A stretch of DNA of 64,000 nt from assembly GCF_030362795.1 (NCBI RefSeq), contig NZ_JAUCBM010000015.1, positions 1-64,000 on the forward strand, in the 5' to 3' direction. Under the pieces are notes generated by a model. That model searched no databases and was not told the DNA's origin. It saw nothing but the letters and a program-made list of their open reading frames with translations. Both the position numbers and the translations under genes were made by a program. Numbering within the stretch: the stretch's first letter is position 1; each line of letters begins with the position of its first letter. The DNA is from Pseudochrobactrum kiredjianiae. Lineage in GTDB: Bacteria > Pseudomonadota > Alphaproteobacteria > Rhizobiales > Rhizobiaceae. This document shows, one piece after another, positions 1 to 64,000 of the stretch.

Positions 1-3000
1 CGCCTCAATGGGAATGGTGCGGAGCCAAACGGCTTTATCCGTATCTATTCCGGCGGCAAGCTGCTGGGTCAGGTACAGGCGGATGCTTCCGGCAACTGGG
101 CCTTTGACGTTCCGACCCTGTCGGAAGGCAAACACGCATTCATTGCCACCACCGTTGATGCGGCCGGTAATGAGGGCTCCAGCTCTGAACCATTTACACT
201 GACGGTTGATACCACAGCCCCAAGCAGCACGGATGCGGCGATTACATCCGTTCTCGATGCAGCAGAACCGATTGTCGGTGAAGTGACCAATGGCGGCATC
301 ACCAATGATCCGCGCCCTGTGATCTCCGGTACAGCCGCAGATGACATCAAACTGGTGCGTATCTATGACGGTACAACTCTGCTTGGTGAAGTTGAAGTCA
401 CAGACGGCAAGTGGTCCTTCGCACCGGACAGCGATCTGGCCAACGGTGCCCATTCATTCCGCGTTAAAGCGGTGGATGCGGCCGGCAATGAAGGCGCCTA
501 TTCAACCACATGGCGTATCAATGTTGACACATTGGCACCAAACGCGCCGTCGATCACATCGGTCTATGATGATGTTGGCGCTGTTCAGGGCAATGTTGCT
601 GACGGCAAGTCCACAGACGATCTGCGCCCGACCATCTCCGGTGGCGGTGCAGAAGCCGGTTCCACTGTCAAAGTCTATGACAACGGTGTGCTGCTAGGTG
701 AGACCAAAGCCAATGCCAATGGCACATGGAGCTTCACACCAGCGGCAGATCTGGCAACAGGTGCGCACAGCTTTACAGTGACGGCAACCGATACAGCGGG
801 TAACGAAAGTGCCCAGTCCGGCAGCTGGCGGGTTACCATTGATCTGTCTGTGCCAAAAACACCGACGATCGATCAGATCTGGGATGATGCCCAGCCGGGT
901 ATCGGCGCCGTACCAAAAGGCGGCACCACCAATGATACCACCCCGACCCTGTCGGGTACGGCAGCACCGGGAACCATCCTCAAGATCTTCGTCAATGGCG
1001 AATATGTTGGTGAGACCACCGTACAGGCCACAGGTCAGTGGAACTATACCGGCTTTGTCAATGACGGCAGCCATACCTTCACGGTGCAGTCGGTCAATGA
1101 GGTTGGTACATCAAGTGCGATGTCCGATCCGTTCACGATCATCGTCTCGACCGCTGTGCCTGGCACACCGTCAATCACAGAAGTGATTGATGATGTCGGC
1201 TCCATCACCGGAACTGTCGGCAACGGCAAGCCAACCGATGATACCCGTCCTGAGATCAAGGGTAAGGCCGATGCCAATGCCAAGGTCAATATCTATGACA
1301 GTGGTACAATCATTGGACAGGCAACAGCTGATGCTGACGGCAACTGGAAATTCACACCTTCGACCGATCTGACAGAGGGTAATCACTCCTTCACCGCCAA
1401 GATCGTTGACGGTGCAGGCGTTGAGGGTCAGCCTTCAGCACCATACACCATCGTTGTTGATACCACCCCACCGGATGCCCCGCGCTTTACGATTGGCTAT
1501 GACGGTGTTGGCCCTGTGATTGGTGAATTCGGAGACGGCGCGATTATCAATGATAATCGTCCGAAGCTATCGGGTGCCGGTGCTGAACCAAATACGAAAG
1601 TCGGCATCTACCAAAACGGTACTCTGGTTGCCACTGTCACCGCTGATGCCGGTGGCCAGTGGAGCTGGAAAGCTACAGACGCACTTGCTGACGGTACTTA
1701 TACATTCACGGCAAAAACAACCGATATCGCAGGCAATGTGAGTGCGGTTTCCGAAGCCTTCACCATCACTGTGGATACGGTTGCACCGAATGCACCGAAG
1801 ATCGACAGCATTACGGATGCTCAGGAACCGATTACCGGCAACGTCTCGAAAGACGGCTTTACCAATGACACCACACCAACTCTGAAGGGTTCGGGTGCGG
1901 AGGCCAACAGTATTGTCCGTATCTATGACGGTGCGACAATGATCGGTGAGGTCAATGCCGATGCGTCCGGTAACTGGAGTTATGTGCCTGTTAATCCGTT
2001 GAGCAATGGTCCTCACACCTTCACCGTTGTGAGTGTGGACGGTGCTGGCAACGTCTCCGCCAAGTCTGAAGCCTATAAGATCACTGTTGATACACTGGCT
2101 CCATCATCACCTTCTATCACCAACGTCTTGGACGATGTCGGTGCAGTTCTGGGTACGGTTGCCAACGGCAAAACCACTGATGATACCAAGCCACGCCTCT
2201 CCGGCTCCGGCGCGGAAAGCGGTTCCATTGTTAAAATCTACGACAATGGTACTTATATCGGTGAAACCATTGCGAATGCCAATGGCACATGGGCGTTCAC
2301 ACCGACCACAGATCTTAAAGAAGGTGCGCATAGCTTTACCGTGACAGCCACAGATAAGGCCGGCAACGAGAGCGGTGAATCCATCGCATGGGCTATCACT
2401 GTTGATCTGACACCACCGGTTAAACCGGAAATCACAGCCGTCTATGACGATGTGGCTCCGGGCATCGGGAATGTTCCGAATGGCACGCCGACCAATGACC
2501 CAACACCAACTTTGAACGGTAAGGGTGAAGTCGGTTCGACGATCCGCATCTATGAAGGAACAGTGCTGCTCGGTGAAACCACTGTGCGTGCGAATGGTAC
2601 ATGGTCATTTACCACGCCGTTGCAGGAAGACGGTTTGCGGGTCTTCACTGTGACCTCTGTGGATGAGGCAGGCAATGTGTCTGTGCCTTCCGACAGCTGG
2701 TCTGTAGTGATCTCGACCATTCCGCCGGAAATCCCGAAAATTGAAAACCTGTTCAATAACAATGGCTCCGAGAATGTCAGCGTTCCGAATACGAGTGTGA
2801 CCAATGATCAGGATCCGTTGCTGACCGGTACGTCACAGCCAAACCTTGTCATTCGTATTTATGACAATGGTGCGCTTGTCGGCTCCACAACGGCGGGTGC
2901 TGATGGTAAGTGGTCGTTCAACTTCAAGGATGCCAATGTCAAGCTGAGCGAAGGCTATCACAGCCTGTCGGCAGCGGCCGTGAATGAACTGGGCTTTGAA

Positions 3001-6000
3001 GGTTCACAATCATTCCCGCGCATCGTGACGATCGACATCACACCTCCGCCTCCGCCGGTCATTGTCAGCGCAGCTGACGATGTGGGTACCATTATCAATC
3101 CGACCATGCCGAGCGGCTCTCTGACCGATGATACCTTGCCGTCGTTCCGTGGAACTACGGACGCGTATCATGTCATCAAGCTTTATCGTGACGGCGGTAT
3201 TCTGGTTGGACAGGCCACCGCTGATGGTAGCGGTAACTGGCAAATTCAGCTGACAGAACCGCTCGACAGCAAAACGCATAATTTCTATGCGACTGCGACT
3301 GACCCTGCAGGCAACGTCAGCACCAGCAATTCGAGCATCTTTACGCTGACAGTGGATGCGATTGCACCGGATGCGCCGGTTATCACCCGTATTGTGGACA
3401 ATGTTCCGGATCATACCGGCAATATTGACAAGGGCGGACTGACCAACGATCCGGCACCGCGTGTTGAAGGTACGAGCGAGGCAAATGCTACGATCAAAAT
3501 CTATGCAGGTGGTTTGCTGGTCGGTACGGTCCGAGCCAATTCCAGCGGCGCATGGTCTCTGAAACTGCCGGAAGGTCTGCCGGATGGCAGCCATACGATT
3601 ACCGCGACAGCAACGGATGCTGCCGGTAATACAGGTCCGGCATCGGAAGGCTATACAATTGTAGTCGACACGATTGCACCGAACGTACCAACAATCACCG
3701 GTGTGATTGATGATGTTCCGGGCAATGTTGGTGAGTTTGGTAATCGTGCAACGATTAACGACAATCTGCCGGAACTCGTCGGTCGTGGTGAAAAAGGCAC
3801 CACAATCACTATCTACAACGGAAGCACTTATCTGGGTACGACTGTTGTCGGCGATGACGGAAAATGGAGTTTCCAGGTCACCCGCACACTGGGCGATGGT
3901 ACGCATAAATTTACTGCAACAGCAACCGACCCTGCCGGTAACACCACAGTTGCGTCCAGCGTCTTCGAGGTTACCATTGATACGGTTGCGCCGAATGCGC
4001 CGACATTTGACACTGCTCGTGACAATGTGACCAACGCAGATTTGGCCAGCGGCGGTTACACCCGTGACACACGCCCAACCCTGAAAGGTAAGGCTGAACC
4101 AAACAGCACGATTGAGATTGTAGATGCCGTTTATGGTGTTGTCGGCACAGTCAAAACGGATACGTCCGGTAACTGGCAGTTCCGCGTACCGGTATTGCCG
4201 GATGGTGTGTATAATTTCAAAGCCAAAGCCACAGACGAAGCCGGTAATACCAGCGTCTCATCTTCGGGCTCCGGCTATCGCATCACGGTTGATACTGTTC
4301 CGCCGGTCAAGCCAACGATTGACGATGTTGCGGATGCAGTACCAGGCGGTATTGTCGGTACCATTCCGAGCAATGGTCTGACCAATGACGCCCGTCCGAT
4401 GTTGAAAGGAACGGCGGAAGCCGGTACGACACTGACCTTCTATGGTGGCAGCAACGGTACAACCGTGCTTGGCACAATGGTGGTGCCAGCAAGCGGCAAC
4501 TGGACATGGACTGTGCCAAATGCCCTGTCCAACGGCACTAACCAGCTGGTCGTCAAGTCGACAGACCTTGCAGGCAACGCAACTTCCTCAACCCCATGGG
4601 TTATTCTCGTGGATACAGTTGCGCCGAATGCGCCTTCAGTCACCACCGTCTACGATGCGACAGAACCGGCTGTTGGTAATATCTCCAATGGTGGCTACAC
4701 CAATGAGACCAAACCGCTCTTCTCCGGCACGGCTGAAGCCAACAGCACGCTGACGGTGATGATGAATGGTCAGGAGGTGACCAAACTCACAGTTGGTGCT
4801 GACGGTAAATGGACATGGAAGCCGGATACTGCTCTGGTCGACGGTAAATACGACTTCACCTTCAAGGCGACGGATGCTGCGGGCAATACCAGCTCGAACA
4901 GCTCAACCTTCACCATGAATGTGGATACTGTTGCACCAACAAAACCGCTGATCACTTCGATCTATGATAGTACATCACCGGTAACAGGAGAACTGACGAA
5001 TGGTGGCTATACCAATGATCCGAAGGCGCGCCTGACGATTACCGGTGAGCCGAATGCGACTGTGATCATTTATGATAATGGTCTGCAGGTAGGCACAGTC
5101 ACGCTCAATTCAAGCGGGACAGCCACATGGACACCATCGGCGAATATTCCGGAAGGTAAACACACCTATACGGTGAAGCAGGTTGATCGTGCCGGTCTCG
5201 AGAGTGAAATCTCGGAACCATGGGATATCACTGTTATTCTCAACCCACCACCGGCACCAAAAATTACTCAAGTTGTTGACAATGTTGACATGTTCACTGG
5301 CCCGATAGCGAATGGTGGCCTGACCAATGATAAACGGCCTGTTGTATCTGGTGAGGGGGTTCCTGGCACAACTATTAATCTTTACACGTCGTACAATAAC
5401 ACCTTCCTTGGCAGCGCGGTTGTCGATGCAAACGGTAAGTGGACGATTACACCAACAAAAGATATTTCATATTACAGCGAAGTGGTTCAGCTGACTGCGA
5501 AAGCAACTGACCTTGCCGGTAATATCAGCCCGACATCAGCATCATGGCAGTTGTCTGTAGAGTCCAGTTCGCCAAATACAGGATCCATAATTCTCAGCCC
5601 GAACCCCTATTTTGATGATGCCACAGACTCATTGATTATTGAAGGTAACATCCCTGCAGGACAGCTCGGGGTTAAACTTGCGGTTTTCCGTAATGGCGTT
5701 CAGTTATCTGTGCAGGTTTTGGAGATCGAAGGTAAGTATAAAATTGTAATCCCTCGGGATCCTAACGGAGGATGGAGCGAGTATAAAATCTCGTTCTTTA
5801 ACGAGGCCGGGAATATTGCTCCTGTTTATAATAGATATTACTACAACAGTATCAATGTGAACGGTGTGTCAAAATCGTTCCCTACTGACATGTACTCACT
5901 ATTCCATTTCAACTCGGACAAGGGCTTAACTGCACCGAAATTGACCTATCTGATTGATGGTGTCGGCGCAGTGCAGGGAATGGATTTTAACAACGCCGTT

Positions 6001-7500
6001 ACTGATGCGAAAACACTAACATTAGCCGGTCTTGCAAAATTTGTGCCTGGGGGAGTAAATACCATCACTATCTATCAGGATGGTGTTGTTATTGGAACAA
6101 CAACAATAGGCACTGATGGCAAATGGCAATTGGTTGTGAATAATATTCCAGAAGGCCCTCACGTTTTCACTGCCACACTCACTGCAGGCGGAAAAACAAG
6201 CGCAGCTTCTGAGGCATTCAATGTCACAATTGACACGACACCGCCAGAAGCGCCAATTATTGATCAAGTGGTTGCTGATGAGGGTATTTATGCCGGTGTG
6301 ATCGCGAAAAATGGCTTCACCAATGACAAAACATTGGAACTGAAAGGAACGACTGAGCCTTTTGCGACTGTCCGTATCTACAATGGTTCGACGCAGATTG
6401 GACAGGCCAAAGCTGACGCAAACGGTAACTGGACCTACACAACCGGTAACTTACCTGACGGTACGCATACATTCCGTACACTTGGTATTGACCAAGCCGG
6501 CAATATGGCAACACTGGATCTGACAAAACCGGGTTATGTCGTGACTGTCGATACAGCGCCACCTGCACCGCCTATTATCAATACGGCTACTGATGCGGTT
6601 GGCCCTTATAAAGGTGATATACCGAATAATAGTATTACCGATGACAAACAGCCAACCTTGAACGGTAAAGCAGAACCACTCAGCACGGTGCGAATCATGG
6701 CGCCGGATGGCAAAACCATTCTTGGTACTGCCGCCACCGATGCAAGTGGTAACTGGTCGTTTAAGCTTCCGACAGCTCTGGCGGATGGTAAATATACCTT
6801 CACGGCCATTGCAGTTGACCGTGCCGGTAACATTGGCAATGCCTCCACCGGTTTTGCCATTGAGATCGATACAACGCCACCTGTCGCACCGGTGATCAGC
6901 CGTGTGCAGGATACTGTGCCGCCGAAAGTCGGTGATCTCAACAGCGGTGATGCGACGAACGATACCCGTCCGTCCTTCTCCGGTACGGCTGAAGCCAATG
7001 GCAAGGTAAAGGTCTATCTCAATGGTGTTGAAATCGGCAGTGCCGACGTCAATGCTTCCGGGGCATGGACCTTCCGTCCGGCAGCAGACAAAGCCTTTGC
7101 TGAGGGAACCTATAACCTGACCTTTAAGGCGATGGATAAAGCGGGCAATCTCAGCACAACGGAAACAACCTTTAAAGTGGTTGTAGACGTTACACCGCCT
7201 GCCAAGCCGGAACTGGATCAGATCATTGACGCTGTTGGTGCTGAAACTGGTCCGGTCAGCAATAATGGTACAACAGATGACTCTCGCCCAACCTTTAAGG
7301 GTAAAGGTGAAGCGGGTGGTCTGGTGACCATTATGGATAATGGCAAGGTTCTGGGAACAACCACTGTCGGCGCCGATGGTACCTGGACCTTCAGACCAGA
7401 CGCTGCCATGACCGCAGAGGCACACACGATTACCATCACAGTAGCTGATGCTGCCGGTAACGTGAGTGCGGCTTCTGACCCATGGAAGATCACTGTTGTC
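1..7500 (+). repeat. Tandem Ig-like module repeats, about 24 units of ~300 bp
   Basis: Each unit can be recognised by its border motif (VDTxAP, IDTxPP, VDLTPP and variants) and by the conserved TND/TDD and AGN tripeptides. Units are similar but not identical at DNA level. The units between roughly 5230 and 6240 are the most divergent: the VESSSPN module (from about 5556) and the following one lack the TND-type strand and use more A/T-rich codons than their neighbours. Confidence 0.85.
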
Positions 7501-8082
7501 CGGCCAGCCGGTGGTGAGGTTAATCCGGACGGTGACGGTATGGATGCCTTCAGTGCAGGAGCAGATGCCGGTGATGCGCACAGCTTCGCAGCCCGCTCTG
7601 TCACGGATGAACCGCAGACAGAAGAACAGCATGAAACCGAAACTCATGTCGCTCCGATGTCTCTGGATATGTCTGGTGTTCTTGCAGAGCTCGACGTGCA
7701 GGATGGTCAGGGCTTCGACGATAGTAATTATGCTGCCAATGATTATGACGACCAGTCTATCTTGGCTGGCCTGATTAATCTGGCGGATGCAAGTTCGGAT
7801 ATGTCCGCTCAGGCTGAACAGTCTGATGACATGCCTGAGGAACTTGCCGGTCTTGATATGACTGCTCTTGCCAATGAGGTCTTTGAGCAGCCGGATCAGA
7901 CAGAGGCAGAAGAGATTGATCTCTCTGCACTACCGGAAGCGCCTGCCGAGCCTGTTGCATCCTCTGCTGATGTAACTCCGGCAAGCGAAGTTCCGACCGT
8001 GGCGGGCGATGTTTACACACCGCCAAGCACAGCTGATCTTGAGCTGGAACGTCTGCTCCAGCAATCCGCAGCCCAGTTCTGA
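1..8082 (+). CDS. Giant Ig-like repeat surface protein (BapA-like adhesin), 5' end missing
   Basis: Frame 1 is open from the first base of the window, so the N-terminus and any signal lie upstream; about 2,690 residues are visible. Roughly 24 tandem modules of about 95-105 residues follow one another. Module borders carry a VDTxAPxxP motif, then a DDVG...G turn, a TNDxxP(T)LSG strand, an IYDNG strand, GNWSF, and a closing TDxAGNxS. This is the bacterial Ig-like pattern of large biofilm adhesins (BapA/SiiE type). The last 190 or so residues (from about 7500) are acidic, rich in D, E, A and S, contain no RTX nonapeptides and end in Phe. Export by a type I system is the usual route for such proteins, but no secretion gene is in the window. 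Role in adhesion or biofilm is inference; the repeat architecture is seen directly. Confidence 0.9.
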   Translation, partial: RLNGNGAEPNGFIRIYSGGKLLGQVQADASGNWAFDVPTLSEGKHAFIATTVDAAGNEGSSSEPFTLTVDTTAPSSTDAAITSVLDAAEPIVGEVTNGGITNDPRPVISGTAADDIKLVRIYDGTTLLGEVEVTDGKWSFAPDSDLANGAHSFRVKAVDAAGNEGAYSTTWRINVDTLAPNAPSITSVYDDVGAVQGNVADGKSTDDLRPTISGGGAEAGSTVKVYDNGVLLGETKANANGTWSFTPAADLATGAHSFTVTATDTAGNESAQSGSWRVTIDLSVPKTPTIDQIWDDAQPGIGAVPKGGTTNDTTPTLSGTAAPGTILKIFVNGEYVGETTVQATGQWNYTGFVNDGSHTFTVQSVNEVGTSSAMSDPFTIIVSTAVPGTPSITEVIDDVGSITGTVGNGKPTDDTRPEIKGKADANAKVNIYDSGTIIGQATADADGNWKFTPSTDLTEGNHSFTAKIVDGAGVEGQPSAPYTIVVDTTPPDAPRFTIGYDGVGPVIGEFGDGAIINDNRPKLSGAGAEPNTKVGIYQNGTLVATVTADAGGQWSWKATDALADGTYTFTAKTTDIAGNVSAVSEAFTITVDTVAPNAPKIDSITDAQEPITGNVSKDGFTNDTTPTLKGSGAEANSIVRIYDGATMIGEVNADASGNWSYVPVNPLSNGPHTFTVVSVDGAGNVSAKSEAYKITVDTLAPSSPSITNVLDDVGAVLGTVANGKTTDDTKPRLSGSGAESGSIVKIYDNGTYIGETIANANGTWAFTPTTDLKEGAHSFTVTATDKAGNESGESIAWAITVDLTPPVKPEITAVYDDVAPGIGNVPNGTPTNDPTPTLNGKGEVGSTIRIYEGTVLLGETTVRANGTWSFTTPLQEDGLRVFTVTSVDEAGNVSVPSDSWSVVISTIPPEIPKIENLFNNNGSENVSVPNTSVTNDQDPLLTGTSQPNLVIRIYDNGALVGSTTAGADGKWSFNFKDANVKLSEGYHSLSAAAVNELGFEGSQSFPRIVTIDITPPPPPVIVSAADDVGTIINPTMPSGSLTDDTLPSFRGTTDAYHVIKLYRDGGILVGQATADGSGNWQIQLTEPLDSKTHNFYATATDPAGNVSTSNSSIFTLTVDAIAPDAPVITRIVDNVPDHTGNIDKGGLTNDPAPRVEGTSEANATIKIYAGGLLVGTVRANSSGAWSLKLPEGLPDGSHTITATATDAAGNTGPASEGYTIVVDTIAPNVPTITGVIDDVPGNVGEFGNRATINDNLPELVGRGEKGTTITIYNGSTYLGTTVVGDDGKWSFQVTRTLGDGTHKFTATATDPAGNTTVASSVFEVTIDTVAPNAPTFDTARDNVTNADLASGGYTRDTRPTLKGKAEPNSTIEIVDAVYGVVGTVKTDTSGNWQFRVPVLPDGVYNFKAKATDEAGNTSVSSSGSGYRITVDTVPPVKPTIDDVADAVPGGIVGTIPSNGLTNDARPMLKGTAEAGTTLTFYGGSNGTTVLGTMVVPASGNWTWTVPNALSNGTNQLVVKSTDLAGNATSSTPWVILVDTVAPNAPSVTTVYDATEPAVGNISNGGYTNETKPLFSGTAEANSTLTVMMNGQEVTKLTVGADGKWTWKPDTALVDGKYDFTFKATDAAGNTSSNSSTFTMNVDTVAPTKPLITSIYDSTSPVTGELTNGGYTNDPKARLTITGEPNATVIIYDNGLQVGTVTLNSSGTATWTPSANIPEGKHTYTVKQVDRAGLESEISEPWDITVILNPPPAPKITQVVDNVDMFTGPIANGGLTNDKRPVVSGEGVPGTTINLYTSYNNTFLGSAVVDANGKWTITPTKDISYYSEVVQLTAKATDLAGNISPTSASWQLSVESSSPNTGSIILSPNPYFDDATDSLIIEGNIPAGQLGVKLAVFRNGVQLSVQVLEIEGKYKIVIPRDPNGGWSEYKISFFNEAGNIAPVYNRYYYNSINVNGVSKSFPTDMYSLFHFNSDKGLTAPKLTYLIDGVGAVQGMDFNNAVTDAKTLTLAGLAKFVPGGVNTITIYQDGVVIGTTTIGTDGKWQLVVNNIPEGPHVFTATLTAGGKTSAASEAFNVTIDTTPPEAPIIDQVVADEGIYAGVIAKNGFTNDKTLELKGTTEPFATVRIYNGSTQIGQAKADANGNWTYTTGNLPDGTHTFRTLGIDQAGNMATLDLTKPGYVVTVDTAPPAPPIINTATDAVGPYKGDIPNNSITDDKQPTLNGKAEPLSTVRIMAPDGKTILGTAATDASGNWSFKLPTALADGKYTFTAIAVDRAGNIGNASTGFAIEIDTTPPVAPVISRVQDTVPPKVGDLNSGDATNDTRPSFSGTAEANGKVKVYLNGVEIGSADVNASGAWTFRPAADKAFAEGTYNLTFKAMDKAGNLSTTETTFKVVVDVTPPAKPELDQIIDAVGAETGPVSNNGTTDDSRPTFKGKGEAGGLVTIMDNGKVLGTTTVGADGTWTFRPDAAMTAEAHTITITVADAAGNVSAASDPWKITVVRPAGGEVNPDGDGMDAFSAGADAGDAHSFAARSVTDEPQTEEQHETETHVAPMSLDMSGVLAELDVQDGQGFDDSNYAANDYDDQSILAGLINLADASSDMSAQAEQSDDMPEELAGLDMTALANEVFEQPDQTEAEEIDLSALPEAPAEPVASSADVTPASEVPTVAGDVYTPPSTADLELERLLQQSAAQF

Positions 8083-8105
8083 TCTGACCGGATTTGAGCA
8101 AAATA

Positions 8106-8135
8106 ATAAGGCGCCTCTGAAAAGAGGCGCCTTAT
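8106..8135. terminator. Intrinsic terminator-like hairpin after the adhesin gene
   Basis: A perfect 13-bp stem (8106-8118 with 8123-8135, GC-rich core ggcgcc) with a GAAA tetraloop lies 24 bp after the stop codon. There is no long T-run behind it on the plus strand, while an A-rich stretch in front would give U residues on the minus transcript. Confidence 0.6.
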
Positions 8136-8155
8136 GCATTTCAACAGCGGAAAAC

Positions 8156-8257
8156 AGAGCATAATTCCTTAAACTTGGATCAGTTTAAGGAATTATGCTC
8201 TAATTTGAAAGTGTTAGAGCGACCTTTGTGTGCCAAGTCTGGCACACGGCGCTCTAA
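8156..8257. repeat. Two adjacent long palindromes between convergent genes
   Basis: The first is a perfect 20-bp inverted repeat (8156-8175 and 8182-8201, beginning agagcataatt) with a 6-base loop. The second has outer arms ttagagcg (8214-8221) and cgctctaa (8250-8257) and inner arms gtgtgcca (8228-8235) and tggcacac (8240-8247). They fill the gap between the adhesin terminator and the convergent hydrolase gene. They resemble the dispersed intergenic palindromes of Brucellaceae and could also act as terminators. Confidence 0.8.
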
Positions 8258-8263
8258 TCGCAC

Positions 8264-9274
8264 TCATCGCGCCAGCAGCTCCGTAATCGCCTGCTCGATG
8301 ATTTGCGTATCCGCATCATTCAGCCCCTCACCGGCCACATGCCCCCAATGGGATTGCAGTACACGCAATTCCGCCCGCGGAATTTTTGCCGCTTCCGCAG
8401 CAGCATCTTCTACGGTGAAGTACAGATCCGTCGAAGACGGCATAATGATCGTATCTGCCTGAATGGCCGCCAGTGCTTTGTCCAGATCGCCCTGATATGT
8501 TGCATTAGCGCTGATATCGGCATGGCGTCCTGTCCAAAGCTGCGCAATCAGATTATTGGCATCACGTTTTAAGAACCAGCCTTCCCAAAAGTCGATGAGA
8601 AAATCCTCTAATGACGAATAGCCGAGTGCTGTTTCATCCAGACGCTCTCTGAAAAAGCTTTGCGAGAAACCCCATGCCGCATAGATACGGGCTGCAACCC
8701 GCAAACCCTGATGTGGCGGCTGCGTGTAAAAACCTTGTTTAAACGCCACATCCAGCTCAATCGCCGCCCGCACACTGTCGAAAAACAAGCTGAAATGACG
8801 AGATGTCCGCGCTGCACTCTGAAACGTAAATAAGCGTTCCACTTTATTGGGAAAAGCCGCAGCCCATTCAAACGCCTGCGCCCCGCCGAGTGACCAGCCA
8901 ATGGCCAGCCGGATTTTCCCGATACCAAACTTTTCCGTCAACAGGCGAGATTGCTGCTGCACATTGTCATGCAGTGTAACTTGCGGAAAACGGCTGCCAT
9001 TATTCGGCGCTGCACTATTGCTTGGCGAGCTGGACAAGCCGTTACCAAACGCATCAGGGATGATGATGAAGTATTTTTCAGGGTCTAGCGCTCTTCCCGC
9101 ACCGATCAGCCATGCCGCATCCTCATGTGTGCCAGCAAAAGAGGTCGGATAGAGGATCACATTGTCTTTCGCGGCATTGAGGGCGCCATAGGTTTTATAG
9201 GCCAGTCTTGCCTGCCGGATACAGCGTTTTGACTGGAGCTGAATATCGCCGAGTTCAAAAACATCATAGGTCAT
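8264..9274 (-). CDS. MetX-like alpha/beta-fold acyltransferase or hydrolase
   Basis: 336 residues of the homoserine O-acetyltransferase (MetX) branch of the alpha/beta hydrolases. The nucleophile elbow GWSLGG follows a beta strand near residue 125; the C-terminus holds a late Asp (STDLYF) and a His (SHWGHVAGEG), giving a complete Ser-Asp-His triad. MetX acetylates homoserine in methionine synthesis, but many paralogues are plain esterases or hydrolases, and no methionine gene is nearby. The ATG overlaps the stop of the upstream MFS gene (ATGA) and has an AGGTG ribosome site, so the two are translationally coupled. The product may act on a compound exported by the neighbouring MFS protein; substrate unknown. 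Confidence 0.85.
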   Translation of the reverse strand: MTYDVFELGDIQLQSKRCIRQARLAYKTYGALNAAKDNVILYPTSFAGTHEDAAWLIGAGRALDPEKYFIIIPDAFGNGLSSSPSNSAAPNNGSRFPQVTLHDNVQQQSRLLTEKFGIGKIRLAIGWSLGGAQAFEWAAAFPNKVERLFTFQSAARTSRHFSLFFDSVRAAIELDVAFKQGFYTQPPHQGLRVAARIYAAWGFSQSFFRERLDETALGYSSLEDFLIDFWEGWFLKRDANNLIAQLWTGRHADISANATYQGDLDKALAAIQADTIIMPSSTDLYFTVEDAAAEAAKIPRAELRVLQSHWGHVAGEGLNDADTQIIEQAITELLAR

Positions 9275-10479
9275 GGCTTCACCTGTCCATGCCGAGCGGG
9301 TCTCATGAACACTGTAAGTAAGAGCGCGATTGCTGGTAATACTGAAGCAATCAGCAAGGTTGTATGCAGCCCGAAACCATCAACAACACGGCCTCCGGCA
9401 AAAGAACCAAGCGCAATGCCGATGTTGAAAACAGCAACAAAGAGCGAGGTGACGATTTCAATCGCGTTCGGTGCGGATTTCATCATCCACGTCTGCAAGG
9501 AAACAGAAACACCACCATAGGCAATCCCCCATAGCACCAGCATAATTGCACCGCTGATCTGATTGCCGCCAATGATGGCAAAACCGGCAATGGTGACAGC
9601 CAGCCCCACAGCTATAGCAAGCAATGTTTGGGTCGTTTTGCGTCCCGCAACCATGCCTGCAAGAAAATTACCGCTAATCCCTGCAATGCCGTAACCAAAC
9701 AATAACAGCCCGATCCATTCAGAGCCAAAGCCGGACAGGTTTTGCAGTAAAGGATGCACGAAGGTATAGGCCATGAAATGACCGGCCACGAGCAGCAGGG
9801 TCAGAGCCAAACCCAGCTGTACCGGACGCCTGCCAAGCTGTGCGGTAAATTGCTGCCATCTCACGGAGGCATCGACCGGCAAAGCAGGCAAAGCAATCAG
9901 CTGTGTGAGTAAAACAATAAGACTAAACAATGCCATACCGGCAAACGCGATACGCCATCCGGCTAATTCACCGGCCAATGCGCCAAGCGGCACACCAAGA
10001 ACGGATGCAACGGCAACCCCGCCGAAAATAAGTGCCGTTGCGGGTGCAACGGATTGTTCCGGTACCAATCGGCCAGCAAGCCCGCCAGCCACCGACCAGA
10101 TACCCCCCATACAAAAACCAACAATCACGCGGGCGAACAACAGCCACTCAAAACTGGGTGCCAGTGCGGATATTGCATTGGCGCACATCAGCAAGATCAT
10201 CAGGCCGCTGAGAATAATACGCCGGTCGATACGTCCCGCTGCCAGCACGACAATGGGTGCAAACAAAGCCGCGAGAATAGCCGGAACGGAAATCGTCAGC
10301 CCTGCGATACCGACCGAAATTTCATAAGCTTGTGCGATCGGTGTCATCAGTCCGACAGGCAGCATTTCGGTTGTGACAACCGCAAATGTCGACAGCGCAA
10401 CTGCATAAACCGCTGGCCAGTTTCCCTTATCTGCCCTGCTGTCAGCTATCCGTTTTGATTGTTTGATCGCTTGTTCCAC
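9271..10479 (-). CDS. MFS transporter, DHA1 family (NepI/YdhP-like efflux)
   Basis: About 402 residues with 12 predicted membrane segments. It has the DHA1 start motif (TTEMLPVGLMTPIAQ in TM1), the loop 2-3 basic motif (GRIDRRIIL) and a motif C-like glycine-rich TM5. This family contains drug, sugar, nucleoside and arabinose efflux pumps. I prefer the GTG at 10479, which has AGGA seven bases upstream; an in-frame ATG at 10524 would add 15 residues but lacks a clear ribosome site. Divergent from the LysR gene at 10610, which probably controls it, and overlapping the MetX-like gene by four bases. Substrate not deducible. Confidence 0.85.
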   Translation of the reverse strand: MEQAIKQSKRIADSRADKGNWPAVYAVALSTFAVVTTEMLPVGLMTPIAQAYEISVGIAGLTISVPAILAALFAPIVVLAAGRIDRRIILSGLMILLMCANAISALAPSFEWLLFARVIVGFCMGGIWSVAGGLAGRLVPEQSVAPATALIFGGVAVASVLGVPLGALAGELAGWRIAFAGMALFSLIVLLTQLIALPALPVDASVRWQQFTAQLGRRPVQLGLALTLLLVAGHFMAYTFVHPLLQNLSGFGSEWIGLLLFGYGIAGISGNFLAGMVAGRKTTQTLLAIAVGLAVTIAGFAIIGGNQISGAIMLVLWGIAYGGVSVSLQTWMMKSAPNAIEIVTSLFVAVFNIGIALGSFAGGRVVDGFGLHTTLLIASVLPAIALLLTVFMRPARHGQVKP

Positions 10480-10609
10480 AACCCGTCCTTTCTTCAGAAA
10501 TGCATTTTGCAATGCGGGTTGCATGCTTTACTGTATCTGGAAATAAGATAAACATAGCCACCGTGGAAACACTGGCGACAAATCGTGTTCAATGTGACGG
10601 ATAATCATC

Positions 10610-11512
10610 ATGATCAACCACTTCGGAGATCTGCTGGCTTTTGTAAAAGTCGCAGACAGCCAAAGCTTTACCCAAACGGCGGAACGGCTTGGTATGTCCC
10701 GTTCAGCCGTTGGAAAATGCATTGCGCGATTGGAGGAAAATCTGGCAACGCGTCTGGTGCATCGCACCACCCGTTCTGTGCGCCTGACCGAAGAAGGTAA
10801 ATTATTTTACGATCATGCCATGCGCATTCTATGCGAGGTGGATGATGCGGAAGCCGCATTAGCGCAGCGCAATCAAACACCTAAGGGTCGTTTGCGTATT
10901 GATCTGCCCATCGCTTTCGGACGCTTGCACATCCTGCCTTTACTACAGAATTATCTCGCTCAATGGCCGGATCTGGAGGCCGACGTATCCTTTTCCGATC
11001 ACTACCGCGATCTGGTAGCCGATGGCATTGATATAGCAATACGGATCGGCGGGCCGGCCGATAGCGGCCTGATCCGGCAGGTTCTGGCACCGCATCGTTT
11101 CATCACCTGCGCATCGCCTGCCTATCTGAAACAACACGACATGCCCACAACACCGGATGATCTTGCCAGGCATCAGACGATTATATTCACACATGCCAAC
11201 AGCCCTGTTCCCTGGCAGTTCTGCATCGGAGATGTTGAGCGTCAGATAGATGTTCAGGGTAGTTTAAGACTGGGGAATACAGAAGCTATCCGCGATGCCG
11301 CCTTAGCCGGTACGGGACTGGTACAGCTCGGAGCGTTTCTTGTCGGTGAAGATATAAAACAGGGCAAACTTACAGCCGTTCTTGAAAATTACAGCCGCGA
11401 AGAGCCGCCCATCTGCGCCGTCTATCCGACACGGCGTCATGTTTCTCCGAAAGTGCGGATGTTTATCGAACATATCCGCAAACAATGGGCAAACCACTTG
11501 CCATGGAGCTAA
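10610..11512 (+). CDS. LysR-family transcriptional regulator
   Basis: 300 residues. The N-terminal winged helix-turn-helix is clear (FVKVADSQSFTQTAERLGMSRSAVGKCIARLE, positions about 9-40, given here in two joined helices), followed by the usual linker helix and the periplasmic-binding-like effector domain (LRIDLPIAFGRLHILP, IRIGGPADSGLI). Closest by pattern to the DsdC/AaeR-like LysR proteins that govern adjacent divergent exporters. It lies head to head with the MFS/MetX-like pair with only 130 bp between, so control of that pair and of itself is likely. Inducer unknown. Confidence 0.88.
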   Translation: MINHFGDLLAFVKVADSQSFTQTAERLGMSRSAVGKCIARLEENLATRLVHRTTRSVRLTEEGKLFYDHAMRILCEVDDAEAALAQRNQTPKGRLRIDLPIAFGRLHILPLLQNYLAQWPDLEADVSFSDHYRDLVADGIDIAIRIGGPADSGLIRQVLAPHRFITCASPAYLKQHDMPTTPDDLARHQTIIFTHANSPVPWQFCIGDVERQIDVQGSLRLGNTEAIRDAALAGTGLVQLGAFLVGEDIKQGKLTAVLENYSREEPPICAVYPTRRHVSPKVRMFIEHIRKQWANHLPWS

Positions 11513-11534
11513 GTACATCTTGATGCGCCACTAA

Positions 11535-11561
11535 AAAACGACCGGAGCTACCGGTCGTTTT
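11535..11561. terminator. Bidirectional intrinsic terminator
   Basis: An 11-bp perfect stem (11535-11545 with 11551-11561, core cgaccgg/ccggtcg) with a 5-base loop. T-runs flank it on both strands, so it can end both the LysR transcript and the convergent lactate-oxidase-like gene. Confidence 0.85.
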
Positions 11562-11583
11562 CTTTCATTACCTGAGCGAAAAA

Positions 11584-12792
11584 TTATTCGAAATCTTTAT
11601 CGCTATAGAGCTTTGTTTTCTTCACAGCTTCGATGTTTTTCGCACCACCAAGCATCATATTGATAGTCAGTTCTTTATTCAGCTGCTGGATAACAGAGTT
11701 CACACCCTCCGCACCGCCAAGATTAAGACCATAGAGGATCGGGCGGCCGACAGCGACCACATCCGCACCGCTTGCCAGCACCTTAAAGACATGCGAGCCG
11801 CGACGCACACCACTATCAAAAACAATCGGAACACGCTTGTTGACGACCTTGGCAATTGACGGCAACACATCAAAGGATGCAGGGCCACTATCAAGCTGAC
11901 GGCCACCGTGATTGGAAACCCAGATGCTGTCCGCACCGGCTTTAATCACCACATCAGCATCTTCCGGCGACTGGATACCCTTCACGATCACAGGCAGACC
12001 GGTCATATCTTTCACGTATTTAATATCAGATGGCGTGAAAGCCTGTTTAGCCTGCGCATAGATTTCGCTGATGCCTGCGCCCTTACCGGTTTTCGAACCG
12101 TCATCATTCTGCTTGGCAAACAGTTCCAGATTGGCAAAACCTAACGGAAACTGGAAATCATTCTTGATGTCATCTTCACGATAACCACCGACAGGAGAGT
12201 CAACCGTCAGAATAATTGCCTTGGCGCCGCTGTCTTTGGCACGCTTCAGGGTAAACTCATTGAACGCTTCATTCTTGCTCATATAGAGCTGGAAGAAGAA
12301 CGGATTACCGTCAGAAACTGCAGCCACTTCTTCAATGGTTTTATTCCCATAGGTGCTCAGCGAGAAGATTGAACCTGCTTTTGCCATGCCTTTGGCGGTT
12401 GCGATTTCACCATCCTGATGTGCCAGCCCCTGCGCTGCCATAGGTGCCTGAATGACCGGCGTTTTCAGATCAATACCAAGATAGCTGGTCGTCAAATCAA
12501 TATTGGACAGTTCGATGCCCTGCATAACGCGTGGCATAATATACTTCTTATCGAACACCGAGGTGTTGGAGCGCAGATTCTGCTCGTTTTCCGCACCGCC
12601 ACGGATATAGCCGAAAGCGCCTTTATCCATATTGGCTTTAACCTGACCTTCCAGCTCGTTCAGATTGGTGATCTTAACGGGGCCTTCTGCGGTACTGGCT
12701 TTATAATCTGCCGCATGTGCAACACCGAGCGACAAAGCAAGCGCAATTGCACTCAGTGATACTACAGATTTTTTGCTCATAAATTTAGTCAT
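11584..12792 (-). CDS. Exported FMN-dependent alpha-hydroxy-acid oxidase, lactate-oxidase-like
   Basis: 402 residues. A Sec-type signal peptide (MTKFMSKK basic start, hydrophobic core, AHA cleavage site near residue 27) precedes a complete FMN-dependent TIM-barrel oxidase. Visible family residues: GAFGYIRGGAE with the substrate Tyr, QAPMAAQGLAH at the flavin, FFFQLY, the Arg of VGGYREDD, VIVKGI with the flavin-contacting Lys, and the catalytic SNHGGRQLD. GAFGYIRGGAE and QAPMAAQGLAH are patterns of lactate oxidases of Gram-positive bacteria rather than of membrane LldD. The ATG at 12792 has GGGAG at good spacing. It follows the YceI gene by 38 bp in the same direction. Likely reaction: lactate (or similar 2-hydroxy acid) plus oxygen to the keto acid and hydrogen peroxide, in the periplasm. 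Export of a flavoprotein through Sec is unusual. Confidence 0.85.
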   Translation of the reverse strand: MTKFMSKKSVVSLSAIALALSLGVAHAADYKASTAEGPVKITNLNELEGQVKANMDKGAFGYIRGGAENEQNLRSNTSVFDKKYIMPRVMQGIELSNIDLTTSYLGIDLKTPVIQAPMAAQGLAHQDGEIATAKGMAKAGSIFSLSTYGNKTIEEVAAVSDGNPFFFQLYMSKNEAFNEFTLKRAKDSGAKAIILTVDSPVGGYREDDIKNDFQFPLGFANLELFAKQNDDGSKTGKGAGISEIYAQAKQAFTPSDIKYVKDMTGLPVIVKGIQSPEDADVVIKAGADSIWVSNHGGRQLDSGPASFDVLPSIAKVVNKRVPIVFDSGVRRGSHVFKVLASGADVVAVGRPILYGLNLGGAEGVNSVIQQLNKELTINMMLGGAKNIEAVKKTKLYSDKDFE

Positions 12793-12830
12793 AATACTAA
12801 CTCCCGGCTTCGCGCCGATTAGCTATCAGC

Positions 12831-13397
12831 TTACTGCTTGACAGCTTCTGCATGAATTTTCAGAGTAACCATTTTTTCCATCCCTTCTTTGACAAGGAAA
12901 TCGACGCCCCATTGGGTGCGGTCGATCGTGACTTCAAAATCACCGCCACACACTTCGGCATTGAACATCGGGTTCTGATAGCAGCTGAATTTTGTTGCTT
13001 TGAGCTGTACCGGATGGGTCTGACCTTTGATTGTCAGGTTACCGTCAACGGAAACGAGTTTGTTATCAGCCACATTCCATTTGGTTGAGGCGAAATCAAT
13101 CGTCGGATATTTTGCGGCATCCAGCAAATCTGTGCTTTTCAAATGCGCATCAAAACCTTCGATACCTGTATTCAGAGTATCAACAGGAATAGAGACTTTG
13201 ACAGAACCGGTCTGCGTTTCCGGTGAATAGCTGATATCGCCTTTAATGCCGTAGAAACCGCCACTATTTGTAGAGGTGTTAAAATGGTCAATATAGAACA
13301 TTGCTTTTGTATGATCAGAATCAAGCTTGTAATCAGCTGCCTGAACCGCTGTTGCTGAAAGAAGTGAAGCGAGCAGAGGCAATATAATTTTCTTCAT
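12831..13397 (-). CDS. YceI-family periplasmic lipid-binding protein
   Basis: 188 residues, the normal length of the YceI family. Signal peptide with cleavage after ATAVQA; mature part begins ADYKLDSDHTKAMFYIDHF, the family start, and contains the characteristic DAAKYPTIDF and VDGNLTIKGQTHPV strands of the lipocalin-like beta barrel. YceI proteins bind isoprenoid chains such as polyprenyl or quinone-like molecules. Good AGGA ribosome site ahead of the ATG. It is first in a two-gene unit with the exported oxidase, so a shared periplasmic role, for instance handling of quinone or oxidant stress, is possible but unproven. Confidence 0.9.
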   Translation of the reverse strand: MKKIILPLLASLLSATAVQAADYKLDSDHTKAMFYIDHFNTSTNSGGFYGIKGDISYSPETQTGSVKVSIPVDTLNTGIEGFDAHLKSTDLLDAAKYPTIDFASTKWNVADNKLVSVDGNLTIKGQTHPVQLKATKFSCYQNPMFNAEVCGGDFEVTIDRTQWGVDFLVKEGMEKMVTLKIHAEAVKQ

Positions 13398-13644
13398 TGA
13401 AGAATTCCTATTCTGGGTATGCTTAACAGCATCAAGATGTTTTCTGCATGCAACAGAATTATCTTTTGGTTAGATACGAACAACACAAGAGACTGGAGGA
13501 ATCTGTGCTGTTGTTATGACCAGAGAATAAGACAGGTTCCCGCTATCGGGTAGATCGGATTTTAATAAGCTCTGTTCCAAAAACAGGACAATTAAGTGAA
13601 TTTAAAAAGAAAAAAGCAGTAGCGAAGGGCTAGGCGCACCAAAA

Positions 13645-14244
13645 TCAGGCAGAGAACGCGTTAAAAAGCTTCCGGATAGTCTCAAAATCATTCACAGTAT
13701 CAATATCTGCGAAGGCAGGAGCAGGCTGCTCCACAAAATCCGCCTGTGGCAGGAGGCTACGCGCCCCGCCCTCACCGGCAAGCGGCAAAGCCCTCAGATA
13801 TTCTGTACGACATAAGGCAGGCGGGCCGCGATAGTCGCCGGAAGCAGATGCGATGACCGGCGCGGCACAAAACTGAGCCGATTGCAGTAATTGCTCAATA
13901 TGCAAGCGCGGCACCAACGGCATATCCGCAAGGCAAATCAAAACCCATTCCTGGCTGATTGCGCGCAAGCCCCTATGCAAGGAACCGAGCATACCGGTCT
14001 CCACATCTTCTGTCAGCGCCAGTGTAAAACCGGCATCCGCATAGCCTTGCGTCCATGGCGCATAATCGCGGCAGGTGACAATGCGTTGCGCCCACGGAAA
14101 ACCATCCACAACCTGCAAAATATGATGTGCAACAGGCTTCCCGCCTAGCATGGCGCTCAGTTTGTCGCCATCGGCATAACGTGAACCGGCACCAGCGCCC
14201 AGCACCAGAACAGCAGTGGCAGATGCATCAGGCATGAACCGCAC
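13645..14244 (-). CDS. Molybdenum cofactor nucleotidyltransferase, MobA/MocA-like
   Basis: 199 residues of the NTP-transferase (MobA-like) fold. The nucleotide-binding loop LGAGAGSRYADGDKL near residue 15 is an LAGG-x-S-x-RMG-x-DK variant; LICLADMPLVP carries the metal-binding Asp of the family, and AYxGPPAL-like DYRGPPALCR follows. MocA transfers CMP to molybdopterin for xanthine-oxidase-family enzymes, which matches this operon containing such an enzyme. It overlaps xdhC by 17 bases and is the last gene of the Mo-hydroxylase operon. CMP rather than GMP specificity is inferred from context. Confidence 0.82.
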   Translation of the reverse strand: MRFMPDASATAVLVLGAGAGSRYADGDKLSAMLGGKPVAHHILQVVDGFPWAQRIVTCRDYAPWTQGYADAGFTLALTEDVETGMLGSLHRGLRAISQEWVLICLADMPLVPRLHIEQLLQSAQFCAAPVIASASGDYRGPPALCRTEYLRALPLAGEGGARSLLPQADFVEQPAPAFADIDTVNDFETIRKLFNAFSA

Positions 14245-15154
14245 TCCGCGCAGTATCTGCTTTCAATTTGCAGGACATAATCTCTGCCAGCACAGAAACG
14301 GCCAGTGAGCGCGCATCCCGCACAGGGCCAAACAGGCCAACCGGCGCTGAAAGACGCGCAATCTGTGCTTCAGTGAAACCGTCTTGCAGAAGCTGGCTAC
14401 GTCGCGCCTCATGCGTGCGTCTGCTGCCGAGGCAACCAATATAAAAAGCAGCGCTGTTCAGCGCCTGCTTCAATAAGGGCAGTTCTTTATCGAGATCATG
14501 CTGAAGAAACACCACAGCCGTTGCCTCATCAATATCCGCAGGCAATGCATCGCGCATGGTCTCGATATTCAGTGCAGAAGCCGCCCGTTGCAGGACTTCA
14601 CTTTCCAAACCCCGCCCTAGCAGCACAATGCGTAAAACAGGTGGCAGCACGACAGCAAAGACACCAGCCTGCCAGCCGGTTTTCAGCGCTTCAGAACAGC
14701 TCAGCATCTGTTTTTCGGGATGATATGTCAGCGCAATTGTGCGGCGTTGAGCATGGGCTTTAAGCGCAGCATCCAGTGCATCAGCATTTTTCAGCACATG
14801 AACAACCAGTGCAATGCCACCGCCACAAGGCAAAACCACGTCAAAATAGGACGATCCTTTGCCGAGCTTCACTGTTCTGTCGCGGTTTTCTGCCAGCGCC
14901 TGCACAGCCTCATGCGCAACAACACCCTCAACACAGCCGCCGGAAACCATGCCGCAATAACCGCCTGTCGCCGTTACGGCCATCATCGAGCCTAATGCAC
15001 GGGACGAGCCGCCATTGATTTCAACCAGCGTGACCAATGCGCAAGCCTCCCCCTGCCGGAGCGTATCATGGGCAAAGCGCAGGACATCAAGTGTCTGATC
15101 TGTATGAAATAAGCGATGCACATCGACTGTTTCAGGCGCGATATCATCGGTCAT
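14228..15154 (-). CDS. xdhC: XdhC/CoxI-family molybdenum cofactor maturation chaperone
   Basis: 308 residues with both family domains. The N-terminal XdhC/CoxI domain has NGGSSRALGSMMAV and GMVSGGCVEG; the C-terminal Rossmann-like domain has IVLLGRG and the late YIGCLGSRRTHEARR. XdhC proteins bind the molybdenum cofactor, help its sulfuration and insert it into xanthine-oxidase-family enzymes. Position between cytochrome c and the nucleotidyltransferase gene indicates it serves the Mo subunit encoded upstream. A terminator-like hairpin separates it from the cytochrome gene, so it may be expressed at a lower level than the structural subunits. Confidence 0.9.
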   Translation of the reverse strand: MTDDIAPETVDVHRLFHTDQTLDVLRFAHDTLRQGEACALVTLVEINGGSSRALGSMMAVTATGGYCGMVSGGCVEGVVAHEAVQALAENRDRTVKLGKGSSYFDVVLPCGGGIALVVHVLKNADALDAALKAHAQRRTIALTYHPEKQMLSCSEALKTGWQAGVFAVVLPPVLRIVLLGRGLESEVLQRAASALNIETMRDALPADIDEATAVVFLQHDLDKELPLLKQALNSAAFYIGCLGSRRTHEARRSQLLQDGFTEAQIARLSAPVGLFGPVRDARSLAVSVLAEIMSCKLKADTARSAVHA

Positions 15155-15182
15155 CGGGAATGTGCCTTATTCAAATTATCTC

Positions 15183-15216
15183 AAAAACATACCGGCGGAT
15201 TTTCACCCGCCGGTAT
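15183..15216 (-). terminator. Intra-operon intrinsic terminator (partial)
   Basis: On the minus strand a 10-bp stem (15207-15216 with 15189-15198, core ccggcgg) is followed by a T5 run. It lies between the cytochrome c gene and xdhC and could reduce read-through into the maturation genes. Confidence 0.65.
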
Positions 15217-15231
15217 CGGTAGCACGCAGAA

Positions 15232-16494
15232 TTAACTACCTGCTTTTTCAATATCTTTCACTGTGATATTGGCAGGCTGACCGCCCCATTCGGCACGCAT
15301 GTAATTGACCAGATCAGCAATCTGCTCATTGGTCAGCGCACCTTTAAAGCCAGGCATCGCCTGCATCACTTCGCCATTGGCAAGACGCTGCTCGGCAATA
15401 CCATCCTGAATGACATGGATCAGATTGCTCGGATCCGCCAGCATTGCACTGGTATTGGTGGTCATTGCCGGTGCAATATGCGGCTTACCTTCACCATCCA
15501 CGCCATGACAACCAGCACAGACAGCCATATAGGCATCACGGCCACTCTGACGTACAGCCGCATCAATCGCCACCGGCGTTTGCTGTGGTGCTTCCGGCAG
15601 TTTATCACCGGTCAGATAGGTCTGAATTGCTGCAATATCCTCATCCGTCATATATTGGGACGAATGCAGCAACACCGGATACATTTCCAGTGTCATTGTG
15701 CCCTGAGGCGACATACCGGTCTTGAGGAATTTGCGCATATCCTCAGCCGTCCAGCCACGCGATGCCAGCGCTTCAGGCTTCAGACTTGGTGCGGTGATCT
15801 TGCCGAGAATGCCGCCCTCATAGGCTGAAGCCATCTGCAAACCGCCAATCGCATTACGCGGCGTATGACATTCCTGACAATGGCCGAGAACATCCGTCAG
15901 ATAAGCACCATTCGCCACCTGTGCAGATGCATTGGCAGGCATTTGCAGTTTCGGATTGACCAAATTCCAGTAAGACAATGCCCAGCGCTGATTAAACGGG
16001 AATGGCAGCCCCACTTCCGGATTAGCGCGTTTGACCGGTTGCTGCTCCATCAAATAGGCATAAATCGCATCAGAATCTTCCGGACGGATTGTATGATACG
16101 ACACATAAGGCATGGCCGGATAAAGCCATTTGCCGTCAGCGCGAACACCATCCGCTACCGCATGATAAAATTCAGCCGATGTATAATTACCGATACCAGT
16201 TTCTTTATCCGGTGTAATATTGGTGCCATAGAGCACACCAAACGGCGTATCAATCGCCAGACCACCCGCATAAGGCGCACCATCCGGCGATTGGTGACAG
16301 GCCGCGCAATCGGCTACAGCCGCGAGGTATTTACCGCGCGTAACCAGCTTGGTTTTTTCCTCGCCGGTCGCAGCCAGACGCTGCGCGGATGCTTTATCAT
16401 CATAGGCTGATTTAACAGGCCAGAACGGTACAGAAGCTGCAACGACAGCACCCAAAACACCAAGCCTGAGAATCCATTTTACTGCTGGTTTCAT
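15232..16494 (-). CDS. Triheme c-type cytochrome subunit of periplasmic Mo-hydroxylase
   Basis: 420 residues. An N-terminal hydrophobic segment (residues about 7-27) serves as signal or anchor. Three heme-attachment motifs are seen: CAACH near residue 60, CQECH near 210, and CAGCH near 330, each with downstream Met ligand candidates. This is the architecture of the cytochrome subunit of membrane-bound alcohol, aldehyde and nicotinate dehydrogenases, which passes electrons from the 2Fe-2S subunit to the respiratory chain. The ATG overlaps the stop of the 2Fe-2S gene by four bases, tying it to the same complex. Confidence 0.92.
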   Translation of the reverse strand: MKPAVKWILRLGVLGAVVAASVPFWPVKSAYDDKASAQRLAATGEEKTKLVTRGKYLAAVADCAACHQSPDGAPYAGGLAIDTPFGVLYGTNITPDKETGIGNYTSAEFYHAVADGVRADGKWLYPAMPYVSYHTIRPEDSDAIYAYLMEQQPVKRANPEVGLPFPFNQRWALSYWNLVNPKLQMPANASAQVANGAYLTDVLGHCQECHTPRNAIGGLQMASAYEGGILGKITAPSLKPEALASRGWTAEDMRKFLKTGMSPQGTMTLEMYPVLLHSSQYMTDEDIAAIQTYLTGDKLPEAPQQTPVAIDAAVRQSGRDAYMAVCAGCHGVDGEGKPHIAPAMTTNTSAMLADPSNLIHVIQDGIAEQRLANGEVMQAMPGFKGALTNEQIADLVNYMRAEWGGQPANITVKDIEKAGS

Positions 16495-17030
16495 TTAACA
16501 AGCCCCGGCGTATTCATGACAACATCATGCACCGCACTGTAATAACGCACATAACCGGTGCAGCGGCAGATATGGTCATTGAGTGAATCTTCAATCACCT
16601 GCTTCACATCTTCTTTTGCCACTGGCTCTTTCTGCAAACGCTCGACCAGTACAGTCGCTGCATTCACAAAACCCGGTGCGCAATAAGAGCACTGGAAGGA
16701 GAAATGGTCGAGGAAAGCTTCCTGAATGGCAGAGAGCTTTAACTGTCCGTCTTCACCTTTGGTGGCGTGGCCTTCAATGGTACGGATAGAGCGGCCATTG
16801 AAATAATGAGCACCGGTAATACAGGTGCGCATTTCACGGCTGGTGCCATCCGCCTCATCGATAATCACGGTACAAGCGCGGCAAAGTCCCTGTCCGCAGC
16901 CAAAACGGCTGCCGGTCAGGTCTGCATATTCGTGCAGAAAATCCACCATCGACAATTCTTCAGGAACCGTCATCGGCCCTACCTGCTGGCCGTTGATGTT
17001 CAATGTAATTTCGCGTGTCGGGATACTCAT
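16491..17030 (-). CDS. 2Fe-2S subunit of xanthine-dehydrogenase-family enzyme (IorA-like)
   Basis: 179 residues, slightly longer than the usual 150-160. The N-terminal plant-ferredoxin-type cluster is formed by GSRFGCGQGLCRAC plus a downstream Cys (MRTC); the C-terminal helical 2Fe-2S domain has CSYCAPGF and HICRCTGY. Together these hold the two clusters that link the molybdenum centre with the cytochrome. There is no own Tat signal, so it is probably exported as a complex with the Mo subunit, whose stop codon it overlaps by four bases. Confidence 0.93.
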   Translation of the reverse strand: MSIPTREITLNINGQQVGPMTVPEELSMVDFLHEYADLTGSRFGCGQGLCRACTVIIDEADGTSREMRTCITGAHYFNGRSIRTIEGHATKGEDGQLKLSAIQEAFLDHFSFQCSYCAPGFVNAATVLVERLQKEPVAKEDVKQVIEDSLNDHICRCTGYVRYYSAVHDVVMNTPGLVK

Positions 17031-19783
17031 GACAATGCCTCTTTAATCTTTTCTTCCGTCAGCGGGAGTTCGCGCAGATATTTGCCAACGGCATGCGCTA
17101 CCGCATTGGCAACCGCAGGAATGGTCGGAATCTGTACGACCTCCGCAATGCCTTTCGGATGATCTTCCTGTGCTGTAACCGGCAGGATATTTGCCGTCTG
17201 CTCCCAGACAGCCACATCTTTACCGCGTGGCAGACGATAGCGGTTGAAATTCCAGTCGCCGCTGCCCGGACCATCTTCATAAAGCGGCATGCCTTCATAC
17301 AGCGCATGACCGATCGACATACCGATACCGCCCTGCAACTGACCGGACACAAATTCCGGTACCAGTACACGACCGCAATCAAGCGATGAATGATGCGACA
17401 GGATTTTCACCTCACCGGTGCCGCGATTGACGCTCACTTCAATCAGTGCCGATGCCGGTGCAAAACGTGACCAGCTGGCATTATCAACCTGCGGGTCCAT
17501 ATAATGCACATTGCTGCGCTCAATGCGCTGCCATTGCTCAGAACCGGTTTGGATAGCCAGACCATCAATCGGACGACGGGTGGTTTCGCCAAGAATATCG
17601 TAATCGGCTTCACCCCAGCCCCAGCGATCAAAGGCATGAACCATTGCGCCGGTAATGCCCTTAAGCTCATGCGCTTTGGCCGCCAGTTCTGCGAGGCTCA
17701 GTGAACGACCATCGGAAAGGACAAATTTCTCGTCTTTCCATGATGCACCGGCAGCAACTTCAACGCTCACATTCCACAGAGCCGCAGCCGCAGGAATGAT
17801 ACCGCGTTCATAAATGAGACGACCGGCTTCATGTGTGCCATGGGTAAAGTAGAATGCACTGTTCGTTGCACTCGATGCCGAAGCCATTGCCGGTGTCCAA
17901 CGTGAATCCGGTGACATCTCATCCTGATGGGCTTTATCCATCACAAACGGGCTGAGTGTGGCAAACATTTCCAGCGGCGACCAGTTAAGGGCAGCACTTT
18001 CAATCTCGTCAGCAGGTTTACCCAACCAACGGGAGCACATCAAAGCCTGTGTGCTGACCGCACCAGTGCCGATTTCTACCGCAATATGATGCAACCGGAT
18101 TTTGCCTTCCGGTGTCAGTGTAATCGCCGCTGCAACAGCTTCATTGGAGTTACCAAAGCCTTTTTTGGCAATCGCATAGCCAACACCGTATTTCAGCGCA
18201 GGGTTTTCTGCTTCGAACTCGGCTTTACGCTTCGTGCGGTTTGCCCAGACCGGATGCGCACGGTCAGCTTCGATCATCTCGCGCATACGGCACAAGCTCA
18301 GCGGGAATGCACCGGCAGAACTGCGTTCACCGTCCTGCAGAGCATTGATCAGACGCAGCTCCATAACGTCCACGCCGAGCTCTTCAGCCAGTTCTTCAAC
18401 CAGCATTTCCGTGCCGATCTGTGCTTCCAGCGAACCGAAACCACGAACAGAACCGGACATTGGTGCGCGGGAAGACTGCGCAACAGCGGCAATATCATTC
18501 TTAGGGAAGTAATAAATCCCCTGCGCAGCACCGGCAGCAACCTGTGTCACTGGTGTAGTATAATTCTGACGGCCACCGCCATCCAACTCCAGATCAGCCA
18601 CCAGAGACTGCATTTTCAGCGTCTTACGGTTGATACCGAGACGATATTTCATACGGATCGGGTGACGCTTGATTGCAGTCTGGAAATGTTCTTCACGATC
18701 AAGCGCCAAGCGCACAGGGCGACCTTCCGCAAAGAGTGCAGCTACGATACCGTAATACGGGAACGGGCTATGTTCTTTGGTGCCGTAGCCAACCGTATAG
18801 GCCGGATGGCCCTTCATCTCACGCACATCAAATGTGCTTTTCTTGAGCATCGCCGCAGTGCCGGTCATCACCTCATGCGGGCTCTGGCTCGCCATGATGA
18901 CTTCCAGCTTACCAGATTTTGCATCATACCAGCAGTTGCAATTGTCAGGCTCAAGCGCTGCCGCATCAATGAACGGCGAATAATATTCGCGCTCAATCAC
19001 ATGCCAGTCTTCCGGCGGTGTATTCAGCTCTGCGCGAATGCCTTCGGCATAGGCCATGCCGCGTTCCATCACTGCACCGGCAGCATCTGCTTTCGGCCAG
19101 TTGACATCATTCTTGTCATAACTTGCGAGAACATAACCATCATCGACCGGATTAAACAGGTCTTTTTCGGCTTTCGCGCCGCCTTCACCCTCTACACGCA
19201 CGAATCGGAAATTGGCGAGGGGTCCCTGCTCTACCGGCGCAGTCGTTTCACCATAGCGGATGATTTCATCACGCTTGGTTTTATAAATGCGCTTGGCAAC
19301 GGAGAAACGGGCAAAATCACGATAAATCAGGATTGCCAGCGGGTGACCGAGAAACAGCGGCACTTCCCCTTTAGGCAACAACATTTTCTGGCCATAAGTA
19401 TACGGATCATAGAAGTCGAGACCAGCTTTAACCGTATCTTCGGCTGTAACCAGATAATCCGGCTGCAAATCCTCACCCAGCAAGGACAAATCCAGATCCA
19501 GAAACGGCGCATCCGCGCGCATCGACCAGACGACAAAAGCATGTGCCTGCTCCTTCGGCCAGTCCGGCATATCCTTAGCACGGATATCACGGGCGAAAAC
19601 CTTGGAACCTGTTACCTTAGCCACGCCGTCAATCCGGCGCTTCAACTGCGTTGTACCTTGCGGGAGCGGCAAGTCGAGAATTTTGTTTTCAAACAATGCC
19701 GCGCGTGCTGCGCGGATCGGAAGAATAGTGACCGCTATTCCGGACGCTGTAAACTTGAGAAAGTCCCTGCGTGTCGGTGTCAT
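17027..19783 (-). CDS. Molybdopterin-binding subunit, isoquinoline oxidoreductase/aldehyde dehydrogenase-like
   Basis: About 918 residues. The start at 19783 gives a Tat signal at once (TPTRRDFLKF, hydrophobic core, ARAA), and has GGGAG nine bases upstream; an in-frame ATG at 19852 would put 23 residues before the signal. The protein matches the single-chain Mo subunits of the IorB type: a short a/b hammerhead part (GVAKVTGSKVFARDI), Mo-binding domains with SGSVRGFGSLE and the C-terminal LQGGIGMSIG region. It hydroxylates an aldehyde or N-heterocycle in the periplasm and hands electrons to the 2Fe-2S and cytochrome subunits encoded next. First gene of the operon. Substrate not deducible from sequence. 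Confidence 0.9.
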   Translation of the reverse strand: MTPTRRDFLKFTASGIAVTILPIRAARAALFENKILDLPLPQGTTQLKRRIDGVAKVTGSKVFARDIRAKDMPDWPKEQAHAFVVWSMRADAPFLDLDLSLLGEDLQPDYLVTAEDTVKAGLDFYDPYTYGQKMLLPKGEVPLFLGHPLAILIYRDFARFSVAKRIYKTKRDEIIRYGETTAPVEQGPLANFRFVRVEGEGGAKAEKDLFNPVDDGYVLASYDKNDVNWPKADAAGAVMERGMAYAEGIRAELNTPPEDWHVIEREYYSPFIDAAALEPDNCNCWYDAKSGKLEVIMASQSPHEVMTGTAAMLKKSTFDVREMKGHPAYTVGYGTKEHSPFPYYGIVAALFAEGRPVRLALDREEHFQTAIKRHPIRMKYRLGINRKTLKMQSLVADLELDGGGRQNYTTPVTQVAAGAAQGIYYFPKNDIAAVAQSSRAPMSGSVRGFGSLEAQIGTEMLVEELAEELGVDVMELRLINALQDGERSSAGAFPLSLCRMREMIEADRAHPVWANRTKRKAEFEAENPALKYGVGYAIAKKGFGNSNEAVAAAITLTPEGKIRLHHIAVEIGTGAVSTQALMCSRWLGKPADEIESAALNWSPLEMFATLSPFVMDKAHQDEMSPDSRWTPAMASASSATNSAFYFTHGTHEAGRLIYERGIIPAAAALWNVSVEVAAGASWKDEKFVLSDGRSLSLAELAAKAHELKGITGAMVHAFDRWGWGEADYDILGETTRRPIDGLAIQTGSEQWQRIERSNVHYMDPQVDNASWSRFAPASALIEVSVNRGTGEVKILSHHSSLDCGRVLVPEFVSGQLQGGIGMSIGHALYEGMPLYEDGPGSGDWNFNRYRLPRGKDVAVWEQTANILPVTAQEDHPKGIAEVVQIPTIPAVANAVAHAVGKYLRELPLTEEKIKEALS

Positions 19784-20295
19784 ATGAGTACTCCCAGAGT
19801 TACCGGAGCGCATTTCAAAAACAAGGTAATATTTACCGGTTAAAATGCGCATTTATTCTGATTGTCAGGACATTGCCCTGATATTGACTACAAGTAAGCC
19901 ATCAAACGAACTGATCTTTTATAAAGACACGACGAAATCAGGTTTGTAATTGACTGAAACTACTCAAAAATATGCAGTATATAATATCCAAAATTATGAC
20001 ACGGATAGAATAAATCAATATCGGGACATATTTTCTTACGGATATAGGTTTGGTATATTGCCATTCATCTTAATCCATTCTGCGTTTCAGGAAAATACCA
20101 TCGACGAAAACGAGTAAAATCTGCGCAACTCCGACCAATATTCAGCTAATAGAATAGGGCTAACACATTTTAGAACAGTTTCAAGATCACGAAAATGAGA
20201 ACCATTAACATATTGATTTTCAATATTTTTTTATAAAAAAATAACCTTATATTTTGCAAAATATAAGGCCATTTCTGACATTCGAATCTCAAATC
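19784..20295. other. A/T-rich noncoding region with a 24-bp palindrome
   Basis: No credible gene: codons are scattered and no ribosome site precedes the short open frames. It should hold the promoter of the Mo-hydroxylase operon (minus strand). A 24-bp palindrome (20245-20268, ccttatatttt/aaaatataagg) followed on the minus strand by an A/T tract could be a second terminator for the gene at 20361. The composition is clearly richer in A/T than in neighbouring genes. Confidence 0.55.
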
Positions 20296-20327
20296 AATAA
20301 AAAAGCAGGCACTTAAAAGCGCCTGCT
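20296..20327 (-). terminator. Intrinsic terminator of the flavin-enzyme operon
   Basis: On the minus strand a 9-bp stem (agcaggcgc with gtgcctgct, one G-T pair; 20319-20327 with 20304-20312) is followed by a T-run. It ends transcripts of the acetyltransferase gene at 20361. Confidence 0.8.
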
Positions 20328-20360
20328 CAATATACTTGATTAAAACTATCATGTATTATT

Positions 20361-20684
20361 TTAAACAGCAGGTTCTTCGCCCGGTGCCAAGGTCATAACA
20401 TCAGCCCAATCCGGATGGCGGCGATATTGCGCCCGCACATAAGGACAAAGCGGCAGGATACGAAAAGCGTTTTTACGCGCATCTTCAACCATATAGGTCA
20501 CCAATGACAGCCCCGCGCCTGTGCTGCGCATGCTATCTGGTACACCGGTATGATCGGCACTGATAACCCCGTGAGCACGGCGCGTAAACGTAATTTCCGC
20601 TTCACCCTCGATACCATCTGCACGCGCAACATAACGCCCGTGACGGGCATCAATTTCCTCAATGCTAATTTTAAGATCAGTCAT
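20361..20684 (-). CDS. Small GNAT-like N-acetyltransferase (YjdJ/NATD1 type)
   Basis: 107 residues, typical of the short GNAT family also found in NATD1. Visible pattern: EITFTRRAHGVISADHTGVPDSMRSTGAG (the acetyl-CoA loop, given as two stretches), then SLVTYMVEDARKNAFRILPLCPYVRAQYRRHPDWADV, whose CPYVRAQYRRHPDW ending is characteristic. The substrate of this family is not established. Strong AAGGAG ribosome site. It is the last gene of the flavin-enzyme cluster, 47 bp after the oxidoreductase gene. Confidence 0.85.
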   Translation of the reverse strand: MTDLKISIEEIDARHGRYVARADGIEGEAEITFTRRAHGVISADHTGVPDSMRSTGAGLSLVTYMVEDARKNAFRILPLCPYVRAQYRRHPDWADVMTLAPGEEPAV

Positions 20685-20731
20685 TCAGATGTCTCCTTAT
20701 GCATTTACCTCAACCAGTAACCTTATAAAAA

Positions 20732-21382
20732 TCAGACTGCTTGTTTCAGGGCAAACAATTCAACCATATCATCGCGGGTCAAGGATGCGCCAAAGACCGG
20801 CGTTCCGGTAGTGAATAACCGGCTCGATGCCAATGGCCCTGCATCCACAGGATCAAAACCGATCCGGTCGATAAATTGCGCGACACTCTGCCGTGCACCC
20901 ATGTCATTACCGGCAATCGCCAATGCCCGTCGTTCAGAATCTCCTTTCGGGCGAGCCTCTTCATCAATCTCATGATAGCCCATGTGATTGAAACTACGCA
21001 CCAGCCGCGACTGTGACAAGAAGTTCTGCACCACTTCACTGCTTGAAGTTTCAGTTTCAAACTCAGCAATCGTACCGTCTGTCGGCGCCCAGTAATTCAT
21101 CGCATCAATAACAATTTTACTCGCCAGTAGTTCCGGTTGTAATTCGCGATATTTGGATAAAGGCAGCGCGAGGATCATGATATCACTTTCCGCAATCACC
21201 TCCTGTGCACTTGCAGCCATTGCACCCGGCACCATAATTTCAAGCAACAGAGCTATCTCTGCCGGTGCTTTGGATGTCGCAATTTTTACTGCATAACCCG
21301 CCGCAATTGCGCGACGGGCTATAGCGGTGCCGACACGGCCGGCACCCAGAATACCAATTGTTTTCACTTCGGTGATTTGCAT
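20732..21382 (-). CDS. NAD(P)-binding oxidoreductase, F420-dependent NADP reductase (NpdG)-like
   Basis: 216 residues. The Rossmann start IGILGAGRVGTAIARRAIAAG near residue 11 binds a dinucleotide; DIMILALP and IVIDAMNYW follow as in the NpdG family, and the rest (VRSFNHMGYHEI, SSRLFTTGTPVFG) matches bacterial members. Many such proteins in organisms without F420 are simple NAD(P)H oxidoreductases. AGGAG ribosome site nine bases from the ATG. It may feed reduced cofactor to the neighbouring flavin monooxygenases; this is inference from order. Confidence 0.82.
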   Translation of the reverse strand: MQITEVKTIGILGAGRVGTAIARRAIAAGYAVKIATSKAPAEIALLLEIMVPGAMAASAQEVIAESDIMILALPLSKYRELQPELLASKIVIDAMNYWAPTDGTIAEFETETSSSEVVQNFLSQSRLVRSFNHMGYHEIDEEARPKGDSERRALAIAGNDMGARQSVAQFIDRIGFDPVDAGPLASSRLFTTGTPVFGASLTRDDMVELFALKQAV

Positions 21383-21407
21383 CTCAGCAATCTCCTGCTA
21401 CTTGAAA

Positions 21408-21505
21408 GCGTATCCCGAAAAGTGGGAACCCGTTTTCGGATAAGATACGCGCAGAAACAAATGGATGGAGTATTTTCAACAATTCGGTTCAAACCGAAAA
21501 TACTC
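21408..21505. repeat. Dispersed intergenic palindromic element (copy b)
   Basis: First arm pair gcgtatc/gatacgc (21408-21414, 21444-21450) encloses ccgaaaa and ttttcgg. A second pair gagtatttt/aaaatactc (21468-21476, 21497-21505) encloses ttcggtt and aaccgaa. The element matches the copies at 42586 and 60346. Its right end supplies the stop codon of the flavin monooxygenase gene (21504-21506). Confidence 0.85.
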
Positions 21506-22541
21506 AATCCACGCCAAGTTCCGCATCAACCAGAGGCTTCACTTTGGTTCCCAGCAATTCAATCGAACGCAGAAAATCCTTATGCGGCATCTGCCCCACA
21601 TCCATCTGGAAAAACTGGCGCATATGACCGAGCTGTTTTTGCAGTGTGATAATCCGCTCCGCAATTTCCTCCGGCTCACCGGCAAAGATTGCGCCACCTC
21701 CGCTGGCTTCACTGTCATAATGCGAACGTGGCGGTGGTGCGAAACCGCGGATTTTACCCAACTGTTCCGTCACCGCATGCCAGTGCGTCCAAAAGAAATC
21801 TTTGGCCTGCTTAGCATTTTCACCAATATAGCCTGGCACGGCGACCGAGACTTTCAGCTTTTCCGGTGTAATTTCAGCCTGTGCGCCTGCACGGCGATAC
21901 AACTCAGCCAGAGGCGCGAAACGCGCAGCCTGCCCGCCGATAATCGCATAGGAAATCGGCAATCCGAGAATACCGGCGCGTAACGATGAATGCGGATTAC
22001 CGCCGGTTGCCAGCCAGATTGGCAGCGAGCCACGATCAGGACGCGGCACAACCAGCGCTTCATTCAGAGATGGGCGGAATTTACCCTGCCATGTCACGCT
22101 TTCGCTCTCATTAATCTGCAACAGCAAGTCAAGCTTCTCGGCATAAAGCTCATCGTAATCATTCAGACTTTGACCAAAGAGCGGAAAAGACTCTGTTGAT
22201 GAACCACGACCGGCAGTGATTTCCGCACGACCATTCGACACTGCATCAAGTGTTGCAAATTGCTGATAAACACGCACCGGATCGTCTGTACTCAACACTG
22301 TTACCGCACTGCCCAGCTTGATGTTTTTTGTGCTGGCAGCTGCAGCACCGAGAATAACGGTTGCAGCAGAGGCTGGCATTTCCCGCGTATGGTGTTCACC
22401 AATCCCGAAATAATCCAGACCGACTTCATCGGCCAATTGAATGGCTTCCAGCAAATTGCGTGTTGCATCTGCGGTTGAGCCTAACTCACCGGTCTGCGTA
22501 TTTTTCTGTACGTCGCCGAAACTATAAACGCCAAGTTCCAT
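21504..22541 (-). CDS. Luciferase-like (LLM class) flavin-dependent monooxygenase 1
   Basis: 345 residues from the ATG at 22541, which has AAGGAG at good spacing; an upstream ATG at 22574 lacks one. The bacterial luciferase barrel is recognisable: MELGVYSFGDV, LADEVGLDYFGIGEHH, and ELITAGRGSSTESFP-like EITAGRGSSTESFPLFG, then WQGKFRP and LPIWLATGG. These enzymes use FMNH2 and oxygen; this one belongs to the alkanal-monooxygenase-like branch. The FMN reductase gene directly upstream can supply FMNH2. Substrate unknown. The stop codon lies inside an intergenic palindromic element. Confidence 0.87.
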   Translation of the reverse strand: MELGVYSFGDVQKNTQTGELGSTADATRNLLEAIQLADEVGLDYFGIGEHHTREMPASAATVILGAAAASTKNIKLGSAVTVLSTDDPVRVYQQFATLDAVSNGRAEITAGRGSSTESFPLFGQSLNDYDELYAEKLDLLLQINESESVTWQGKFRPSLNEALVVPRPDRGSLPIWLATGGNPHSSLRAGILGLPISYAIIGGQAARFAPLAELYRRAGAQAEITPEKLKVSVAVPGYIGENAKQAKDFFWTHWHAVTEQLGKIRGFAPPPRSHYDSEASGGGAIFAGEPEEIAERIITLQKQLGHMRQFFQMDVGQMPHKDFLRSIELLGTKVKPLVDAELGVD

Positions 22542-22616
22542 GATACTGGCTCCTTTCAGTGCAGGTTCTTTCACGCCGCACTTTTAAATTCTTAAATAGG
22601 TGGCAATCTCTGTGCA

Positions 22617-23291
22617 TCAACCGGCAGAACCAGTACGCCCCTTGAGCAATTGCGCGAAAGGCGTAACGGACTGGCTGAGCTGCACACCGGAATCCCGTTT
22701 GCGCTGATCATTGATATTCGGCACAAAACCACCGACACCGGATTTTTCAGCCACCACAAGAGCTGCAAACTCGGTGGCTGCACGCTGAACACGTGACGTG
22801 AGATCGTGTCCGGCTTCACTGCTGCCAAAATCTTCTGTTGCAGCAAAAACGCCGGTTGGAACCACAGTTGCCCGCAGGTAAGAAAACAGTGGCCTTAAGG
22901 CATGGTCCAGCACCAGAGAATGTCTGGCGCTTCCGGCTGTTGCCGCAATAATCACCGGCATACCGTTCAATGCATTGGTGTCCAGACTATCGAACAGCAT
23001 TTTGAACAACCCGCTATAGCTGGCTGTAAAAACCGGTGTCACGGCAATCAACCCATCGGCAGCAGAAATCTTCTCCTTCACCTCAGAGAGGCGCGGGGTC
23101 GGAATGCCGCCGGTTGCCATGGTTGTTGCCAGTTCCACAGCCAGTTCACGCAGTTCGATTACCTCAATCTGCGCGTCTTCACCACGCGCACCGATTTGTG
23201 CGGCTGTTGCCTGCGCAATCTGATCGGCCAGCATACGGGTTGATGATGGCTGCGACAGACCTGCAGTCAAAACAAGAATATGACGTGTCAT
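22617..23291 (-). CDS. NADPH-dependent FMN reductase, CE1759 family
   Basis: 224 residues from the ATG at 23291, which has AAAGGAG upstream; the longer reading from 23324 is unlikely. Flavodoxin-like fold: TAGLSQPSSTRMLADQ binds the FMN phosphate, VTPVFTASYSGLFKMLFDSL is the NAD(P)H/FMN contact, and AATAGSARHSL follows. Such reductases make free FMNH2 for two-component monooxygenases. It sits between two luciferase-like genes (63 and 75 bp gaps), exactly the pairing known as CE1758/CE1759, which supports the partner role. Confidence 0.88.
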   Translation of the reverse strand: MTRHILVLTAGLSQPSSTRMLADQIAQATAAQIGARGEDAQIEVIELRELAVELATTMATGGIPTPRLSEVKEKISAADGLIAVTPVFTASYSGLFKMLFDSLDTNALNGMPVIIAATAGSARHSLVLDHALRPLFSYLRATVVPTGVFAATEDFGSSEAGHDLTSRVQRAATEFAALVVAEKSGVGGFVPNINDQRKRDSGVQLSQSVTPFAQLLKGRTGSAG

Positions 23292-23354
23292 GAATATCTC
23301 CTTTGCCAAGCGGACTTGGATCAAGGGCGGAGAGTTCCCCGCCCTTTACGCAAT

Positions 23355-24482
23355 TCAGGCTGGCTGCTCTGCGCTCTCGACCGGAATAACCTTACGGTGT
23401 TTACCATCCGGCCCCTGTGCCCGCAGGTTTGCGTGACTTGGCGGATCACTCGGAATATGCGACGGGCGACGCGCTTCAAACTCTTTGCGTAGCACCGGTA
23501 CCACTTCCGTGCCTAACAATTCAATCTGCTCCAGCACCACCTCTTCCGGCAGACCGGCGTGATCGACGAGGAACAACTGGCGCTGATAATGACCGGCATA
23601 ATCAGCAAAGCTCAGTGTTTTCTCGATCACCTGCTCCGGCGAACCAACAGTCAGCGGGGTCATTTCCATAAAGTCTTCCATTGACGGTCCGTGACCATAT
23701 ACAGGCGCATTATTGAAATATGGCCGGAAATCACGAATGGCATCCTGACTGTTTTTGCGCATGAAAATATGTCCGCCGAGACCGACAATCGCCTGATCCG
23801 CACTGCCGTGACCGTAATGTTCAAAGCGTGAGCGATACAGATTAATCATCTGCTGGGTATGCTCCTTGTTCCAGAAGATATGGTTCGCGAAGAAACCATC
23901 CCCATAGAACGCAGCCTGTTCCGCAATTTCTGTACTGCGAATGGAACCGTGCCATACGAATGGCGGCGTATCATCCAGCGGTGCCGGTGCCAGTGTAAAA
24001 CCACGCAGAGGCGTACGGAACTGACCTTGCCAGTCCACGGTCTTTTCACGCCACAAACGGCGCAGCAGATGGTAATTCTCAATCGCCAGCGGAATACCCT
24101 CACGGATATCCTTGCCGAACCACGGATAAACCGGTCCTGTATTGCCACGTCCCATCATCAGATCAACACGACCATCAGCCAGATGCTGCAGGATCGAAAA
24201 ATCCTCAGCAATCTTCACCGGATCATTGGTGGTGATCAGGGTTGTCGAGGTTGTCAGCTGAATTTTGCTGGTTTTGGCAGCAATCCAGCCAAGCATGGTC
24301 GTCGGTGAAGACGGCACAAAAGGCGGATTATGATGTTCGCCGGTAGCAAAAACGTCGAGACCGACTTCTTCCGCCTTCAGAGCATATTTCATCATCGACT
24401 TCAGCCGCTGATGTTCGCTCGGGGTTTTGCCGGTTGTCGGATCAGTTGTTACGTCACCGACGGTAAAAATTCCAAATTGCAT
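23355..24482 (-). CDS. Luciferase-like FMN-dependent monooxygenase 2, CE1758 family
   Basis: 375 residues. Starts MQFGIFTVGDVTTDPTTGKTP, the start typical of the CE1758 branch, then EEVGLDVFATGEHHNPPF and VDLMMGRGNTGPVYPWFG. It is a two-component flavin monooxygenase that depends on a separate FMN reductase, encoded next. First gene of the cluster, AGGTG six bases ahead of the ATG. The pair is distinct in sequence from monooxygenase 1, so two substrates or successive steps (for example desulfonation or ring attack) are possible. Confidence 0.88.
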   Translation of the reverse strand: MQFGIFTVGDVTTDPTTGKTPSEHQRLKSMMKYALKAEEVGLDVFATGEHHNPPFVPSSPTTMLGWIAAKTSKIQLTTSTTLITTNDPVKIAEDFSILQHLADGRVDLMMGRGNTGPVYPWFGKDIREGIPLAIENYHLLRRLWREKTVDWQGQFRTPLRGFTLAPAPLDDTPPFVWHGSIRSTEIAEQAAFYGDGFFANHIFWNKEHTQQMINLYRSRFEHYGHGSADQAIVGLGGHIFMRKNSQDAIRDFRPYFNNAPVYGHGPSMEDFMEMTPLTVGSPEQVIEKTLSFADYAGHYQRQLFLVDHAGLPEEVVLEQIELLGTEVVPVLRKEFEARRPSHIPSDPPSHANLRAQGPDGKHRKVIPVESAEQPA

Positions 24483-24615
24483 GAGTACACCTGTCCGTTA
24501 ATTGTCTGTTGTGAGATTCTCAACAACAACTTCGTTGACAGAAACATAATCATAGAATGGTTTTATTGTAGTCACCGGATTTGCACTAGACTGTCCTAAA
24601 TATCAGACCAATGCT

Positions 24616-27039
24616 TTATTTAGCTTCCCCGCTCACCAGATTGGCCATCAGGCGGAATGCGCCTGCAACAAGCTTGTCCATCTGGTGATGCAACACAAGA
24701 CTGGTATGCGTGTGCCGTCCTTTACCGATACGGGCAGAAAGCAAAGCTCCTGTTAAAGGCTGTTCATTGGCATCATGCATGGATAACAGCGGTTGATAGG
24801 CTTCATCCCATTGGGAAGCAAAATACAATCCGCGCTCTTTATTCCAGCCTTCCCAATCCTGAGCCGTGATCCGGTTCGGCCAATTGAGCAATTTATGTTC
24901 CGGCTCCAGCACAGTCACTGGCGCTGCGGGATCGGTCACCCGCCAGCGCAAAGACGGCGAGCCAATCTTTATATGCCGTGGCGGAGTAGCAGCGGATTTC
25001 CAGCCATCCATCGGGCGGTGATAAAGCGTCACCAGATGCCCGCCGTTTTCGACATAGTCATGCAGACGCGCTGTTGCCGCTGCCAGATCTGGCCTTAAAC
25101 CGAAGGCAAAAATTCCGACAACAATGGTGGTGAAGTGCTGCAAGTCACCGGCCAGATGTTTCAGCTCCAGCTCAGTTACATCAAGCCCCATACGGCTCAG
25201 CCACAGGCCCACACGATCAGCCCCGCCGCCGATATAACCAATCCGCGCGCCTCGCGGCCGCTTCAGATCCAGCGCCAGAATATTGAGCACTTCCGGCTCG
25301 CGATAGATCACCTGCCCGATATGCGGATAGATGATCGGGGTCAGCCGCACAGCATCGCGACCGGCAATTTGCGCTTTCAACTGAAACAACCCTGCCGCCG
25401 GTTTTTCCGGTGCCTGAAGTTTTGCCGTGCCTTCATCCTGCACGACTGACCAACCACCATCGCTGATAAACCGCACAGGTTGCTGATCCCCGCTCACTGT
25501 CACATGCACCGGCCACTGCATTTGTGCAGCCTGATCCAGCGGCACAACCACCGCTTCCGGTTCGATTCGCACAGACTGGGCAGGCACCAGCGCAAAGTGT
25601 TCAGCGAGATCGAAATCTGCCTGAGCCTGATAGCCGGAGAATCGTGCCGTCACACGCACATAAAAATCACCATTACCGCCGAGCGCAGACCAAAATGGCC
25701 GGTAGAGCGGACTGAAAGCCGCATCTGCACCTGCCTTGACATCAAATGTTTGCCCTGAGGCGGACGGAACACCCATATAGGCCGTACAATGCTCCGGTAA
25801 AACCGGCTCAGCCTTTGCCTGATAGTGTGAACTCTGTTGTGAAAAACCAACCTTCAGCAAGGCCTCGCTGGCCGGTGATAAAACAGGCGGTATCAGTTCA
25901 GCCCCGTCAAAAATCGCTACGGCTTCAATCAGAGCATAATCAATTTCTGCTTTTTTGCGCTTTAAGCGATGCGCATGTCTTTCCAGAAACTCAACCGCTG
26001 AACTTGCAAGAACATCATCAATCTTTTGCGCAGCTGTCACCAAATGAGTAATAATTGCTTCCCTTGCAGGGTAAGCATCAAGAGCTGCATCAATAGCTTT
26101 TTGAGCATTCTGCAAAGCCTGCGCTATAGCGGCAGGCAAATCTGCTTCCGCAGCCAGATCACTTAAATTGACAGGCAGGTTCTCAAAAATGGAATTCTCT
26201 TCGCCTGCCTGTGCAGCCAGTAACAAATGCAGCGGCCATTCGGTTTTTGGCTGCTCCCTCCAATACCCCATCCCCTGAGATGCATGATAATAGCGCGACC
26301 ATTCACCGATCCGGTCATAATCCGCACCCGTTGCAGGTTCACGCCCTTCAGCCCGCACAGTCAATGTTGTTTCCGGCGGCGGCACCTCATCATCATAGGT
26401 ATCACCGCCCCCCGACCACGCAGGAAGATAATATTTTGCAACCTGCCAAGTTTTAAGCCCTTGCGCGAAATGCTCAGGAAAAGCCTGACTATCAGCAGCC
26501 AGCGTAATCGCTCGTTCCGCCGCCCGCGTCATCGCACGGTGATGACCGTGCTGCCCCGGAACATCCAGAAAAGTCGGAATAACAATATCAGGCCGCTCAC
26601 TGCGATAAGCACGCACCAGACGCTCGACAATATGCTCCTCGCCCCAACGATCAAAAGTACGGTCACCGTCTTTGGAGAAGCCGAAATCATGCACCGCATC
26701 ATCAGGCCCGTGACCAAGCCAGACAATGTCGCAGTCCAGTTCCCGTGCAGCTTCTTCCATTTCCCGCGAGCGCATCAGCCCCAGTGCACCACCGCGCTCC
26801 GGCCCCAAAGCATTCTGTCCGCCCTCGCCACGGGTAGAACAGCCAACAATCACCCGCATACCGGCACCGAACCGGAAGAAGGCCAGTAATCCGCTTTGTT
26901 CATCATCGGGATGCGCGCCGGTATTCATCATTGTCACAACCGAGCGTAACCGGCTTAATGCATGATGCAGACGGATCAGAGCCGGTGCTGATTTTTGCTT
27001 TTCTATTCTTTGACGGTCAGTTAGCATGGCAGTCAGCAC
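24616..27039 (-). CDS. PIG-L family deacetylase with C-terminal GATase-like domain
   Basis: About 807 residues. The N-terminal PIG-L/LmbE zinc-deacetylase domain shows GAHPDDE near residue 40 and the second zinc motif GQHGHH near 165. The middle is rich in beta strands, and around residues 570-700 there is a glutamine-amidotransferase-like fold (RIGYIGGGADRVG, YVENGGHLVTLYHRP) without a clear catalytic Cys. The GTG at 27039 is preferred because GGAGGA lies just upstream; an ATG at 27072 overlaps the ROK stop codon. Such proteins remove N-acetyl groups from amino-sugar conjugates. It is co-directional with the ROK gene and faces the ABC/lyase/kinase operon, so it likely works on the imported compound. 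Confidence 0.85.
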   Translation of the reverse strand: MLTAMLTDRQRIEKQKSAPALIRLHHALSRLRSVVTMMNTGAHPDDEQSGLLAFFRFGAGMRVIVGCSTRGEGGQNALGPERGGALGLMRSREMEEAARELDCDIVWLGHGPDDAVHDFGFSKDGDRTFDRWGEEHIVERLVRAYRSERPDIVIPTFLDVPGQHGHHRAMTRAAERAITLAADSQAFPEHFAQGLKTWQVAKYYLPAWSGGGDTYDDEVPPPETTLTVRAEGREPATGADYDRIGEWSRYYHASQGMGYWREQPKTEWPLHLLLAAQAGEENSIFENLPVNLSDLAAEADLPAAIAQALQNAQKAIDAALDAYPAREAIITHLVTAAQKIDDVLASSAVEFLERHAHRLKRKKAEIDYALIEAVAIFDGAELIPPVLSPASEALLKVGFSQQSSHYQAKAEPVLPEHCTAYMGVPSASGQTFDVKAGADAAFSPLYRPFWSALGGNGDFYVRVTARFSGYQAQADFDLAEHFALVPAQSVRIEPEAVVVPLDQAAQMQWPVHVTVSGDQQPVRFISDGGWSVVQDEGTAKLQAPEKPAAGLFQLKAQIAGRDAVRLTPIIYPHIGQVIYREPEVLNILALDLKRPRGARIGYIGGGADRVGLWLSRMGLDVTELELKHLAGDLQHFTTIVVGIFAFGLRPDLAAATARLHDYVENGGHLVTLYHRPMDGWKSAATPPRHIKIGSPSLRWRVTDPAAPVTVLEPEHKLLNWPNRITAQDWEGWNKERGLYFASQWDEAYQPLLSMHDANEQPLTGALLSARIGKGRHTHTSLVLHHQMDKLVAGAFRLMANLVSGEAK

Positions 27040-27068
27040 GGTTCCTCCTCCCCTGCCTTCGCAGGTGA

Positions 27069-28283
27069 TCAATCAGTCAGTGTATCCAGTTTCGGTGTCA
27101 TTGCCTCAAACAAAGGCAGAGCGGCTGCGCCCAGCGCCGCTGTGTATTGGCCAGTCGCGCCGCGCACCACCCGCGGCAAAGCACGGCTGCGGCGACTGGC
27201 GACAGATATCGGCAATTGCCCCATACGGGCAATTAATCCGTCGATAAGTGCATCGGGCAGCATGCCGCTCAGAATAACGGTTTCCGGATCGAGAATATTT
27301 TCAATCATGGCAATCATCGGCGCGAGGTAGAGTGCAGCCTCATCCATCCACTCGATCAGAACCGGATGACGACTATCGTGCAACATCTGAAGGTCATCGA
27401 AATCCGTATGCATAACACCGGCTAAAACCAGCTTCTCACGCAGAACATGCAAGGAAGCATAGCGCTCCAGACAACCGCTTTGTCCGCAAGCACAGGCTTT
27501 GCCATTCGGCGCTACTACAATATGCCCGATTTCACCGGCATTGCCGAAAGCACCGCGAAACGGCACGCCATCCTGTATCAGCCCCAGACCAACACCGGCA
27601 CCAAAATAGATCATCGCGAAAGACGAAATCGCATGGCCTGCACCGAACAAGCGCTCGCCAACGGCTGCAGCATTGGCATCATTTTCAACGGTAACGGTCT
27701 CACCGCAGGCTTCACTTAAAAGCGCTGCCGCATCCACATCTGACCAGCCGGGCAAAGTGGTCGGGCCAACAGAGGTCATGCCCTCAATATCAAACGGCCC
27801 CGGCATCACCACGCCGACACCCAACAGCGGTGCGGAAAACTTTGCTTTGACCGTATCCACCTCTATGCGCAGTAAATTGGATAGCGCAGCGGGGCTGGTA
27901 TCCTGCACCGGCATGGTATGGCGGGAGCGGGGTTGCCCCGTCAGATCAAGCACGGTTGTCACCATATGATCCGATGCCATTTCGACGCCCATCGTCACCG
28001 CACCATCAGGATTAACCGCGAATTGTTTTGGCGGCTGACCACGTCTGGATTTGAGTCGTCCGGTCTCCATCAACAGGTTTTCGCAGACCAGTTCATCGAC
28101 AATATTGGCAATCGCCTGAGCGGTCAGATGGGTCAGACGCGCAAGTTGCATACGCCCCAAAGAGCCATGCTGGCGCACACTATCCAACACCACGCGACGG
28201 TTATGATCGCGGATTCGCTCGGGGTTTTTGCCCAAAGTAATCAGTTGTGTGCCTGATTCTGTGCGTGTCGGCTGTTCGCCCAT
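27069..28283 (-). CDS. ROK-family transcriptional repressor
   Basis: 404 residues. An N-terminal winged helix (RDHNRRVVLDSVRQHGSLGR, then LARLTHLTAQAIANIVDELV) is fused to a sugar-kinase-like ROK domain with the zinc motif CACGQSGCLERYAS near residue 270 and IYFGAGVGLGLI. ROK repressors of the NagC/XylR type release DNA on binding a sugar or sugar phosphate. It is divergent from the ABC importer operon (297 bp between) and upstream of the PIG-L gene, so it probably controls both. This points to a sugar-like inducer. Confidence 0.92.
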   Translation of the reverse strand: MGEQPTRTESGTQLITLGKNPERIRDHNRRVVLDSVRQHGSLGRMQLARLTHLTAQAIANIVDELVCENLLMETGRLKSRRGQPPKQFAVNPDGAVTMGVEMASDHMVTTVLDLTGQPRSRHTMPVQDTSPAALSNLLRIEVDTVKAKFSAPLLGVGVVMPGPFDIEGMTSVGPTTLPGWSDVDAAALLSEACGETVTVENDANAAAVGERLFGAGHAISSFAMIYFGAGVGLGLIQDGVPFRGAFGNAGEIGHIVVAPNGKACACGQSGCLERYASLHVLREKLVLAGVMHTDFDDLQMLHDSRHPVLIEWMDEAALYLAPMIAMIENILDPETVILSGMLPDALIDGLIARMGQLPISVASRRSRALPRVVRGATGQYTAALGAAALPLFEAMTPKLDTLTD

Positions 28284-28480
28284 GCTGTTTTATCCTGCCC
28301 GTCTCAAAAAATGATAAGCTAGAGCTTTCATAACCGCAATATATTAACTCAAGTAAATTATCTTATTGACAAAACCCCACAAAATAGTGACCGTAAACAA
28401 CAGATCTGCGGAGGAAAACGCAGCCGGAACTGCAACGGCTTTCAGACGAACGATAAACTCTGAAAGCCAAGGAGAACGGC

Positions 28481-28520
28481 ATGCCCCAAAAAACCGGCAC
28501 CGGTTTTGGATAAAGGTATG
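28481..28520 (+). repeat. Short palindromic element carrying a 10-codon frame with strong ribosome site
   Basis: Core ccaaaaaaccgg/ccggttttgg with imperfect flanks resembles the dispersed palindromes elsewhere in the window. An AAGGAG ribosome site stands ahead of an ATG at 28481 that opens a 10-codon frame (MPQKTGTGFG, stop 28511-28513). It lies in the leader of the ABC operon, 68 bp before the binding-protein gene. Whether the frame is translated is unknown. Confidence 0.4.
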
Positions 28521-28580
28521 GATCATCAATGTTTTTTGCCTGACACCGGTAAAAGCCGGAGGCCTTAAGGGGAGGTTCAC

Positions 28581-29828
28581 ATGCGTAAATTGATATTGGC
28601 AGGTTTGGTTGCAGGTTTCAGCACCATGGCGTTTAACGCCGCACAGGCTGTTGAAATTGAATATTGGCAATATGTTTTTGAGTCCCGCGTTAAAGCGATG
28701 GATAAGCTGATCGAGAATTTCGAGAAAGCCAATCCGGACATCAAGGTCAAGCACACCACATTCCCTTATGATGACTATCAGACCCGCGTGATTGCGGCCA
28801 AAATGGCCGGCAACAGCCCTGATGTGATGCAACTTTTCTACGGCTGGCTCGACAAGTTCGTTGCCGGTGGCATTTTGCAGCCGCTGCCAACCGATACATT
28901 CCCGCATGATAAGATCGAGAGCGATTTCTTCCCGATCTCCAGCGCGATGAAGCGCGGCGATGATTATTATGGCCTGCCGACCGCTGTGCGTTCGCTGGCA
29001 CTGTTCTACAACAAGAAGCTCTTTGAAGAAGCCGGTCTTGATCCGAAAAACCCGCCTAAAACACTGGATGAACTGGTTGCTGCTGCGGAAAAAACCGCAA
29101 AACGCGATGCAAACGGCAATCTGACCATTGCTGGTATCACTATGGATATGGCCGGTCAGGATCATCATTGGTGGCGTGAAGTTCTGATCCGTCAATATGG
29201 TGGCGTGCCTTACACTGACAATGACCGCAAAGTCGCTTATGATTCCGAAGCCGGTGAAAAGGCGCTGAAATTCTACACCGATCTGCAGACGGAAAAGAAA
29301 GTCGGCGAGCCGAAATTCATGGATGAAGGTCAGGCTGCTTTCCGCGCAGGCATGGCTGCTATGACTGTGGACGGTACATTCCGTCTTGGCGCATTCCGCA
29401 CCATTAAAGACTTTGAATGGGGCGTCACCGAACTGCCTGCCAATGCCGACGGTGTGCGTTCAAACTATGCCAGCTACTTTGCTAACGGTATCGGCGCCAA
29501 TGCTAAGGGCGAAAAGCTCGAAGCCGCCAAAAAATTCCTGAACTATATTTCCTCGCCGGAAGCGATGGAAATCTGGCTCAAGGAAGTTGGCGAACTGCCT
29601 GCCCGCCGCGCCGTTGCCCAGACCGAAGCTAATCTGTCTGACCCGATCTACGGCCCGTTCCTGAAAGGTCTGGATTATGCTCATACCACCATGTTTGTGG
29701 ATGAGGCCGCCCAGCGCCAGACAGCTATGGATATGGTGAACCGCGTCATTCTGGAAAAACAGCCTGTGAAAGAGTCGCTGGCTGAAGCTGCCAAGGCTGA
29801 ACAGACCATTATCGACGACGCTCAGTAA
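28581..29828 (+). CDS. Sugar-type ABC transporter substrate-binding protein
   Basis: 415 residues of the family 1 extracellular solute-binding proteins (CUT1 class). Signal peptide MRKLILAGLVAGF... with cleavage after AAQA; mature part starts VEIEYWQYVFESR, followed by FEKANPDIKV and NSPDVMQLFYGW, the usual first-lobe strands, and AAMTVDGTFRLG. Strong GGGGAGG ribosome site. First gene of the operon with two permeases, a lyase, an ATPase and a kinase. CUT1 systems import oligosaccharides, polyols or glycerol-phosphate-like compounds; the ligand here is not identifiable. Confidence 0.92.
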   Translation: MRKLILAGLVAGFSTMAFNAAQAVEIEYWQYVFESRVKAMDKLIENFEKANPDIKVKHTTFPYDDYQTRVIAAKMAGNSPDVMQLFYGWLDKFVAGGILQPLPTDTFPHDKIESDFFPISSAMKRGDDYYGLPTAVRSLALFYNKKLFEEAGLDPKNPPKTLDELVAAAEKTAKRDANGNLTIAGITMDMAGQDHHWWREVLIRQYGGVPYTDNDRKVAYDSEAGEKALKFYTDLQTEKKVGEPKFMDEGQAAFRAGMAAMTVDGTFRLGAFRTIKDFEWGVTELPANADGVRSNYASYFANGIGANAKGEKLEAAKKFLNYISSPEAMEIWLKEVGELPARRAVAQTEANLSDPIYGPFLKGLDYAHTTMFVDEAAQRQTAMDMVNRVILEKQPVKESLAEAAKAEQTIIDDAQ

Positions 29829-29837
29829 AATCTGATT

Positions 29838-29879
29838 ATCCGCTGTACTACAATTCAATAGCAGTACAGCGGATTTTTG
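29838..29879 (+). terminator. Intrinsic attenuator between binding protein and permease genes
   Basis: A perfect 12-bp stem (29838-29849 with 29863-29874) followed by T5. It lies just after the binding-protein gene and would give more binding protein than permease, as in many ABC operons. Confidence 0.85.
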
Positions 29880-30027
29880 TTTCATCGCTAAGTCATGAAA
29901 CTGCGGATGGCCGCCGCATAAAGCCGGAACCGGCTACGGCCTTTGATATTTGTTGATGCATATTTCCGGACAGAGCTGCAAATCAGTTTTGCCGGATATG
30001 CTCCCGTACCATAAGGTATTTCGCACC

Positions 30028-30951
30028 ATGACTGTGACGGCTGCCCGCTCCGGTGAACCTTTCTGGAACCGCCTGCCCATGCGCACAAGGCGGCTCGTCT
30101 GGATATGGAGCTTTCTTGCCCTGCCAATTCTGTTTTATACGGTCATCCGCTTTTACCCCACGGTTGAAGCCTTCTGGCTGTCGCTAACCAATTGGGATCT
30201 GATGAAGCCGCCGAAATTTATCGGCCTTGCAAATTATCAGAAGCTCTTTGCCGATCCGCAGTTCTGGAAAATCTTCAAAAACACCTTCACCTATCTGATA
30301 ATCGGCACACCGGTCAGCCTGTTTCTGGCTTTTGTGATTGCCTATTATCTCGATCGGGTGCGCTTCATGCACGGGCTGATCCGCGGATTGTATTTCCTGC
30401 CGTTTCTCACGACTGCTGCTGCAATGGGTTGGGTCTGGCGCTGGTTCTATCAGCCCGCGCCCATCGGCGTTATCAATAATATGCTCAGCAGCCTCGGCCT
30501 GCCACAGCAGACATTTCTGCGGTCTGTCGATCAGGCGCTCTATTCGATTATGGCGACATCCATCTGGGCGGGTCTTGGCTTCCAGATCATCATTTTCATG
30601 GCTGGTCTGCGCGCTATTCCCAACACCTATTATGAAGCCGCACGCATTGACGGCTTGGGTGACTGGGCGATCTTACGCAAAATCACCATACCATTGCTGA
30701 AACCGACAACCGTGTTTTTGGTCGTCTTCTCGTCTATCGGCTTCCTGCGCATTTTCGATCAGGTCTATAACATGACCACCTATGATCCGGGCGGCCCGCT
30801 TGGCTCCACCAAACCATTGGTGATGATGATCTATCAAACCGCCTTCTCGTCTTATGCCATGGGCTATGCCGCCGCACAGACTGTTGTGCTGTTCTCCATT
30901 CTGCTGGTTGTCTCACTGTTGCAACTGTGGGTTTTGAGGGAAAAGAAATGA
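30028..30951 (+). CDS. Sugar-type ABC permease 1 (MalF/UgpA-like)
   Basis: About 307 residues with six membrane segments. The cytoplasmic coupling loop EAARIDGLGDWAILRKITIPLLKP, quoted here around its EAA core near residue 215, matches the MalF class. N-terminal WLSLTNWDLMKPPKFIGLANY is typical of CUT1 permeases. The ATG at 30028 is preferred over 29950 because the extra residues have no membrane character. It overlaps the next permease by four bases. Confidence 0.9.
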   Translation: MTVTAARSGEPFWNRLPMRTRRLVWIWSFLALPILFYTVIRFYPTVEAFWLSLTNWDLMKPPKFIGLANYQKLFADPQFWKIFKNTFTYLIIGTPVSLFLAFVIAYYLDRVRFMHGLIRGLYFLPFLTTAAAMGWVWRWFYQPAPIGVINNMLSSLGLPQQTFLRSVDQALYSIMATSIWAGLGFQIIIFMAGLRAIPNTYYEAARIDGLGDWAILRKITIPLLKPTTVFLVVFSSIGFLRIFDQVYNMTTYDPGGPLGSTKPLVMMIYQTAFSSYAMGYAAAQTVVLFSILLVVSLLQLWVLREKK

Positions 30952-31799
30952 CCGCTGAAACCAAAACACCGGCACTCCCGTTTGCAAATATCCGGCCAGG
31001 CCGTGTCCTCACATGGACGCTGCTGTTTATCGGCGGCATCATCATGGTCACGCCGCTGGCCTATATGTTCTCGACCTCGTTCAAAACCGCCAGCCAAGTC
31101 TATGATCTGCGCCTGATACCGGCTGAACCGACAGTACAGAACTATGTGACCATTCTGGCGGATGGCCGCTTCCTGCGCTGGTTCTTCAACTCGATGTTCG
31201 TCGCAATTGTCGTCACATTATCCAATGTGTTTTTCGACAGTCTGGTCGGCTACACGCTGGCAAAGTTCCGGTTCCGTGGCCGTCATTTCATCTTCCTCGC
31301 CATTCTCTCAACCCTGATGATCCCGACCGAAATGCTGGTGATCCCATGGTATTTGATGTCGAGCAAACTCGGCTGGCTCGACAGCTATTGGGGCATCATG
31401 TTCCCGGGTATGATGACAGCGTTTGGTACCTTCCTGATGAAACAATTCTTTGAAGGCGTGCCAAATGACTTCCTCGAAGCTGCCCGTGTCGATGGTCTGA
31501 ATGAATTCCAGATCTGGTGGAAAGTGGCTATGCCATTGGTCACTCCGGCATTGTCGGCTCTGGCAATTTTCACCTTCCTCGGCAACTGGACTGCCTTCTT
31601 CTGGCCGCTGATCGTCACCACCAGCAAGGAACTCTACACATTGCCTGTCGGGCTATCGAGTTTTGCGGTCGAGCAATCGATCCAGTGGGAAATGATTATG
31701 ACCGGCGCCGCTATCGCCACCTTGCCAACCCTGCTCGTGTTCCTCGTGTTGCAGCGCTATATCGTGCGCGGCGTCATGCTGGCCGGACTTAAAGGGTAA
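30948..31799 (+). CDS. Sugar-type ABC permease 2 (MalG/UgpE-like)
   Basis: 283 residues, six membrane segments, EAA loop EAARVDGLNEFQIWWKVAMP near residue 180 and the typical MalG end (RYIVRGVMLAGLKG). The ATG at 30948 overlaps the stop of permease 1 (ATGA) and has GAGG in front; the in-frame ATG at 30927 lies inside the upstream gene. It pairs with permease 1 to form the channel. Confidence 0.92.
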   Translation: MTAETKTPALPFANIRPGRVLTWTLLFIGGIIMVTPLAYMFSTSFKTASQVYDLRLIPAEPTVQNYVTILADGRFLRWFFNSMFVAIVVTLSNVFFDSLVGYTLAKFRFRGRHFIFLAILSTLMIPTEMLVIPWYLMSSKLGWLDSYWGIMFPGMMTAFGTFLMKQFFEGVPNDFLEAARVDGLNEFQIWWKVAMPLVTPALSALAIFTFLGNWTAFFWPLIVTTSKELYTLPVGLSSFAVEQSIQWEMIMTGAAIATLPTLLVFLVLQRYIVRGVMLAGLKG

Positions 31800-31824
31800 G
31801 CCCCAAGGGATAAGGATTATTATA

Positions 31825-33339
31825 ATGTCTGCAAACGATCCGCGCCTTGCCGATAAAAGCGTTTTCCCTGATCCGGTCTACAAAGAGACCGTGCTGAAAC
31901 CGCTTTTTGACGGTGCTAAAACCCACCATGTAGAAAGCGTCCGCCGTATTGACCGCGCACATCTGGTTATGCTGACGGAAACCGGCATTCTCGACGAAAA
32001 ACAGGCATCCGCAATCGCCGGTGCGCTGGAACAGATCGACCGTGATATTGATCCGGCATCGCTCACCTATACCGGTGAAGTCGAGGACTTCTTCTTCCTG
32101 ATCGAGAAGGAATTGAAGTCCCGCCTCGGCGCAGATATTGCCGGTCGCCTGCACACCGCGCGTTCACGCAACGATATCGACCATACGCTGTTCAAACTCG
32201 GCCTCAAAGAGCATATTGATGTGCTGCTGGCCAAGTCCCGTCATCTGCTCAACGCCATGATCGAAACCGCAGACCGCGAACAGGCGACGCTGATCGTTGC
32301 CTATACACATGGTCAGCCTGCACAGCCTTCAACTTTCGGGCACTATCTGTCCGCAGCGATTGAAGTGCTGATCCGCGATATGCAGCGTTTTGCAACAGCG
32401 CGTGAAATCGTCAACCTGTCACCTATGGGCGCGGCAGCCATCACCACCTCAGGTTTTCCCATCGACCGCGCACGCGTAGCCGACCTGTTGGGCTTTGCCG
32501 CGCCTTTACGCAATTCTTACAGCTGTATCGCTGCATCGGATTACATCACCTCAACCTATTCCGCGATTGAGCTAATGTTTATCCATCTCGGCCGTCTCAT
32601 TCAGGACTTTCAGTTCTGGACGAGCTTCGAGGTCGGTCAGATTTATGTGCCGAATGCCTTTGTGCAGATCTCCTCGATCATGCCGCAGAAACGCAATCCG
32701 GTGCCGATTGAGCATATGCGCCATCTGGCAAGCCAGACTATGGGTCGTGCCCGCACGGTGCTGGATGTGATCCATAATACGCCTTTCACCGATATGAATG
32801 ACAGTGAAGGCGAAACGCAACAAATGGGTTATGAGGCCTTTGCTTCTGCCGGTCGTGTGCTTGATCTGCTGGCCGCCTTTGTGCAGGCCATCCGCATTGA
32901 TCCCGCACGTGTTGCCGATAATATACGCCGCTCCTGCATCACTATTACCGAGCTGGCGGACTCGCTGGTGCGTATTGAAGACCTGTCCTTCCGTCAGGCG
33001 CATGAGATCGCTGCAACAGTGGCCAAAGCTGTTGTCGCGAAAGGTGGCGGTCTGGCACAAGACGGCTATGAGCCGTTTCTCGAAGCCTTCAAACATGCGG
33101 CAGGCAGAGACCCGTCTTTCAACCGCACAAAGTTTGAAGAGCTGGTTTCGCCGGAGCATTTTATCGCCGTGCGGGATCGTTTCGGCGGCCCTGCCCCTGA
33201 GCCAATGGCACAGGCACTGACAGCCTACCGCGATCAGGCCAATGCTTTTGCAAGCCTTGCAGACACACAAGCCGCAACTGAGGCCAAAGCCGCGCGCGCG
33301 CTCAATGATAAATTTCAGGCCTTAGTGGAGAAACGCTGA
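31825..33339 (+). CDS. Argininosuccinate lyase-like enzyme of an ABC/kinase operon
   Basis: 504 residues of the aspartase/fumarase/ASL superfamily, longer than usual ArgH (about 460). The signature loop SSIMPQKRNP with the catalytic Ser is intact, as is HTARSRND, but the next residues (IDHTLFK) differ from the QVATD of biosynthetic ArgH. HGQPAQPSTFGHYL matches the substrate-binding stretch of ASL. The family splits C-N bonds with release of fumarate; EDDS lyase is a longer ASL relative in this order of bacteria. Embedded between permease 2 (25 bp) and the ATPase (1-base overlap), so it very probably acts on the imported compound rather than in arginine synthesis. Confidence 0.8.
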   Translation: MSANDPRLADKSVFPDPVYKETVLKPLFDGAKTHHVESVRRIDRAHLVMLTETGILDEKQASAIAGALEQIDRDIDPASLTYTGEVEDFFFLIEKELKSRLGADIAGRLHTARSRNDIDHTLFKLGLKEHIDVLLAKSRHLLNAMIETADREQATLIVAYTHGQPAQPSTFGHYLSAAIEVLIRDMQRFATAREIVNLSPMGAAAITTSGFPIDRARVADLLGFAAPLRNSYSCIAASDYITSTYSAIELMFIHLGRLIQDFQFWTSFEVGQIYVPNAFVQISSIMPQKRNPVPIEHMRHLASQTMGRARTVLDVIHNTPFTDMNDSEGETQQMGYEAFASAGRVLDLLAAFVQAIRIDPARVADNIRRSCITITELADSLVRIEDLSFRQAHEIAATVAKAVVAKGGGLAQDGYEPFLEAFKHAAGRDPSFNRTKFEELVSPEHFIAVRDRFGGPAPEPMAQALTAYRDQANAFASLADTQAATEAKAARALNDKFQALVEKR

Positions 33340-34400
33340 TGGCAACAATCGAACTGAACAAGCTGGTCAAACGTTACGGCAAGGTTGAAGCCGTGCGCGG
33401 TATTGACCTGCAAATTGCCGATGGCGAATTCGTTGTATTTGTCGGCCCTTCCGGCTGCGGAAAATCCACGACGCTACGCATGATTGCCGGTCTGGAAGAT
33501 ATTTCCGGCGGCGAGCTGAAAATCGGCAATGAGGTCGTCAATGAGCGCGACCCGAAACAGCGCAATATCGCAATGGTGTTCCAGAATTATGCAATCTATC
33601 CGCATATGACTGTGCGCCAGAATATCGGCTTCGGCCTCTACACCTCCAAAACCTCCAATGCGGATAAGAATGCCCGCATTGAAGAAACTGCAAAAATTCT
33701 CGGCCTTGAGCCATATCTGGATCGCCGCCCTGCCGCACTTTCCGGCGGTCAGCGTCAGCGTGTTGCCATTGGCCGCGCGATGGTGCGCAATCCTTCTGCA
33801 TTCCTGTTTGATGAGCCTCTGTCCAATCTTGACGCGCAATTACGCGCCCAGATGCGCATTGAGATCAAACGTTTGCATCAGCGCCTTAAAACCACAACCG
33901 TTTATGTGACCCACGATCAGGTCGAAGCCATGACCATGGCAGACCGTATTGTAGTGATGCGCGACGGACATATTCTGCAGACCGGCACGCCAACCGAGCT
34001 TTATGAAAAGCCGGTGGATGTCTTCACCGCCCGCTTTATCGGCAGTCCGTCGATGAATTTAGTATCGGGGAATTTGATTGCTGTGCACAATAACGGCAAT
34101 AAGGTCGAATTGTCAGCGGAAGGCAATATTCTGGTCGGCATCCGTCCGCATGATCTCGTTGTTGTCACCAATGGTTCTGACAACGCAGCGGCTGGTGTTG
34201 AACTGACGGGGATTGTCACCGCAGCGGAACCGCTCGGGCCTGAAACGCTGGTGCATATTGATGTGCAAGGTACTTCTGTCATTGCAACAGCATCGGGCAA
34301 ATTCATACCGGCTATCGGCAGCACACTAACCGCACGCGCAGGTACGGGCAGCCTCTATCTGTTTGACAAGACAACAGAGAAAAGTCTGGGTCGTTTATGA
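33339..34400 (+). CDS. ABC transporter ATP-binding protein (MalK/UgpC-like)
   Basis: 353 residues. Walker A GPSGCGKST near residue 37, Q-loop QNYAIYPHM, signature LSGGQRQRVAIGRA near 134, Walker B AFLFDEPLSNLD, and H-loop YVTHDQ. The C-terminal TOBE-type regulatory domain (from about 240) is present with GIRPHDL. Energises the two permeases upstream. Its ATG shares one base with the lyase stop, and its end overlaps the kinase start by four bases. Confidence 0.95.
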   Translation: MATIELNKLVKRYGKVEAVRGIDLQIADGEFVVFVGPSGCGKSTTLRMIAGLEDISGGELKIGNEVVNERDPKQRNIAMVFQNYAIYPHMTVRQNIGFGLYTSKTSNADKNARIEETAKILGLEPYLDRRPAALSGGQRQRVAIGRAMVRNPSAFLFDEPLSNLDAQLRAQMRIEIKRLHQRLKTTTVYVTHDQVEAMTMADRIVVMRDGHILQTGTPTELYEKPVDVFTARFIGSPSMNLVSGNLIAVHNNGNKVELSAEGNILVGIRPHDLVVVTNGSDNAAAGVELTGIVTAAEPLGPETLVHIDVQGTSVIATASGKFIPAIGSTLTARAGTGSLYLFDKTTEKSLGRL

Positions 34401-35299
34401 GTTTGAATGATGCTCAGCGTCCGGCTGTCCTCAGCATCGGGCGGATTTATTGTGATCTGATTTTTACCGGTCTGGCAGCTTTGCCGGAACCGGGACGTGA
34501 AGTCTTTGCTGATGATATGAAAATGGCTGCCGGTGGTGGTGCCTATATCACCGCCGCGCATCTGGCGCATACCGGTCGCGCAACGGCACTTGTTGCACGG
34601 CTCGGGCTGGATGCACTATCGGCAGGTCTGGCACCGGAGCTGGAAGCAACTGGCATTGATCTGCAATTTCTCGAGCGTTCAAAAGATGCGGGGCCGCAGG
34701 TGACTGTTGCCAGCGTGATCGGCAATGATCGTGCCTTCCTGTCGCGCCGTGCAGGCACAGCACTTCCTGCCACGCTTGACGCGGCCCTCAACTGGGCACA
34801 GGCAGGCCATCTGCATATTGCGGAATATGCAACACTGCATGAAATTCCCGATCTTGTGCGCCGTGCCAAGACACAAGGTCTGACGGTATCGCTCGATCCG
34901 AGCTGGGATGAAACCCTGATCTATGATCCGGCACTTCTCAAAGCTTGCGCGGGAGTTGATATTTTCCTGCCCAATAAAGAAGAAGCACTGGCCATTACCG
35001 GCTTTGAAGACCCGCAAACCGCTCTCGATAAGCTCGTGGAAACCTTTCCTGTCACAGTGCTGAAAGGTGGCGCAGAAGGTGCATGGTTGCGCTCAAAAGA
35101 GCATAACCTCCATGCCAAAGCCGAGAATGTACCGGTTATTGATACCACAGGCGCAGGTGATGCGTTTAATGCCGGTTTCATTAATGCATGGCTATCAGGT
35201 GCAGATGCACAAGCCGCTCTCAATGCCGGTATTCAGGCCGGCAGTCTCACTGTGCAAGCGGCTGGCGGCACATCAATCCTCTTGAAAAACAAGAGTTAA
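34397..35299 (+). CDS. PfkB-family carbohydrate kinase
   Basis: 300 residues. Ribokinase fold with GGGAYITAAHLAHTGRA near the start (PfkB signature 1) and DTTGAGDAFNAGF near residue 250 (signature 2 with the catalytic Asp and anion hole). Phosphorylates a sugar or nucleoside-like product with ATP in the cytoplasm. Last gene of the operon; it should act after import, deacetylation and lyase cleavage of the substrate. Specific substrate unknown. Confidence 0.92.
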   Translation: MSLNDAQRPAVLSIGRIYCDLIFTGLAALPEPGREVFADDMKMAAGGGAYITAAHLAHTGRATALVARLGLDALSAGLAPELEATGIDLQFLERSKDAGPQVTVASVIGNDRAFLSRRAGTALPATLDAALNWAQAGHLHIAEYATLHEIPDLVRRAKTQGLTVSLDPSWDETLIYDPALLKACAGVDIFLPNKEEALAITGFEDPQTALDKLVETFPVTVLKGGAEGAWLRSKEHNLHAKAENVPVIDTTGAGDAFNAGFINAWLSGADAQAALNAGIQAGSLTVQAAGGTSILLKNKS

Positions 35300-35336
35300 A
35301 GCGCCCGCATCAAAAGGCAAAGATACGTCGAAACAG

Positions 35337-35371
35337 TAAACGCCCCGTATGACACACATACGGGGCGTTTA
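35337..35371. terminator. Bidirectional intrinsic terminator
   Basis: A 15-bp perfect stem (35337-35351 with 35357-35371, core cgccccgtatg) with a 5-base loop, between the convergent kinase and glutamine-amidotransferase-like genes. A T-rich tract follows on the plus strand. Confidence 0.88.
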
Positions 35372-35392
35372 TTTTAACAGAGCAAACTATAA

Positions 35393-36151
35393 TCACCGAT
35401 TATGATAGGCTTCGGCGGCAGCACAGAAAGCTGTTAGCAGATGCACATCGCCTTCCATCTGCTTATATTCCGGATGCCACTGCACGCCGATAGCAAAGCT
35501 CTTACCGGTATGCTCAATCGCTTCGATCACGCCGTCTTCAGCCGTTGCTGTCACACGCATCGGTGCTTTAACCGTGCGCACGGACTGGTGATGCGAGCTG
35601 TTCACATGCTGAGCGGTTGTGCCAACCAGTTTGGCAAGCAGGCTGTCTTGTTCAATCGCGATACTGTGTCCTGCACGTTCCTTGCCATCGGCGTTCTCTG
35701 TATCTTTGGAAACCGAATGTTCCATTGCACCCAAGACTTCATCCGGAATATGTTGCACCAGCGTACCACCAGCGATAACAGCCAATAGCTGATGCCCGCC
35801 GCAAATCCCCAGCACCGGCATGTCACGCTCAAGTGCACCGCGCAGAACAGCAGCCTCAAATTTTGTCCGCGCTGGTTTCAGACGAATGGTATCGGTGCGG
35901 GCTTCCTCGCCAAACATGGCAGGCGGCACATCAAAGGCACCGCCGGTTACAACCAGCCCGTCAATCATATTCAGATAGTTCTCTGCCAATTCTGCCAGAT
36001 GCGGCAGAGCAATCGGCACAGCTCCCGCCTCTTCAAGGCAGGACAAATAATTCTGACGGATGGCATACCAAGGGGAATCCGAAAAGCCACCGCCTTCCTC
36101 ACTGTCGAGTGTCACACCGATGATCGGACGAAAGAGTTTATGCTGTGTCAT
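35393..36151 (-). CDS. Gamma-glutamyl-GABA hydrolase-like class I amidotransferase (PuuD type)
   Basis: 252 residues of the peptidase C26 family. The nucleophile loop GICGGHQLL (Cys near residue 117), the G-V-Q-W-H-P-E motif near 225 and the family start PIIGVTLDSEEGG are all present, so the Cys-His-Glu triad is complete. PuuD releases GABA from gamma-glutamyl-GABA in putrescine breakdown; relatives cleave other gamma-glutamyl amides. The rest of a putrescine pathway is not here, but a polar amino acid importer lies upstream on the same strand beyond the yjhX gene. Confidence 0.87.
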   Translation of the reverse strand: MTQHKLFRPIIGVTLDSEEGGGFSDSPWYAIRQNYLSCLEEAGAVPIALPHLAELAENYLNMIDGLVVTGGAFDVPPAMFGEEARTDTIRLKPARTKFEAAVLRGALERDMPVLGICGGHQLLAVIAGGTLVQHIPDEVLGAMEHSVSKDTENADGKERAGHSIAIEQDSLLAKLVGTTAQHVNSSHHQSVRTVKAPMRVTATAEDGVIEAIEHTGKSFAIGVQWHPEYKQMEGDVHLLTAFCAAAEAYHNR

Positions 36152-36332
36152 TGTGCTGTGCTTTTGCTCTGAAACAATAAATATTAGGGCTGAATGAATA
36201 GGGTCTCTCGTTGAAAAACAAGCGCTATTATCATCTGGGATGATGCAATTTTTCGATCACTATTTGCCTGCTTACAGCAGATAACATCCTTGTTTTTACC
36301 ACATTGCATGCGTATATCTTTAAGAGTTGTTC

Positions 36333-36438
36333 AAAGGAGATTTATGCGCAGCATTCTTTATCGTTGATCCTCTGCTGAGGCAGAGCGGCCTGTAACAAAA
36401 CAGGCACCAACGGCTTGCGCCAAAATTTATCTCCTTTT
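36333..36438 (+). promoter_or_regulatory. Structured leader with possible ribosome-site sequestration upstream of yjhX
   Basis: A very strong ribosome site (36333-36340) precedes a 7-codon frame. Two hairpins follow: ctctgc/gcagag (36370-36375, 36380-36385) and gcctgt/acaggc (36388-36393, 36400-36405). At 36429-36437 the sequence atctccttt is a perfect complement of the ribosome site aaaggagat 36333-36341. This is the layout of a leader-peptide or riboswitch-type attenuator. No T-run makes it a simple terminator. I cannot match it to a named RNA family. Confidence 0.5.
36344..36367 (+). CDS. Putative 7-residue leader peptide (MRSILYR)
   Basis: ATG at 36344 preceded at 4-5 bases by AAAGGAG, one of the best ribosome sites in the window; stop TGA at 36365-36367, immediately before the two hairpins of the leader. 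Translation is inferred from the ribosome site and position only. Confidence 0.4.
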   Translation: MRSILYR

Positions 36439-36451
36439 CAGGACAATTCCC

Positions 36452-36532
36452 ATGACTATCCAAAGCATGCTGCCACGCAGACGTGGCTGCTACACGCTGT
36501 TTTTCCGTTTCAAACGACGGAGACAGCCATGA
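36452..36532 (+). CDS. Putative 26-residue arginine-rich upstream peptide coupled to yjhX
   Basis: ATG 36452 with AGGA about ten bases upstream; the frame ends TGA 36530-36532, overlapping the yjhX start as ATGA. The peptide has eight Arg and one Lys among 26 residues (MTIQSMLPRRRGC...FKRRRQP). The overlap suggests translational coupling. No known family recognised. Confidence 0.4.
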   Translation: MTIQSMLPRRRGCYTLFFRFKRRRQP

Positions 36533-36783
36533 ATATTTCCCGTTTTGAACGCCGCATCCTCGACATGCTTGCCAAAGGCGGCAGGATTGAACCGGAGAAA
36601 GATGACAAGGGCAAAATCATTGATGTCGATTTCATCTCCCGCGAAGGCTGGTTTCTTGATGGTACGGACTTGCAGACCTTCAAAAGACTACGCACCAAAA
36701 AGCTGATTGCTTCATTTAACGGCAGCGCTTACCGCATTTCTAAACACGGCATTGCGAGCCTGCAAATAGCCCGCAATGCATAA
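36529..36783 (+). CDS. yjhX: YjhX family protein (UPF0386, putative toxin)
   Basis: 84 residues, the family length. It aligns by eye with E. coli YjhX along its length: MNxSRxExRxLxxLAKGGRI at the start, then SREGxxL, TxxxFKxLxTKKLIxSxNGxxYRI. The fold is probably a small winged helix. E. coli YjhX has been described as a toxin of a YjhX/YjhQ pair; no YjhQ-like acetyltransferase partner is adjacent here, so a solitary role, perhaps as a regulator, is as likely. GGAG seven bases upstream fixes the start. Preceded by an unusual leader and flanked by genes on the opposite strand. Confidence 0.85.
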   Translation: MNISRFERRILDMLAKGGRIEPEKDDKGKIIDVDFISREGWFLDGTDLQTFKRLRTKKLIASFNGSAYRISKHGIASLQIARNA

Positions 36784-36786
36784 GCT

Positions 36787-36818
36787 AAAAGCGCAGCATC
36801 TTCCGATGCTGCGCTTTT
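36787..36818. terminator. Bidirectional intrinsic terminator
   Basis: A 14-bp stem (aaaagcgcagcatc with gatgctgcgctttt) and a 4-base loop, followed by a T-rich tract on the plus strand. It serves yjhX and the convergent permease gene. Confidence 0.85.
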
Positions 36819-36822
36819 GTTT

Positions 36823-37512
36823 TTAGTCTAACGACAGGCGCTGCGAGCCGCTGATCTTGTTCTCCGCCCATTTTGAAAATTTGAGGATCGGGTAACAATA
36901 GATAAAGTAGACCAGTGCAATCAGCCCGTAGATGAACAATACATCACGCGGGAAGCGCAGCATCGACACCTCTCCTTGGCGGGTCAGTTCTGCTATACCG
37001 ATCACCGAGAGAATGGCGGTGCTTTTGATGATAATCACGTAGACGCTGCTCATCGGCGCGATTGTCAGCTTCAGTGCCTGAGGCAAAATCACATGCCACA
37101 ATTTCTGCAACTGGCTCATGCCGACCGCTGTTGCGGCTTCCCACTGGCCACGCGGCACCGCATCAATCGCGCTGCTGACAATCTCCGACACATAGCAGGA
37201 TGTATAAAGCGACAGCGCTACGAAAGCGGCAGTGCTGGAATCCCAGCTCAGCCATTCAATACCGGTATTCGGCAGCACGAAGTAAAACACATAGAGCTGC
37301 ACCAAAAACGGAGTGCCACGCAAGATATGCACATAACCGCCAAAGATTTGCGTCAATATGGGAATACGATAACTGCGGATAATACCAATGACCGTGCCGA
37401 TCAGCGAGCCCGCGATAATTGCGACCAATGAGACTGTGAAAGTCTCTTTAAACCCCTGCCAGAGAAACGGCATCACCGAGACTGTAAGCTTCCAATAATA
37501 TTCAAACATCAT
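36823..37512 (-). CDS. Polar amino acid ABC permease 2 (HisM/GlnP-like)
   Basis: 229 residues with about five membrane segments. IRSYRIPILTQIFGGYVHILRGTPFLVQLY is the N-terminal HEQRTP-type region, quoted here around its RGTPFLVQ core, and EAATAVGMSQLQ is the EAA loop. The ATG lies one base after the stop of permease 1 with AAGG upstream. Last gene of the importer operon. Confidence 0.92.
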   Translation of the reverse strand: MMFEYYWKLTVSVMPFLWQGFKETFTVSLVAIIAGSLIGTVIGIIRSYRIPILTQIFGGYVHILRGTPFLVQLYVFYFVLPNTGIEWLSWDSSTAAFVALSLYTSCYVSEIVSSAIDAVPRGQWEAATAVGMSQLQKLWHVILPQALKLTIAPMSSVYVIIIKSTAILSVIGIAELTRQGEVSMLRFPRDVLFIYGLIALVYFIYCYPILKFSKWAENKISGSQRLSLD

Positions 37513-37513
37513 T

Positions 37514-38212
37514 TTAGCCTTTCGCCGCCCAGGCAGGACCTGCCAGCTTTTTCTTCACATGATGTGAGAGGAACAGCATTACACAATAGATGGCGAGATA
37601 TCCGGCAGCGATTGTCAGAAAGCTCTCATTCGGGCGCACACGCTCGCTATTGAGCAGCAAACCGGCACTGGTAAATTCAAAGACAGTAATCAGTGACAGC
37701 AGCGAGGTATCTTTAATCAGCACCGCCGTTTGTCCCAGCACCGGCGGGATCACATTGGCGAAAGCCTGCGGCAGCACAATATGGATCAAACGCTGCCCGT
37801 AACTCATCCCGACAGCTTTGGCAGCTTCAACTTGACCACGCGGAACAGAACCGATGCCGGTACGAATGATCTCGGACATATAGGGTGTGCAGTTAATCAC
37901 CAATGCCGCAATGCCAAGCCACATCTCCGGCCATTTGGCGGTGAAAGGCAGCAAGACCGGCAGACCGAAATAAACCAGATAAATCTGCACCAGCAGTGGC
38001 GTTGAGCGGATGAATGTCACATAGGCCTGAATCAAGTTCCGCAGCACTTTCCACTGCGTGAACATAATAATCGCCATGATCGTGCCAAGCACAAAAGACA
38101 GCACAAAACTCACGCCCGTTGCAATCAGCGTATTGCCCAAACCTTCGGCAAAACGATCCAGATATTGCGCAACAATGCGGTAATTAAAATAGTCGAGAAT
38201 AAATGATGACAT
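37514..38212 (-). CDS. Polar amino acid ABC permease 1 (HisQ/GlnP-like)
   Basis: 232 residues, about five membrane segments. YVTFIRSTPLLVQIYL is the conserved RSTPLLVQ motif and VEAAKAVGMSYGQRL the coupling loop. It pairs with permease 2. A terminator-like hairpin stands between the binding-protein gene and this one. Confidence 0.92.
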   Translation of the reverse strand: MSSFILDYFNYRIVAQYLDRFAEGLGNTLIATGVSFVLSFVLGTIMAIIMFTQWKVLRNLIQAYVTFIRSTPLLVQIYLVYFGLPVLLPFTAKWPEMWLGIAALVINCTPYMSEIIRTGIGSVPRGQVEAAKAVGMSYGQRLIHIVLPQAFANVIPPVLGQTAVLIKDTSLLSLITVFEFTSAGLLLNSERVRPNESFLTIAAGYLAIYCVMLFLSHHVKKKLAGPAWAAKG

Positions 38213-38306
38213 TATGCGATCCCGAATATTTTGCGGTCACATCTGTTCAGTGCAGTGCCGCAAAATAGTTTCAAGTCATGCTGAAAACATAAACCGTGTC
38301 TCAGAC

Positions 38307-38340
38307 AAAAACTCTCCGCCTGCAAATTCAGCAGGCAGAG
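38307..38340 (-). terminator. Intrinsic attenuator between binding protein and permease genes
   Basis: On the minus strand ctctgcctgc pairs with gcaggcggagag (two-base bulge) and is followed by T5. It would favour binding protein over permease. Confidence 0.7.
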
Positions 38341-38352
38341 AATATTGCATTG

Positions 38353-39162
38353 TTATTTATGGTCTTTTTCCCAGTCAGTGGTATTCCACCAATAATTGAC
38401 CATCTGATCGAGACGCTTGTCAGAGGTAATCAGCTCCACATAATTGTCGAGCCAGAGTTTCAAATGCACTTCGTCCGGACGCACGGCAAAAGCCAGCGGG
38501 TTCTTGACGATAATACCGTCCAGAATTTTCAGATTGCCGAATTCATTAACGAAATTGGTGACATTACCAAGATCGGAAACTGTTGCATCAATACGACCGG
38601 CAGAGAGCGCCTGCGCAACCGCAGCGGTCCCGCCGGTAAACTCTTTCAGGGTTGCTTTCGGCATAAATTTCTTGATGGCTTCACTATAGGAACTGGCCTG
38701 TGTGGAGCCGATATTCAGACCTTCCTGATTGAGGTCCTCCCATTTAGCCAGCGGTGAATCATTCTTCACCACCGCAACGGTTTCCTCGTAGAACATCGGA
38801 CGGGAGAACAGCAACTGCGCTGCGCGCTGCGGGGTCGGCGTCATATCCGCGGCAATCATATCCACTTTGCCTGCCAGCAATGCCGGAATAAGCCCCTTCC
38901 AGTCATAATCCTGAAACACAACTTTAACGCCGAGGTCTTCACCCATCATACGGGCAAGTTCCACAGCCAGACCAGTCTGTTTGCCGTCTTTATTGATAAA
39001 GCTAACCGGCGCACCCTGTGTCTGCACAGCCACACGCAGCTCACCGCGCTTCAGAATTTCTTCCATGGCGCCTGCTTTGGCAGTGTTTGCAGTACCCGCA
39101 GACAAAGCTGCAACGCCTGCCAGCATTCCGATGGATAATGCAATTTTCTTCAAAAACTTCAT
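38353..39162 (-). CDS. Polar amino acid ABC transporter substrate-binding protein
   Basis: 269 residues of the family 3 binding proteins. Signal peptide MKFLKKIALSIGML... with cleavage near AKA-GAM; then RGELRVAVQTQGAPVSFINKDGK, quoted around its GELRVAV core, GLAVELARMMGEDLGVKV and DMIAADMTPTPQRA, which is the amino-acid carboxylate-binding segment. GAGGAG ribosome site. Ligand could be an acidic or basic amino acid; not decidable by eye. Confidence 0.93.
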   Translation of the reverse strand: MKFLKKIALSIGMLAGVAALSAGTANTAKAGAMEEILKRGELRVAVQTQGAPVSFINKDGKQTGLAVELARMMGEDLGVKVVFQDYDWKGLIPALLAGKVDMIAADMTPTPQRAAQLLFSRPMFYEETVAVVKNDSPLAKWEDLNQEGLNIGSTQASSYSEAIKKFMPKATLKEFTGGTAAVAQALSAGRIDATVSDLGNVTNFVNEFGNLKILDGIIVKNPLAFAVRPDEVHLKLWLDNYVELITSDKRLDQMVNYWWNTTDWEKDHK

Positions 39163-39258
39163 AATGTTCTCCTCGTTATTATATGAATTTACCCTTGTTT
39201 ATCAGGCATTTATTTCCGGTGTATTCCAACAGGCATCCCCCATGCCTGTATCTCTTTT

Positions 39259-40005
39259 TTACAGAACCTGTTCGAGAAAATGCCGTGTGCGTTGATGCTC
39301 GGGCTTTGAAAACAACACATCTGGCGTGCCGGTCTCGACAATCTGCCCCTCATCCATGAAAATCACACGGTCGGCCACTTCACGGGCGAAACCCATTTCA
39401 TGGGTTACCACAACCATAGTCATGCCGGATTTTGCCAGCTCTTTCATCAGATCGAGAATACCGCCAACCATTTCAGGATCGAGCGCTGATGTTGCTTCAT
39501 CAAACAACATGACTTTCGGGTTCATCGCCAGCGCACGGGCAATTGCCACACGCTGCTGCTGGCCACCGGAAAGCTGGCTCGGATAGTGGCCTGCTCGCTC
39601 GGCAATGCCAACACGCGCCAGCATATCCTGTGCAATTTTTACAGCTTCCGCTTTGGAGCGTTTCAGCACCACGGTCTGCGGCAGAACCACATTTTCCAAT
39701 GCGGTTTTATGCTGAAACAGATTGAAATGCTGAAACACCATGCCAATCTCAGAGCGGGCATGATTGAGATCGGTTTTAGGATCAGAGATCGTCAGATTAT
39801 TGACGCTGATTGTTCCGCTATCAATTGCTTCCAATGCATTGAGCGTCCGCAGCAAAGTGCTTTTTCCGGAACCCGACGGGCCGATAATGACCAGAACCTC
39901 GCCTTTTTCTACAGAGAAAGACACATCACCGAGCGCACGATGCGCTTTGCCATTGCCGGTCGCAGGATAGGTTTTGCTAACATGCTCAACGGATATAAAA
40001 GTCAT
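39259..40005 (-). CDS. Polar amino acid ABC ATP-binding protein (GlnQ/HisP-like)
   Basis: 248 residues from the ATG at 40005, which follows a G-rich ribosome site; the ATG at 40065 would add 20 residues unlike the family. Walker [11 protein letters not shown]-loop FQHFNLF, signature [14 protein letters not shown], Walker [14 protein letters not shown]-loop VVTHEM. First gene of the four-gene importer operon. Confidence 0.95.
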
Positions 40006-40174
40006 TATTCCCCCCCTCTCAAGCAGTTTCAAGAAAAATGGATACCGCCTTCGCGGGGAAATCAATTCACCGAATTGATTTCTAATCCCGCTTCGATCCG
40101 TCCGAAACTGCGTAATAATCAGACCTTAACGCTGTCTCTTGCGGACAGTTCTCGTTAAAACTTATAAAATTGCT

Positions 40175-41062
40175 CTATCTTCCGTCTGGCAAAAATCCGT
40201 AAAATGCGACAGCGACATCCCCCGTCAGAATGATCCTATCATCCGCACATAATGCAACCTGTAAAGCCCCGCCCGGCATGAACACACGGAAATTTTTCTG
40301 ATTTGTCCGCCCGCTGCGCACAGCCGCAACAGCTGCTGCACAGGCACCGCTGCCACAGGCTTGCGTGAGAATCCCCGGGCGTTCATAAACGACCAGTTTC
40401 AACTGTGTTTCATTCTCGTCAGTTGACAGAAGCTGTGCCACCCCAATATTCGCCTGCTCTGGCAAATAGGTGCTGTTTTGCACAATAGCGGCCTCACGAG
40501 GCACATCCACCGCATCATAATCCGGCACAAAATAGACCAGATGCGGATTGCCCATATTCACGGCAAAAGGCTCAGATAACAGGCCATGATTGAGACTGCC
40601 CGCATGGCTTTTCAGCGGCCCCGCCAAAGGAATAGCCTGCCAGTCAGTGACAGCAGGTTCCAGATACAGGCTGACGCGTGGTGTGCCATTTTCAGTATCT
40701 GCCATACGGGCTTCAATCCGCCCGCCAAGTGTCTCTAAAATAACGGAAGTTTTGCGCGCTTCCTGCATCCACAGGAAAGCCGCACAACGCGTGGCATTAA
40801 AACAGGTCTGCGCTTCAGCACCATCTACATTATAGATGCGCATTCGCACATCGGCACCGGCATTTTGTGGCACTTCCAGCACCAGAAGCTGATCGCCGCC
40901 GACACCACGGTGCCGGTCGCAAATTTGCGTAATATATGCCGCTTGCGGCCGGAAAACTTTCGTCCGTCCGTCAACCAGCACAAAATCATTGCCCAGCCCG
41001 TGGGTTTTGATGAAAAAAGTTCCGGCGGCATCTCCCTGCACCGCTTCGGAATATGGCCCCAT
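40175..41062 (-). CDS. dapF: Diaminopimelate epimerase-like protein with altered active-site motifs
   Basis: 295 residues. The start TFFIKTHGLGNDFVLVDGR is that of DapF, which interconverts LL- and meso-diaminopimelate. Both catalytic Cys are present (near residues 85 and 240), but the context differs: the first motif reads TCFNATRC where DapF has CGN-x-x-RC, and the second region reads ERPGILTQACGSGACA where ERG-x-G-E-T precedes ACG in the family. NVDGAEAQ replaces NADGSE. Downstream of lysA on the same strand. It may be a diverged paralogue working on another amino acid, or a functional DapF; canonical dapF usually sits elsewhere in these genomes. AGGGAGG ribosome site. Confidence 0.8.
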   Translation of the reverse strand: MGPYSEAVQGDAAGTFFIKTHGLGNDFVLVDGRTKVFRPQAAYITQICDRHRGVGGDQLLVLEVPQNAGADVRMRIYNVDGAEAQTCFNATRCAAFLWMQEARKTSVILETLGGRIEARMADTENGTPRVSLYLEPAVTDWQAIPLAGPLKSHAGSLNHGLLSEPFAVNMGNPHLVYFVPDYDAVDVPREAAIVQNSTYLPEQANIGVAQLLSTDENETQLKLVVYERPGILTQACGSGACAAAVAAVRSGRTNQKNFRVFMPGGALQVALCADDRIILTGDVAVAFYGFLPDGR

Positions 41063-41136
41063 ATGTCCCCCTCCCTTCGGGTTATCTTAATGACAACCTC
41101 AGGAAACGGCCTCCCAACCGTTCCCTTGATTTAAGA

Positions 41137-41270
41137 GCGCGACCTTAAAGATCGCGCGCTTGCTATTCCTCTGGCGCGATCAAAGATCACGCACATCATC
41201 TGCTTTCTGGCGCGATCAAAGATCACGCACATCCTGTGTTCTCTGGCGCGATCAAAGATCGCGCTCAAGC
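41137..41270. repeat. 36-bp tandem repeat (3 copies plus a degenerate one) at the lysA end
   Basis: Units start at 41171, 41207 and 41243 with exact 36-bp period and share ctggcgcgatcaaagatc; a degenerate copy lies at 41137-41157. Each holds the small palindrome gcgatc-aaa-gatcgc or a one-base variant. The last unit contains the final codons and stop of lysA. The array may serve as its terminator. Confidence 0.9.
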
Positions 41271-42529
41271 ATCAATGCATCTTCAACCGTCCACTGACGG
41301 CGTACCAGCTTGAATGTATCGCCCTGAACCAGCACTTCCTGAATAAGCGGACGCGCATTGTAGGTGGATGACATTGTTGCACCATAGGCACCGGCCACGC
41401 CGAGCATCACCAGATCGCCACGCTCCAGCGCTGGCAAGCGGTCAAATTCACCAAATGTATCCGAGCTTTCACAAACAGGACCAACCAGATTAACCGGCAG
41501 GGTCTCTGCATCTGCTGCCGGTTCGCGCACCGGCCAGACCGGATGCACGGCATCATAAAGTGCCGGACGCATCAGATCATTCATCGCTGCATCAACGATG
41601 GAGAATTTGGCATTGCCCTGATTTTTGCCATAGAGCACTTTGGTCACCAGCGCACCGGCTTCCGCAATGATGAAGCGACCCGGTTCCATGGTCAGTTCGC
41701 AATCAATATCGCCGAGCGTTTCACGCAATGTCTGAGCATAGGCATCAACATCCATACCGGCGGAACCGTCATAGGACACACCGAGACCACCACCAAGATC
41801 GAGACGGGAAATTGTCAGGCCTTTGGCGCGGATTGCTTTCGTCAGCTGTGCCAGACGCTCAAAAGTCTGACGGAACGGCGTAACATCGGTAATCTGCGAA
41901 CCGATATGAACGGCAATGCCAACCACATTGATTTCTTTGCGCGCAGAAGCCACTGCATAGGTGTTCAGCGCATCAGCATAGGCAATACCGAATTTATTCT
42001 TGCTGGTGCCGGTGGTGATCTTCGGATGAGTCAGTGCATCCACATCAGGATTGATGCGCAGCACAACAGTCGCTACTTTTTTCAGCTTGAGTGCAACGCG
42101 GGAAATCGCATCCAGTTCTTCAATGGATTCAATGTTCAGCTGATGCACACCGGCTGTCAAAGCCGCAGCAATTTCCTCATCGGTTTTACCAACGCCTGAG
42201 AACACGATTTTATTTGCAGGCGAACCGGCTGCCAGTGCACGGTGCATTTCACCGCCCGACACGATATCCATGCCGCAGCCTTCTTCAACCAGAAGAGACA
42301 GCAGTGACAAGTTATTATTGGCTTTTACCGCATAGCAGACCTGTACATTCAGACCATCCAGCGCCGCACGCAATTGCGCCACACGTTCACGTACCGCAGT
42401 GGCAGAATAAACATAAAACGGCGTTCCATATTTTTCCGCAATCGCAGAAACAGCAACATTTTCAACAGTTAAAACACCATTTTTATAACCGAAATGCGCG
42501 ACATGCGGACGTGAGAACTCAGTGGTCAT
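41252..42529 (-). CDS. lysA: Diaminopimelate decarboxylase
   Basis: 425 residues, the family length. Fold III PLP enzyme: VCYAVKANNN carries the PLP Lys near residue 58, HIGSQI the stacking His, LDLGGGLGVSY and EPGRFI the phosphate loops, and VGPVCESSDTFG the catalytic Cys of the partner subunit. It makes lysine from meso-diaminopimelate. Start at 42529 has GAGGG six bases upstream; the ATG at 42544 does not. Divergent from a LysR-family gene, an arrangement also known for lysA/lysR of E. coli. The last codons (ERDL, stop) lie in a tandem repeat. Confidence 0.93.
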   Translation of the reverse strand: MTTEFSRPHVAHFGYKNGVLTVENVAVSAIAEKYGTPFYVYSATAVRERVAQLRAALDGLNVQVCYAVKANNNLSLLSLLVEEGCGMDIVSGGEMHRALAAGSPANKIVFSGVGKTDEEIAAALTAGVHQLNIESIEELDAISRVALKLKKVATVVLRINPDVDALTHPKITTGTSKNKFGIAYADALNTYAVASARKEINVVGIAVHIGSQITDVTPFRQTFERLAQLTKAIRAKGLTISRLDLGGGLGVSYDGSAGMDVDAYAQTLRETLGDIDCELTMEPGRFIIAEAGALVTKVLYGKNQGNAKFSIVDAAMNDLMRPALYDAVHPVWPVREPAADAETLPVNLVGPVCESSDTFGEFDRLPALERGDLVMLGVAGAYGATMSSTYNARPLIQEVLVQGDTFKLVRRQWTVEDALMLERDL

Positions 42530-42585
42530 TCTACCCTCAAACATTCAAAGCGGAATCCTGCTGGCAAACCGCTCTATCATTACTA

Positions 42586-42686
42586 GAGCGCATTCCGAAA
42601 AATGTGGACGGTTTTCGGGGTAAAATGCGCGTAAAAACAAAAAATAGAGCGGTTTCAACGATTCAACATTAACTGAAACCGCTCTA
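42586..42686. repeat. Dispersed intergenic palindromic element (copy c)
   Basis: Same build as the element at 21408: gcgcatt/aatgcgc (42588-42594, 42624-42630) around ccgaaaa/ttttcgg, a spacer gtaaaaacaaa, and tagagcggtttca/tgaaaccgctcta (42645-42657, 42674-42686). It lies between lysA and the divergent LysR gene. Confidence 0.88.
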
Positions 42687-42800
42687 TTGCCAAACTAGCA
42701 GACGCCTTCCTGCGGTCAAATTCATAATAATTCCTTTATTATTCATTTTCGATATGCTTTATATCTGCGAATAAGCCGTCATTCTAAAAGGGGAAAATTC

Positions 42801-43724
42801 ATGCGTCTGACCCATCGCCAGCTGGAAATTTTTCAATCGCTGATGCAGACGCTGAATGTCACCGAAACGGCTGATCATCTCGGTTCCTCCCAGCCGACCA
42901 TCAGCCGTGAGCTGAAAGATCTCGAAGCGACGCTCGGTTTCACACTATTCCACCGCGATAACCGCCGCCTGAAGCCGACACAACAGGCGGCAGCGCTCAA
43001 TGTGATTGTGCAGCGCTCATTTGTGAGTATTGAAGAAATCGCGCGCACCGCACGCGCTATTCGCGGCGATAATTTACAGCGTGTGTCCGTTGCCTGTCTG
43101 CCTGCCTATGCCCATGCGATTATTCCGCAGGCTACCAAATTGTTTCTCAATCAACATCCGCAGGCCTCCGTTAAAATTCACTCGCTGGAAGAAAGCGCGC
43201 TGACCCGCGACCTGCTCAGCAAGTTTTTTGATGTCGGTATGGTTGAGGGCAATATTAATCTCAGTGCCTCGGCCACACGGGAAATCTACACCGGCGATCT
43301 GTTATGCATTATGCCTGCGGGCCATCCGCTGGCAGACTATGACATGCTCGATATTGAACAATTCTCCGGCCATAATTTCATTTATTATGCCGATGAAGAT
43401 TACTACCGCCGTCAGGTTGATCAATGGTTTAATAATGCTGGTATCAACCGCAAGCTGACGATCGAGGCAACGACTGCCTCCTCCATCAGCTCGCTGGTGG
43501 CCGCAGGCATCGGCATCTCGGTGATTAATCCGCTCAGCGCATTGGCCTTTGAGGGCGAAAACCTGCTGATCCGGCCAATCCGTCATTCCATTCCCTATAA
43601 TGTCAATGTCTGGCAACCGGAAGATCTGCGTCGCGGCGCATTGGGGGCTGAATTCGTGCAATCCATCGTCAGCGCCGTAGACGAGCATGTGGTAAAGCTC
43701 AAAAACCGCAATCTCTGCGCCTGA
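42801..43724 (+). CDS. LysR-family regulator, probable controller of lysA
   Basis: 307 residues. Helix-turn-helix in the first 60 residues (RQLEIFQSLMQTLNVTETADHLGSSQPTISRELKDLE, recognisable by TETADHLGSSQPTISRELK) and a full effector domain (VSVACLPAYAHAIIPQ, CIMPAGHPL, SSISSLVAAGIGISVINPLSA). GGGGA ribosome site. Divergent from lysA with a palindromic element between. By analogy with E. coli LysR it may sense diaminopimelate or lysine, but it could equally regulate an unrelated target. Confidence 0.88.
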   Translation: MRLTHRQLEIFQSLMQTLNVTETADHLGSSQPTISRELKDLEATLGFTLFHRDNRRLKPTQQAAALNVIVQRSFVSIEEIARTARAIRGDNLQRVSVACLPAYAHAIIPQATKLFLNQHPQASVKIHSLEESALTRDLLSKFFDVGMVEGNINLSASATREIYTGDLLCIMPAGHPLADYDMLDIEQFSGHNFIYYADEDYYRRQVDQWFNNAGINRKLTIEATTASSISSLVAAGIGISVINPLSALAFEGENLLIRPIRHSIPYNVNVWQPEDLRRGALGAEFVQSIVSAVDEHVVKLKNRNLCA

Positions 43725-43860
43725 CGTTTCAGCGTTGAAATAATATTCTCAGGAAACCACATCTGAGAGAAAACAAAGCCGGACAGTTCTGTTTTTCCTG
43801 CTGTTGTCTGCTTTCCTGTTTAAAAACAGAACTCTATAGTGCGGAAAACTAACTTTGATT

Positions 43861-43907
43861 AGCATCGGAATCGTCCGAAAAACGAAAACACTTTTCGGTC
43901 CGATGCT
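43861..43907. repeat. Short dispersed palindromic element (copy d)
   Basis: agcatcgg/ccgatgct (43861-43868, 43900-43907) encloses ccgaaaa and ttttcgg. It ends 14 bp before the aminotransferase start codon, so it lies in that gene's leader. Confidence 0.8.
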
Positions 43908-43921
43908 CTAAGGGGATTATC

Positions 43922-45082
43922 ATGGTCAATCCGGTTTTCGCATCATCCGGCATATCTGTCTTTGAAATCATGTCGCGACTGGCCGCAGAAACCGGTGCCA
44001 TTAATCTCGGTCAGGGGTTTCCCGAAGGGCTGGAACCGCAGGAACTGATTGCAGCTGCAACCGATGCTCTGCATAGTGGTTCGCATCAATATCCGCCGAT
44101 GCTCGGTCTTCCCGCCCTGCGTCAGGCCGTGGCTGGTAATGCCCGCCGGTTCTTCAATATTGAGGCCGATTGGGAAACAGAAGTACTTGTCACTTCCGGC
44201 GCGACCGAAGCGCTGGCCGCCAGTTTCTTTGCACTGATTAACTCCGGCGATGAAGTGATTGTACTGGAACCGGCCTATGATTCCTACAGTCCGGTGATCC
44301 GCCGTGCTGGTGGTGTGGTTGTGCCGGTGCGCCTGTCACCACCCCATTGGGAATTACCCTTACAGGCACTGAGCGATGCAATCACCCCGCGCACGCGCCT
44401 GATTGTCGTCAATAATCCGATGAACCCGATCGGCAAGGTTTTTTCCCGCGAGGAACTGAGTTTCATCGCGGAGCTGGCTCTAAAACATAATCTCACCATC
44501 ATCGCCGATGAAGTTTATGAGCATCTGACTTTCGATGACAATCAGCATATCTCCCTGTTTTCACTGCCGGAAATTCGCAACCGTGTTGTGCGGATCGGAT
44601 CGGCAGGTAAGAGCTTTTCACTCACCGGCTGGAAGGTTGGCTATATCACCGCCGATGCGCAATTGTTGAAAGTGATCTCCCGCGTCCATCAATATATGAC
44701 CTTCACCACACCACCGGCATTGCAAGCCGCCGTAGCGGTTGGCCTCAACCTGCCGGACAATTATTTCACCGGTCTGCGTGATGAACTAACCAAACGCCGC
44801 GATTATCTCGATGCCGGTCTGCGTGAAGCCGGTTTTAGCATGGCCACCGCTCCTGCTACATATTTCGCAGTCGCTGATATCAACGATCTCGACAAGGATG
44901 GTGATGATCTGGCCTTTAGCCAGCGTCTCACCCGCGAGGCTGGAGTCACACCGGTGCCGGTTTCGTCTTTCTATTCAGAGCGCAATATCACCAGCCATGT
45001 GCGTTTTTGCTTCGCCAAAAAGCTCGACACGCTGGAGACCGCTATTAACCGGCTGCGAGACTGGCGCAAGAAACAGGGCTGA
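43922..45082 (+). CDS. Class I/II PLP-dependent aminotransferase
   Basis: 386 residues of fold I aminotransferases. INLGQGFPEG at the start, VTSGATEAL, NNPMNPIGKVF, ADEVYEHLTF and the PLP lysine in GSAGKSFSLTGWKVGY near residue 238. The N-terminal pattern is close to methionine/kynurenine aminotransferases (YbdL, KAT). GGGGA six bases ahead of the ATG. Convergent with the phosphatidyltransferase gene, only three bases apart. Donor and acceptor not decided by sequence. Confidence 0.9.
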   Translation: MVNPVFASSGISVFEIMSRLAAETGAINLGQGFPEGLEPQELIAAATDALHSGSHQYPPMLGLPALRQAVAGNARRFFNIEADWETEVLVTSGATEALAASFFALINSGDEVIVLEPAYDSYSPVIRRAGGVVVPVRLSPPHWELPLQALSDAITPRTRLIVVNNPMNPIGKVFSREELSFIAELALKHNLTIIADEVYEHLTFDDNQHISLFSLPEIRNRVVRIGSAGKSFSLTGWKVGYITADAQLLKVISRVHQYMTFTTPPALQAAVAVGLNLPDNYFTGLRDELTKRRDYLDAGLREAGFSMATAPATYFAVADINDLDKDGDDLAFSQRLTREAGVTPVPVSSFYSERNITSHVRFCFAKKLDTLETAINRLRDWRKKQG

Positions 45083-45085
45083 AAC

Positions 45086-45727
45086 TCAGCTCTTTGCGGC
45101 CTCTGCTAAGCCTCTGCGAATACGGTTGAAAATCGTCCACAATAACAACACGATAAGCAGCGGCTGCAACCAGATCATCCATTGTGGCAGGAAACCATCA
45201 ACGGCCAGCCAGCCACCCAAAATGCCGAACAGCAGCGCTCGGTCACTCTTGCCCATCGGCCCGTCATAACGTCTTGACGCGCCGACACTTAAGCCCAGCA
45301 ATCCGACAAATTCCGTGAGCAAGGCCAGCACAATAATCAGCCCCATCCAATGCGGTTGAAATGGCGCAATCCAGAGAAACGGCATAAATAGTGCCGTATC
45401 AGAAACCAGATCGCCAAGCTCGTTGAGATAAGCGCCCAAGGCGCTTTGCTGGTTAAATTCCCGCGCCAGCATCCCGTCGATGGCATTCATCGCCATGCGG
45501 ACAAACAGCCATATGGGAACAAGCCAAAACCATGCTTTATTATCAGCGATCACTAACCAGACACCGACCAGTACAGAGATCAGCATTGCTGTAACCGTTA
45601 CCTGATTGGCAGTGATCCCGCATTGCGCCAACCGGCGGGTCAGCGGGCGCAATAAATCCTGAAAGCGGCTCTTAAGCTGATAAACAGACACGATATCTCT
45701 CACTGCAAAATCATTTTTCTTAAACAT
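45086..45727 (-). CDS. CDP-alcohol phosphatidyltransferase, YnbA-like, with Asn in two motif positions
   Basis: 213 residues, about six membrane segments. The CDP-alcohol motif D-x2-DG-x2-AR-x8-G-x3-D-x3-D is seen as NAIDGMLARE...LGAYLNELGD near residues 81-105: the second and fourth Asp are present, the first and third are Asn. YnbA of E. coli, to my recollection, shares this NAIDGMLARE pattern, so it marks a subfamily. Such enzymes join an alcohol head group to CDP-diacylglycerol. Divergent from the hydrolase-methyltransferase gene, with a gap of about 75 bp. No good ribosome site in front of the ATG; a downstream start is possible. Confidence 0.85.
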   Translation of the reverse strand: MFKKNDFAVRDIVSVYQLKSRFQDLLRPLTRRLAQCGITANQVTVTAMLISVLVGVWLVIADNKAWFWLVPIWLFVRMAMNAIDGMLAREFNQQSALGAYLNELGDLVSDTALFMPFLWIAPFQPHWMGLIIVLALLTEFVGLLGLSVGASRRYDGPMGKSDRALLFGILGGWLAVDGFLPQWMIWLQPLLIVLLLWTIFNRIRRGLAEAAKS

Positions 45728-45803
45728 CGTTTAGTCTAAATGACTTACAATAAATAGCGGGACAATACGCATATTCATTCCACGCTCTATGAAAGACAGG
45801 CCT

Positions 45804-47579
45804 ATGACTTCGGTAAAACGCGATTGCACTGAGCGGCATTTTATCAGCCATGACCGGCAGGAAATCTTTTTTCGTCACTGGCCTGCTTTGAGTGAAAAGC
45901 CCGAAGGCGCTATCATTCTGCTGCATCGCGGGCACGAACATAGCGGCCGTGTAGCGCATATTGTTGATGAGCTGGGGCTGGATAATTACAGCTTTTACGC
46001 ATGGGACGCTCGCGGTCATGGTCTCACCCAAGGGCAGCGCGGTTATTCGCCATCCTTTGCCACAACTGTACGCGATCTGGATTGCTTTGCCCGTCATATT
46101 ACCGAGACAGACGGTTTCGCTTTACAGGATATGGCGCTGATTGCACAAAGTGTGGGCGCGGTTATCGGTGCCACATGGGTGCATGATTATGCACCGCCGA
46201 TCCGCGCCATGGTACTGGCTGCACCGGCTTTTGACGTTAAACTCTATGTACCGCTGGCCAAAGAAGGCATCTGGCTCTGGCAGAAGCTCAAAGGCACATT
46301 CTTCGTCAACTCCTATGTCAAAGCCCGTTTTCTGACCCATGACAAAGAGCGGATTGAATCCTTTGAAAATGACCCGCTGATTACCCGCCCGATTGCTTCC
46401 AATATTCTGCTGGAACTCTATGAGAATGCTGTACGCATTGTCCGCGATGCCCGTGCAATCACCACACCGACACAGGTGCTGATTTCCGGTCGTGACTGGG
46501 TGGTGCGCGATACACCGCAACACCGTTTTTACGAAAATCTCGCAGGCCCTGTTAAAGAGCGTCATGTGCTCAAGGGCTTCTATCACGACACATTAGGCGA
46601 GCGTGACCGTGCCTTGGTTTTTGCAAAAATCCGGCCTTTCATTGAGCAGCAATTTGCCAAAGCACCGCAACAAAGCGCGCTGCTCAATGCCCATATTCAG
46701 GGCTATACCCGTGATGAGGCAGACCGTCTGGCTACCCCTCTGTCCATTACCAGTCCGCGCGGCTTCTATTGGGGTATGACCCGTGCTTCTATCCGTATCG
46801 GCGCGCTGTTCTCGGAAGGGTTGAAAACCGGCATCCGCACCGGTTTCGATTCCGGCTCCACTCTTGATTATGTCTACCGTAATGAGGTGAAGGGCTTAGG
46901 CCCCGGTGGCCGCTATACTGACAAGACCTTCCTCAACGCCATTGGCTGGCGCGGCATCCGCCAACGTAAACTTCATCTGGAAGAACTGATCCGGCAGGCT
47001 GTTACCCGTTTGCAGGATGACGGCAAACCGGCACGCATTCTCGACATTGCTGCCGGTCACGGACGCTATGTGCTGGATGCACTCACCACCAAAGATGATG
47101 AAATTGCCTCAGTGCGCTTGCAGGATTATTCTCCGATCAATGTGCTGGCTGGTCGTCAGTTAATCGCAGAGCGTAATCTCACAGGTAAAGCCGAGTTCCA
47201 TGAAGGTGATGCTTTCGACGGACAGGCACTTGCGGCACTCGGCAAAGATACAGAAACAGCGCCCAATCTGGCAATTGTCTCCGGCCTGTATGAATTATTT
47301 GCCGATAATGATCAAATCGCAAAATCGCTGCAAGGACTGGCACAAGCCGTGCCGAGCGGTGGCTATCTGATCTACACTAATCAACCTTGGCATCCGCAGC
47401 TGGAAATGATCGCCCGTGCGCTCACGTCTCACCGTGGCGGACAGGCATGGGTGATGCGCCGCCGCACGCAAAATGAGATGGATCAGCTGGTCGAGGCCGC
47501 AGGTTTCCGCAAGATTGAACAGCGTATCGACCAGTGGGGCATTTTCACCGTGTCTCTGGCGCAACGTATTGAGCAATAA
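45804..47579 (+). CDS. Alpha/beta hydrolase fused to SAM methyltransferase, YnbC-like
   Basis: About 591 residues. Domain 1 (to about 285) is a monoacylglycerol-lipase-type hydrolase: LLHRGHEHSGR, WDARGHGLTQG, nucleophile AQSVGAV (Ser about 116), Asp in SGRDWVV and His in FYHDTLGE. Domain 2 (from about 330) has the class I methyltransferase loop ILDIAAGHGRYVLDA near 415. The same order and length are known in E. coli YnbC (585 aa). The start at 45804 has AGG close by; an ATG at 45789 lacks one. Probably a lysophospholipase-like activity combined with head-group or acyl methylation, at the inner membrane face. First of four genes on this strand. Confidence 0.85.
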   Translation: MTSVKRDCTERHFISHDRQEIFFRHWPALSEKPEGAIILLHRGHEHSGRVAHIVDELGLDNYSFYAWDARGHGLTQGQRGYSPSFATTVRDLDCFARHITETDGFALQDMALIAQSVGAVIGATWVHDYAPPIRAMVLAAPAFDVKLYVPLAKEGIWLWQKLKGTFFVNSYVKARFLTHDKERIESFENDPLITRPIASNILLELYENAVRIVRDARAITTPTQVLISGRDWVVRDTPQHRFYENLAGPVKERHVLKGFYHDTLGERDRALVFAKIRPFIEQQFAKAPQQSALLNAHIQGYTRDEADRLATPLSITSPRGFYWGMTRASIRIGALFSEGLKTGIRTGFDSGSTLDYVYRNEVKGLGPGGRYTDKTFLNAIGWRGIRQRKLHLEELIRQAVTRLQDDGKPARILDIAAGHGRYVLDALTTKDDEIASVRLQDYSPINVLAGRQLIAERNLTGKAEFHEGDAFDGQALAALGKDTETAPNLAIVSGLYELFADNDQIAKSLQGLAQAVPSGGYLIYTNQPWHPQLEMIARALTSHRGGQAWVMRRRTQNEMDQLVEAAGFRKIEQRIDQWGIFTVSLAQRIEQ

Positions 47580-48871
47580 TGCAGCTTCAGTCGCAAGTGC
47601 ATAAAACAGATCCGGCATTGATCCGGCGGGGCATATACTTGCTGCTGCTTCTCGCCCCGCTGTTTTATGCGACTTACGGACTGGCGAACTGGCTGGCATC
47701 GCAGCGCGTTGCAGTGCCGGAGATTGTCTTTGATTGGGAAAAGCAAATCCCGTTCTGGGGTTGGACTATCATCCCCTATTGGTCGCTCAATCTGTTTTAT
47801 GCTGTCGCAGTTTTGGCCGCTACCGGCAAACAAGCACAAGACCGGCTGGTCGGCCGCTATCTCACGGCGCAATGCATTGCCTTTGTCTGTTTCATCGCTT
47901 TTCCGCTGACCATCACATGGCAGAAGCCTGTAACAACCGGCCTTTCCGGCTGGTTATTCGCCATGCTCGGCAATTTCGACCAGCCATATAATCAGGCGCC
48001 TTCCCTGCATATCGCCTTGACAATTATCATCTGGGATCATCTGCGCGGCAGAATGCCAGTGTTTTGGCGCATGATCTGGCATGGTTGGTGTTTGTTGATT
48101 GCTCTGTCCGTTCTCACCACATGGCAGCATCATTTCATTGATGTTCCGGCCGGTGCTTTGCTCGGATTGTTCGCTTTGTGGCTGTTTCCCCGTGAAGGTG
48201 TTGTCCCATGGCAGGATTATCGTATCACCCGCGACCGCAAAGCCTTGCAGCTTGCCGCTATTTACGGCGGCGCAGGTTTGCTGCTCTTTGCCCTCACATT
48301 GAACGGACAACATCCGACGATCCTGCTGCTGCTTTGGCCTGCCTTGGCTTTGCTGTTACTTGGTTTGGCCTATAGCGGTGGCGGTACAAAATTCTTTCAG
48401 AAACGCCGTGACGGTTCTGTGAGCCTTGCGTCTTTCTGGCTGTTCTTACCGCTACGTGTATTTTTCAGACTCAATCGTATCGTATGGACATGGCGCGAAC
48501 CGCCTGCGGTCAGGATCACTGAAGACCTCTATCTCGGACGTTTCCCGAAACACTCAGAAACACAGAACTATGCTTGCATCATTGATATGACGGCAGAATG
48601 TATTGCACCGTGCAACAGCAGAGCCCATTGGCAGGCTTTTCCTCTCATGGATCTCGCCAAGCCGGATTTTGCCACTCTACACGCTGCCACAAATGCCATT
48701 CATGATGCACCACGCCCGACATTGATCTGTTGCGCATTGGGCTATCAGCGCAGTGCCAATCTCATTGCCCGCTGGCTGGTTGAAAGCGGTCAAGTCACGG
48801 ATCGTCAAAAAGCGGAAGAACTGATCCGTCAAACCGGCAGACCGGTGCGCCTTTATGCAGACCATCAGTAA
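47579..48871 (+). CDS. PAP2-like membrane phosphatase fused to dual-specificity phosphatase, YnbD-like
   Basis: 430 residues, the same length as E. coli YnbD. The N-terminal two-thirds has about eight membrane segments with PAP2 motifs 2 and 3 (APSLHIA, His 144; HHFIDVPAG, His 185 and Asp 188), while motif 1 is weak. The C-terminal 120 residues are a dual-specificity phosphatase with the P-loop C-A-L-G-Y-Q-R-S (Cys 385, Arg 391) and the general acid in PLMDLAKPD. Both parts remove phosphate; the pair suggests a lipid phosphate substrate, for example a phosphatidyl-alcohol phosphate. The ATG overlaps the previous stop by one base. Confidence 0.87.
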   Translation: MQLQSQVHKTDPALIRRGIYLLLLLAPLFYATYGLANWLASQRVAVPEIVFDWEKQIPFWGWTIIPYWSLNLFYAVAVLAATGKQAQDRLVGRYLTAQCIAFVCFIAFPLTITWQKPVTTGLSGWLFAMLGNFDQPYNQAPSLHIALTIIIWDHLRGRMPVFWRMIWHGWCLLIALSVLTTWQHHFIDVPAGALLGLFALWLFPREGVVPWQDYRITRDRKALQLAAIYGGAGLLLFALTLNGQHPTILLLLWPALALLLLGLAYSGGGTKFFQKRRDGSVSLASFWLFLPLRVFFRLNRIVWTWREPPAVRITEDLYLGRFPKHSETQNYACIIDMTAECIAPCNSRAHWQAFPLMDLAKPDFATLHAATNAIHDAPRPTLICCALGYQRSANLIARWLVESGQVTDRQKAEELIRQTGRPVRLYADHQ

Positions 48872-48971
48872 AATACCGGATTGTCCCCAAACCAAGAAAT
48901 GATTGCGGAAACAGCTTTTATTCTGTTACTTGCAATAATTATTGGGTAGCAAATAAAAACGACAATCATTC

Positions 48972-49625
48972 ATGGCTGATCCGGACACACATTCACTATT
49001 ACAGATTTTCTCCGGTATGGTGCTGGCCTTTTTCTCCCGTGCCATTACCGGTGTCCGGCCGATTTGGAGCGGCACTGTCCCCTCACGTAAACAGCGTATT
49101 TATTTTGCCAATCACACCAGCCACGGCGATTTCATTCTGCTGTCCTCATCGCTGCCAATGGGCGAGCGGGCGCGAACCCGTGCCGTTGCCGGTGCGGATT
49201 ATTGGAACGGCAATCCTTTGCGCCGGTTTATTGCCACGCGGCTGCTCGGCACTGTGCTGGTGGAACGCAACTGGATCGAACGCAGTGAAGACCCGTTACT
49301 GGTGATGTTACGTGCAATCGACAGCGGCCAATCGCTGATCTTTTTCCCTGAAGGTACCCGCAACATGACGGAAGAACCGCTGCTGCGTTTTCGCGCCGGT
49401 CTTTATCATCTCGCCAAAGCGCGGCCGGATGTGGAGTTGGTGCCTTGCTGGATTGAGAATATGTCCCGTGTCTTACCAAAAGGTACATTTTTGCCGGTGC
49501 CATTATTATGCCGTGTGATTTTCGGCACCCCGCTGCAATTGCAACCGGACGAAGAGCGCAAGGCTTTTTTACACCGCGCTCAATCCGCATTGCTAACCCT
49601 CAGCCCGCAACCTCAGGGAGAATGA
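48972..49625 (+). CDS. Lysophospholipid acyltransferase family protein (PlsC-like)
   Basis: 217 residues. Catalytic HX4D motif NHTSHGDF (His 48, Asp 53), acceptor motif FFPEGTRN near 125, and a late Pro-rich motif (KGTFLPVPL). Such enzymes acylate lysophosphatidic acid or similar lysolipids to give phosphatidic acid. It lies 100 bp after the PAP2 fusion gene and one base before the CdsA-like gene, so it is probably part of the same lipid pathway. The ribosome site is weak. Confidence 0.9.
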   Translation: MADPDTHSLLQIFSGMVLAFFSRAITGVRPIWSGTVPSRKQRIYFANHTSHGDFILLSSSLPMGERARTRAVAGADYWNGNPLRRFIATRLLGTVLVERNWIERSEDPLLVMLRAIDSGQSLIFFPEGTRNMTEEPLLRFRAGLYHLAKARPDVELVPCWIENMSRVLPKGTFLPVPLLCRVIFGTPLQLQPDEERKAFLHRAQSALLTLSPQPQGE

Positions 49626-49626
49626 A

Positions 49627-50559
49627 GTGAGCGAAGAAACCAATCTTCTCCTGATCGGGCTTATCGCATTATTATCTGTGGCAAGTCTTGCAGCCGCATT
49701 GATCAGCTGGCGCAGTCCCAAACCACTTCCCTCCACACTCAGCAATATCAATGCGCGTATCCGTGCCTGGTGGATCATGATCGCCGCGATCACCATTGCT
49801 TTTCTGTTTGGTAAAGCCGGTGTGGTTATTCTGTTTGGTGTGGTCTCATTCGCAGCACTTCGGGAATATGTGACCCTCACCCATACGCATCGCAGCGATC
49901 ACTGGCTGCTGCTTGGTGCCTTTCTGATTGTCATTCCGGTGCAATATTATCTGGTCTGGGTGGAATGGTACGGGCTCTATTCCATTTTTATTCCCGTTTA
50001 TGTGTTTCTCGCCATGTCGGTGCTGACAGCGCTTTGGGGTAATACCAGCCGGTTTCTCGAGCGTATTTCCGAGCAGCAATGGGGCATCATGCTCTCGGTC
50101 TATTGCATCAGCCATGTGCCTGCGCTGGCCACATTGCATATTGAGGGTTTTGAAGGCCGACAAATGCTGCTGATCGCTTTTCTGATAGCTGTGGTGCAAG
50201 GCTGCGATGTGCTGCAATTCATCTTCGGAAAATTATTTGGCAAACACCGTATCTCACCTAAGGTCTCACCATCCAAAACATGGGAAGGTCTGATCGGTGG
50301 CGTGGCCAGCGCCTCTCTGCTCGGCGCAGCGCTGTCTTGGCTCACACCCTTCTCGCCGCTACAGGCAGGCGGTCTTGCAGCCATTGCCTGTATTATGGGC
50401 TTCTTCGGGGGTCTGGTCGCTTCCGCGATCAAGCGCGATCGTGGCGTTAAAGACTGGGGGCATATGATTGAAGGCCATGGCGGCATGATGGATCGTGCTG
50501 ACAGTCTGGTTTTTGCAGCACCGGTGTTCTTTCATCTGATCCGTTATTTCTGGACATAA
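49627..50559 (+). CDS. Phosphatidate cytidylyltransferase (CdsA/YnbB-like)
   Basis: 310 residues, about eight membrane segments. The CdsA signature is complete near residues 262-288: S-A-I-K-R-D-R-G-V-K-D-W-G then HGGMMDRAD, preceded by SPSKTWEG. The enzyme makes CDP-diacylglycerol from phosphatidic acid and CTP. It starts with GTG at 49627 behind GGGAG. As the housekeeping CdsA is normally next to frr and uppS, this is likely a second, dedicated copy supplying the YnbA-like transferase. Confidence 0.92.
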   Translation: MSEETNLLLIGLIALLSVASLAAALISWRSPKPLPSTLSNINARIRAWWIMIAAITIAFLFGKAGVVILFGVVSFAALREYVTLTHTHRSDHWLLLGAFLIVIPVQYYLVWVEWYGLYSIFIPVYVFLAMSVLTALWGNTSRFLERISEQQWGIMLSVYCISHVPALATLHIEGFEGRQMLLIAFLIAVVQGCDVLQFIFGKLFGKHRISPKVSPSKTWEGLIGGVASASLLGAALSWLTPFSPLQAGGLAAIACIMGFFGGLVASAIKRDRGVKDWGHMIEGHGGMMDRADSLVFAAPVFFHLIRYFWT

Positions 50560-50570
50560 CATTAAAAATC

Positions 50571-50608
50571 AGGGCATTTCCAATATTTAACGCTATTGGA
50601 AATGCCCT
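50571..50608. terminator. Intrinsic terminator or palindromic element
   Basis: Perfect 15-bp stem (50571-50585 with 50594-50608, agggcatttcc) with an 8-base loop between convergent genes. A weak T-tract follows on the plus strand. Confidence 0.75.
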
Positions 50609-50612
50609 CACT

Positions 50613-51437
50613 TTATTGCAAAACCGCTCCGCGAAATAAGTTCCAGGAAGCACGGCGCTCAGCCAGAAAGCGCCCCGGCGGTGTGCCGACAGCTTTACGG
50701 AACATTGTCACAAATGCACCTGCGCTTTCATAACCCAGATCAAATGCAACTGATTGAATAGACCGCCCCTGTGTGAGCAATTGCACACCGGTAATCACAT
50801 GCAGCTGTCTGCGCCAGCGCCCGACACTCATACCGGTCTCATGGCTGAACAAGCGGCTCAGGCTGCGTTCACTCATGCCGATACGATGCGCCCACACCTC
50901 CAGCGTTGCGTGGCTCGCAGGATCATCCAGCAACATATCCGTCAGTTTACGCAAACGATTATCCGCCGGTATCGGCAAGTGCAACTGTTCCAGTGGCGCA
51001 GCTACCAGCTCGTCCAGCAGCACACGGATCAGTCTGCCTTCAGCACCGTCTTCATCGTAATATTCATCAAAACCAGCAGCCTTCTCCAGCAGGCTTTGTA
51101 ACAAAGGCGAGACGGAAACACTGCAACAAACATCCGGCAAACCATTCATAATATCCGGCTCGACAAACAGGCCAAAACCACGCACTTCTCCGGTACTTCT
51201 GGCCTTATGCGGCAGAGCACCCGGTATCCAGACCGCACATTGCGGCGGCACAACCCAGACACCACTATCCGTTTCAACCGTCACCACGCCGCTGGCACTG
51301 AATAAAAGCTGCGCTTTACGATGGGAGTGACGCGGGAACTCCCAGCCATCCACTACCATCGACAATCCCATCACAACGACCGGACGATTAATCTGATCCG
51401 GTAATGCATAATCAGGAAAACTCGTTGTAAAAAACAT
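50613..51437 (-). CDS. AraC-family transcriptional regulator with cupin-like sensor domain
   Basis: 274 residues from the ATG at 51437, ten bases after the preceding gene's end; a longer reading to 51515 overlaps that gene. N-terminal cupin part (FPRHSHRKAQLLFSASG, VWVVPPQCAVWIPG) and C-terminal double helix-turn-helix (LEVWAHRIGMSERSLSRLF; QSVAFDLGYESAGAFVTMFRK, seen around GYESAGAFV). This is the AraC type with an N-terminal cupin that usually controls an adjacent transporter. The nearest transporter is the MFS gene upstream on the same strand. Confidence 0.9.
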   Translation of the reverse strand: MFFTTSFPDYALPDQINRPVVVMGLSMVVDGWEFPRHSHRKAQLLFSASGVVTVETDSGVWVVPPQCAVWIPGALPHKARSTGEVRGFGLFVEPDIMNGLPDVCCSVSVSPLLQSLLEKAAGFDEYYDEDGAEGRLIRVLLDELVAAPLEQLHLPIPADNRLRKLTDMLLDDPASHATLEVWAHRIGMSERSLSRLFSHETGMSVGRWRRQLHVITGVQLLTQGRSIQSVAFDLGYESAGAFVTMFRKAVGTPPGRFLAERRASWNLFRGAVLQ

Positions 51438-51447
51438 GAAACCACCG

Positions 51448-51843
51448 TTACTCTGATGACTGCTCCAGCAGCATATGTGCCTGCTGAACCGCCTCGTCAT
51501 TGCTCTGCATGACAATCATCGGATGCCCCCAGAACTTGCCGTAAATCACTGAGAAAGCTTTTGCAGCCAGCCGCTTTACCGAGCTTGGCTCCACATAATA
51601 CATCGCCTTCACATAATCGCGTAAATCGGCTTTGTGCTGCTTCATCCACAAAGAGACAACGCGACGGTCGGCAACGCTATCACCCGGATCCTTGTCGAAA
51701 TCCGCACCACCTGCGAGAAACACAAATGCTTGTTTGCGCTGCAAACATTGCTCAAAAATCTGCAATGTCTCTTCAATTGTCTGATTGCCTTCACCAGAAT
51801 AATCCATCCGCACCAGCGGAAAATCCTGAATATCAATCTGCAT
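51448..51843 (-). CDS. Conserved hypothetical protein, 131 residues
   Basis: Starts at ATG 51843 behind GAGG; an ATG 12 bases earlier has no ribosome site. The mixed alpha/beta pattern (MQIDIQDFPLVRMDY, QAFVFLAGGADF, VKAMYYVEPS, GHPMIVMQSNDEA) recalls STAS or SpoIIAA-like domains but I do not recognise a family. No membrane segment or signal. It precedes the AraC gene by ten bases, so the two are probably one transcript. Confidence 0.7.
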   Translation of the reverse strand: MQIDIQDFPLVRMDYSGEGNQTIEETLQIFEQCLQRKQAFVFLAGGADFDKDPGDSVADRRVVSLWMKQHKADLRDYVKAMYYVEPSSVKRLAAKAFSVIYGKFWGHPMIVMQSNDEAVQQAHMLLEQSSE

Positions 51844-52036
51844 ACTCTGCCTCATAAATTATACGCCTGTGATTGGCGCTAAAACATGAGTTATTTTGTA
51901 CAGTTTTAACATGCTGGCGTCATTCTGTCATGAGGCCATAGAATATTTCATTCCGGCCACATAAATGCGCCTGAAATACAAAACGTCGGTCTGCATCAAA
52001 CAGACCAGCGTTTAAAGATTTTCTATGAAAAGAAAA

Positions 52037-53701
52037 TCAGGTGATTTCAATATGCGGTTTCAATGGCATATCATCATGCAAGGGTACGGTCTGGCGCTCG
52101 ATCATGCGATGGACACGCGGCTTTTCCGGCCCTTTATGCAGTGACAGCAATTTCTCTGATACGGCAGCATCCGCATAGGTGCGGCGCTGATTATGGCGCA
52201 CATATTCCACCCATGTCGGCACATGATAGGTTTCTGTCCAGATATCGGGATTTTCCAGATCGCGCAGCAATGCCCATTGTTTTGCACCATCGCGGATGCG
52301 GATGCGCCGACGGGCAGCCATTGCTTCCAGAAAGGCATGCACATTCGGCTGCTCAATATGATAATCCACCATCACCATAATCGGGCCACTGCGCGGACGA
52401 ATGTCCAGACGCAGCTCCGGCTCGGCAAATGAGTTGAGCGGATCAAGATTGAGCTTGTCAAATTCCGGTAGCTTAAAGACCAGCCCGACCAGCGCACCGC
52501 CAACCAGCGTGAAAGCTGCAACACTCAGTGCTGTTTCAGGGCCATAGCCATCTGCCACGGTGCCCCATAGCCAGCTGCCAGCCGCCATGCCACCAAATGT
52601 AGCGGTCTGATAAAGTGCCAATGCGCGTCCCACCACCCAACGCGGCGTGGACAATTGCACGGTAACATTGAACAGCGACAAGGCCAGCACCCATGAAGCA
52701 CCGGCAGGCAACAGCAACAAGCAGCTTAAAATAACCGAGTGGCTATAGGACAGCAGATAAACACTGATACCAAAGGCAATAAATGCACCACGGACGATCG
52801 TTTCATTGGCAAATTTCTCGCGCAGCTCACCGGAAGTGAAAGCACCGGCAATCGCACCAAGGCCAAAAGCGCCAAGCATAATACCATAGGTCAGCGCAGT
52901 CCCCTGCACCAAATCACGGGCGACCAGCGGCAGCAGTGCCAGCACAACTATCGCCGACAGACCGAACAGGAAGCCGCGAAACATCACCTTAATCAGGTTT
53001 GGCGACATTGAAACATAGCGCAATCCGGCAGAAACGGCACGACCGAATGTCTCACGCGGTAGTGTAGATTTTACAACCTGCGGCTTCCAGCGCAGCAATG
53101 CAATAATCAGCGGAATATAGCTGACAGCATTGATAATAAACGCAAAAGCCGCACCGGCAACAGCCACGATAAAACCACCAATGGCGGGGCCGATACTGCG
53201 CATGGCATTGAAGCTCATGCTGTTGAGTGCCACCGCCCCCGGCAAATCGGAGCGCGGTACAATATCGCCCATCGAGGCTTGCCATGACGGGTTGTGCAGA
53301 GCGCCGCCACAACCGATCAGAAAGGTGAAGCTCAGCAACAGCCATGGTGTGAGCCAGCCCATATAGCCGAAAATCGCCAGCATCAGTGATACCAGCAGCA
53401 TCATGAACTGTGCAATCAGCATGATACGGCGGCGATCAAAATTATCGGCCAGCGCACCGGCAAACAGAGAAAAGAACATCACCGGCAAAGTGGTGGAAGC
53501 CTGCACCAGCGCCACCATATTGGAGGATTGCGCAATGGTGGTCATCATCCAGCCTGCGCCCACCGTCTGGATCAGCCCGCCCAAGTTAGATGCAAGCGTT
53601 GCGGTCCATAAAGAACGAAAAGCTTTATGTTTAAACGGGGCTAAAGGCGATACACTTTGCGACACCGCAGTATTTCCTATCCGAAGCAGAAGCTCCATCA
53701 T
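52037..53701 (-). CDS. MFS_3-type transporter (EntS-like) with C-terminal extension
   Basis: 554 residues. Twelve membrane segments in the first 410, with FRSLWTATLASNLGGLIQTVGAGWMM at the start, quoted around SNLGGLIQTVG, and ALADNFDRRRIML as the loop 2-3 motif. The last 130 residues are soluble (PIMVMVDYHIEQPNVHAFLE, then RRIRIRDGAKQWALLRD, WVEYVRHNQRR) and match the C-terminal domain common in this branch. EntS exports enterobactin; members of this branch are often mere predicted exporters. 209 bp downstream of a TonB-dependent receptor gene, suggesting a link to iron or heme, but a terminator separates them. Confidence 0.85.
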   Translation of the reverse strand: MMELLLRIGNTAVSQSVSPLAPFKHKAFRSLWTATLASNLGGLIQTVGAGWMMTTIAQSSNMVALVQASTTLPVMFFSLFAGALADNFDRRRIMLIAQFMMLLVSLMLAIFGYMGWLTPWLLLSFTFLIGCGGALHNPSWQASMGDIVPRSDLPGAVALNSMSFNAMRSIGPAIGGFIVAVAGAAFAFIINAVSYIPLIIALLRWKPQVVKSTLPRETFGRAVSAGLRYVSMSPNLIKVMFRGFLFGLSAIVVLALLPLVARDLVQGTALTYGIMLGAFGLGAIAGAFTSGELREKFANETIVRGAFIAFGISVYLLSYSHSVILSCLLLLPAGASWVLALSLFNVTVQLSTPRWVVGRALALYQTATFGGMAAGSWLWGTVADGYGPETALSVAAFTLVGGALVGLVFKLPEFDKLNLDPLNSFAEPELRLDIRPRSGPIMVMVDYHIEQPNVHAFLEAMAARRRIRIRDGAKQWALLRDLENPDIWTETYHVPTWVEYVRHNQRRTYADAAVSEKLLSLHKGPEKPRVHRMIERQTVPLHDDMPLKPHIEIT

Positions 53702-53849
53702 GCATGGTTCGGTATAACTTCATTGAAAAATTTAAACAGCCTGTAAAATCAATGTGCAAGCCGCAAACATCCCCTCACTGTCTAACATAGGCAACATTGA
53801 AAAAAGGCGTACTGGTTATTTTGACGCAACCGCAATTTTTTTCTTTGTA

Positions 53850-53884
53850 ATAATAAAAAACTGCCGGATTGCTCCGGCAGGTTT
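53850..53884 (-). terminator. Intrinsic terminator of the TonB-dependent receptor gene
   Basis: On the minus strand an 11-bp stem with core ctgccgga/tccggcag and loop gcaa, followed by a T6 run. Confidence 0.88.
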
Positions 53885-53910
53885 GAGCTTCAAACAGAGG
53901 TCAACAATCT

Positions 53911-56094
53911 TCAGAATTTAGCGCTTGCACCAAAAATAAAGCTGCGGCCTTTGCCTGAATATTCATTTTCGCCCAACGGCCCTGAAACAGCCACGCGGTA
54001 ATTTTTATTCGCTACATTCTCAACCGAGAAAAACAGTTCTGCATTTTCTTTCAGCTTATAAGAACCGTAAAGATCGTAGAGTATATAGCTCGGCAATTCG
54101 AATTTCTGACCAAAATCCGTACCAAAATAGGCATAGCTGCTTTTGCCGAAATAGCGTGCCTGCGCGCCCAAGGTGAGCGTCTCATCAAACAAACGAATAC
54201 CTGTATCAAGCGTGCCATACTGATCGGGTATCATGAAAGCATCGCCGTTGCCTGCACCGGCGCCTTCGCCGATCGGCTGATCTGTTTTGGCACGGGTATA
54301 AGAAACATTGGTGTAGAAGAAGCCGAGATCGTAACTGCCCTCAATTTCCCAGCCATACATTTTGGTCTTGCCCTGTCGGTTGATCCACATCGCAGTCGGG
54401 CCACGGTTCGGCACATCCACAAAGTCATTAACGACAAAGTTTTCGATGTTATTGTGGAAGAAGCCAGTCTTCAGACGGAATTTATCGCCGCTGCGTAACA
54501 AGCCGTCTTCAGTCAGGTTCACCCCGACATCCCAGCCTTTGCTATATTCCGGTTCAAGATTGAGATTATTGGCAATGCCGCTGCCCAATCCTGCACCAAT
54601 CGGGATCAGTGAGAAGAACATTTCCTGCACAGTCGGCGGACGGAAAGTATGGGCATAGGTCGCATAAAGCTCCATGCCCTGATAAGGTTGCGCCGTCACA
54701 GACACTTTCGGCAGCCATTTACCGCTGCTGCGCTCGATATCCTTGTTACCGCAGACAGGCCCGCCTGCAGGGCAATCACCCGTACCCGCCGCATAGGCTG
54801 GTTGGAAACCTTCAACATTCCAATGGTCGTAGCGCAAACCACCTGTGAATGTGAACATGTTCCACGACAGGGTCGCATCGGTGAAGCCACTGGTTTTCTT
54901 TAATGTTCCGGGAGGATTAGCGCCGCGATAATTATTGATCAGATATTCGTCACTGCTCAGGGAGCCGCCATAAAACAGGCTGAGCTGTACATCCTCGGCC
55001 AGCATGGTTTTGCTGGTATTGGAAATATCAAAACCATAGCCGCGATCATCTGTCTTACGGCCGCGATAGCTCCCGCCGGTTGCCGCATAGTCCATATTGG
55101 TGCGGTTGTAATAGGCATTCACCTTCAGATCGATCCAGTCATTATCGTCCGGCGTATAGGCATAATTGGCCGTATAGGATGCATTTTTCAGATCCTGCTC
55201 GTAATTCGCATAGACGAAGCGGTTTTCATACCAGCGGGCACCAAGTTTAAGATTATGCTCAGAGGATGGCGCAAATTCCAGTTTGAGCAATCCGCCACCC
55301 GGACGATTGGTGGCATCGCGCCCGCCATCCACATAAACACCATCGCCGTTTTTAAATGTGCCGTAGGATGTGCGGGCAAAGGCACCAAGCATACTGACAT
55401 TACTGGACGGATCGCTATTGAGATTAGCGCGCACCGCTCCCGCCAGCATACCGGAGCCGCCAAAACCATTGGTTCCGGCTTTCCAGCGTGTCAGCACGCC
55501 GACATCATGGCCGGGCAAAACAATATCGTCAAAGTCAAGCGTGCGGAAATTTGCGGCACCGCTTAGTGTGCCCATACCGGCAGCGCCACCGACGGCCCCT
55601 TTACGCACATCAATACCGCCGAGCAATTCCGGCTGCACATAAAGCAATGTTCCGCCTGACGAAGCATGCCCTGCCACGTTGCGGAATGTCTGCGGCACAC
55701 CATCAATCATCGCGTTAACGCGGCCAAAACCGCTCATTCCGCGAATATTCACCTCAATACCGGGCTGGCTACTTTGCTGACGGGTAAATACCCCCGGTGT
55801 CGAGCGCAGTGCAGCCTGTGCGTCTCCGCCAAATCGCTCCTGCAATGCATCCCCACTCACAGAACTGACCGGTGCAGGTGTGCGGTAAACCCCGTCACCT
55901 TGTGCAAAAGCACCATTCAATCCACCACTGATCGTAATGGTCTGTAATTGTGTGGCAGCTTCGGTTTGCGCGGCAGTTTTATCTTTAACCGCTTTTTGCT
56001 CTTGCGCCTGAGCAAGCGTAATCAAGGAAAAACCGGAAAGACTTAATATTGTACCGGCGAGAGATGCTTGCAGACAGCGCCTGACAACAGACAT
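53911..56094 (-). CDS. TonB-dependent outer-membrane receptor, heme/hemoglobin type
   Basis: About 727 residues from the ATG at 56094, which has a GGGGG ribosome site; the ATG at 56139 adds 15 residues before the signal. Signal peptide to about residue 32 (ITLAQAQ). Plug domain with VNIRGMSGFGRVNAMIDGVPQ, seen around NIRGMSGFGRV, and a 22-strand barrel ending in GASAKF with terminal Phe. A box THTFRPPTVQEMF-like (YAHTFRPPTVQEMFF) with NLNLEPE downstream resembles the FRAP/NPNL box of heme receptors. It imports heme or a heme-protein ligand; ExbBD-TonB are not in the window. Probably iron-repressed. Confidence 0.9.
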   Translation of the reverse strand: MSVVRRCLQASLAGTILSLSGFSLITLAQAQEQKAVKDKTAAQTEAATQLQTITISGGLNGAFAQGDGVYRTPAPVSSVSGDALQERFGGDAQAALRSTPGVFTRQQSSQPGIEVNIRGMSGFGRVNAMIDGVPQTFRNVAGHASSGGTLLYVQPELLGGIDVRKGAVGGAAGMGTLSGAANFRTLDFDDIVLPGHDVGVLTRWKAGTNGFGGSGMLAGAVRANLNSDPSSNVSMLGAFARTSYGTFKNGDGVYVDGGRDATNRPGGGLLKLEFAPSSEHNLKLGARWYENRFVYANYEQDLKNASYTANYAYTPDDNDWIDLKVNAYYNRTNMDYAATGGSYRGRKTDDRGYGFDISNTSKTMLAEDVQLSLFYGGSLSSDEYLINNYRGANPPGTLKKTSGFTDATLSWNMFTFTGGLRYDHWNVEGFQPAYAAGTGDCPAGGPVCGNKDIERSSGKWLPKVSVTAQPYQGMELYATYAHTFRPPTVQEMFFSLIPIGAGLGSGIANNLNLEPEYSKGWDVGVNLTEDGLLRSGDKFRLKTGFFHNNIENFVVNDFVDVPNRGPTAMWINRQGKTKMYGWEIEGSYDLGFFYTNVSYTRAKTDQPIGEGAGAGNGDAFMIPDQYGTLDTGIRLFDETLTLGAQARYFGKSSYAYFGTDFGQKFELPSYILYDLYGSYKLKENAELFFSVENVANKNYRVAVSGPLGENEYSGKGRSFIFGASAKF

Positions 56095-56202
56095 AATACC
56101 CCCTTTGGCAGGCGGACAGCATCCGTCCTGCCATGACATTCATGACAAGTTTTGATAGACAGAAATTTAACGAAAGAGTTTCACTCTTATATCTGGCAAT
56201 AT

Positions 56203-56229
56203 TAAACTTGATAAAAAGAATCAAGTTTT
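56203..56229. promoter_or_regulatory. Inverted repeat in the TonB receptor/acyltransferase divergent promoter region
   Basis: taaacttgat (56203-56212) and atcaagttta (56220-56229) form a perfect 10-bp inverted repeat with a 7-base spacer. It lies 109 bp from the receptor start and 65 bp from the acyltransferase start, as an operator would. It does not match a known Irr or Fur box that I can recall. Confidence 0.5.
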
Positions 56230-56293
56230 AGTTGATCACGATTTTGAGTTAACAGAACTGAACATATTTCAGCAAAAGCGGGGACTATTTTGC

Positions 56294-57403
56294 ATGAGTA
56301 AAATCAGGTTTTTGACAAATGCGGACATGCCGGATGTGATCCGTCTGTTTCAAAAGATTTTTCAAAAGAGCAGTAAGCAGCCCTCTCCCGCCCTCAAAGC
56401 CTATCTGCAGCACCTCTATATCGGCCTTGCCGGTGAGACAGCCCCTGCCTCCAAGGTTCTGCTAAATGAGCAAGGAGCAATTTGCGGGTTTATCGGCGTT
56501 CATTATTTTGACTATTTGCACGGAACACAATTACTCAAAGCAGCAATGGTCGGCTCACTGATGGTCGACAATCATGAGCAGGACCCGCTGGGTGGTGCAA
56601 AACTGATGCGCAGCCTGCTGGATGATAATTATGATCTGATCCTTACCGAAACGGCGAGCGAAACCACTGCCGCTATGTGGAAAAAACTCAATGCTGTTCA
56701 GTTCACCAATTACAGTCTCGACTGGTTACGGATTATCAGCCCGCTTAAATTTGCAGTTGAGACAGCCGGTTCAAAACTGGGACTGCTGAAACTCTTTCTC
56801 CCTGTCGCGGGTTTTATTGACCAGCGCAAGCGCAATGCCATGCCGCATAATAGTTTGCGGTGGTCTGGCACACCGCAAAACTGGACTGCCGGTCAGACGT
56901 TGCAGTGTCAGCAAATTGATATGGCAGAATTCACTGCGCTTTATCATCAGTTCAGTGCAGATTTTGCCAGCCGCCCGCAATGGCAGGAACAGCAATTCAC
57001 TGCACGATTACAGGATGCTTTGCAAAAGCCGGATTACGGCCAGCCTTTTATGGTGAAAGCAGCAACCAAAACCGGCAAGACTGTCGGGCTGTTTCTCTAT
57101 CACTTGCGGAATGGCGGCACAGCACGGGTATTGGAGCTTCTCAGTCATCCGAAGGCTGCCAGCCAAACCATTGATGCGCTGATCCATCATGCGGCACAAA
57201 ACGGGGCTGTGGCCATTCGCGGACGCACCCAACCGCTGATGATGGAAGCCATGCTCGGCAAGCGCATTGCCTTCACCCATCTCGCGTCTACCATGGTCTG
57301 GGCGAAAGATCCTGCTATGCTGGCAAATTTCGAAACAGGTCGCGCACAGCTCAACGGCATTGCCGGAGAGCATTGGAGCTGCCTCAGCGGTCATCCGCTT
57401 TAA
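56294..57403 (+). CDS. GNAT-superfamily acyltransferase, two-domain
   Basis: 369 residues, about twice a single GNAT domain. The N-terminal half starts IRFLTNADMPDVIRLFQKIF and has a SLMVDNHEQDPLGGAKLM stretch like the acyl-CoA loop; the second half (from about 200) ends in RVLELLSHPKAASQTIDALIHH, seen around LLSHPKAASQTID, and a substrate-like region. GGGGA ribosome site. It is convergent with the NadE-like gene and 200 bp from the TonB receptor start. Placed next to a carrier-protein/ligase locus, it might transfer an acyl or aminoacyl group, but membership of that pathway is inference. Confidence 0.7.
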   Translation: MSKIRFLTNADMPDVIRLFQKIFQKSSKQPSPALKAYLQHLYIGLAGETAPASKVLLNEQGAICGFIGVHYFDYLHGTQLLKAAMVGSLMVDNHEQDPLGGAKLMRSLLDDNYDLILTETASETTAAMWKKLNAVQFTNYSLDWLRIISPLKFAVETAGSKLGLLKLFLPVAGFIDQRKRNAMPHNSLRWSGTPQNWTAGQTLQCQQIDMAEFTALYHQFSADFASRPQWQEQQFTARLQDALQKPDYGQPFMVKAATKTGKTVGLFLYHLRNGGTARVLELLSHPKAASQTIDALIHHAAQNGAVAIRGRTQPLMMEAMLGKRIAFTHLASTMVWAKDPAMLANFETGRAQLNGIAGEHWSCLSGHPL

Positions 57404-57489
57404 AGCATTTCCAGTAAAAGCGTGAAGCGGTTTTACGCAGGATAATGCGTAAAAAACAATATAAAAAACCGCCTTAAAGGCGGTTTTTT
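57404..57489. terminator. Palindromic element (copy e) and bidirectional terminator
   Basis: 57404-57452 resembles the CCGAAAA/TTTTCGG elements in variant form (gcatttcc...aagcggtttt...gataatgcgtaaaaaacaa). At 57463-57489 a stem aaaaaaccgcctt/aaggcggtttttt forms an intrinsic terminator with T-runs on both strands, ending the acyltransferase and NadE-like genes. Confidence 0.87.
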
Positions 57490-57490
57490 A

Positions 57491-58474
57491 TTATTTTAGA
57501 AAATCTGTCACCGGTTCAACCAGCAGCGGCGGTTCGTGCAACGCCTTGGTGGTTTTGCGCTTGGCAGTAATATCCGCCCAGACATGCTGCACCTGTGCTT
57601 CATTCAGATTGGTGGCTTTAGCGGTTTCTGCGACGCCAATATTATGGTTCAGCGCATAGAGGCACAAATCCATCAGATAATAAGGCAGGGAGAAATAGAA
57701 CTCCTCCTGCGTCTGCGCCAGCGAGAAAGTGTCCGTCGTCGGCGGGCGCTTGCGAATATCTTCCGGCACGCCGAGATATTCCGCCAGCTGATAGACCTGT
57801 GTCTTGTAAAGATGGGCAATCGGTTTCACATCTGCCGCACCATCACCGTTTTTAACGAAAAAGCCCTGATCATATTCAAGACGGTTTGGCGTACCCACAA
57901 CCGCAAAGTTCAGGCGGTCGGCATGGTAATATTCAAACTGTTTGCGGGTGCGCTGTTTCATATTAGTTGCAGCAACAATGCCTAAGTAAGCTTCCGGTGT
58001 CAGACGAATTTTCTCCTGCTGACCATCCGGCGATTGCACCACCAGTGACGAAATATTATAGCCGCCATTCTCGGCAGCATTATTAATCACCAGTTTCGAT
58101 GCCCAGTCCTCACCATAGGCAGGCACCACAGAACGAATAAAATCATCGCGGCGACGATAGCAGCCCATCGCAGCCAATGCGGGTCCGATATCCTCAATCA
58201 CAGTCTGCACGTCGTAAGTCGCAGCCAGCTTCTGCCCGAGTGCCAATGACAGCGGATCGGAGTCATTTTCCGGCATAAAAATACCGAACACCTTATCCGC
58301 ACCTACAGCCCGCACCGCCAATGCCGTGCTGACGCTGGAGTCAATACCGCCGGAAATCCCGACAACCAGACCGCGACGGCGCAAGCCGCGCAACTGACTA
58401 CGTAAAGCCGCAGTGATTTTTGCCACTTCTGCTTCCGCATCAATCACCATTGTCTGCGGTGAAAATTCTTGCAT
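57491..58474 (-). CDS. nadE: NAD synthetase-like (NadE) protein, ammonia-type, in biosynthetic locus
   Basis: About 327 residues without the glutaminase domain. PP-loop VVGISGGIDSSVSTAL, then GTPNRLEYDQGFFVKNGDGAADVKPIAHLYKTQVYQLAE, recognisable by KNGDGAADVKPIAHLYKTQV, and the conserved RPPTTDTFSLAQTQEE. The enzyme amidates an activated carboxylate with ammonia. Start at 58474 has AGGA eight bases upstream; an ATG at 58483 is alternative and overlaps the ligase stop. As fourth gene of an asparagine synthetase/ACP/ligase unit it is more likely an amidating step in that pathway than the housekeeping NadE, but canonical function cannot be excluded. Confidence 0.82.
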   Translation of the reverse strand: MQEFSPQTMVIDAEAEVAKITAALRSQLRGLRRRGLVVGISGGIDSSVSTALAVRAVGADKVFGIFMPENDSDPLSLALGQKLAATYDVQTVIEDIGPALAAMGCYRRRDDFIRSVVPAYGEDWASKLVINNAAENGGYNISSLVVQSPDGQQEKIRLTPEAYLGIVAATNMKQRTRKQFEYYHADRLNFAVVGTPNRLEYDQGFFVKNGDGAADVKPIAHLYKTQVYQLAEYLGVPEDIRKRPPTTDTFSLAQTQEEFYFSLPYYLMDLCLYALNHNIGVAETAKATNLNEAQVQHVWADITAKRKTTKALHEPPLLVEPVTDFLK

Positions 58475-58475
58475 C

Positions 58476-60038
58476 TTACTCATCCTGAAACTGCCTGTAT
58501 TGTTTGGCCAATATTTCCGCCGCAAGACGACGACTGACTTTACCCGTATCCGTGCGCGGCAGTTCATCTGTTATCTGAACAAAACCCGGCACCATATAAT
58601 CTTCGAGATGCTGGCGGCAGAAGCGGATAATATCCTTATCATTCAGCGCCGCATCATTGATTGTGACCAGCGCCGTGATTGCCTGCCCCAGCATTGCATC
58701 CGGCACACCGGCTACCACAGCCTCAAGAATAGCGGGGTGGCTGTAGAGTACCGTTTCAACCTCTTTGGGTGGTACTTTTTCGCCGCGCGATTTGATAATA
58801 TCATCCTTGCGACCGACAAAATAATAATACCCGTCTGCATCCATGCGTAGCAGGTCACCGGTATGCAGTACCTTTTCCCACGTATTACGCCCTGTACGCA
58901 GCACTTCAGCGCTGGCTTCAGGATTGCTCCAATAGCCCTGCATCACATTAGGGCCGCGCACTACCATTTCACCTGCTTCACCAACCGGCACTTCTCCGCC
59001 CTGCTCATCCACCAAATAGACTTCGCTATTCGGCAGTGCGATACCGACGGATTCCGGTTTTTGGCTAATCATATGCGGTGGCAACCATGTGCAACGCTTA
59101 CACTCGGTCATGCCGTACATGGAGTAAATTTCCGCATCTGGGATAACCCGTTGCAAAAACGCAATATGCGGCACCGGCAATTGCGCCGCCGTATTGGTAA
59201 TATAACGCAGATCAGGCAAAAAACCCGCAGCCAGATCTTTCATTTGCATCATGATTGCGGACATAGTGGGCACAATCGGAAAACCCGTTACCTTCTCCGT
59301 CCGCATCAGATCAAAGACTGCCTGCGGAAAGGCAAAGGACTTTTCCAAGATCAGCGTCGCGCCAAGCTTGATTGCCATCAGCAATTGATAAAGCCCGTAA
59401 TTGAACGACAGCGGCAACACGGAGAGAATAATATCATCCTGCGTATTTTTTAAAAGGCCGGTCAGAGATGTCGCCGCCGCTTCAATGTTGCGATGTGTCA
59501 TCATCACGCCCTTAGGGCGACCGGTTGAGCCGGATGTATAAATCAGCATAGCGAGATCAATATCGATACTGCCATTCACCACCGGTGCGCTATCAGGCTG
59601 AGGCACAACAGCTTCCTCAAACGACAGGCAGGCACGCTTTGAACGGCTTGGCCCCTGCACTGCGATCACTACCGGAATCTTTGAAAAAGCCTCAGCCTCA
59701 TCAATCACCGGCAATAATTTCGCCTGTGTCAGCAGAAGCGATGGTGTGCAATCATTGAGAATATAGCCAAGCTTATCTGCTTTGGTTGACGGATTCACTA
59801 ATGTGAAAACCGCACCGGCCTTGAGAATAGCAAAAACAGAAACCGCGGCCTGCCAGCAATTATCCATAAAAATGACAACGCGATCACCGCGTTGCACATT
59901 CTGTGCCTGCAAGCATTGTGCCAGCGCCTCAGCCTTCGCGTCAAATTCGCGATAAGAAAGGCGCACTTGTCCTGTGACCAGCGCCGTTTTCTCACCGGTA
60001 TTTTGTGCATGCGCTCTAAGGTAGCTCTCAATACGCAT
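58476..60038 (-). CDS. Acyl- or aminoacyl-AMP ligase (ANL superfamily)
   Basis: 520 residues from the ATG at 60038, 16 bp after the carrier gene. ANL core motifs: A3 YTSGSTGRPKGVMMTH near 165, A5 YSMYGMTEC near 310, A7/A8 TGDLLRMDADGYYYFVGRKD, and A10 PRTDTGKVSRR with the catalytic Lys near 500. It activates a carboxylic acid to an adenylate and probably loads it on the carrier protein. The substrate pocket cannot be read by eye; resemblance to PEP-CTERM-linked acyl ligases is noted. Confidence 0.92.
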   Translation of the reverse strand: MRIESYLRAHAQNTGEKTALVTGQVRLSYREFDAKAEALAQCLQAQNVQRGDRVVIFMDNCWQAAVSVFAILKAGAVFTLVNPSTKADKLGYILNDCTPSLLLTQAKLLPVIDEAEAFSKIPVVIAVQGPSRSKRACLSFEEAVVPQPDSAPVVNGSIDIDLAMLIYTSGSTGRPKGVMMTHRNIEAAATSLTGLLKNTQDDIILSVLPLSFNYGLYQLLMAIKLGATLILEKSFAFPQAVFDLMRTEKVTGFPIVPTMSAIMMQMKDLAAGFLPDLRYITNTAAQLPVPHIAFLQRVIPDAEIYSMYGMTECKRCTWLPPHMISQKPESVGIALPNSEVYLVDEQGGEVPVGEAGEMVVRGPNVMQGYWSNPEASAEVLRTGRNTWEKVLHTGDLLRMDADGYYYFVGRKDDIIKSRGEKVPPKEVETVLYSHPAILEAVVAGVPDAMLGQAITALVTINDAALNDKDIIRFCRQHLEDYMVPGFVQITDELPRTDTGKVSRRLAAEILAKQYRQFQDE

Positions 60039-60054
60039 CGGGAGTGCCTTTTTA

Positions 60055-60309
60055 TCAGGCAGCTTGACGGGCAGACACAAAATTGACGATCTTTGCCACG
60101 CTGTCGAGATTGGCCGGAACGATGTCAGCATCCGCCATTTTTACACCGAATGCCTCATCGATAAAAGCAATCAACTCCAGCACGCCGGTGGAGTCCATAA
60201 TATCATTATCAATCAACGAAGCATCATCTTCCAGCGCATAATCCGTATCGCCAAAAAGAAAATTCTCAACGATGAAATCACGCAGACGGATTTTAATTGT
60301 GTCACTCAT
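60055..60309 (-). CDS. Stand-alone acyl/peptidyl carrier protein
   Basis: 84 residues, the ACP length. The attachment site is IMDSTGVLELIAFID (Ser 40), with DST replacing the DSL of fatty-acid ACP. Start at 60309 follows AGGA by seven bases; ATGs at 60315 and 60327 lack good spacing. It would carry the substrate activated by the ligase gene downstream. Separated from the asparagine synthetase gene by 249 bp with a palindromic element. Confidence 0.92.
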   Translation of the reverse strand: MSDTIKIRLRDFIVENFLFGDTDYALEDDASLIDNDIMDSTGVLELIAFIDEAFGVKMADADIVPANLDSVAKIVNFVSARQAA

Positions 60310-60345
60310 AGTCATATCCTGTTTCAATCACGCGCAAGCTTCGCA

Positions 60346-60450
60346 TTAGAGCGCGTTTCGATCTGATTGGATCAGAACGGTACTCTAATCATTTGTTTTA
60401 ACGCGCATCTTTTCCGAAAACCGTTTCACATTTTTCGGGATACGCTCTAA
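60346..60450. repeat. Dispersed intergenic palindromic element (copy f, reverse orientation)
   Basis: Read on the minus strand it starts ttagagcgtatcccgaaaa, has ttttcgg, gatgcgcg and ttaaaacaaa like copies at 21408 and 42586. Outer arms ttagagcg/cgctctaa. It divides asparagine synthetase from the carrier gene and might affect read-through. Confidence 0.87.
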
Positions 60451-60558
60451 GCAACAGCCTGAGAGTTCTCTCAAGTAAGTCTTTAAAATATAATTCTCTG
60501 CCGTCTCTCTTAGCCTATTTGTTTAACAAAGAGACCATTAAACTTAACATTGTCTGCA

Positions 60559-62481
60559 TTAATTGAAGAAATTAGTAAATTTTTGCAACCACAGCTGCGT
60601 GGATAGAATACCAACATAGGCTGTATTGTCGCGGAAACCGCTTAACCCTTGCCCTTTATTCTTCTCATATAATTTAGATACAGCTTTAGCGTTGAAATAT
60701 CCGCTCTCCTGAATACGGTTTTCACTCATCAAGTCACGAACATAATCTTTCTCACCTTTGCCGGTAAAAGACTGGCTATCCGGTGCACGATAAGGCTGTT
60801 TTTGGCGTTGCAGCACCTCTGCCGGAACCCGCTCCCGCGCTACGCGACGCAACAAATATTTCTCGGTCAGACCATGTAGTTTCAGTGACGGATGGAGTTT
60901 AGCAGCAAATTCCGACAGACGGTAATCCAAAAACGGAAAGCGCGTTTCCACACCATGCGCCATCGCCATGCGGTCTCCCTGACTCGAGAGAATATAGGAC
61001 GGCAACAAAAACCGGCATTCCAGATATTGCGCCTGATGCAATTCATGCCACTGGCCAAAGCGTTCCGGCAATTTCGCGGCCAGTTCTTCGCCTGCATCAT
61101 ACCCCCCGATTTCACGCTTCAGATCGGCTGAGAAAAACAATTTAGCCGCACCCGTCGCCTTCATGCGCGGCCGGTGCGAATAGAGCGGATCAGCCAGATC
61201 AGCCCCGTGAACACCAAAAAATGCTGCCAGCGTTTCCGGTGGCTGTGCCTGTAACCCCGGCAAATAGGGATAGAGCCTGCGAAACAAGTGTGGCCTGATC
61301 TGTGACTGCGGCTGCCTTGCGCAAAATCGCCGGACTTTGGCCTCGCGGAAAATATCATAACCGGCAAAAACCTCATCCGCGCCCTCACCGGTCAGCACCG
61401 CTTTCATTCCGCTGTCACGCACCAGTTGCGCCAGCCGGTAAAGCGGTGCCGGTGCGGTGCGCACCAAAGGCACTTCCGCAGCAGCAACAACATCGGGAAA
61501 AATCGTAGCAATATCATCCCCCGCAATCGAGATGGAATGATGATGCGTGTGCAGCGCCTGCGCCACCATGTGCTGATAGCGGCTTTCATCATAGTCCGCG
61601 TGCTCAAAGCCTACGGAAAAACTATGCAATGCACCCTTTGCAAGTGGCTGCGCAAAAGCCGCAATCAGTGATGAATCCAACCCGCCGGAGAGATAAGTGC
61701 CGACCGGCACATCCGCCTGAAGCCGCAAGCCTGTTGCATCCTGCAACAAAGCTTCAAGCTCTTCCGCAGCCGCATCAGCATCGGTGATCATCGCATCATG
61801 ACGATCAGGATAATCCAGTTCCCAATAACGGTTAATCCTGATGCCATTGGCATCGCAGATCATCATATGTGCGGGTTCAAGTTCAGAAATATTGCGAAAT
61901 GCCGTGCGCGGTGCAACCGGCGCCCAAAGCGTGAAAATCTGATCCAGCGCCAGTGGATCAAGCTCGGCCTGCACGCCCGGAACACGCAACAGCGCTTTGA
62001 TTTCCGAGGAAAAATACAGAATACCGTCAACATGCGTATAAAACAGCGGACGCACCCCAAGGCGATCACGCGCAATAAACATCCGCTGCTGCTGTGCATC
62101 CCATAAAGCGAAAGCAAAATCACCATTCATATGGCGCAGGCAATCCGTGCCATAACGCGCATAAAGTTGCAGGATGATCTCTGTATCACTATGGGTTCGA
62201 AACCGTGCGCCCTGCGCTTCGAGATCACGTCGCAATTCTGCATGATTAAAAATCTGGCCGTTGAAAACCAGACTATGCTGGCGGTCATGGCTGTGCATCG
62301 GCTGCTGACCGTCGCTGATACCCACGATGGAAAGGCGTTTATGGGCAAGTCCTGCACCTTGCAACACCACCGCGCCCTGCTCATCAGGCCCGCGATGGGC
62401 AACAGCATCAGCCATCCGGCGCAACAAAACTTCCGGCGCCTGATCTGTTATCTGCCCGACATAACCCGCTAATCCGCACAC
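60559..62481 (-). CDS. asnB: Class B asparagine synthetase (glutamine-dependent), GTG start
   Basis: 640 residues. The catalytic N-terminal Cys is exposed if translation starts at the GTG of 62479-62481, which is followed by TGC (CGLAGYVG) and preceded by GAGGG at seven bases; earlier ATGs would bury it. Glutaminase domain to about 200 (HRGPDEQG, FNGQIFN), synthetase domain with PP-loop YLSGGLDSSLIAAF near 250 and LTGEGADEVFAGYD. Such enzymes amidate Asp or other carboxylates; homologues occur in antibiotic, exopolysaccharide and O-antigen loci. First of the group with ACP, ligase and NadE-like gene. Divergent from a LysR gene at 62695. Confidence 0.92.
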   Translation of the reverse strand: MCGLAGYVGQITDQAPEVLLRRMADAVAHRGPDEQGAVVLQGAGLAHKRLSIVGISDGQQPMHSHDRQHSLVFNGQIFNHAELRRDLEAQGARFRTHSDTEIILQLYARYGTDCLRHMNGDFAFALWDAQQQRMFIARDRLGVRPLFYTHVDGILYFSSEIKALLRVPGVQAELDPLALDQIFTLWAPVAPRTAFRNISELEPAHMMICDANGIRINRYWELDYPDRHDAMITDADAAAEELEALLQDATGLRLQADVPVGTYLSGGLDSSLIAAFAQPLAKGALHSFSVGFEHADYDESRYQHMVAQALHTHHHSISIAGDDIATIFPDVVAAAEVPLVRTAPAPLYRLAQLVRDSGMKAVLTGEGADEVFAGYDIFREAKVRRFCARQPQSQIRPHLFRRLYPYLPGLQAQPPETLAAFFGVHGADLADPLYSHRPRMKATGAAKLFFSADLKREIGGYDAGEELAAKLPERFGQWHELHQAQYLECRFLLPSYILSSQGDRMAMAHGVETRFPFLDYRLSEFAAKLHPSLKLHGLTEKYLLRRVARERVPAEVLQRQKQPYRAPDSQSFTGKGEKDYVRDLMSENRIQESGYFNAKAVSKLYEKNKGQGLSGFRDNTAYVGILSTQLWLQKFTNFFN

Positions 62482-62694
62482 AGCAACGCCCTCATCCACT
62501 ATAGACGGCGGAAGCAAGCCAAAGAAAATACAATCCGCGCTTGCCAGAAAAACACCGCCTGACATAATCTTGTAGCGCAGAGTCCGGCGTATCGCCAAAT
62601 AAGATTTTTACAAACGGTCACGCGCAAACAAGTATATCCGCGCAGAGTTAACGGGCATCATCTTATATTGCCGCATTCATACAGACAGGCTGTC

Positions 62695-63594
62695 ATGCAG
62701 CGAAAACTAACTTTATCCCAGCTGGAATTGCTGCTCACTATTACCGCCTGTGGTTCCATCGGCCAAGCGGCGCGTCAGCTGCATCTCACACAATCTGCTG
62801 CCAGCCAATCCCTTGCCTCGCTCGAAAAGATACTCGGCTCACCGCTTTTTACCAGAACCGCATCTGGCGTTACACCGACAGCTTTTGCACAAAACATTCT
62901 GCCGGATGCCCGCAACGCGGTTGATGCGGCACTGCGGATTTTAAAAACAGCAGAGACCGCAGAAAACCAGCAGCGGCATCAGCCTCATCGCTTCAGCATT
63001 GCCGCGATCCCAAGCATTGCAGAAACATGGCTGCCGCAATGGAGCAAACAATTGCAACGCCTATTTCCAAAGCTTGAAATCTCGCTCTATCAGGGCACGC
63101 ATCTGGAAGTGAGTGACTGGGTAAAGCAAGGGATTACCGATAGCGGCATTACAGCTTTAGCGCAGCACCTGACCGATAATCTTATGTACCAAGTTCTGAA
63201 ACAAGAGGAACTGCTGGCCGTCATTCGCCGCGATGCGCCGCTCATGCATCAACCCGCACTGACATTAGAGAATGCGGCGCTGCAAACCATCATTATGGCG
63301 GCAGGCTCCGAGCATATTATGCTGCCACTGTTTCAGGAAGCCAATCTGCCTGAACCGCTGACCATCCTTACACAAGATGTGCCGACTGCGCTGAATATGG
63401 TTCGTCAGGGACTTGGCATCACTATTCTCGCCAGAGAGACATTTCCGCAAGCCGATTTTCACGATCTGCGGCTGCGCTCGCTGGAACCTGCTCTTTATCG
63501 GACATTGCAGCTGATAGCTCAAAAGGACATGACGCAGCCGGAGATTTATGCAGCCCTTTCCACACTAATCATGACCGGCATCGACCAGTCATAA
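62695..63594 (+). CDS. LysR-family transcriptional regulator
   Basis: 299 residues from the ATG at 62695 (AGG six bases upstream); the ATG at 62668 is alternative. Helix-turn-helix QAARQLHLTQSAASQSLASLE and effector domain (FSIAAIPSIAETWLPQ, VIRRDAPL, TALNMVRQGLGITIL). It is divergent from asnB with 213 bp between and is tandem with the EamA transporter gene; either could be its target. Confidence 0.88.
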   Translation: MQRKLTLSQLELLLTITACGSIGQAARQLHLTQSAASQSLASLEKILGSPLFTRTASGVTPTAFAQNILPDARNAVDAALRILKTAETAENQQRHQPHRFSIAAIPSIAETWLPQWSKQLQRLFPKLEISLYQGTHLEVSDWVKQGITDSGITALAQHLTDNLMYQVLKQEELLAVIRRDAPLMHQPALTLENAALQTIIMAAGSEHIMLPLFQEANLPEPLTILTQDVPTALNMVRQGLGITILARETFPQADFHDLRLRSLEPALYRTLQLIAQKDMTQPEIYAALSTLIMTGIDQS

Positions 63595-63682
63595 GCTATA
63601 CTTATGTGCAATCTGATCGGTTTTAATGACCGGTCAGCATGCTAATCATGCCACAGGCAGGTCTTCATAACAGGAGATCACC

Positions 63683-64000
63683 ATGTCAGCCGGCACAACA
63701 CATCCCGATCAAATTCCCTTGCCACAACAGGCCGCGCCCTCACGCTTCACGGCGCTTTTATGGGGACTACTCGGCTTATGCATCTGGTCCGGCTCTTTCG
63801 TTCTCACCCGTTTCGGGGTCAAATCCAGCCTCACGGCCTATGATATTATTGCGTTACGGTTCAGCACCGGCGGATTGCTGTTATTGCCGGTCTTGTTCAA
63901 GACAGGCTTAGGTCTCGACCGGCTGGGCCGCAGCGGCTTTATTCTGCTGGTCTGCGGTGCCGGTGCGCCCTATGCCTTGCTCACAGCGATCGGCCTGCGC
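63683..64000 (+). CDS. EamA-family (DMT) transporter, 3' end outside window
   Basis: 106 codons are visible up to the window edge without a stop. After a soluble start (MSAGTTHPDQIPLPQQ) come the hydrophobic segments WGLLGLCIWSGSFVLTRFGV and ALRFSTGGLLLLPVL, matching the first EamA repeat of drug/metabolite exporters. GGAG seven bases before the ATG. It begins 88 bp after the LysR stop, so co-regulation is plausible. Substrate unknown. Confidence 0.85.
   Translation, partial: MSAGTTHPDQIPLPQQAAPSRFTALLWGLLGLCIWSGSFVLTRFGVKSSLTAYDIIALRFSTGGLLLLPVLFKTGLGLDRLGRSGFILLVCGAGAPYALLTAIGLR

Follow-up and report, generated by a model that had tools for sequence, protein, structure and literature searches.

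A five-gene locus of Pseudochrobactrum kiredjianiae related to ynbABCD and its possible role in a phospholipid branch

What does a bacterial gene cluster with homologues of Escherichia coli ynbA, ynbB, ynbC and ynbD make or modify? Few cells have been studied as thoroughly as E. coli K-12. A search of open-licence papers turned up no role for the ynbABCD set as a whole, as far as the accessible parts of PMC6362211, PMC7413402, PMC4634129, PMC6506517, PMC9246714, PMC8593681, PMC2435150, PMC13313352, PMC9491525 and PMC12221286 extend. The same question is raised by Pseudochrobactrum kiredjianiae, from which a window (the whole stretch of DNA that was analyzed) of 64,000 nucleotides was taken.

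Gene content and comparison with E. coli

An original prediction, made from the letters of the window, had placed a five-gene membrane-lipid locus at positions 45086-50559, and all five open reading frames were found there. The locus has the following parts:

45086..45727, minus strand: YnbA homologue, 213 aa; CDP-alcohol phosphotransferase whose signature is the variant NxxDGxxARx8GxxxNxxxD, D1 and D3 being Asn
45789..47579, plus strand: YnbC homologue, 596 aa; monoacylglycerol-lipase-like hydrolase (37-273) and, fused to it, a Methyltransf_20 domain (281-593)
47579..48871, plus strand: YnbD homologue, 430 aa; PAP2-fold membrane domain (about 1-205), two more helices and a dual-specificity-type phosphatase domain (about 306-430)
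48872..48971, no strand: gap of 100 bp; in most relatives the site of gene X, a membrane protein of about 130-155 aa
48972..49625, plus strand: PlsC-like 1-acylglycerol-3-phosphate acyltransferase, 217 aa; NHxSxxD and FPEGTR intact
49627..50559, plus strand: YnbB homologue, 310 aa, GTG start; CdsA paralogue (phosphatidate cytidylyltransferase type) with KRD...KDxG...GHGGxxDR intact

BLASTP against the four Ynb proteins of K-12 MG1655 (from NC_000913.3) bore out the assignment of four of the proteins to YnbA (48% identity over 203 columns), YnbB (39%, 299 columns), YnbC (54%, 579 columns) and YnbD (35%, 390 columns); together with Pfam it places all four families, clustered, at the locus. The PlsC-like acyltransferase had no match among the four E. 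coli proteins. When the locus was compared with E. coli by megablast there was no match. A more distant search, made with the YnbC-YnbD stretch, gave matches in 4555 of 5426 E. coli genomes; these covered the query at most in part, and the ten listed all lay on ynbC.

The two loci resemble each other in that four homologous proteins of similar lengths are clustered, but their layouts differ. The K-12 locus has all four genes co-directional in the order A-B-C-D and contains neither a PlsC-like gene nor gene X; in Pseudochrobactrum the YnbA gene is divergent, the PlsC gene lies between those of YnbD and YnbB, and YnbB comes last. The comparison suggests that ynbABCD of K-12 may be a reduced form of a larger kit. 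It also names a missing partner (PlsC), a sixth gene and one enzyme with an altered active site of a kind called 'absolutely conserved'.

Distribution of the genes and their neighbors

A scan confirmed at least 502 relatives of YnbC, and 80 of these were kept to compare loci; the whole set is held by 60 of the 80, which is more than expected by chance. In a sample of 398 genomes from the phylum, YnbC occurs in 27 (about 7%). YnbA is present in all 27 and a full-length YnbD in 26, and no full-length YnbD was found in this sample outside the YnbC genomes. Independent occurrence of the families had been named as a result that would refute the original prediction. In these 398 genomes a full-length YnbD was seen with YnbC and nowhere else, and YnbC was never seen without YnbA (both confined to YnbA genomes), whereas the bare, adjacent triad YnbA-YnbB-PlsC also occurs in 8 of the 9 sampled genomes with YnbA and without YnbC. 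Since the triad occurs without YnbC and YnbD, the set consists of two modules and is not one indivisible pathway. The PlsC-like gene had been described as an addition to the group. Judged by these gene neighborhoods it is a regular member and part of the core; the K-12 locus has no such gene. YnbC, YnbD and gene X are the accessory half.

Among the loci examined, 13 had no YnbB and PlsC nearby; 11 of these are named loci and two come from the phylum sample. In three of three genomes tested in which a YnbA-C-D-X cassette was without PlsC-YnbB in the fetched flank, an adjacent PlsC-YnbB pair was located elsewhere in the genome, in one of them adjoining a sister transferase. One genome (G560) gave no PlsC match at all. 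In a class sample of 289 genomes, PF12147 matched nine, five of them strongly and four partially at 19-25 bits; one of the five strong matches (G237) is a methyltransferase only.

Gene X, which encodes a small membrane protein, is present in most relatives of the locus. It was not found in the Pseudochrobactrum genome by a search that recovered it in three of three positive controls, and the three X proteins searched matched no Pfam family. Further neighbors were sought by clustering the open reading frames of 84 loci and the window. Beyond the six genes, the 45 clusters listed comprise, by coordinates and by eye, only frames that overlap the six genes and clusters of close relatives, so that no gene for head-group synthesis was found among them; the widest extra cluster listed is transporter-like and present in 26 loci. 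Two single neighbors were also recorded: an MFS-acyltransferase-AMP-binding fusion near the L021 cassette, and a YdbH-type phospholipid-transport gene near the triad in G628.

Active sites and predicted folds

The motifs of three enzymes are conserved. YnbC matches Hydrolase_4 (1.8e-64) and Methyltransf_20 (8.5e-144) in Pfam, and Ser121, Asp236 and His266 are kept in all rows with letters. The PlsC-like protein matches Acyltransferase (2e-17) and scores 46.8 bits with TIGR00530, below the cut-off of 103; the N, H and D of NHx4D are present in 69 of 70 rows (one gap), the P, E, G, T and R of FPEGTR in all 70. YnbB matches CTP_transf_1 (PF01148; 1e-67, 229 bits against a cut-off of 24), and its K, R, D, K, D and G as well as GHGG and DR are each found in 72 of 72 rows.

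YnbA is recognized by CDP-OH_P_transf (PF01066; 3.7e-12, 47.3 bits against a curated cut-off of 22). The eight residues of the CDP-alcohol phosphotransferase signature, D1xxD2G1xxAR...G2xxxD3xxxD4, are called absolutely conserved in the accessible part of PMC4634129. Of the four metal-ligand Asp, D1 and D3 are replaced by Asn in 85 of 86 aligned rows of YnbA; the sole exception (L094) is a gene split over two frames. Because of Asn at these two positions YnbA is, by its sequence, a family homologue with a variant signature, and the departure means that its chemistry may differ. A sister family of CDP-alcohol transferases has the same Asn/Asn signature in 13 of 15 control loci, and in 7 of the 8 loci read it has YnbB-type and PlsC-type genes nearby. 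In a tree of 37 CDP-alcohol transferases, E. coli YnbA groups with YnbA of G628 (support 100/100). The deeper branching of this tree is too weakly resolved (17 of 34 inner branches open, with long branches that meet) to decide whether the Asn/Asn type is one clade, and it was not used for that purpose.

The closest solved structures to YnbA by sequence are phosphatidylinositol-phosphate (PIP) synthases. The nearest curated models (NCBIfam) are archaetidylinositol-P synthase, with 75.6 bits against a cut-off of 180, and PIP synthase, with 54.7 against 170, both well below. The Arg pair that binds the acceptor phosphate in PIP synthase (R155 and R195 in MtPIPS, R153 and R191 in RsPIPS) corresponds by alignment and spacing to Arg163 (86 of 86 rows) and Arg202 (85 of 86) of YnbA, with the R202 half less sure, since it is covered in the RsPIPS alignments only and matched by spacing. 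YnbA thus keeps the Arg pair of MtPIPS and RsPIPS but differs from them in Asn at D1 and D3 and in its score with the PIP synthase model. Inositol lipids from de novo synthesis were dropped as a candidate product: inositol-phosphate synthase (PF07994) had no match in the Pseudochrobactrum genome, while 5 of 14 control genomes matched, which makes de novo inositol an improbable head group.

YnbD had been predicted to be a double phosphatase, which is doubtful for its membrane half. Pfam scores for both halves are below the curated cut-offs (PAP2_3, 25.0 bits against 27; DSPc, 24.3 against 33.5). The Cx5R motif of the phosphatase half (C385, R391) is intact in 79 of 79 rows reaching the site, the other four rows being shortened, and the catalytic PAP2 residues S142 and H144 (C2) and H184 and D188 (C3) are each present in 83 of 83. 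In PgpB, variants of the C2 Gly (G162) and the C3 Arg (R201) lost function or were weakened, according to the accessible part of PMC7413402. The C2 Gly position in YnbD is Leu in 83 of 83 rows; the C3 Arg position is Val in 81 of 83, with Ile and Thr in the others.

The best structural matches to the membrane half are SMSr, IPC synthase and Aur1 (Z 13.2, 13.1 and 12.5 over 195, 190 and 202 residues), with the phosphatase LpxE close behind (Z 12.0 over 148); the structure tool warns that Z below about 13 can reflect a common helical arrangement. Identity to the three transferases is 10-13%, and the YnbD domain differs from them in its fusion to a phosphatase. With Foldseek the best match was SMSr (E 1.7e-3), none reaching E 0.001, and a profile search of PDB sequences gave nothing significant for this domain (best, phospholipid phosphatase 1, E 0.09). 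The membrane half therefore appears, in predicted structure, to resemble sphingolipid head-group transferases at least as much as any phosphatase, narrowly ahead of LpxE; families outside the listed structure matches are not counted as excluded. The other half matches dual-specificity phosphatases with Z up to 15.7.

A proposed phospholipid branch and alternatives to it

A membrane-lipid pathway, as originally predicted, continues to be the likeliest reading of the locus, and both the homologies and the co-occurrence across genomes agree with it. We propose, with a probability of roughly 0.6, that the locus is a dedicated phospholipid branch of six steps. The PlsC-like enzyme would acylate lysophosphatidate to phosphatidate, and YnbB would turn this into CDP-diacylglycerol, or into a closely similar CDP-lipid, set aside for the branch. 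At the cytoplasmic face a phosphorylated polyol would then receive the phosphatidyl group through YnbA, and a phosphatidyl-polyol-phosphate would result. The terminal phosphate would be removed by the cytoplasmic dual-specificity-type phosphatase domain of YnbD, and the periplasm-facing PAP2-fold domain, of the sphingomyelin-synthase/Aur1 type, would pass the phospho-head group to another lipid with release of diacylglycerol. Finally, YnbC would hydrolyze an acyl ester and methylate a product. The analysis shows which genes are present, how well they and their motifs are conserved, that they are inherited together and which folds are predicted; all of the reactions and their sidedness we infer.

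The first three steps, taken as a unit of PlsC, YnbB and YnbA, are the firmest part and appear probable. Removal of the phosphate and head-group transfer by YnbD is a tentative assignment, with odds a little under even, and the existence of the triad without YnbD means that dephosphorylation is not always coupled. Hydrolysis and methylation by YnbC is a doubtful last step.

In favor of the branch are the adjacent triad, the sister family with similar neighbors, the PlsC-YnbB pairs located elsewhere in three genomes, the resemblance of YnbA to PIP synthases with the Arg pair, the confinement of YnbC and full-length YnbD to YnbA genomes, and the fold matches of both halves of YnbD. Against it count the altered YnbA signature, the closeness of LpxE among the structure matches, the 13 loci with no YnbB and PlsC nearby, and G560. 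Published results on the E. coli proteins also speak against it: YnbB, even overproduced, did not rescue a cdsA knockout (data not shown in that paper), and a ynbB knockout grew normally (accessible part of PMC6362211), while YnbD failed to complement mutants in undecaprenyl-pyrophosphate phosphatase as well as in PGP phosphatase (accessible part of PMC7413402).

The same trio of CDP-alcohol phosphotransferase, head-group phosphatase and AUR1-like transferase is reported for the inositol-lipid cluster BT_1522-BT_1526 of Bacteroides thetaiotaomicron (accessible part of PMC9246714). That cluster has a separate PgpA-like phosphatase, an inositol-phosphate synthase and, in BT_1523, the canonical Asp motif, whereas Pseudochrobactrum has a fused dual-specificity-type phosphatase, no inositol-phosphate synthase found in its genome, and PlsC-type, CdsA-type and hydrolase/methyltransferase genes in the locus.

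A wider and rather speculative extension is that the Asn/Asn transferases (YnbA and its sister), YnbB-class CdsA paralogues and PlsC are co-inherited and make an undescribed phospholipid from a donor other than bulk CDP-DAG. YnbD would work like sphingomyelin synthase and hand the head group on to a second lipid, and the genes would have spread horizontally in Pseudomonadota and perhaps Acidobacteria, the K-12 copy being reduced. If the proposed branch exists, about 7% of the genomes in the phylum sample carry a phospholipid route that has gone unnoticed, and a transferase of the sphingolipid head-group kind occurs in a form fused to a phosphatase.

Four other explanations were weighed. The locus might serve lipid turnover, with YnbC and YnbD stripping acyl chains and head groups from damaged lipids and PlsC, YnbB and YnbA rebuilding ordinary phospholipids. 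The YnbC hydrolase is indeed nearest to monoacylglycerol lipases and weakly matches lysophospholipase L2 (34 vs 362 bits), and the fusion near the L021 cassette and the YdbH-type gene near the G628 triad would fit as well. However, recycling would not call for an extra CDP-alcohol transferase whose active site is altered, and we consider turnover unlikely.

A second phosphatidylglycerol pathway would have YnbA as PGP synthase and the YnbD phosphatase domain as PGP phosphatase. PTPMT1, a PGP phosphatase, shares its fold and Cx5R with YnbD, as do other dual-specificity phosphatases, and is among the fold matches (3rgq, Z 14.3), although it ranks 32 among the matches listed, many of them at similar Z. 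PGP synthase also uses a phosphorylated acceptor. On the other side, YnbA is far below the pgsA model (23.4 vs 109.1 bits), and a PgsA-like paralogue encoded in the same genome carries the canonical Asp signature, with other residues at its acceptor side. The PGP phosphatase mutant was not rescued by E. coli YnbD (accessible part of PMC7413402). We consider this pathway improbable.

Lower still stands the supply of an MPIase-type glycolipid, in which YnbB would make CDP-DAG and GlcNAc-PP-DAG like CdsA and the other proteins would modify or recycle the pyrophospholipid. In the accessible part of PMC6362211, overproduction of E. coli YnbB raised MPIase and its authors suggested a backup role, but in a ynbB knockout MPIase did not change significantly. 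This explanation also does not account for YnbB-type genes beside a CDP-alcohol transferase and PlsC in many genomes.

Least probable is a regulatory locus in which YnbA, a CDP-alcohol transferase homologue with no catalytic activity left, binds a nucleotide-lipid: the two Asn residues would fit, but a pseudo-enzyme is expected to drift, whereas D2, D4, the Gly, Ala and Arg of the signature and the stretch RxYxGPxGKSDRA are invariant or nearly so over the 86 rows, and two transferase families retain their link to YnbB- and PlsC-type genes.

The locus and its two-part gene set

The five open reading frames at 45086-50559 lie exactly where they had been predicted. They encode YnbA (a CDP-alcohol transferase), YnbC (hydrolase plus methyltransferase), YnbD (PAP2-fold plus dual-specificity-type phosphatase), a PlsC-like acyltransferase and YnbB (CdsA-type). 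ynbA is divergent and the other four genes are co-directional; the ynbC stop and the ynbD start overlap by 1 base, and gaps of 100 bp and 1 base separate ynbD from the PlsC gene and the latter from ynbB. Identities to the E. coli K-12 proteins (BLASTP) are 48% (A), 39% (B), 54% (C) and 35% (D). The YnbC of Pseudochrobactrum asaccharolyticum DSM 25619 shares 98% identity with the one here, which places the host in Pseudochrobactrum or near it. Elsewhere the host genome (4.46 Mb, 45 contigs) contains three further CDP-alcohol transferases, one CdsA-type gene and two PlsC-family genes; hence the ynb genes come on top of those for the bulk pathway. A 554-aa MFS-like protein (judged by eye), apparently with a long C-terminal extension, is encoded at 52037-53701.

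The gene set is real, widely shared and composed of two parts. When named genomes were scanned with a YnbC alignment of five rows, at least 502 relatives were confirmed, of which the best 80 were kept with flanks of up to 10 kb. Judged by their record titles, these 80 come mainly from Rhizobium, Mesorhizobium, Shinella, Brucella/Ochrobactrum and Phyllobacterium, followed by Variovorax, Cupriavidus, Aquabacterium, Reyranella, Labrys and others, plus two MAGs labelled Acidobacteria. According to profile HMMs, 60 of the best 80 loci hold YnbA, YnbB, PlsC, both YnbC domains, YnbD and a sixth gene, X. L032 and a few others among them have PlsC and YnbB about 8 kb away. The incomplete loci lack only YnbB and PlsC (11), only X (4), YnbB, PlsC and X (3), YnbD and X (1) or PlsC (1). 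L093 carries a partial second YnbB-like stretch (18437-18856) about 3 kb past a complete locus.

Gene X, an ORF of about 130-155 aa between ynbD and the PlsC gene in most relatives, encodes a small membrane protein with no Pfam match. It is present in 72 of the 75 loci that have YnbD and enough flank. Four loci without it (L040, L083, L087, L094) are short contigs ending in or just after ynbD; L048 also lacks YnbD, while L022, L023 and L090 have YnbD without X. In genome G472, X still follows ynbD, though the two are about 40 kb from YnbA-YnbC-PlsC-YnbB. An X profile that matched three of three positive-control genomes found no X in the host genome, and the window has the 100-bp gap instead. 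The L023 record (JAHREI010000008.1), labelled Bacillus subtilis SK6B4, looks mislabelled or contaminated, with 97% YnbC identity and the Pseudochrobactrum gene order.

The original prediction proposed co-occurrence of the families as a check, and this was borne out in 398 genomes of the host phylum. The sample was searched three times, with matching genome handles among those listed. YnbC (PF12147) occurred in 27 genomes (13 of 213 genera), always with YnbA, which was found in 36 genomes at E<1e-60 (53 match at 1e-10). Full-length YnbD was confined to YnbC genomes (26; the sole one without it is G560). Fisher exact tests, uncorrected for kinship, gave p = 1.6e-34 for YnbC with YnbA and p = 6e-40 for YnbC with YnbD; per genus, YnbC was accompanied by A in 13/13 and by D in 12/13. 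Taken alone, the C-terminal half of YnbD matches proteins of about 540-570 aa in other genomes of the sample, and its membrane half has matches in a few. G184 and G472 have YnbA-YnbC-PlsC-YnbB without YnbD alongside.

Nine genomes have YnbA without YnbC. In eight of them YnbA, YnbB and PlsC are adjacent, and the 9-20 kb read around these eight triads contained no YnbC, YnbD or X. The view that PlsC had been added to an ynbABCD group is therefore wrong. The ninth genome (L193, G383) has a decayed triad at 9201-9931, with an internal stop in YnbA, a partial YnbB and no PlsC match. A tenth, weaker YnbA match (G552) is solitary and its motif is degenerate.

The altered transferase and its recurrent partners

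The CDP-alcohol transferase signature D1xxD2G1xxAR...G2xxxD3xxxD4 is described, in the available text of two studies, as absolutely conserved; its Asp residues bind metal and D4 is the presumed base (PMC4634129, PMC6506517). YnbA has Asn in place of both D1 and D3 in 85 of 86 aligned rows, E. coli included, and the one row that departs from this, L094, comes from a frame-split gene. At D2, 85 rows have Asp and one has a gap; at D4 all 86 have Asp. Nine more YnbA proteins from the triad and G560 loci show the same two Asn. The PgsA-like and PssA-like paralogues of the host (names assigned here) have the canonical Asp, and inspection by eye shows Asp at the same two positions in the third. Arg163 (86/86 rows) and Arg202 (85/86) correspond, by alignment and spacing, to the Arg pair of PIP synthase that binds the acceptor phosphate, so YnbA likely uses a phosphorylated acceptor. 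The search for inositol-phosphate synthase (PF07994) gave no match in the host genome, and E. coli was not among the matching control genomes.

As a control set, 15 weaker YnbA matches were fetched. Two (L241, L243) have canonical Asp; the other 13 form a second family with the motif NLLDGMVAxEGGK...GxxxN[ED]xPD or near it, in which D1 and D3 are once more Asn; YnbA is therefore not alone in having this change. Seven of eight sister-family loci (16 kb each) also contain a YnbB-type gene (312-486 bits) and a PlsC-type gene (153-309 bits); the 16 kb read of L245 has neither. Thus PlsC, YnbB and an Asn/Asn transferase are a recurrent triad in two versions, and we regard this recurrence as the best indication that they act in sequence.

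Some triad loci encode further membrane proteins. L249 has an apparent one of 132 aa (7340-7738) between YnbB and the sister transferase. In L195 a VTT-domain-like (DedA-like) protein (861-1397; VTT match below the curated cut-off) follows PlsC, as does a similar protein without a VTT match in L189 (10035-10715).

G322 and G519 of the phylum sample have YnbA, YnbC, YnbD and X without adjacent YnbB and PlsC. In both, and in the Rhizobium aethiopicum genome of L025, the one examined of 11 such named loci, YnbB- and PlsC-type genes are paired elsewhere (identity 52-54% and 44-45%); in G322 the distant pair adjoins a sister CDP-alcohol transferase. G560 has YnbB elsewhere in its genome but no PlsC match at 1e-3.

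Predicted chemistry of the remaining enzymes

AlphaFold2 gave confident models of YnbD (pLDDT 89.7; membrane half alone 89.3). The C-terminal half matches dual-specificity phosphatases, including PTPMT1 (Z 14.3), with a top Z of 15.7. The membrane half is closest to SMSr (Z 13.2, 195 residues), an IPC synthase (13.1, 190) and Aur1 (12.5, 202), followed by LpxE (12.0, 148), PgpB (10.6 and 8.4) and phospholipid phosphatase 1 (9.7). The ranking is narrow: matches that differ by no more than 1 Z count as ties, and the best Foldseek E is only 1.7e-3. Its nucleophile and relay residues are invariant. The PgpB G162 position (motif C2) is Leu in 83/83 and the R201 position (C3) is Val in 81/83; these motifs agree with the transferase-side matches. 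The available text of one study reports that E. coli YnbD did not rescue undecaprenyl-pyrophosphate or PGP phosphatase mutants (PMC7413402), so a head-group transferase is a better fit than a general phosphatase. YnbD is probably not the double phosphatase initially proposed. From helix order and, weakly, charges, we infer a periplasmic membrane active site and a cytoplasmic phosphatase domain.

The YnbC hydrolase domain is closest to monoacylglycerol lipases (1.1e-21), and Ser121, Asp236 and His266, its putative catalytic triad by homology, are kept in all rows with letters. Apart from one match at 4e-4, no solved relative of the methyltransferase was informative. In L021 this domain stands alone beside YnbA, YnbB and PlsC, with one confirmed hydrolase gene and a second, similar by eye, on the opposite strand. 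A few kb from that cassette, 12648-16085 encodes a 1146-aa MFS, acyltransferase and AMP-binding fusion, which we take to be LplT/Aas-like.

PlsC and YnbB retain their motifs. Overproduced E. coli YnbB raised MPIase and did not replace CdsA, as far as the available text goes (PMC6362211). This failure, together with the coupling to an altered transferase, allows a donor product other than ordinary CDP-DAG.

Relation to known systems and the enteric site

The closest worked-out system in the available literature is Bacteroides BT_1522-1526, where PIP is the product of a CDP-alcohol transferase, PI that of a phosphatase and phosphoinositol dihydroceramide that of an AUR1 homologue (PMC9246714). 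By fold or family, the ynb set covers these three activities too, two of them fused in YnbD. However, its phosphatase is different, it lacks an inositol-phosphate synthase, its signature is altered and it has PlsC, CdsA-type and YnbC genes in addition; it therefore falls outside that system. There is a strong case that the ynb set is a dedicated phospholipid branch, whose individual reactions are predictions. The outline of the original prediction, a real set and a lipid locus, stands, apart from its points on PlsC and, probably, YnbD.

A screen in E. coli yielded five disruptants, one of them with a transposon in ynbC; in this mutant an intron protein was delocalised and polyphosphate built up. 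The authors suggest that cell stress may be responsible and point out that polar effects could play a part (PMC2435150). A persistence study includes ynbC in a table of mutated, up-regulated genes (PMC13313352). In the available text, neither record points to a particular lipid.

The E. coli K-12 set is placed between ydbD and azoR-hrpA, and two further strains have the same arrangement. In G628 (L197, 8306-13702; called enteric from gene order) a triad is flanked by a ydbH-type gene (PF11739, 913 bits) on one side and by azoR- and hrpA-like genes on the other; a GFA-family gene separates azoR from PlsC, and azoR, hrpA and a ydbL-like gene were named by eye. PF11739 is described as 'intermembrane phospholipid transport', which raises the question of whether the triad's lipid is a cargo of the nearby transport system. 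In E. coli O18ac:H14 873.10 (L017, 4650-8947) ynbCD adjoins ydbH-ynbE-ydbL, and an IS1-like element lies between ydbL and ynbC, at the expected place of ynbA and ynbB, which are not annotated. E. coli YnbA groups with G628 YnbA in a tree of CDP-alcohol transferases. Given the like flanks and the position of ynbCD beside ydbH-ynbE-ydbL, the site of the triad appears to be the one that the set takes up in E. coli.
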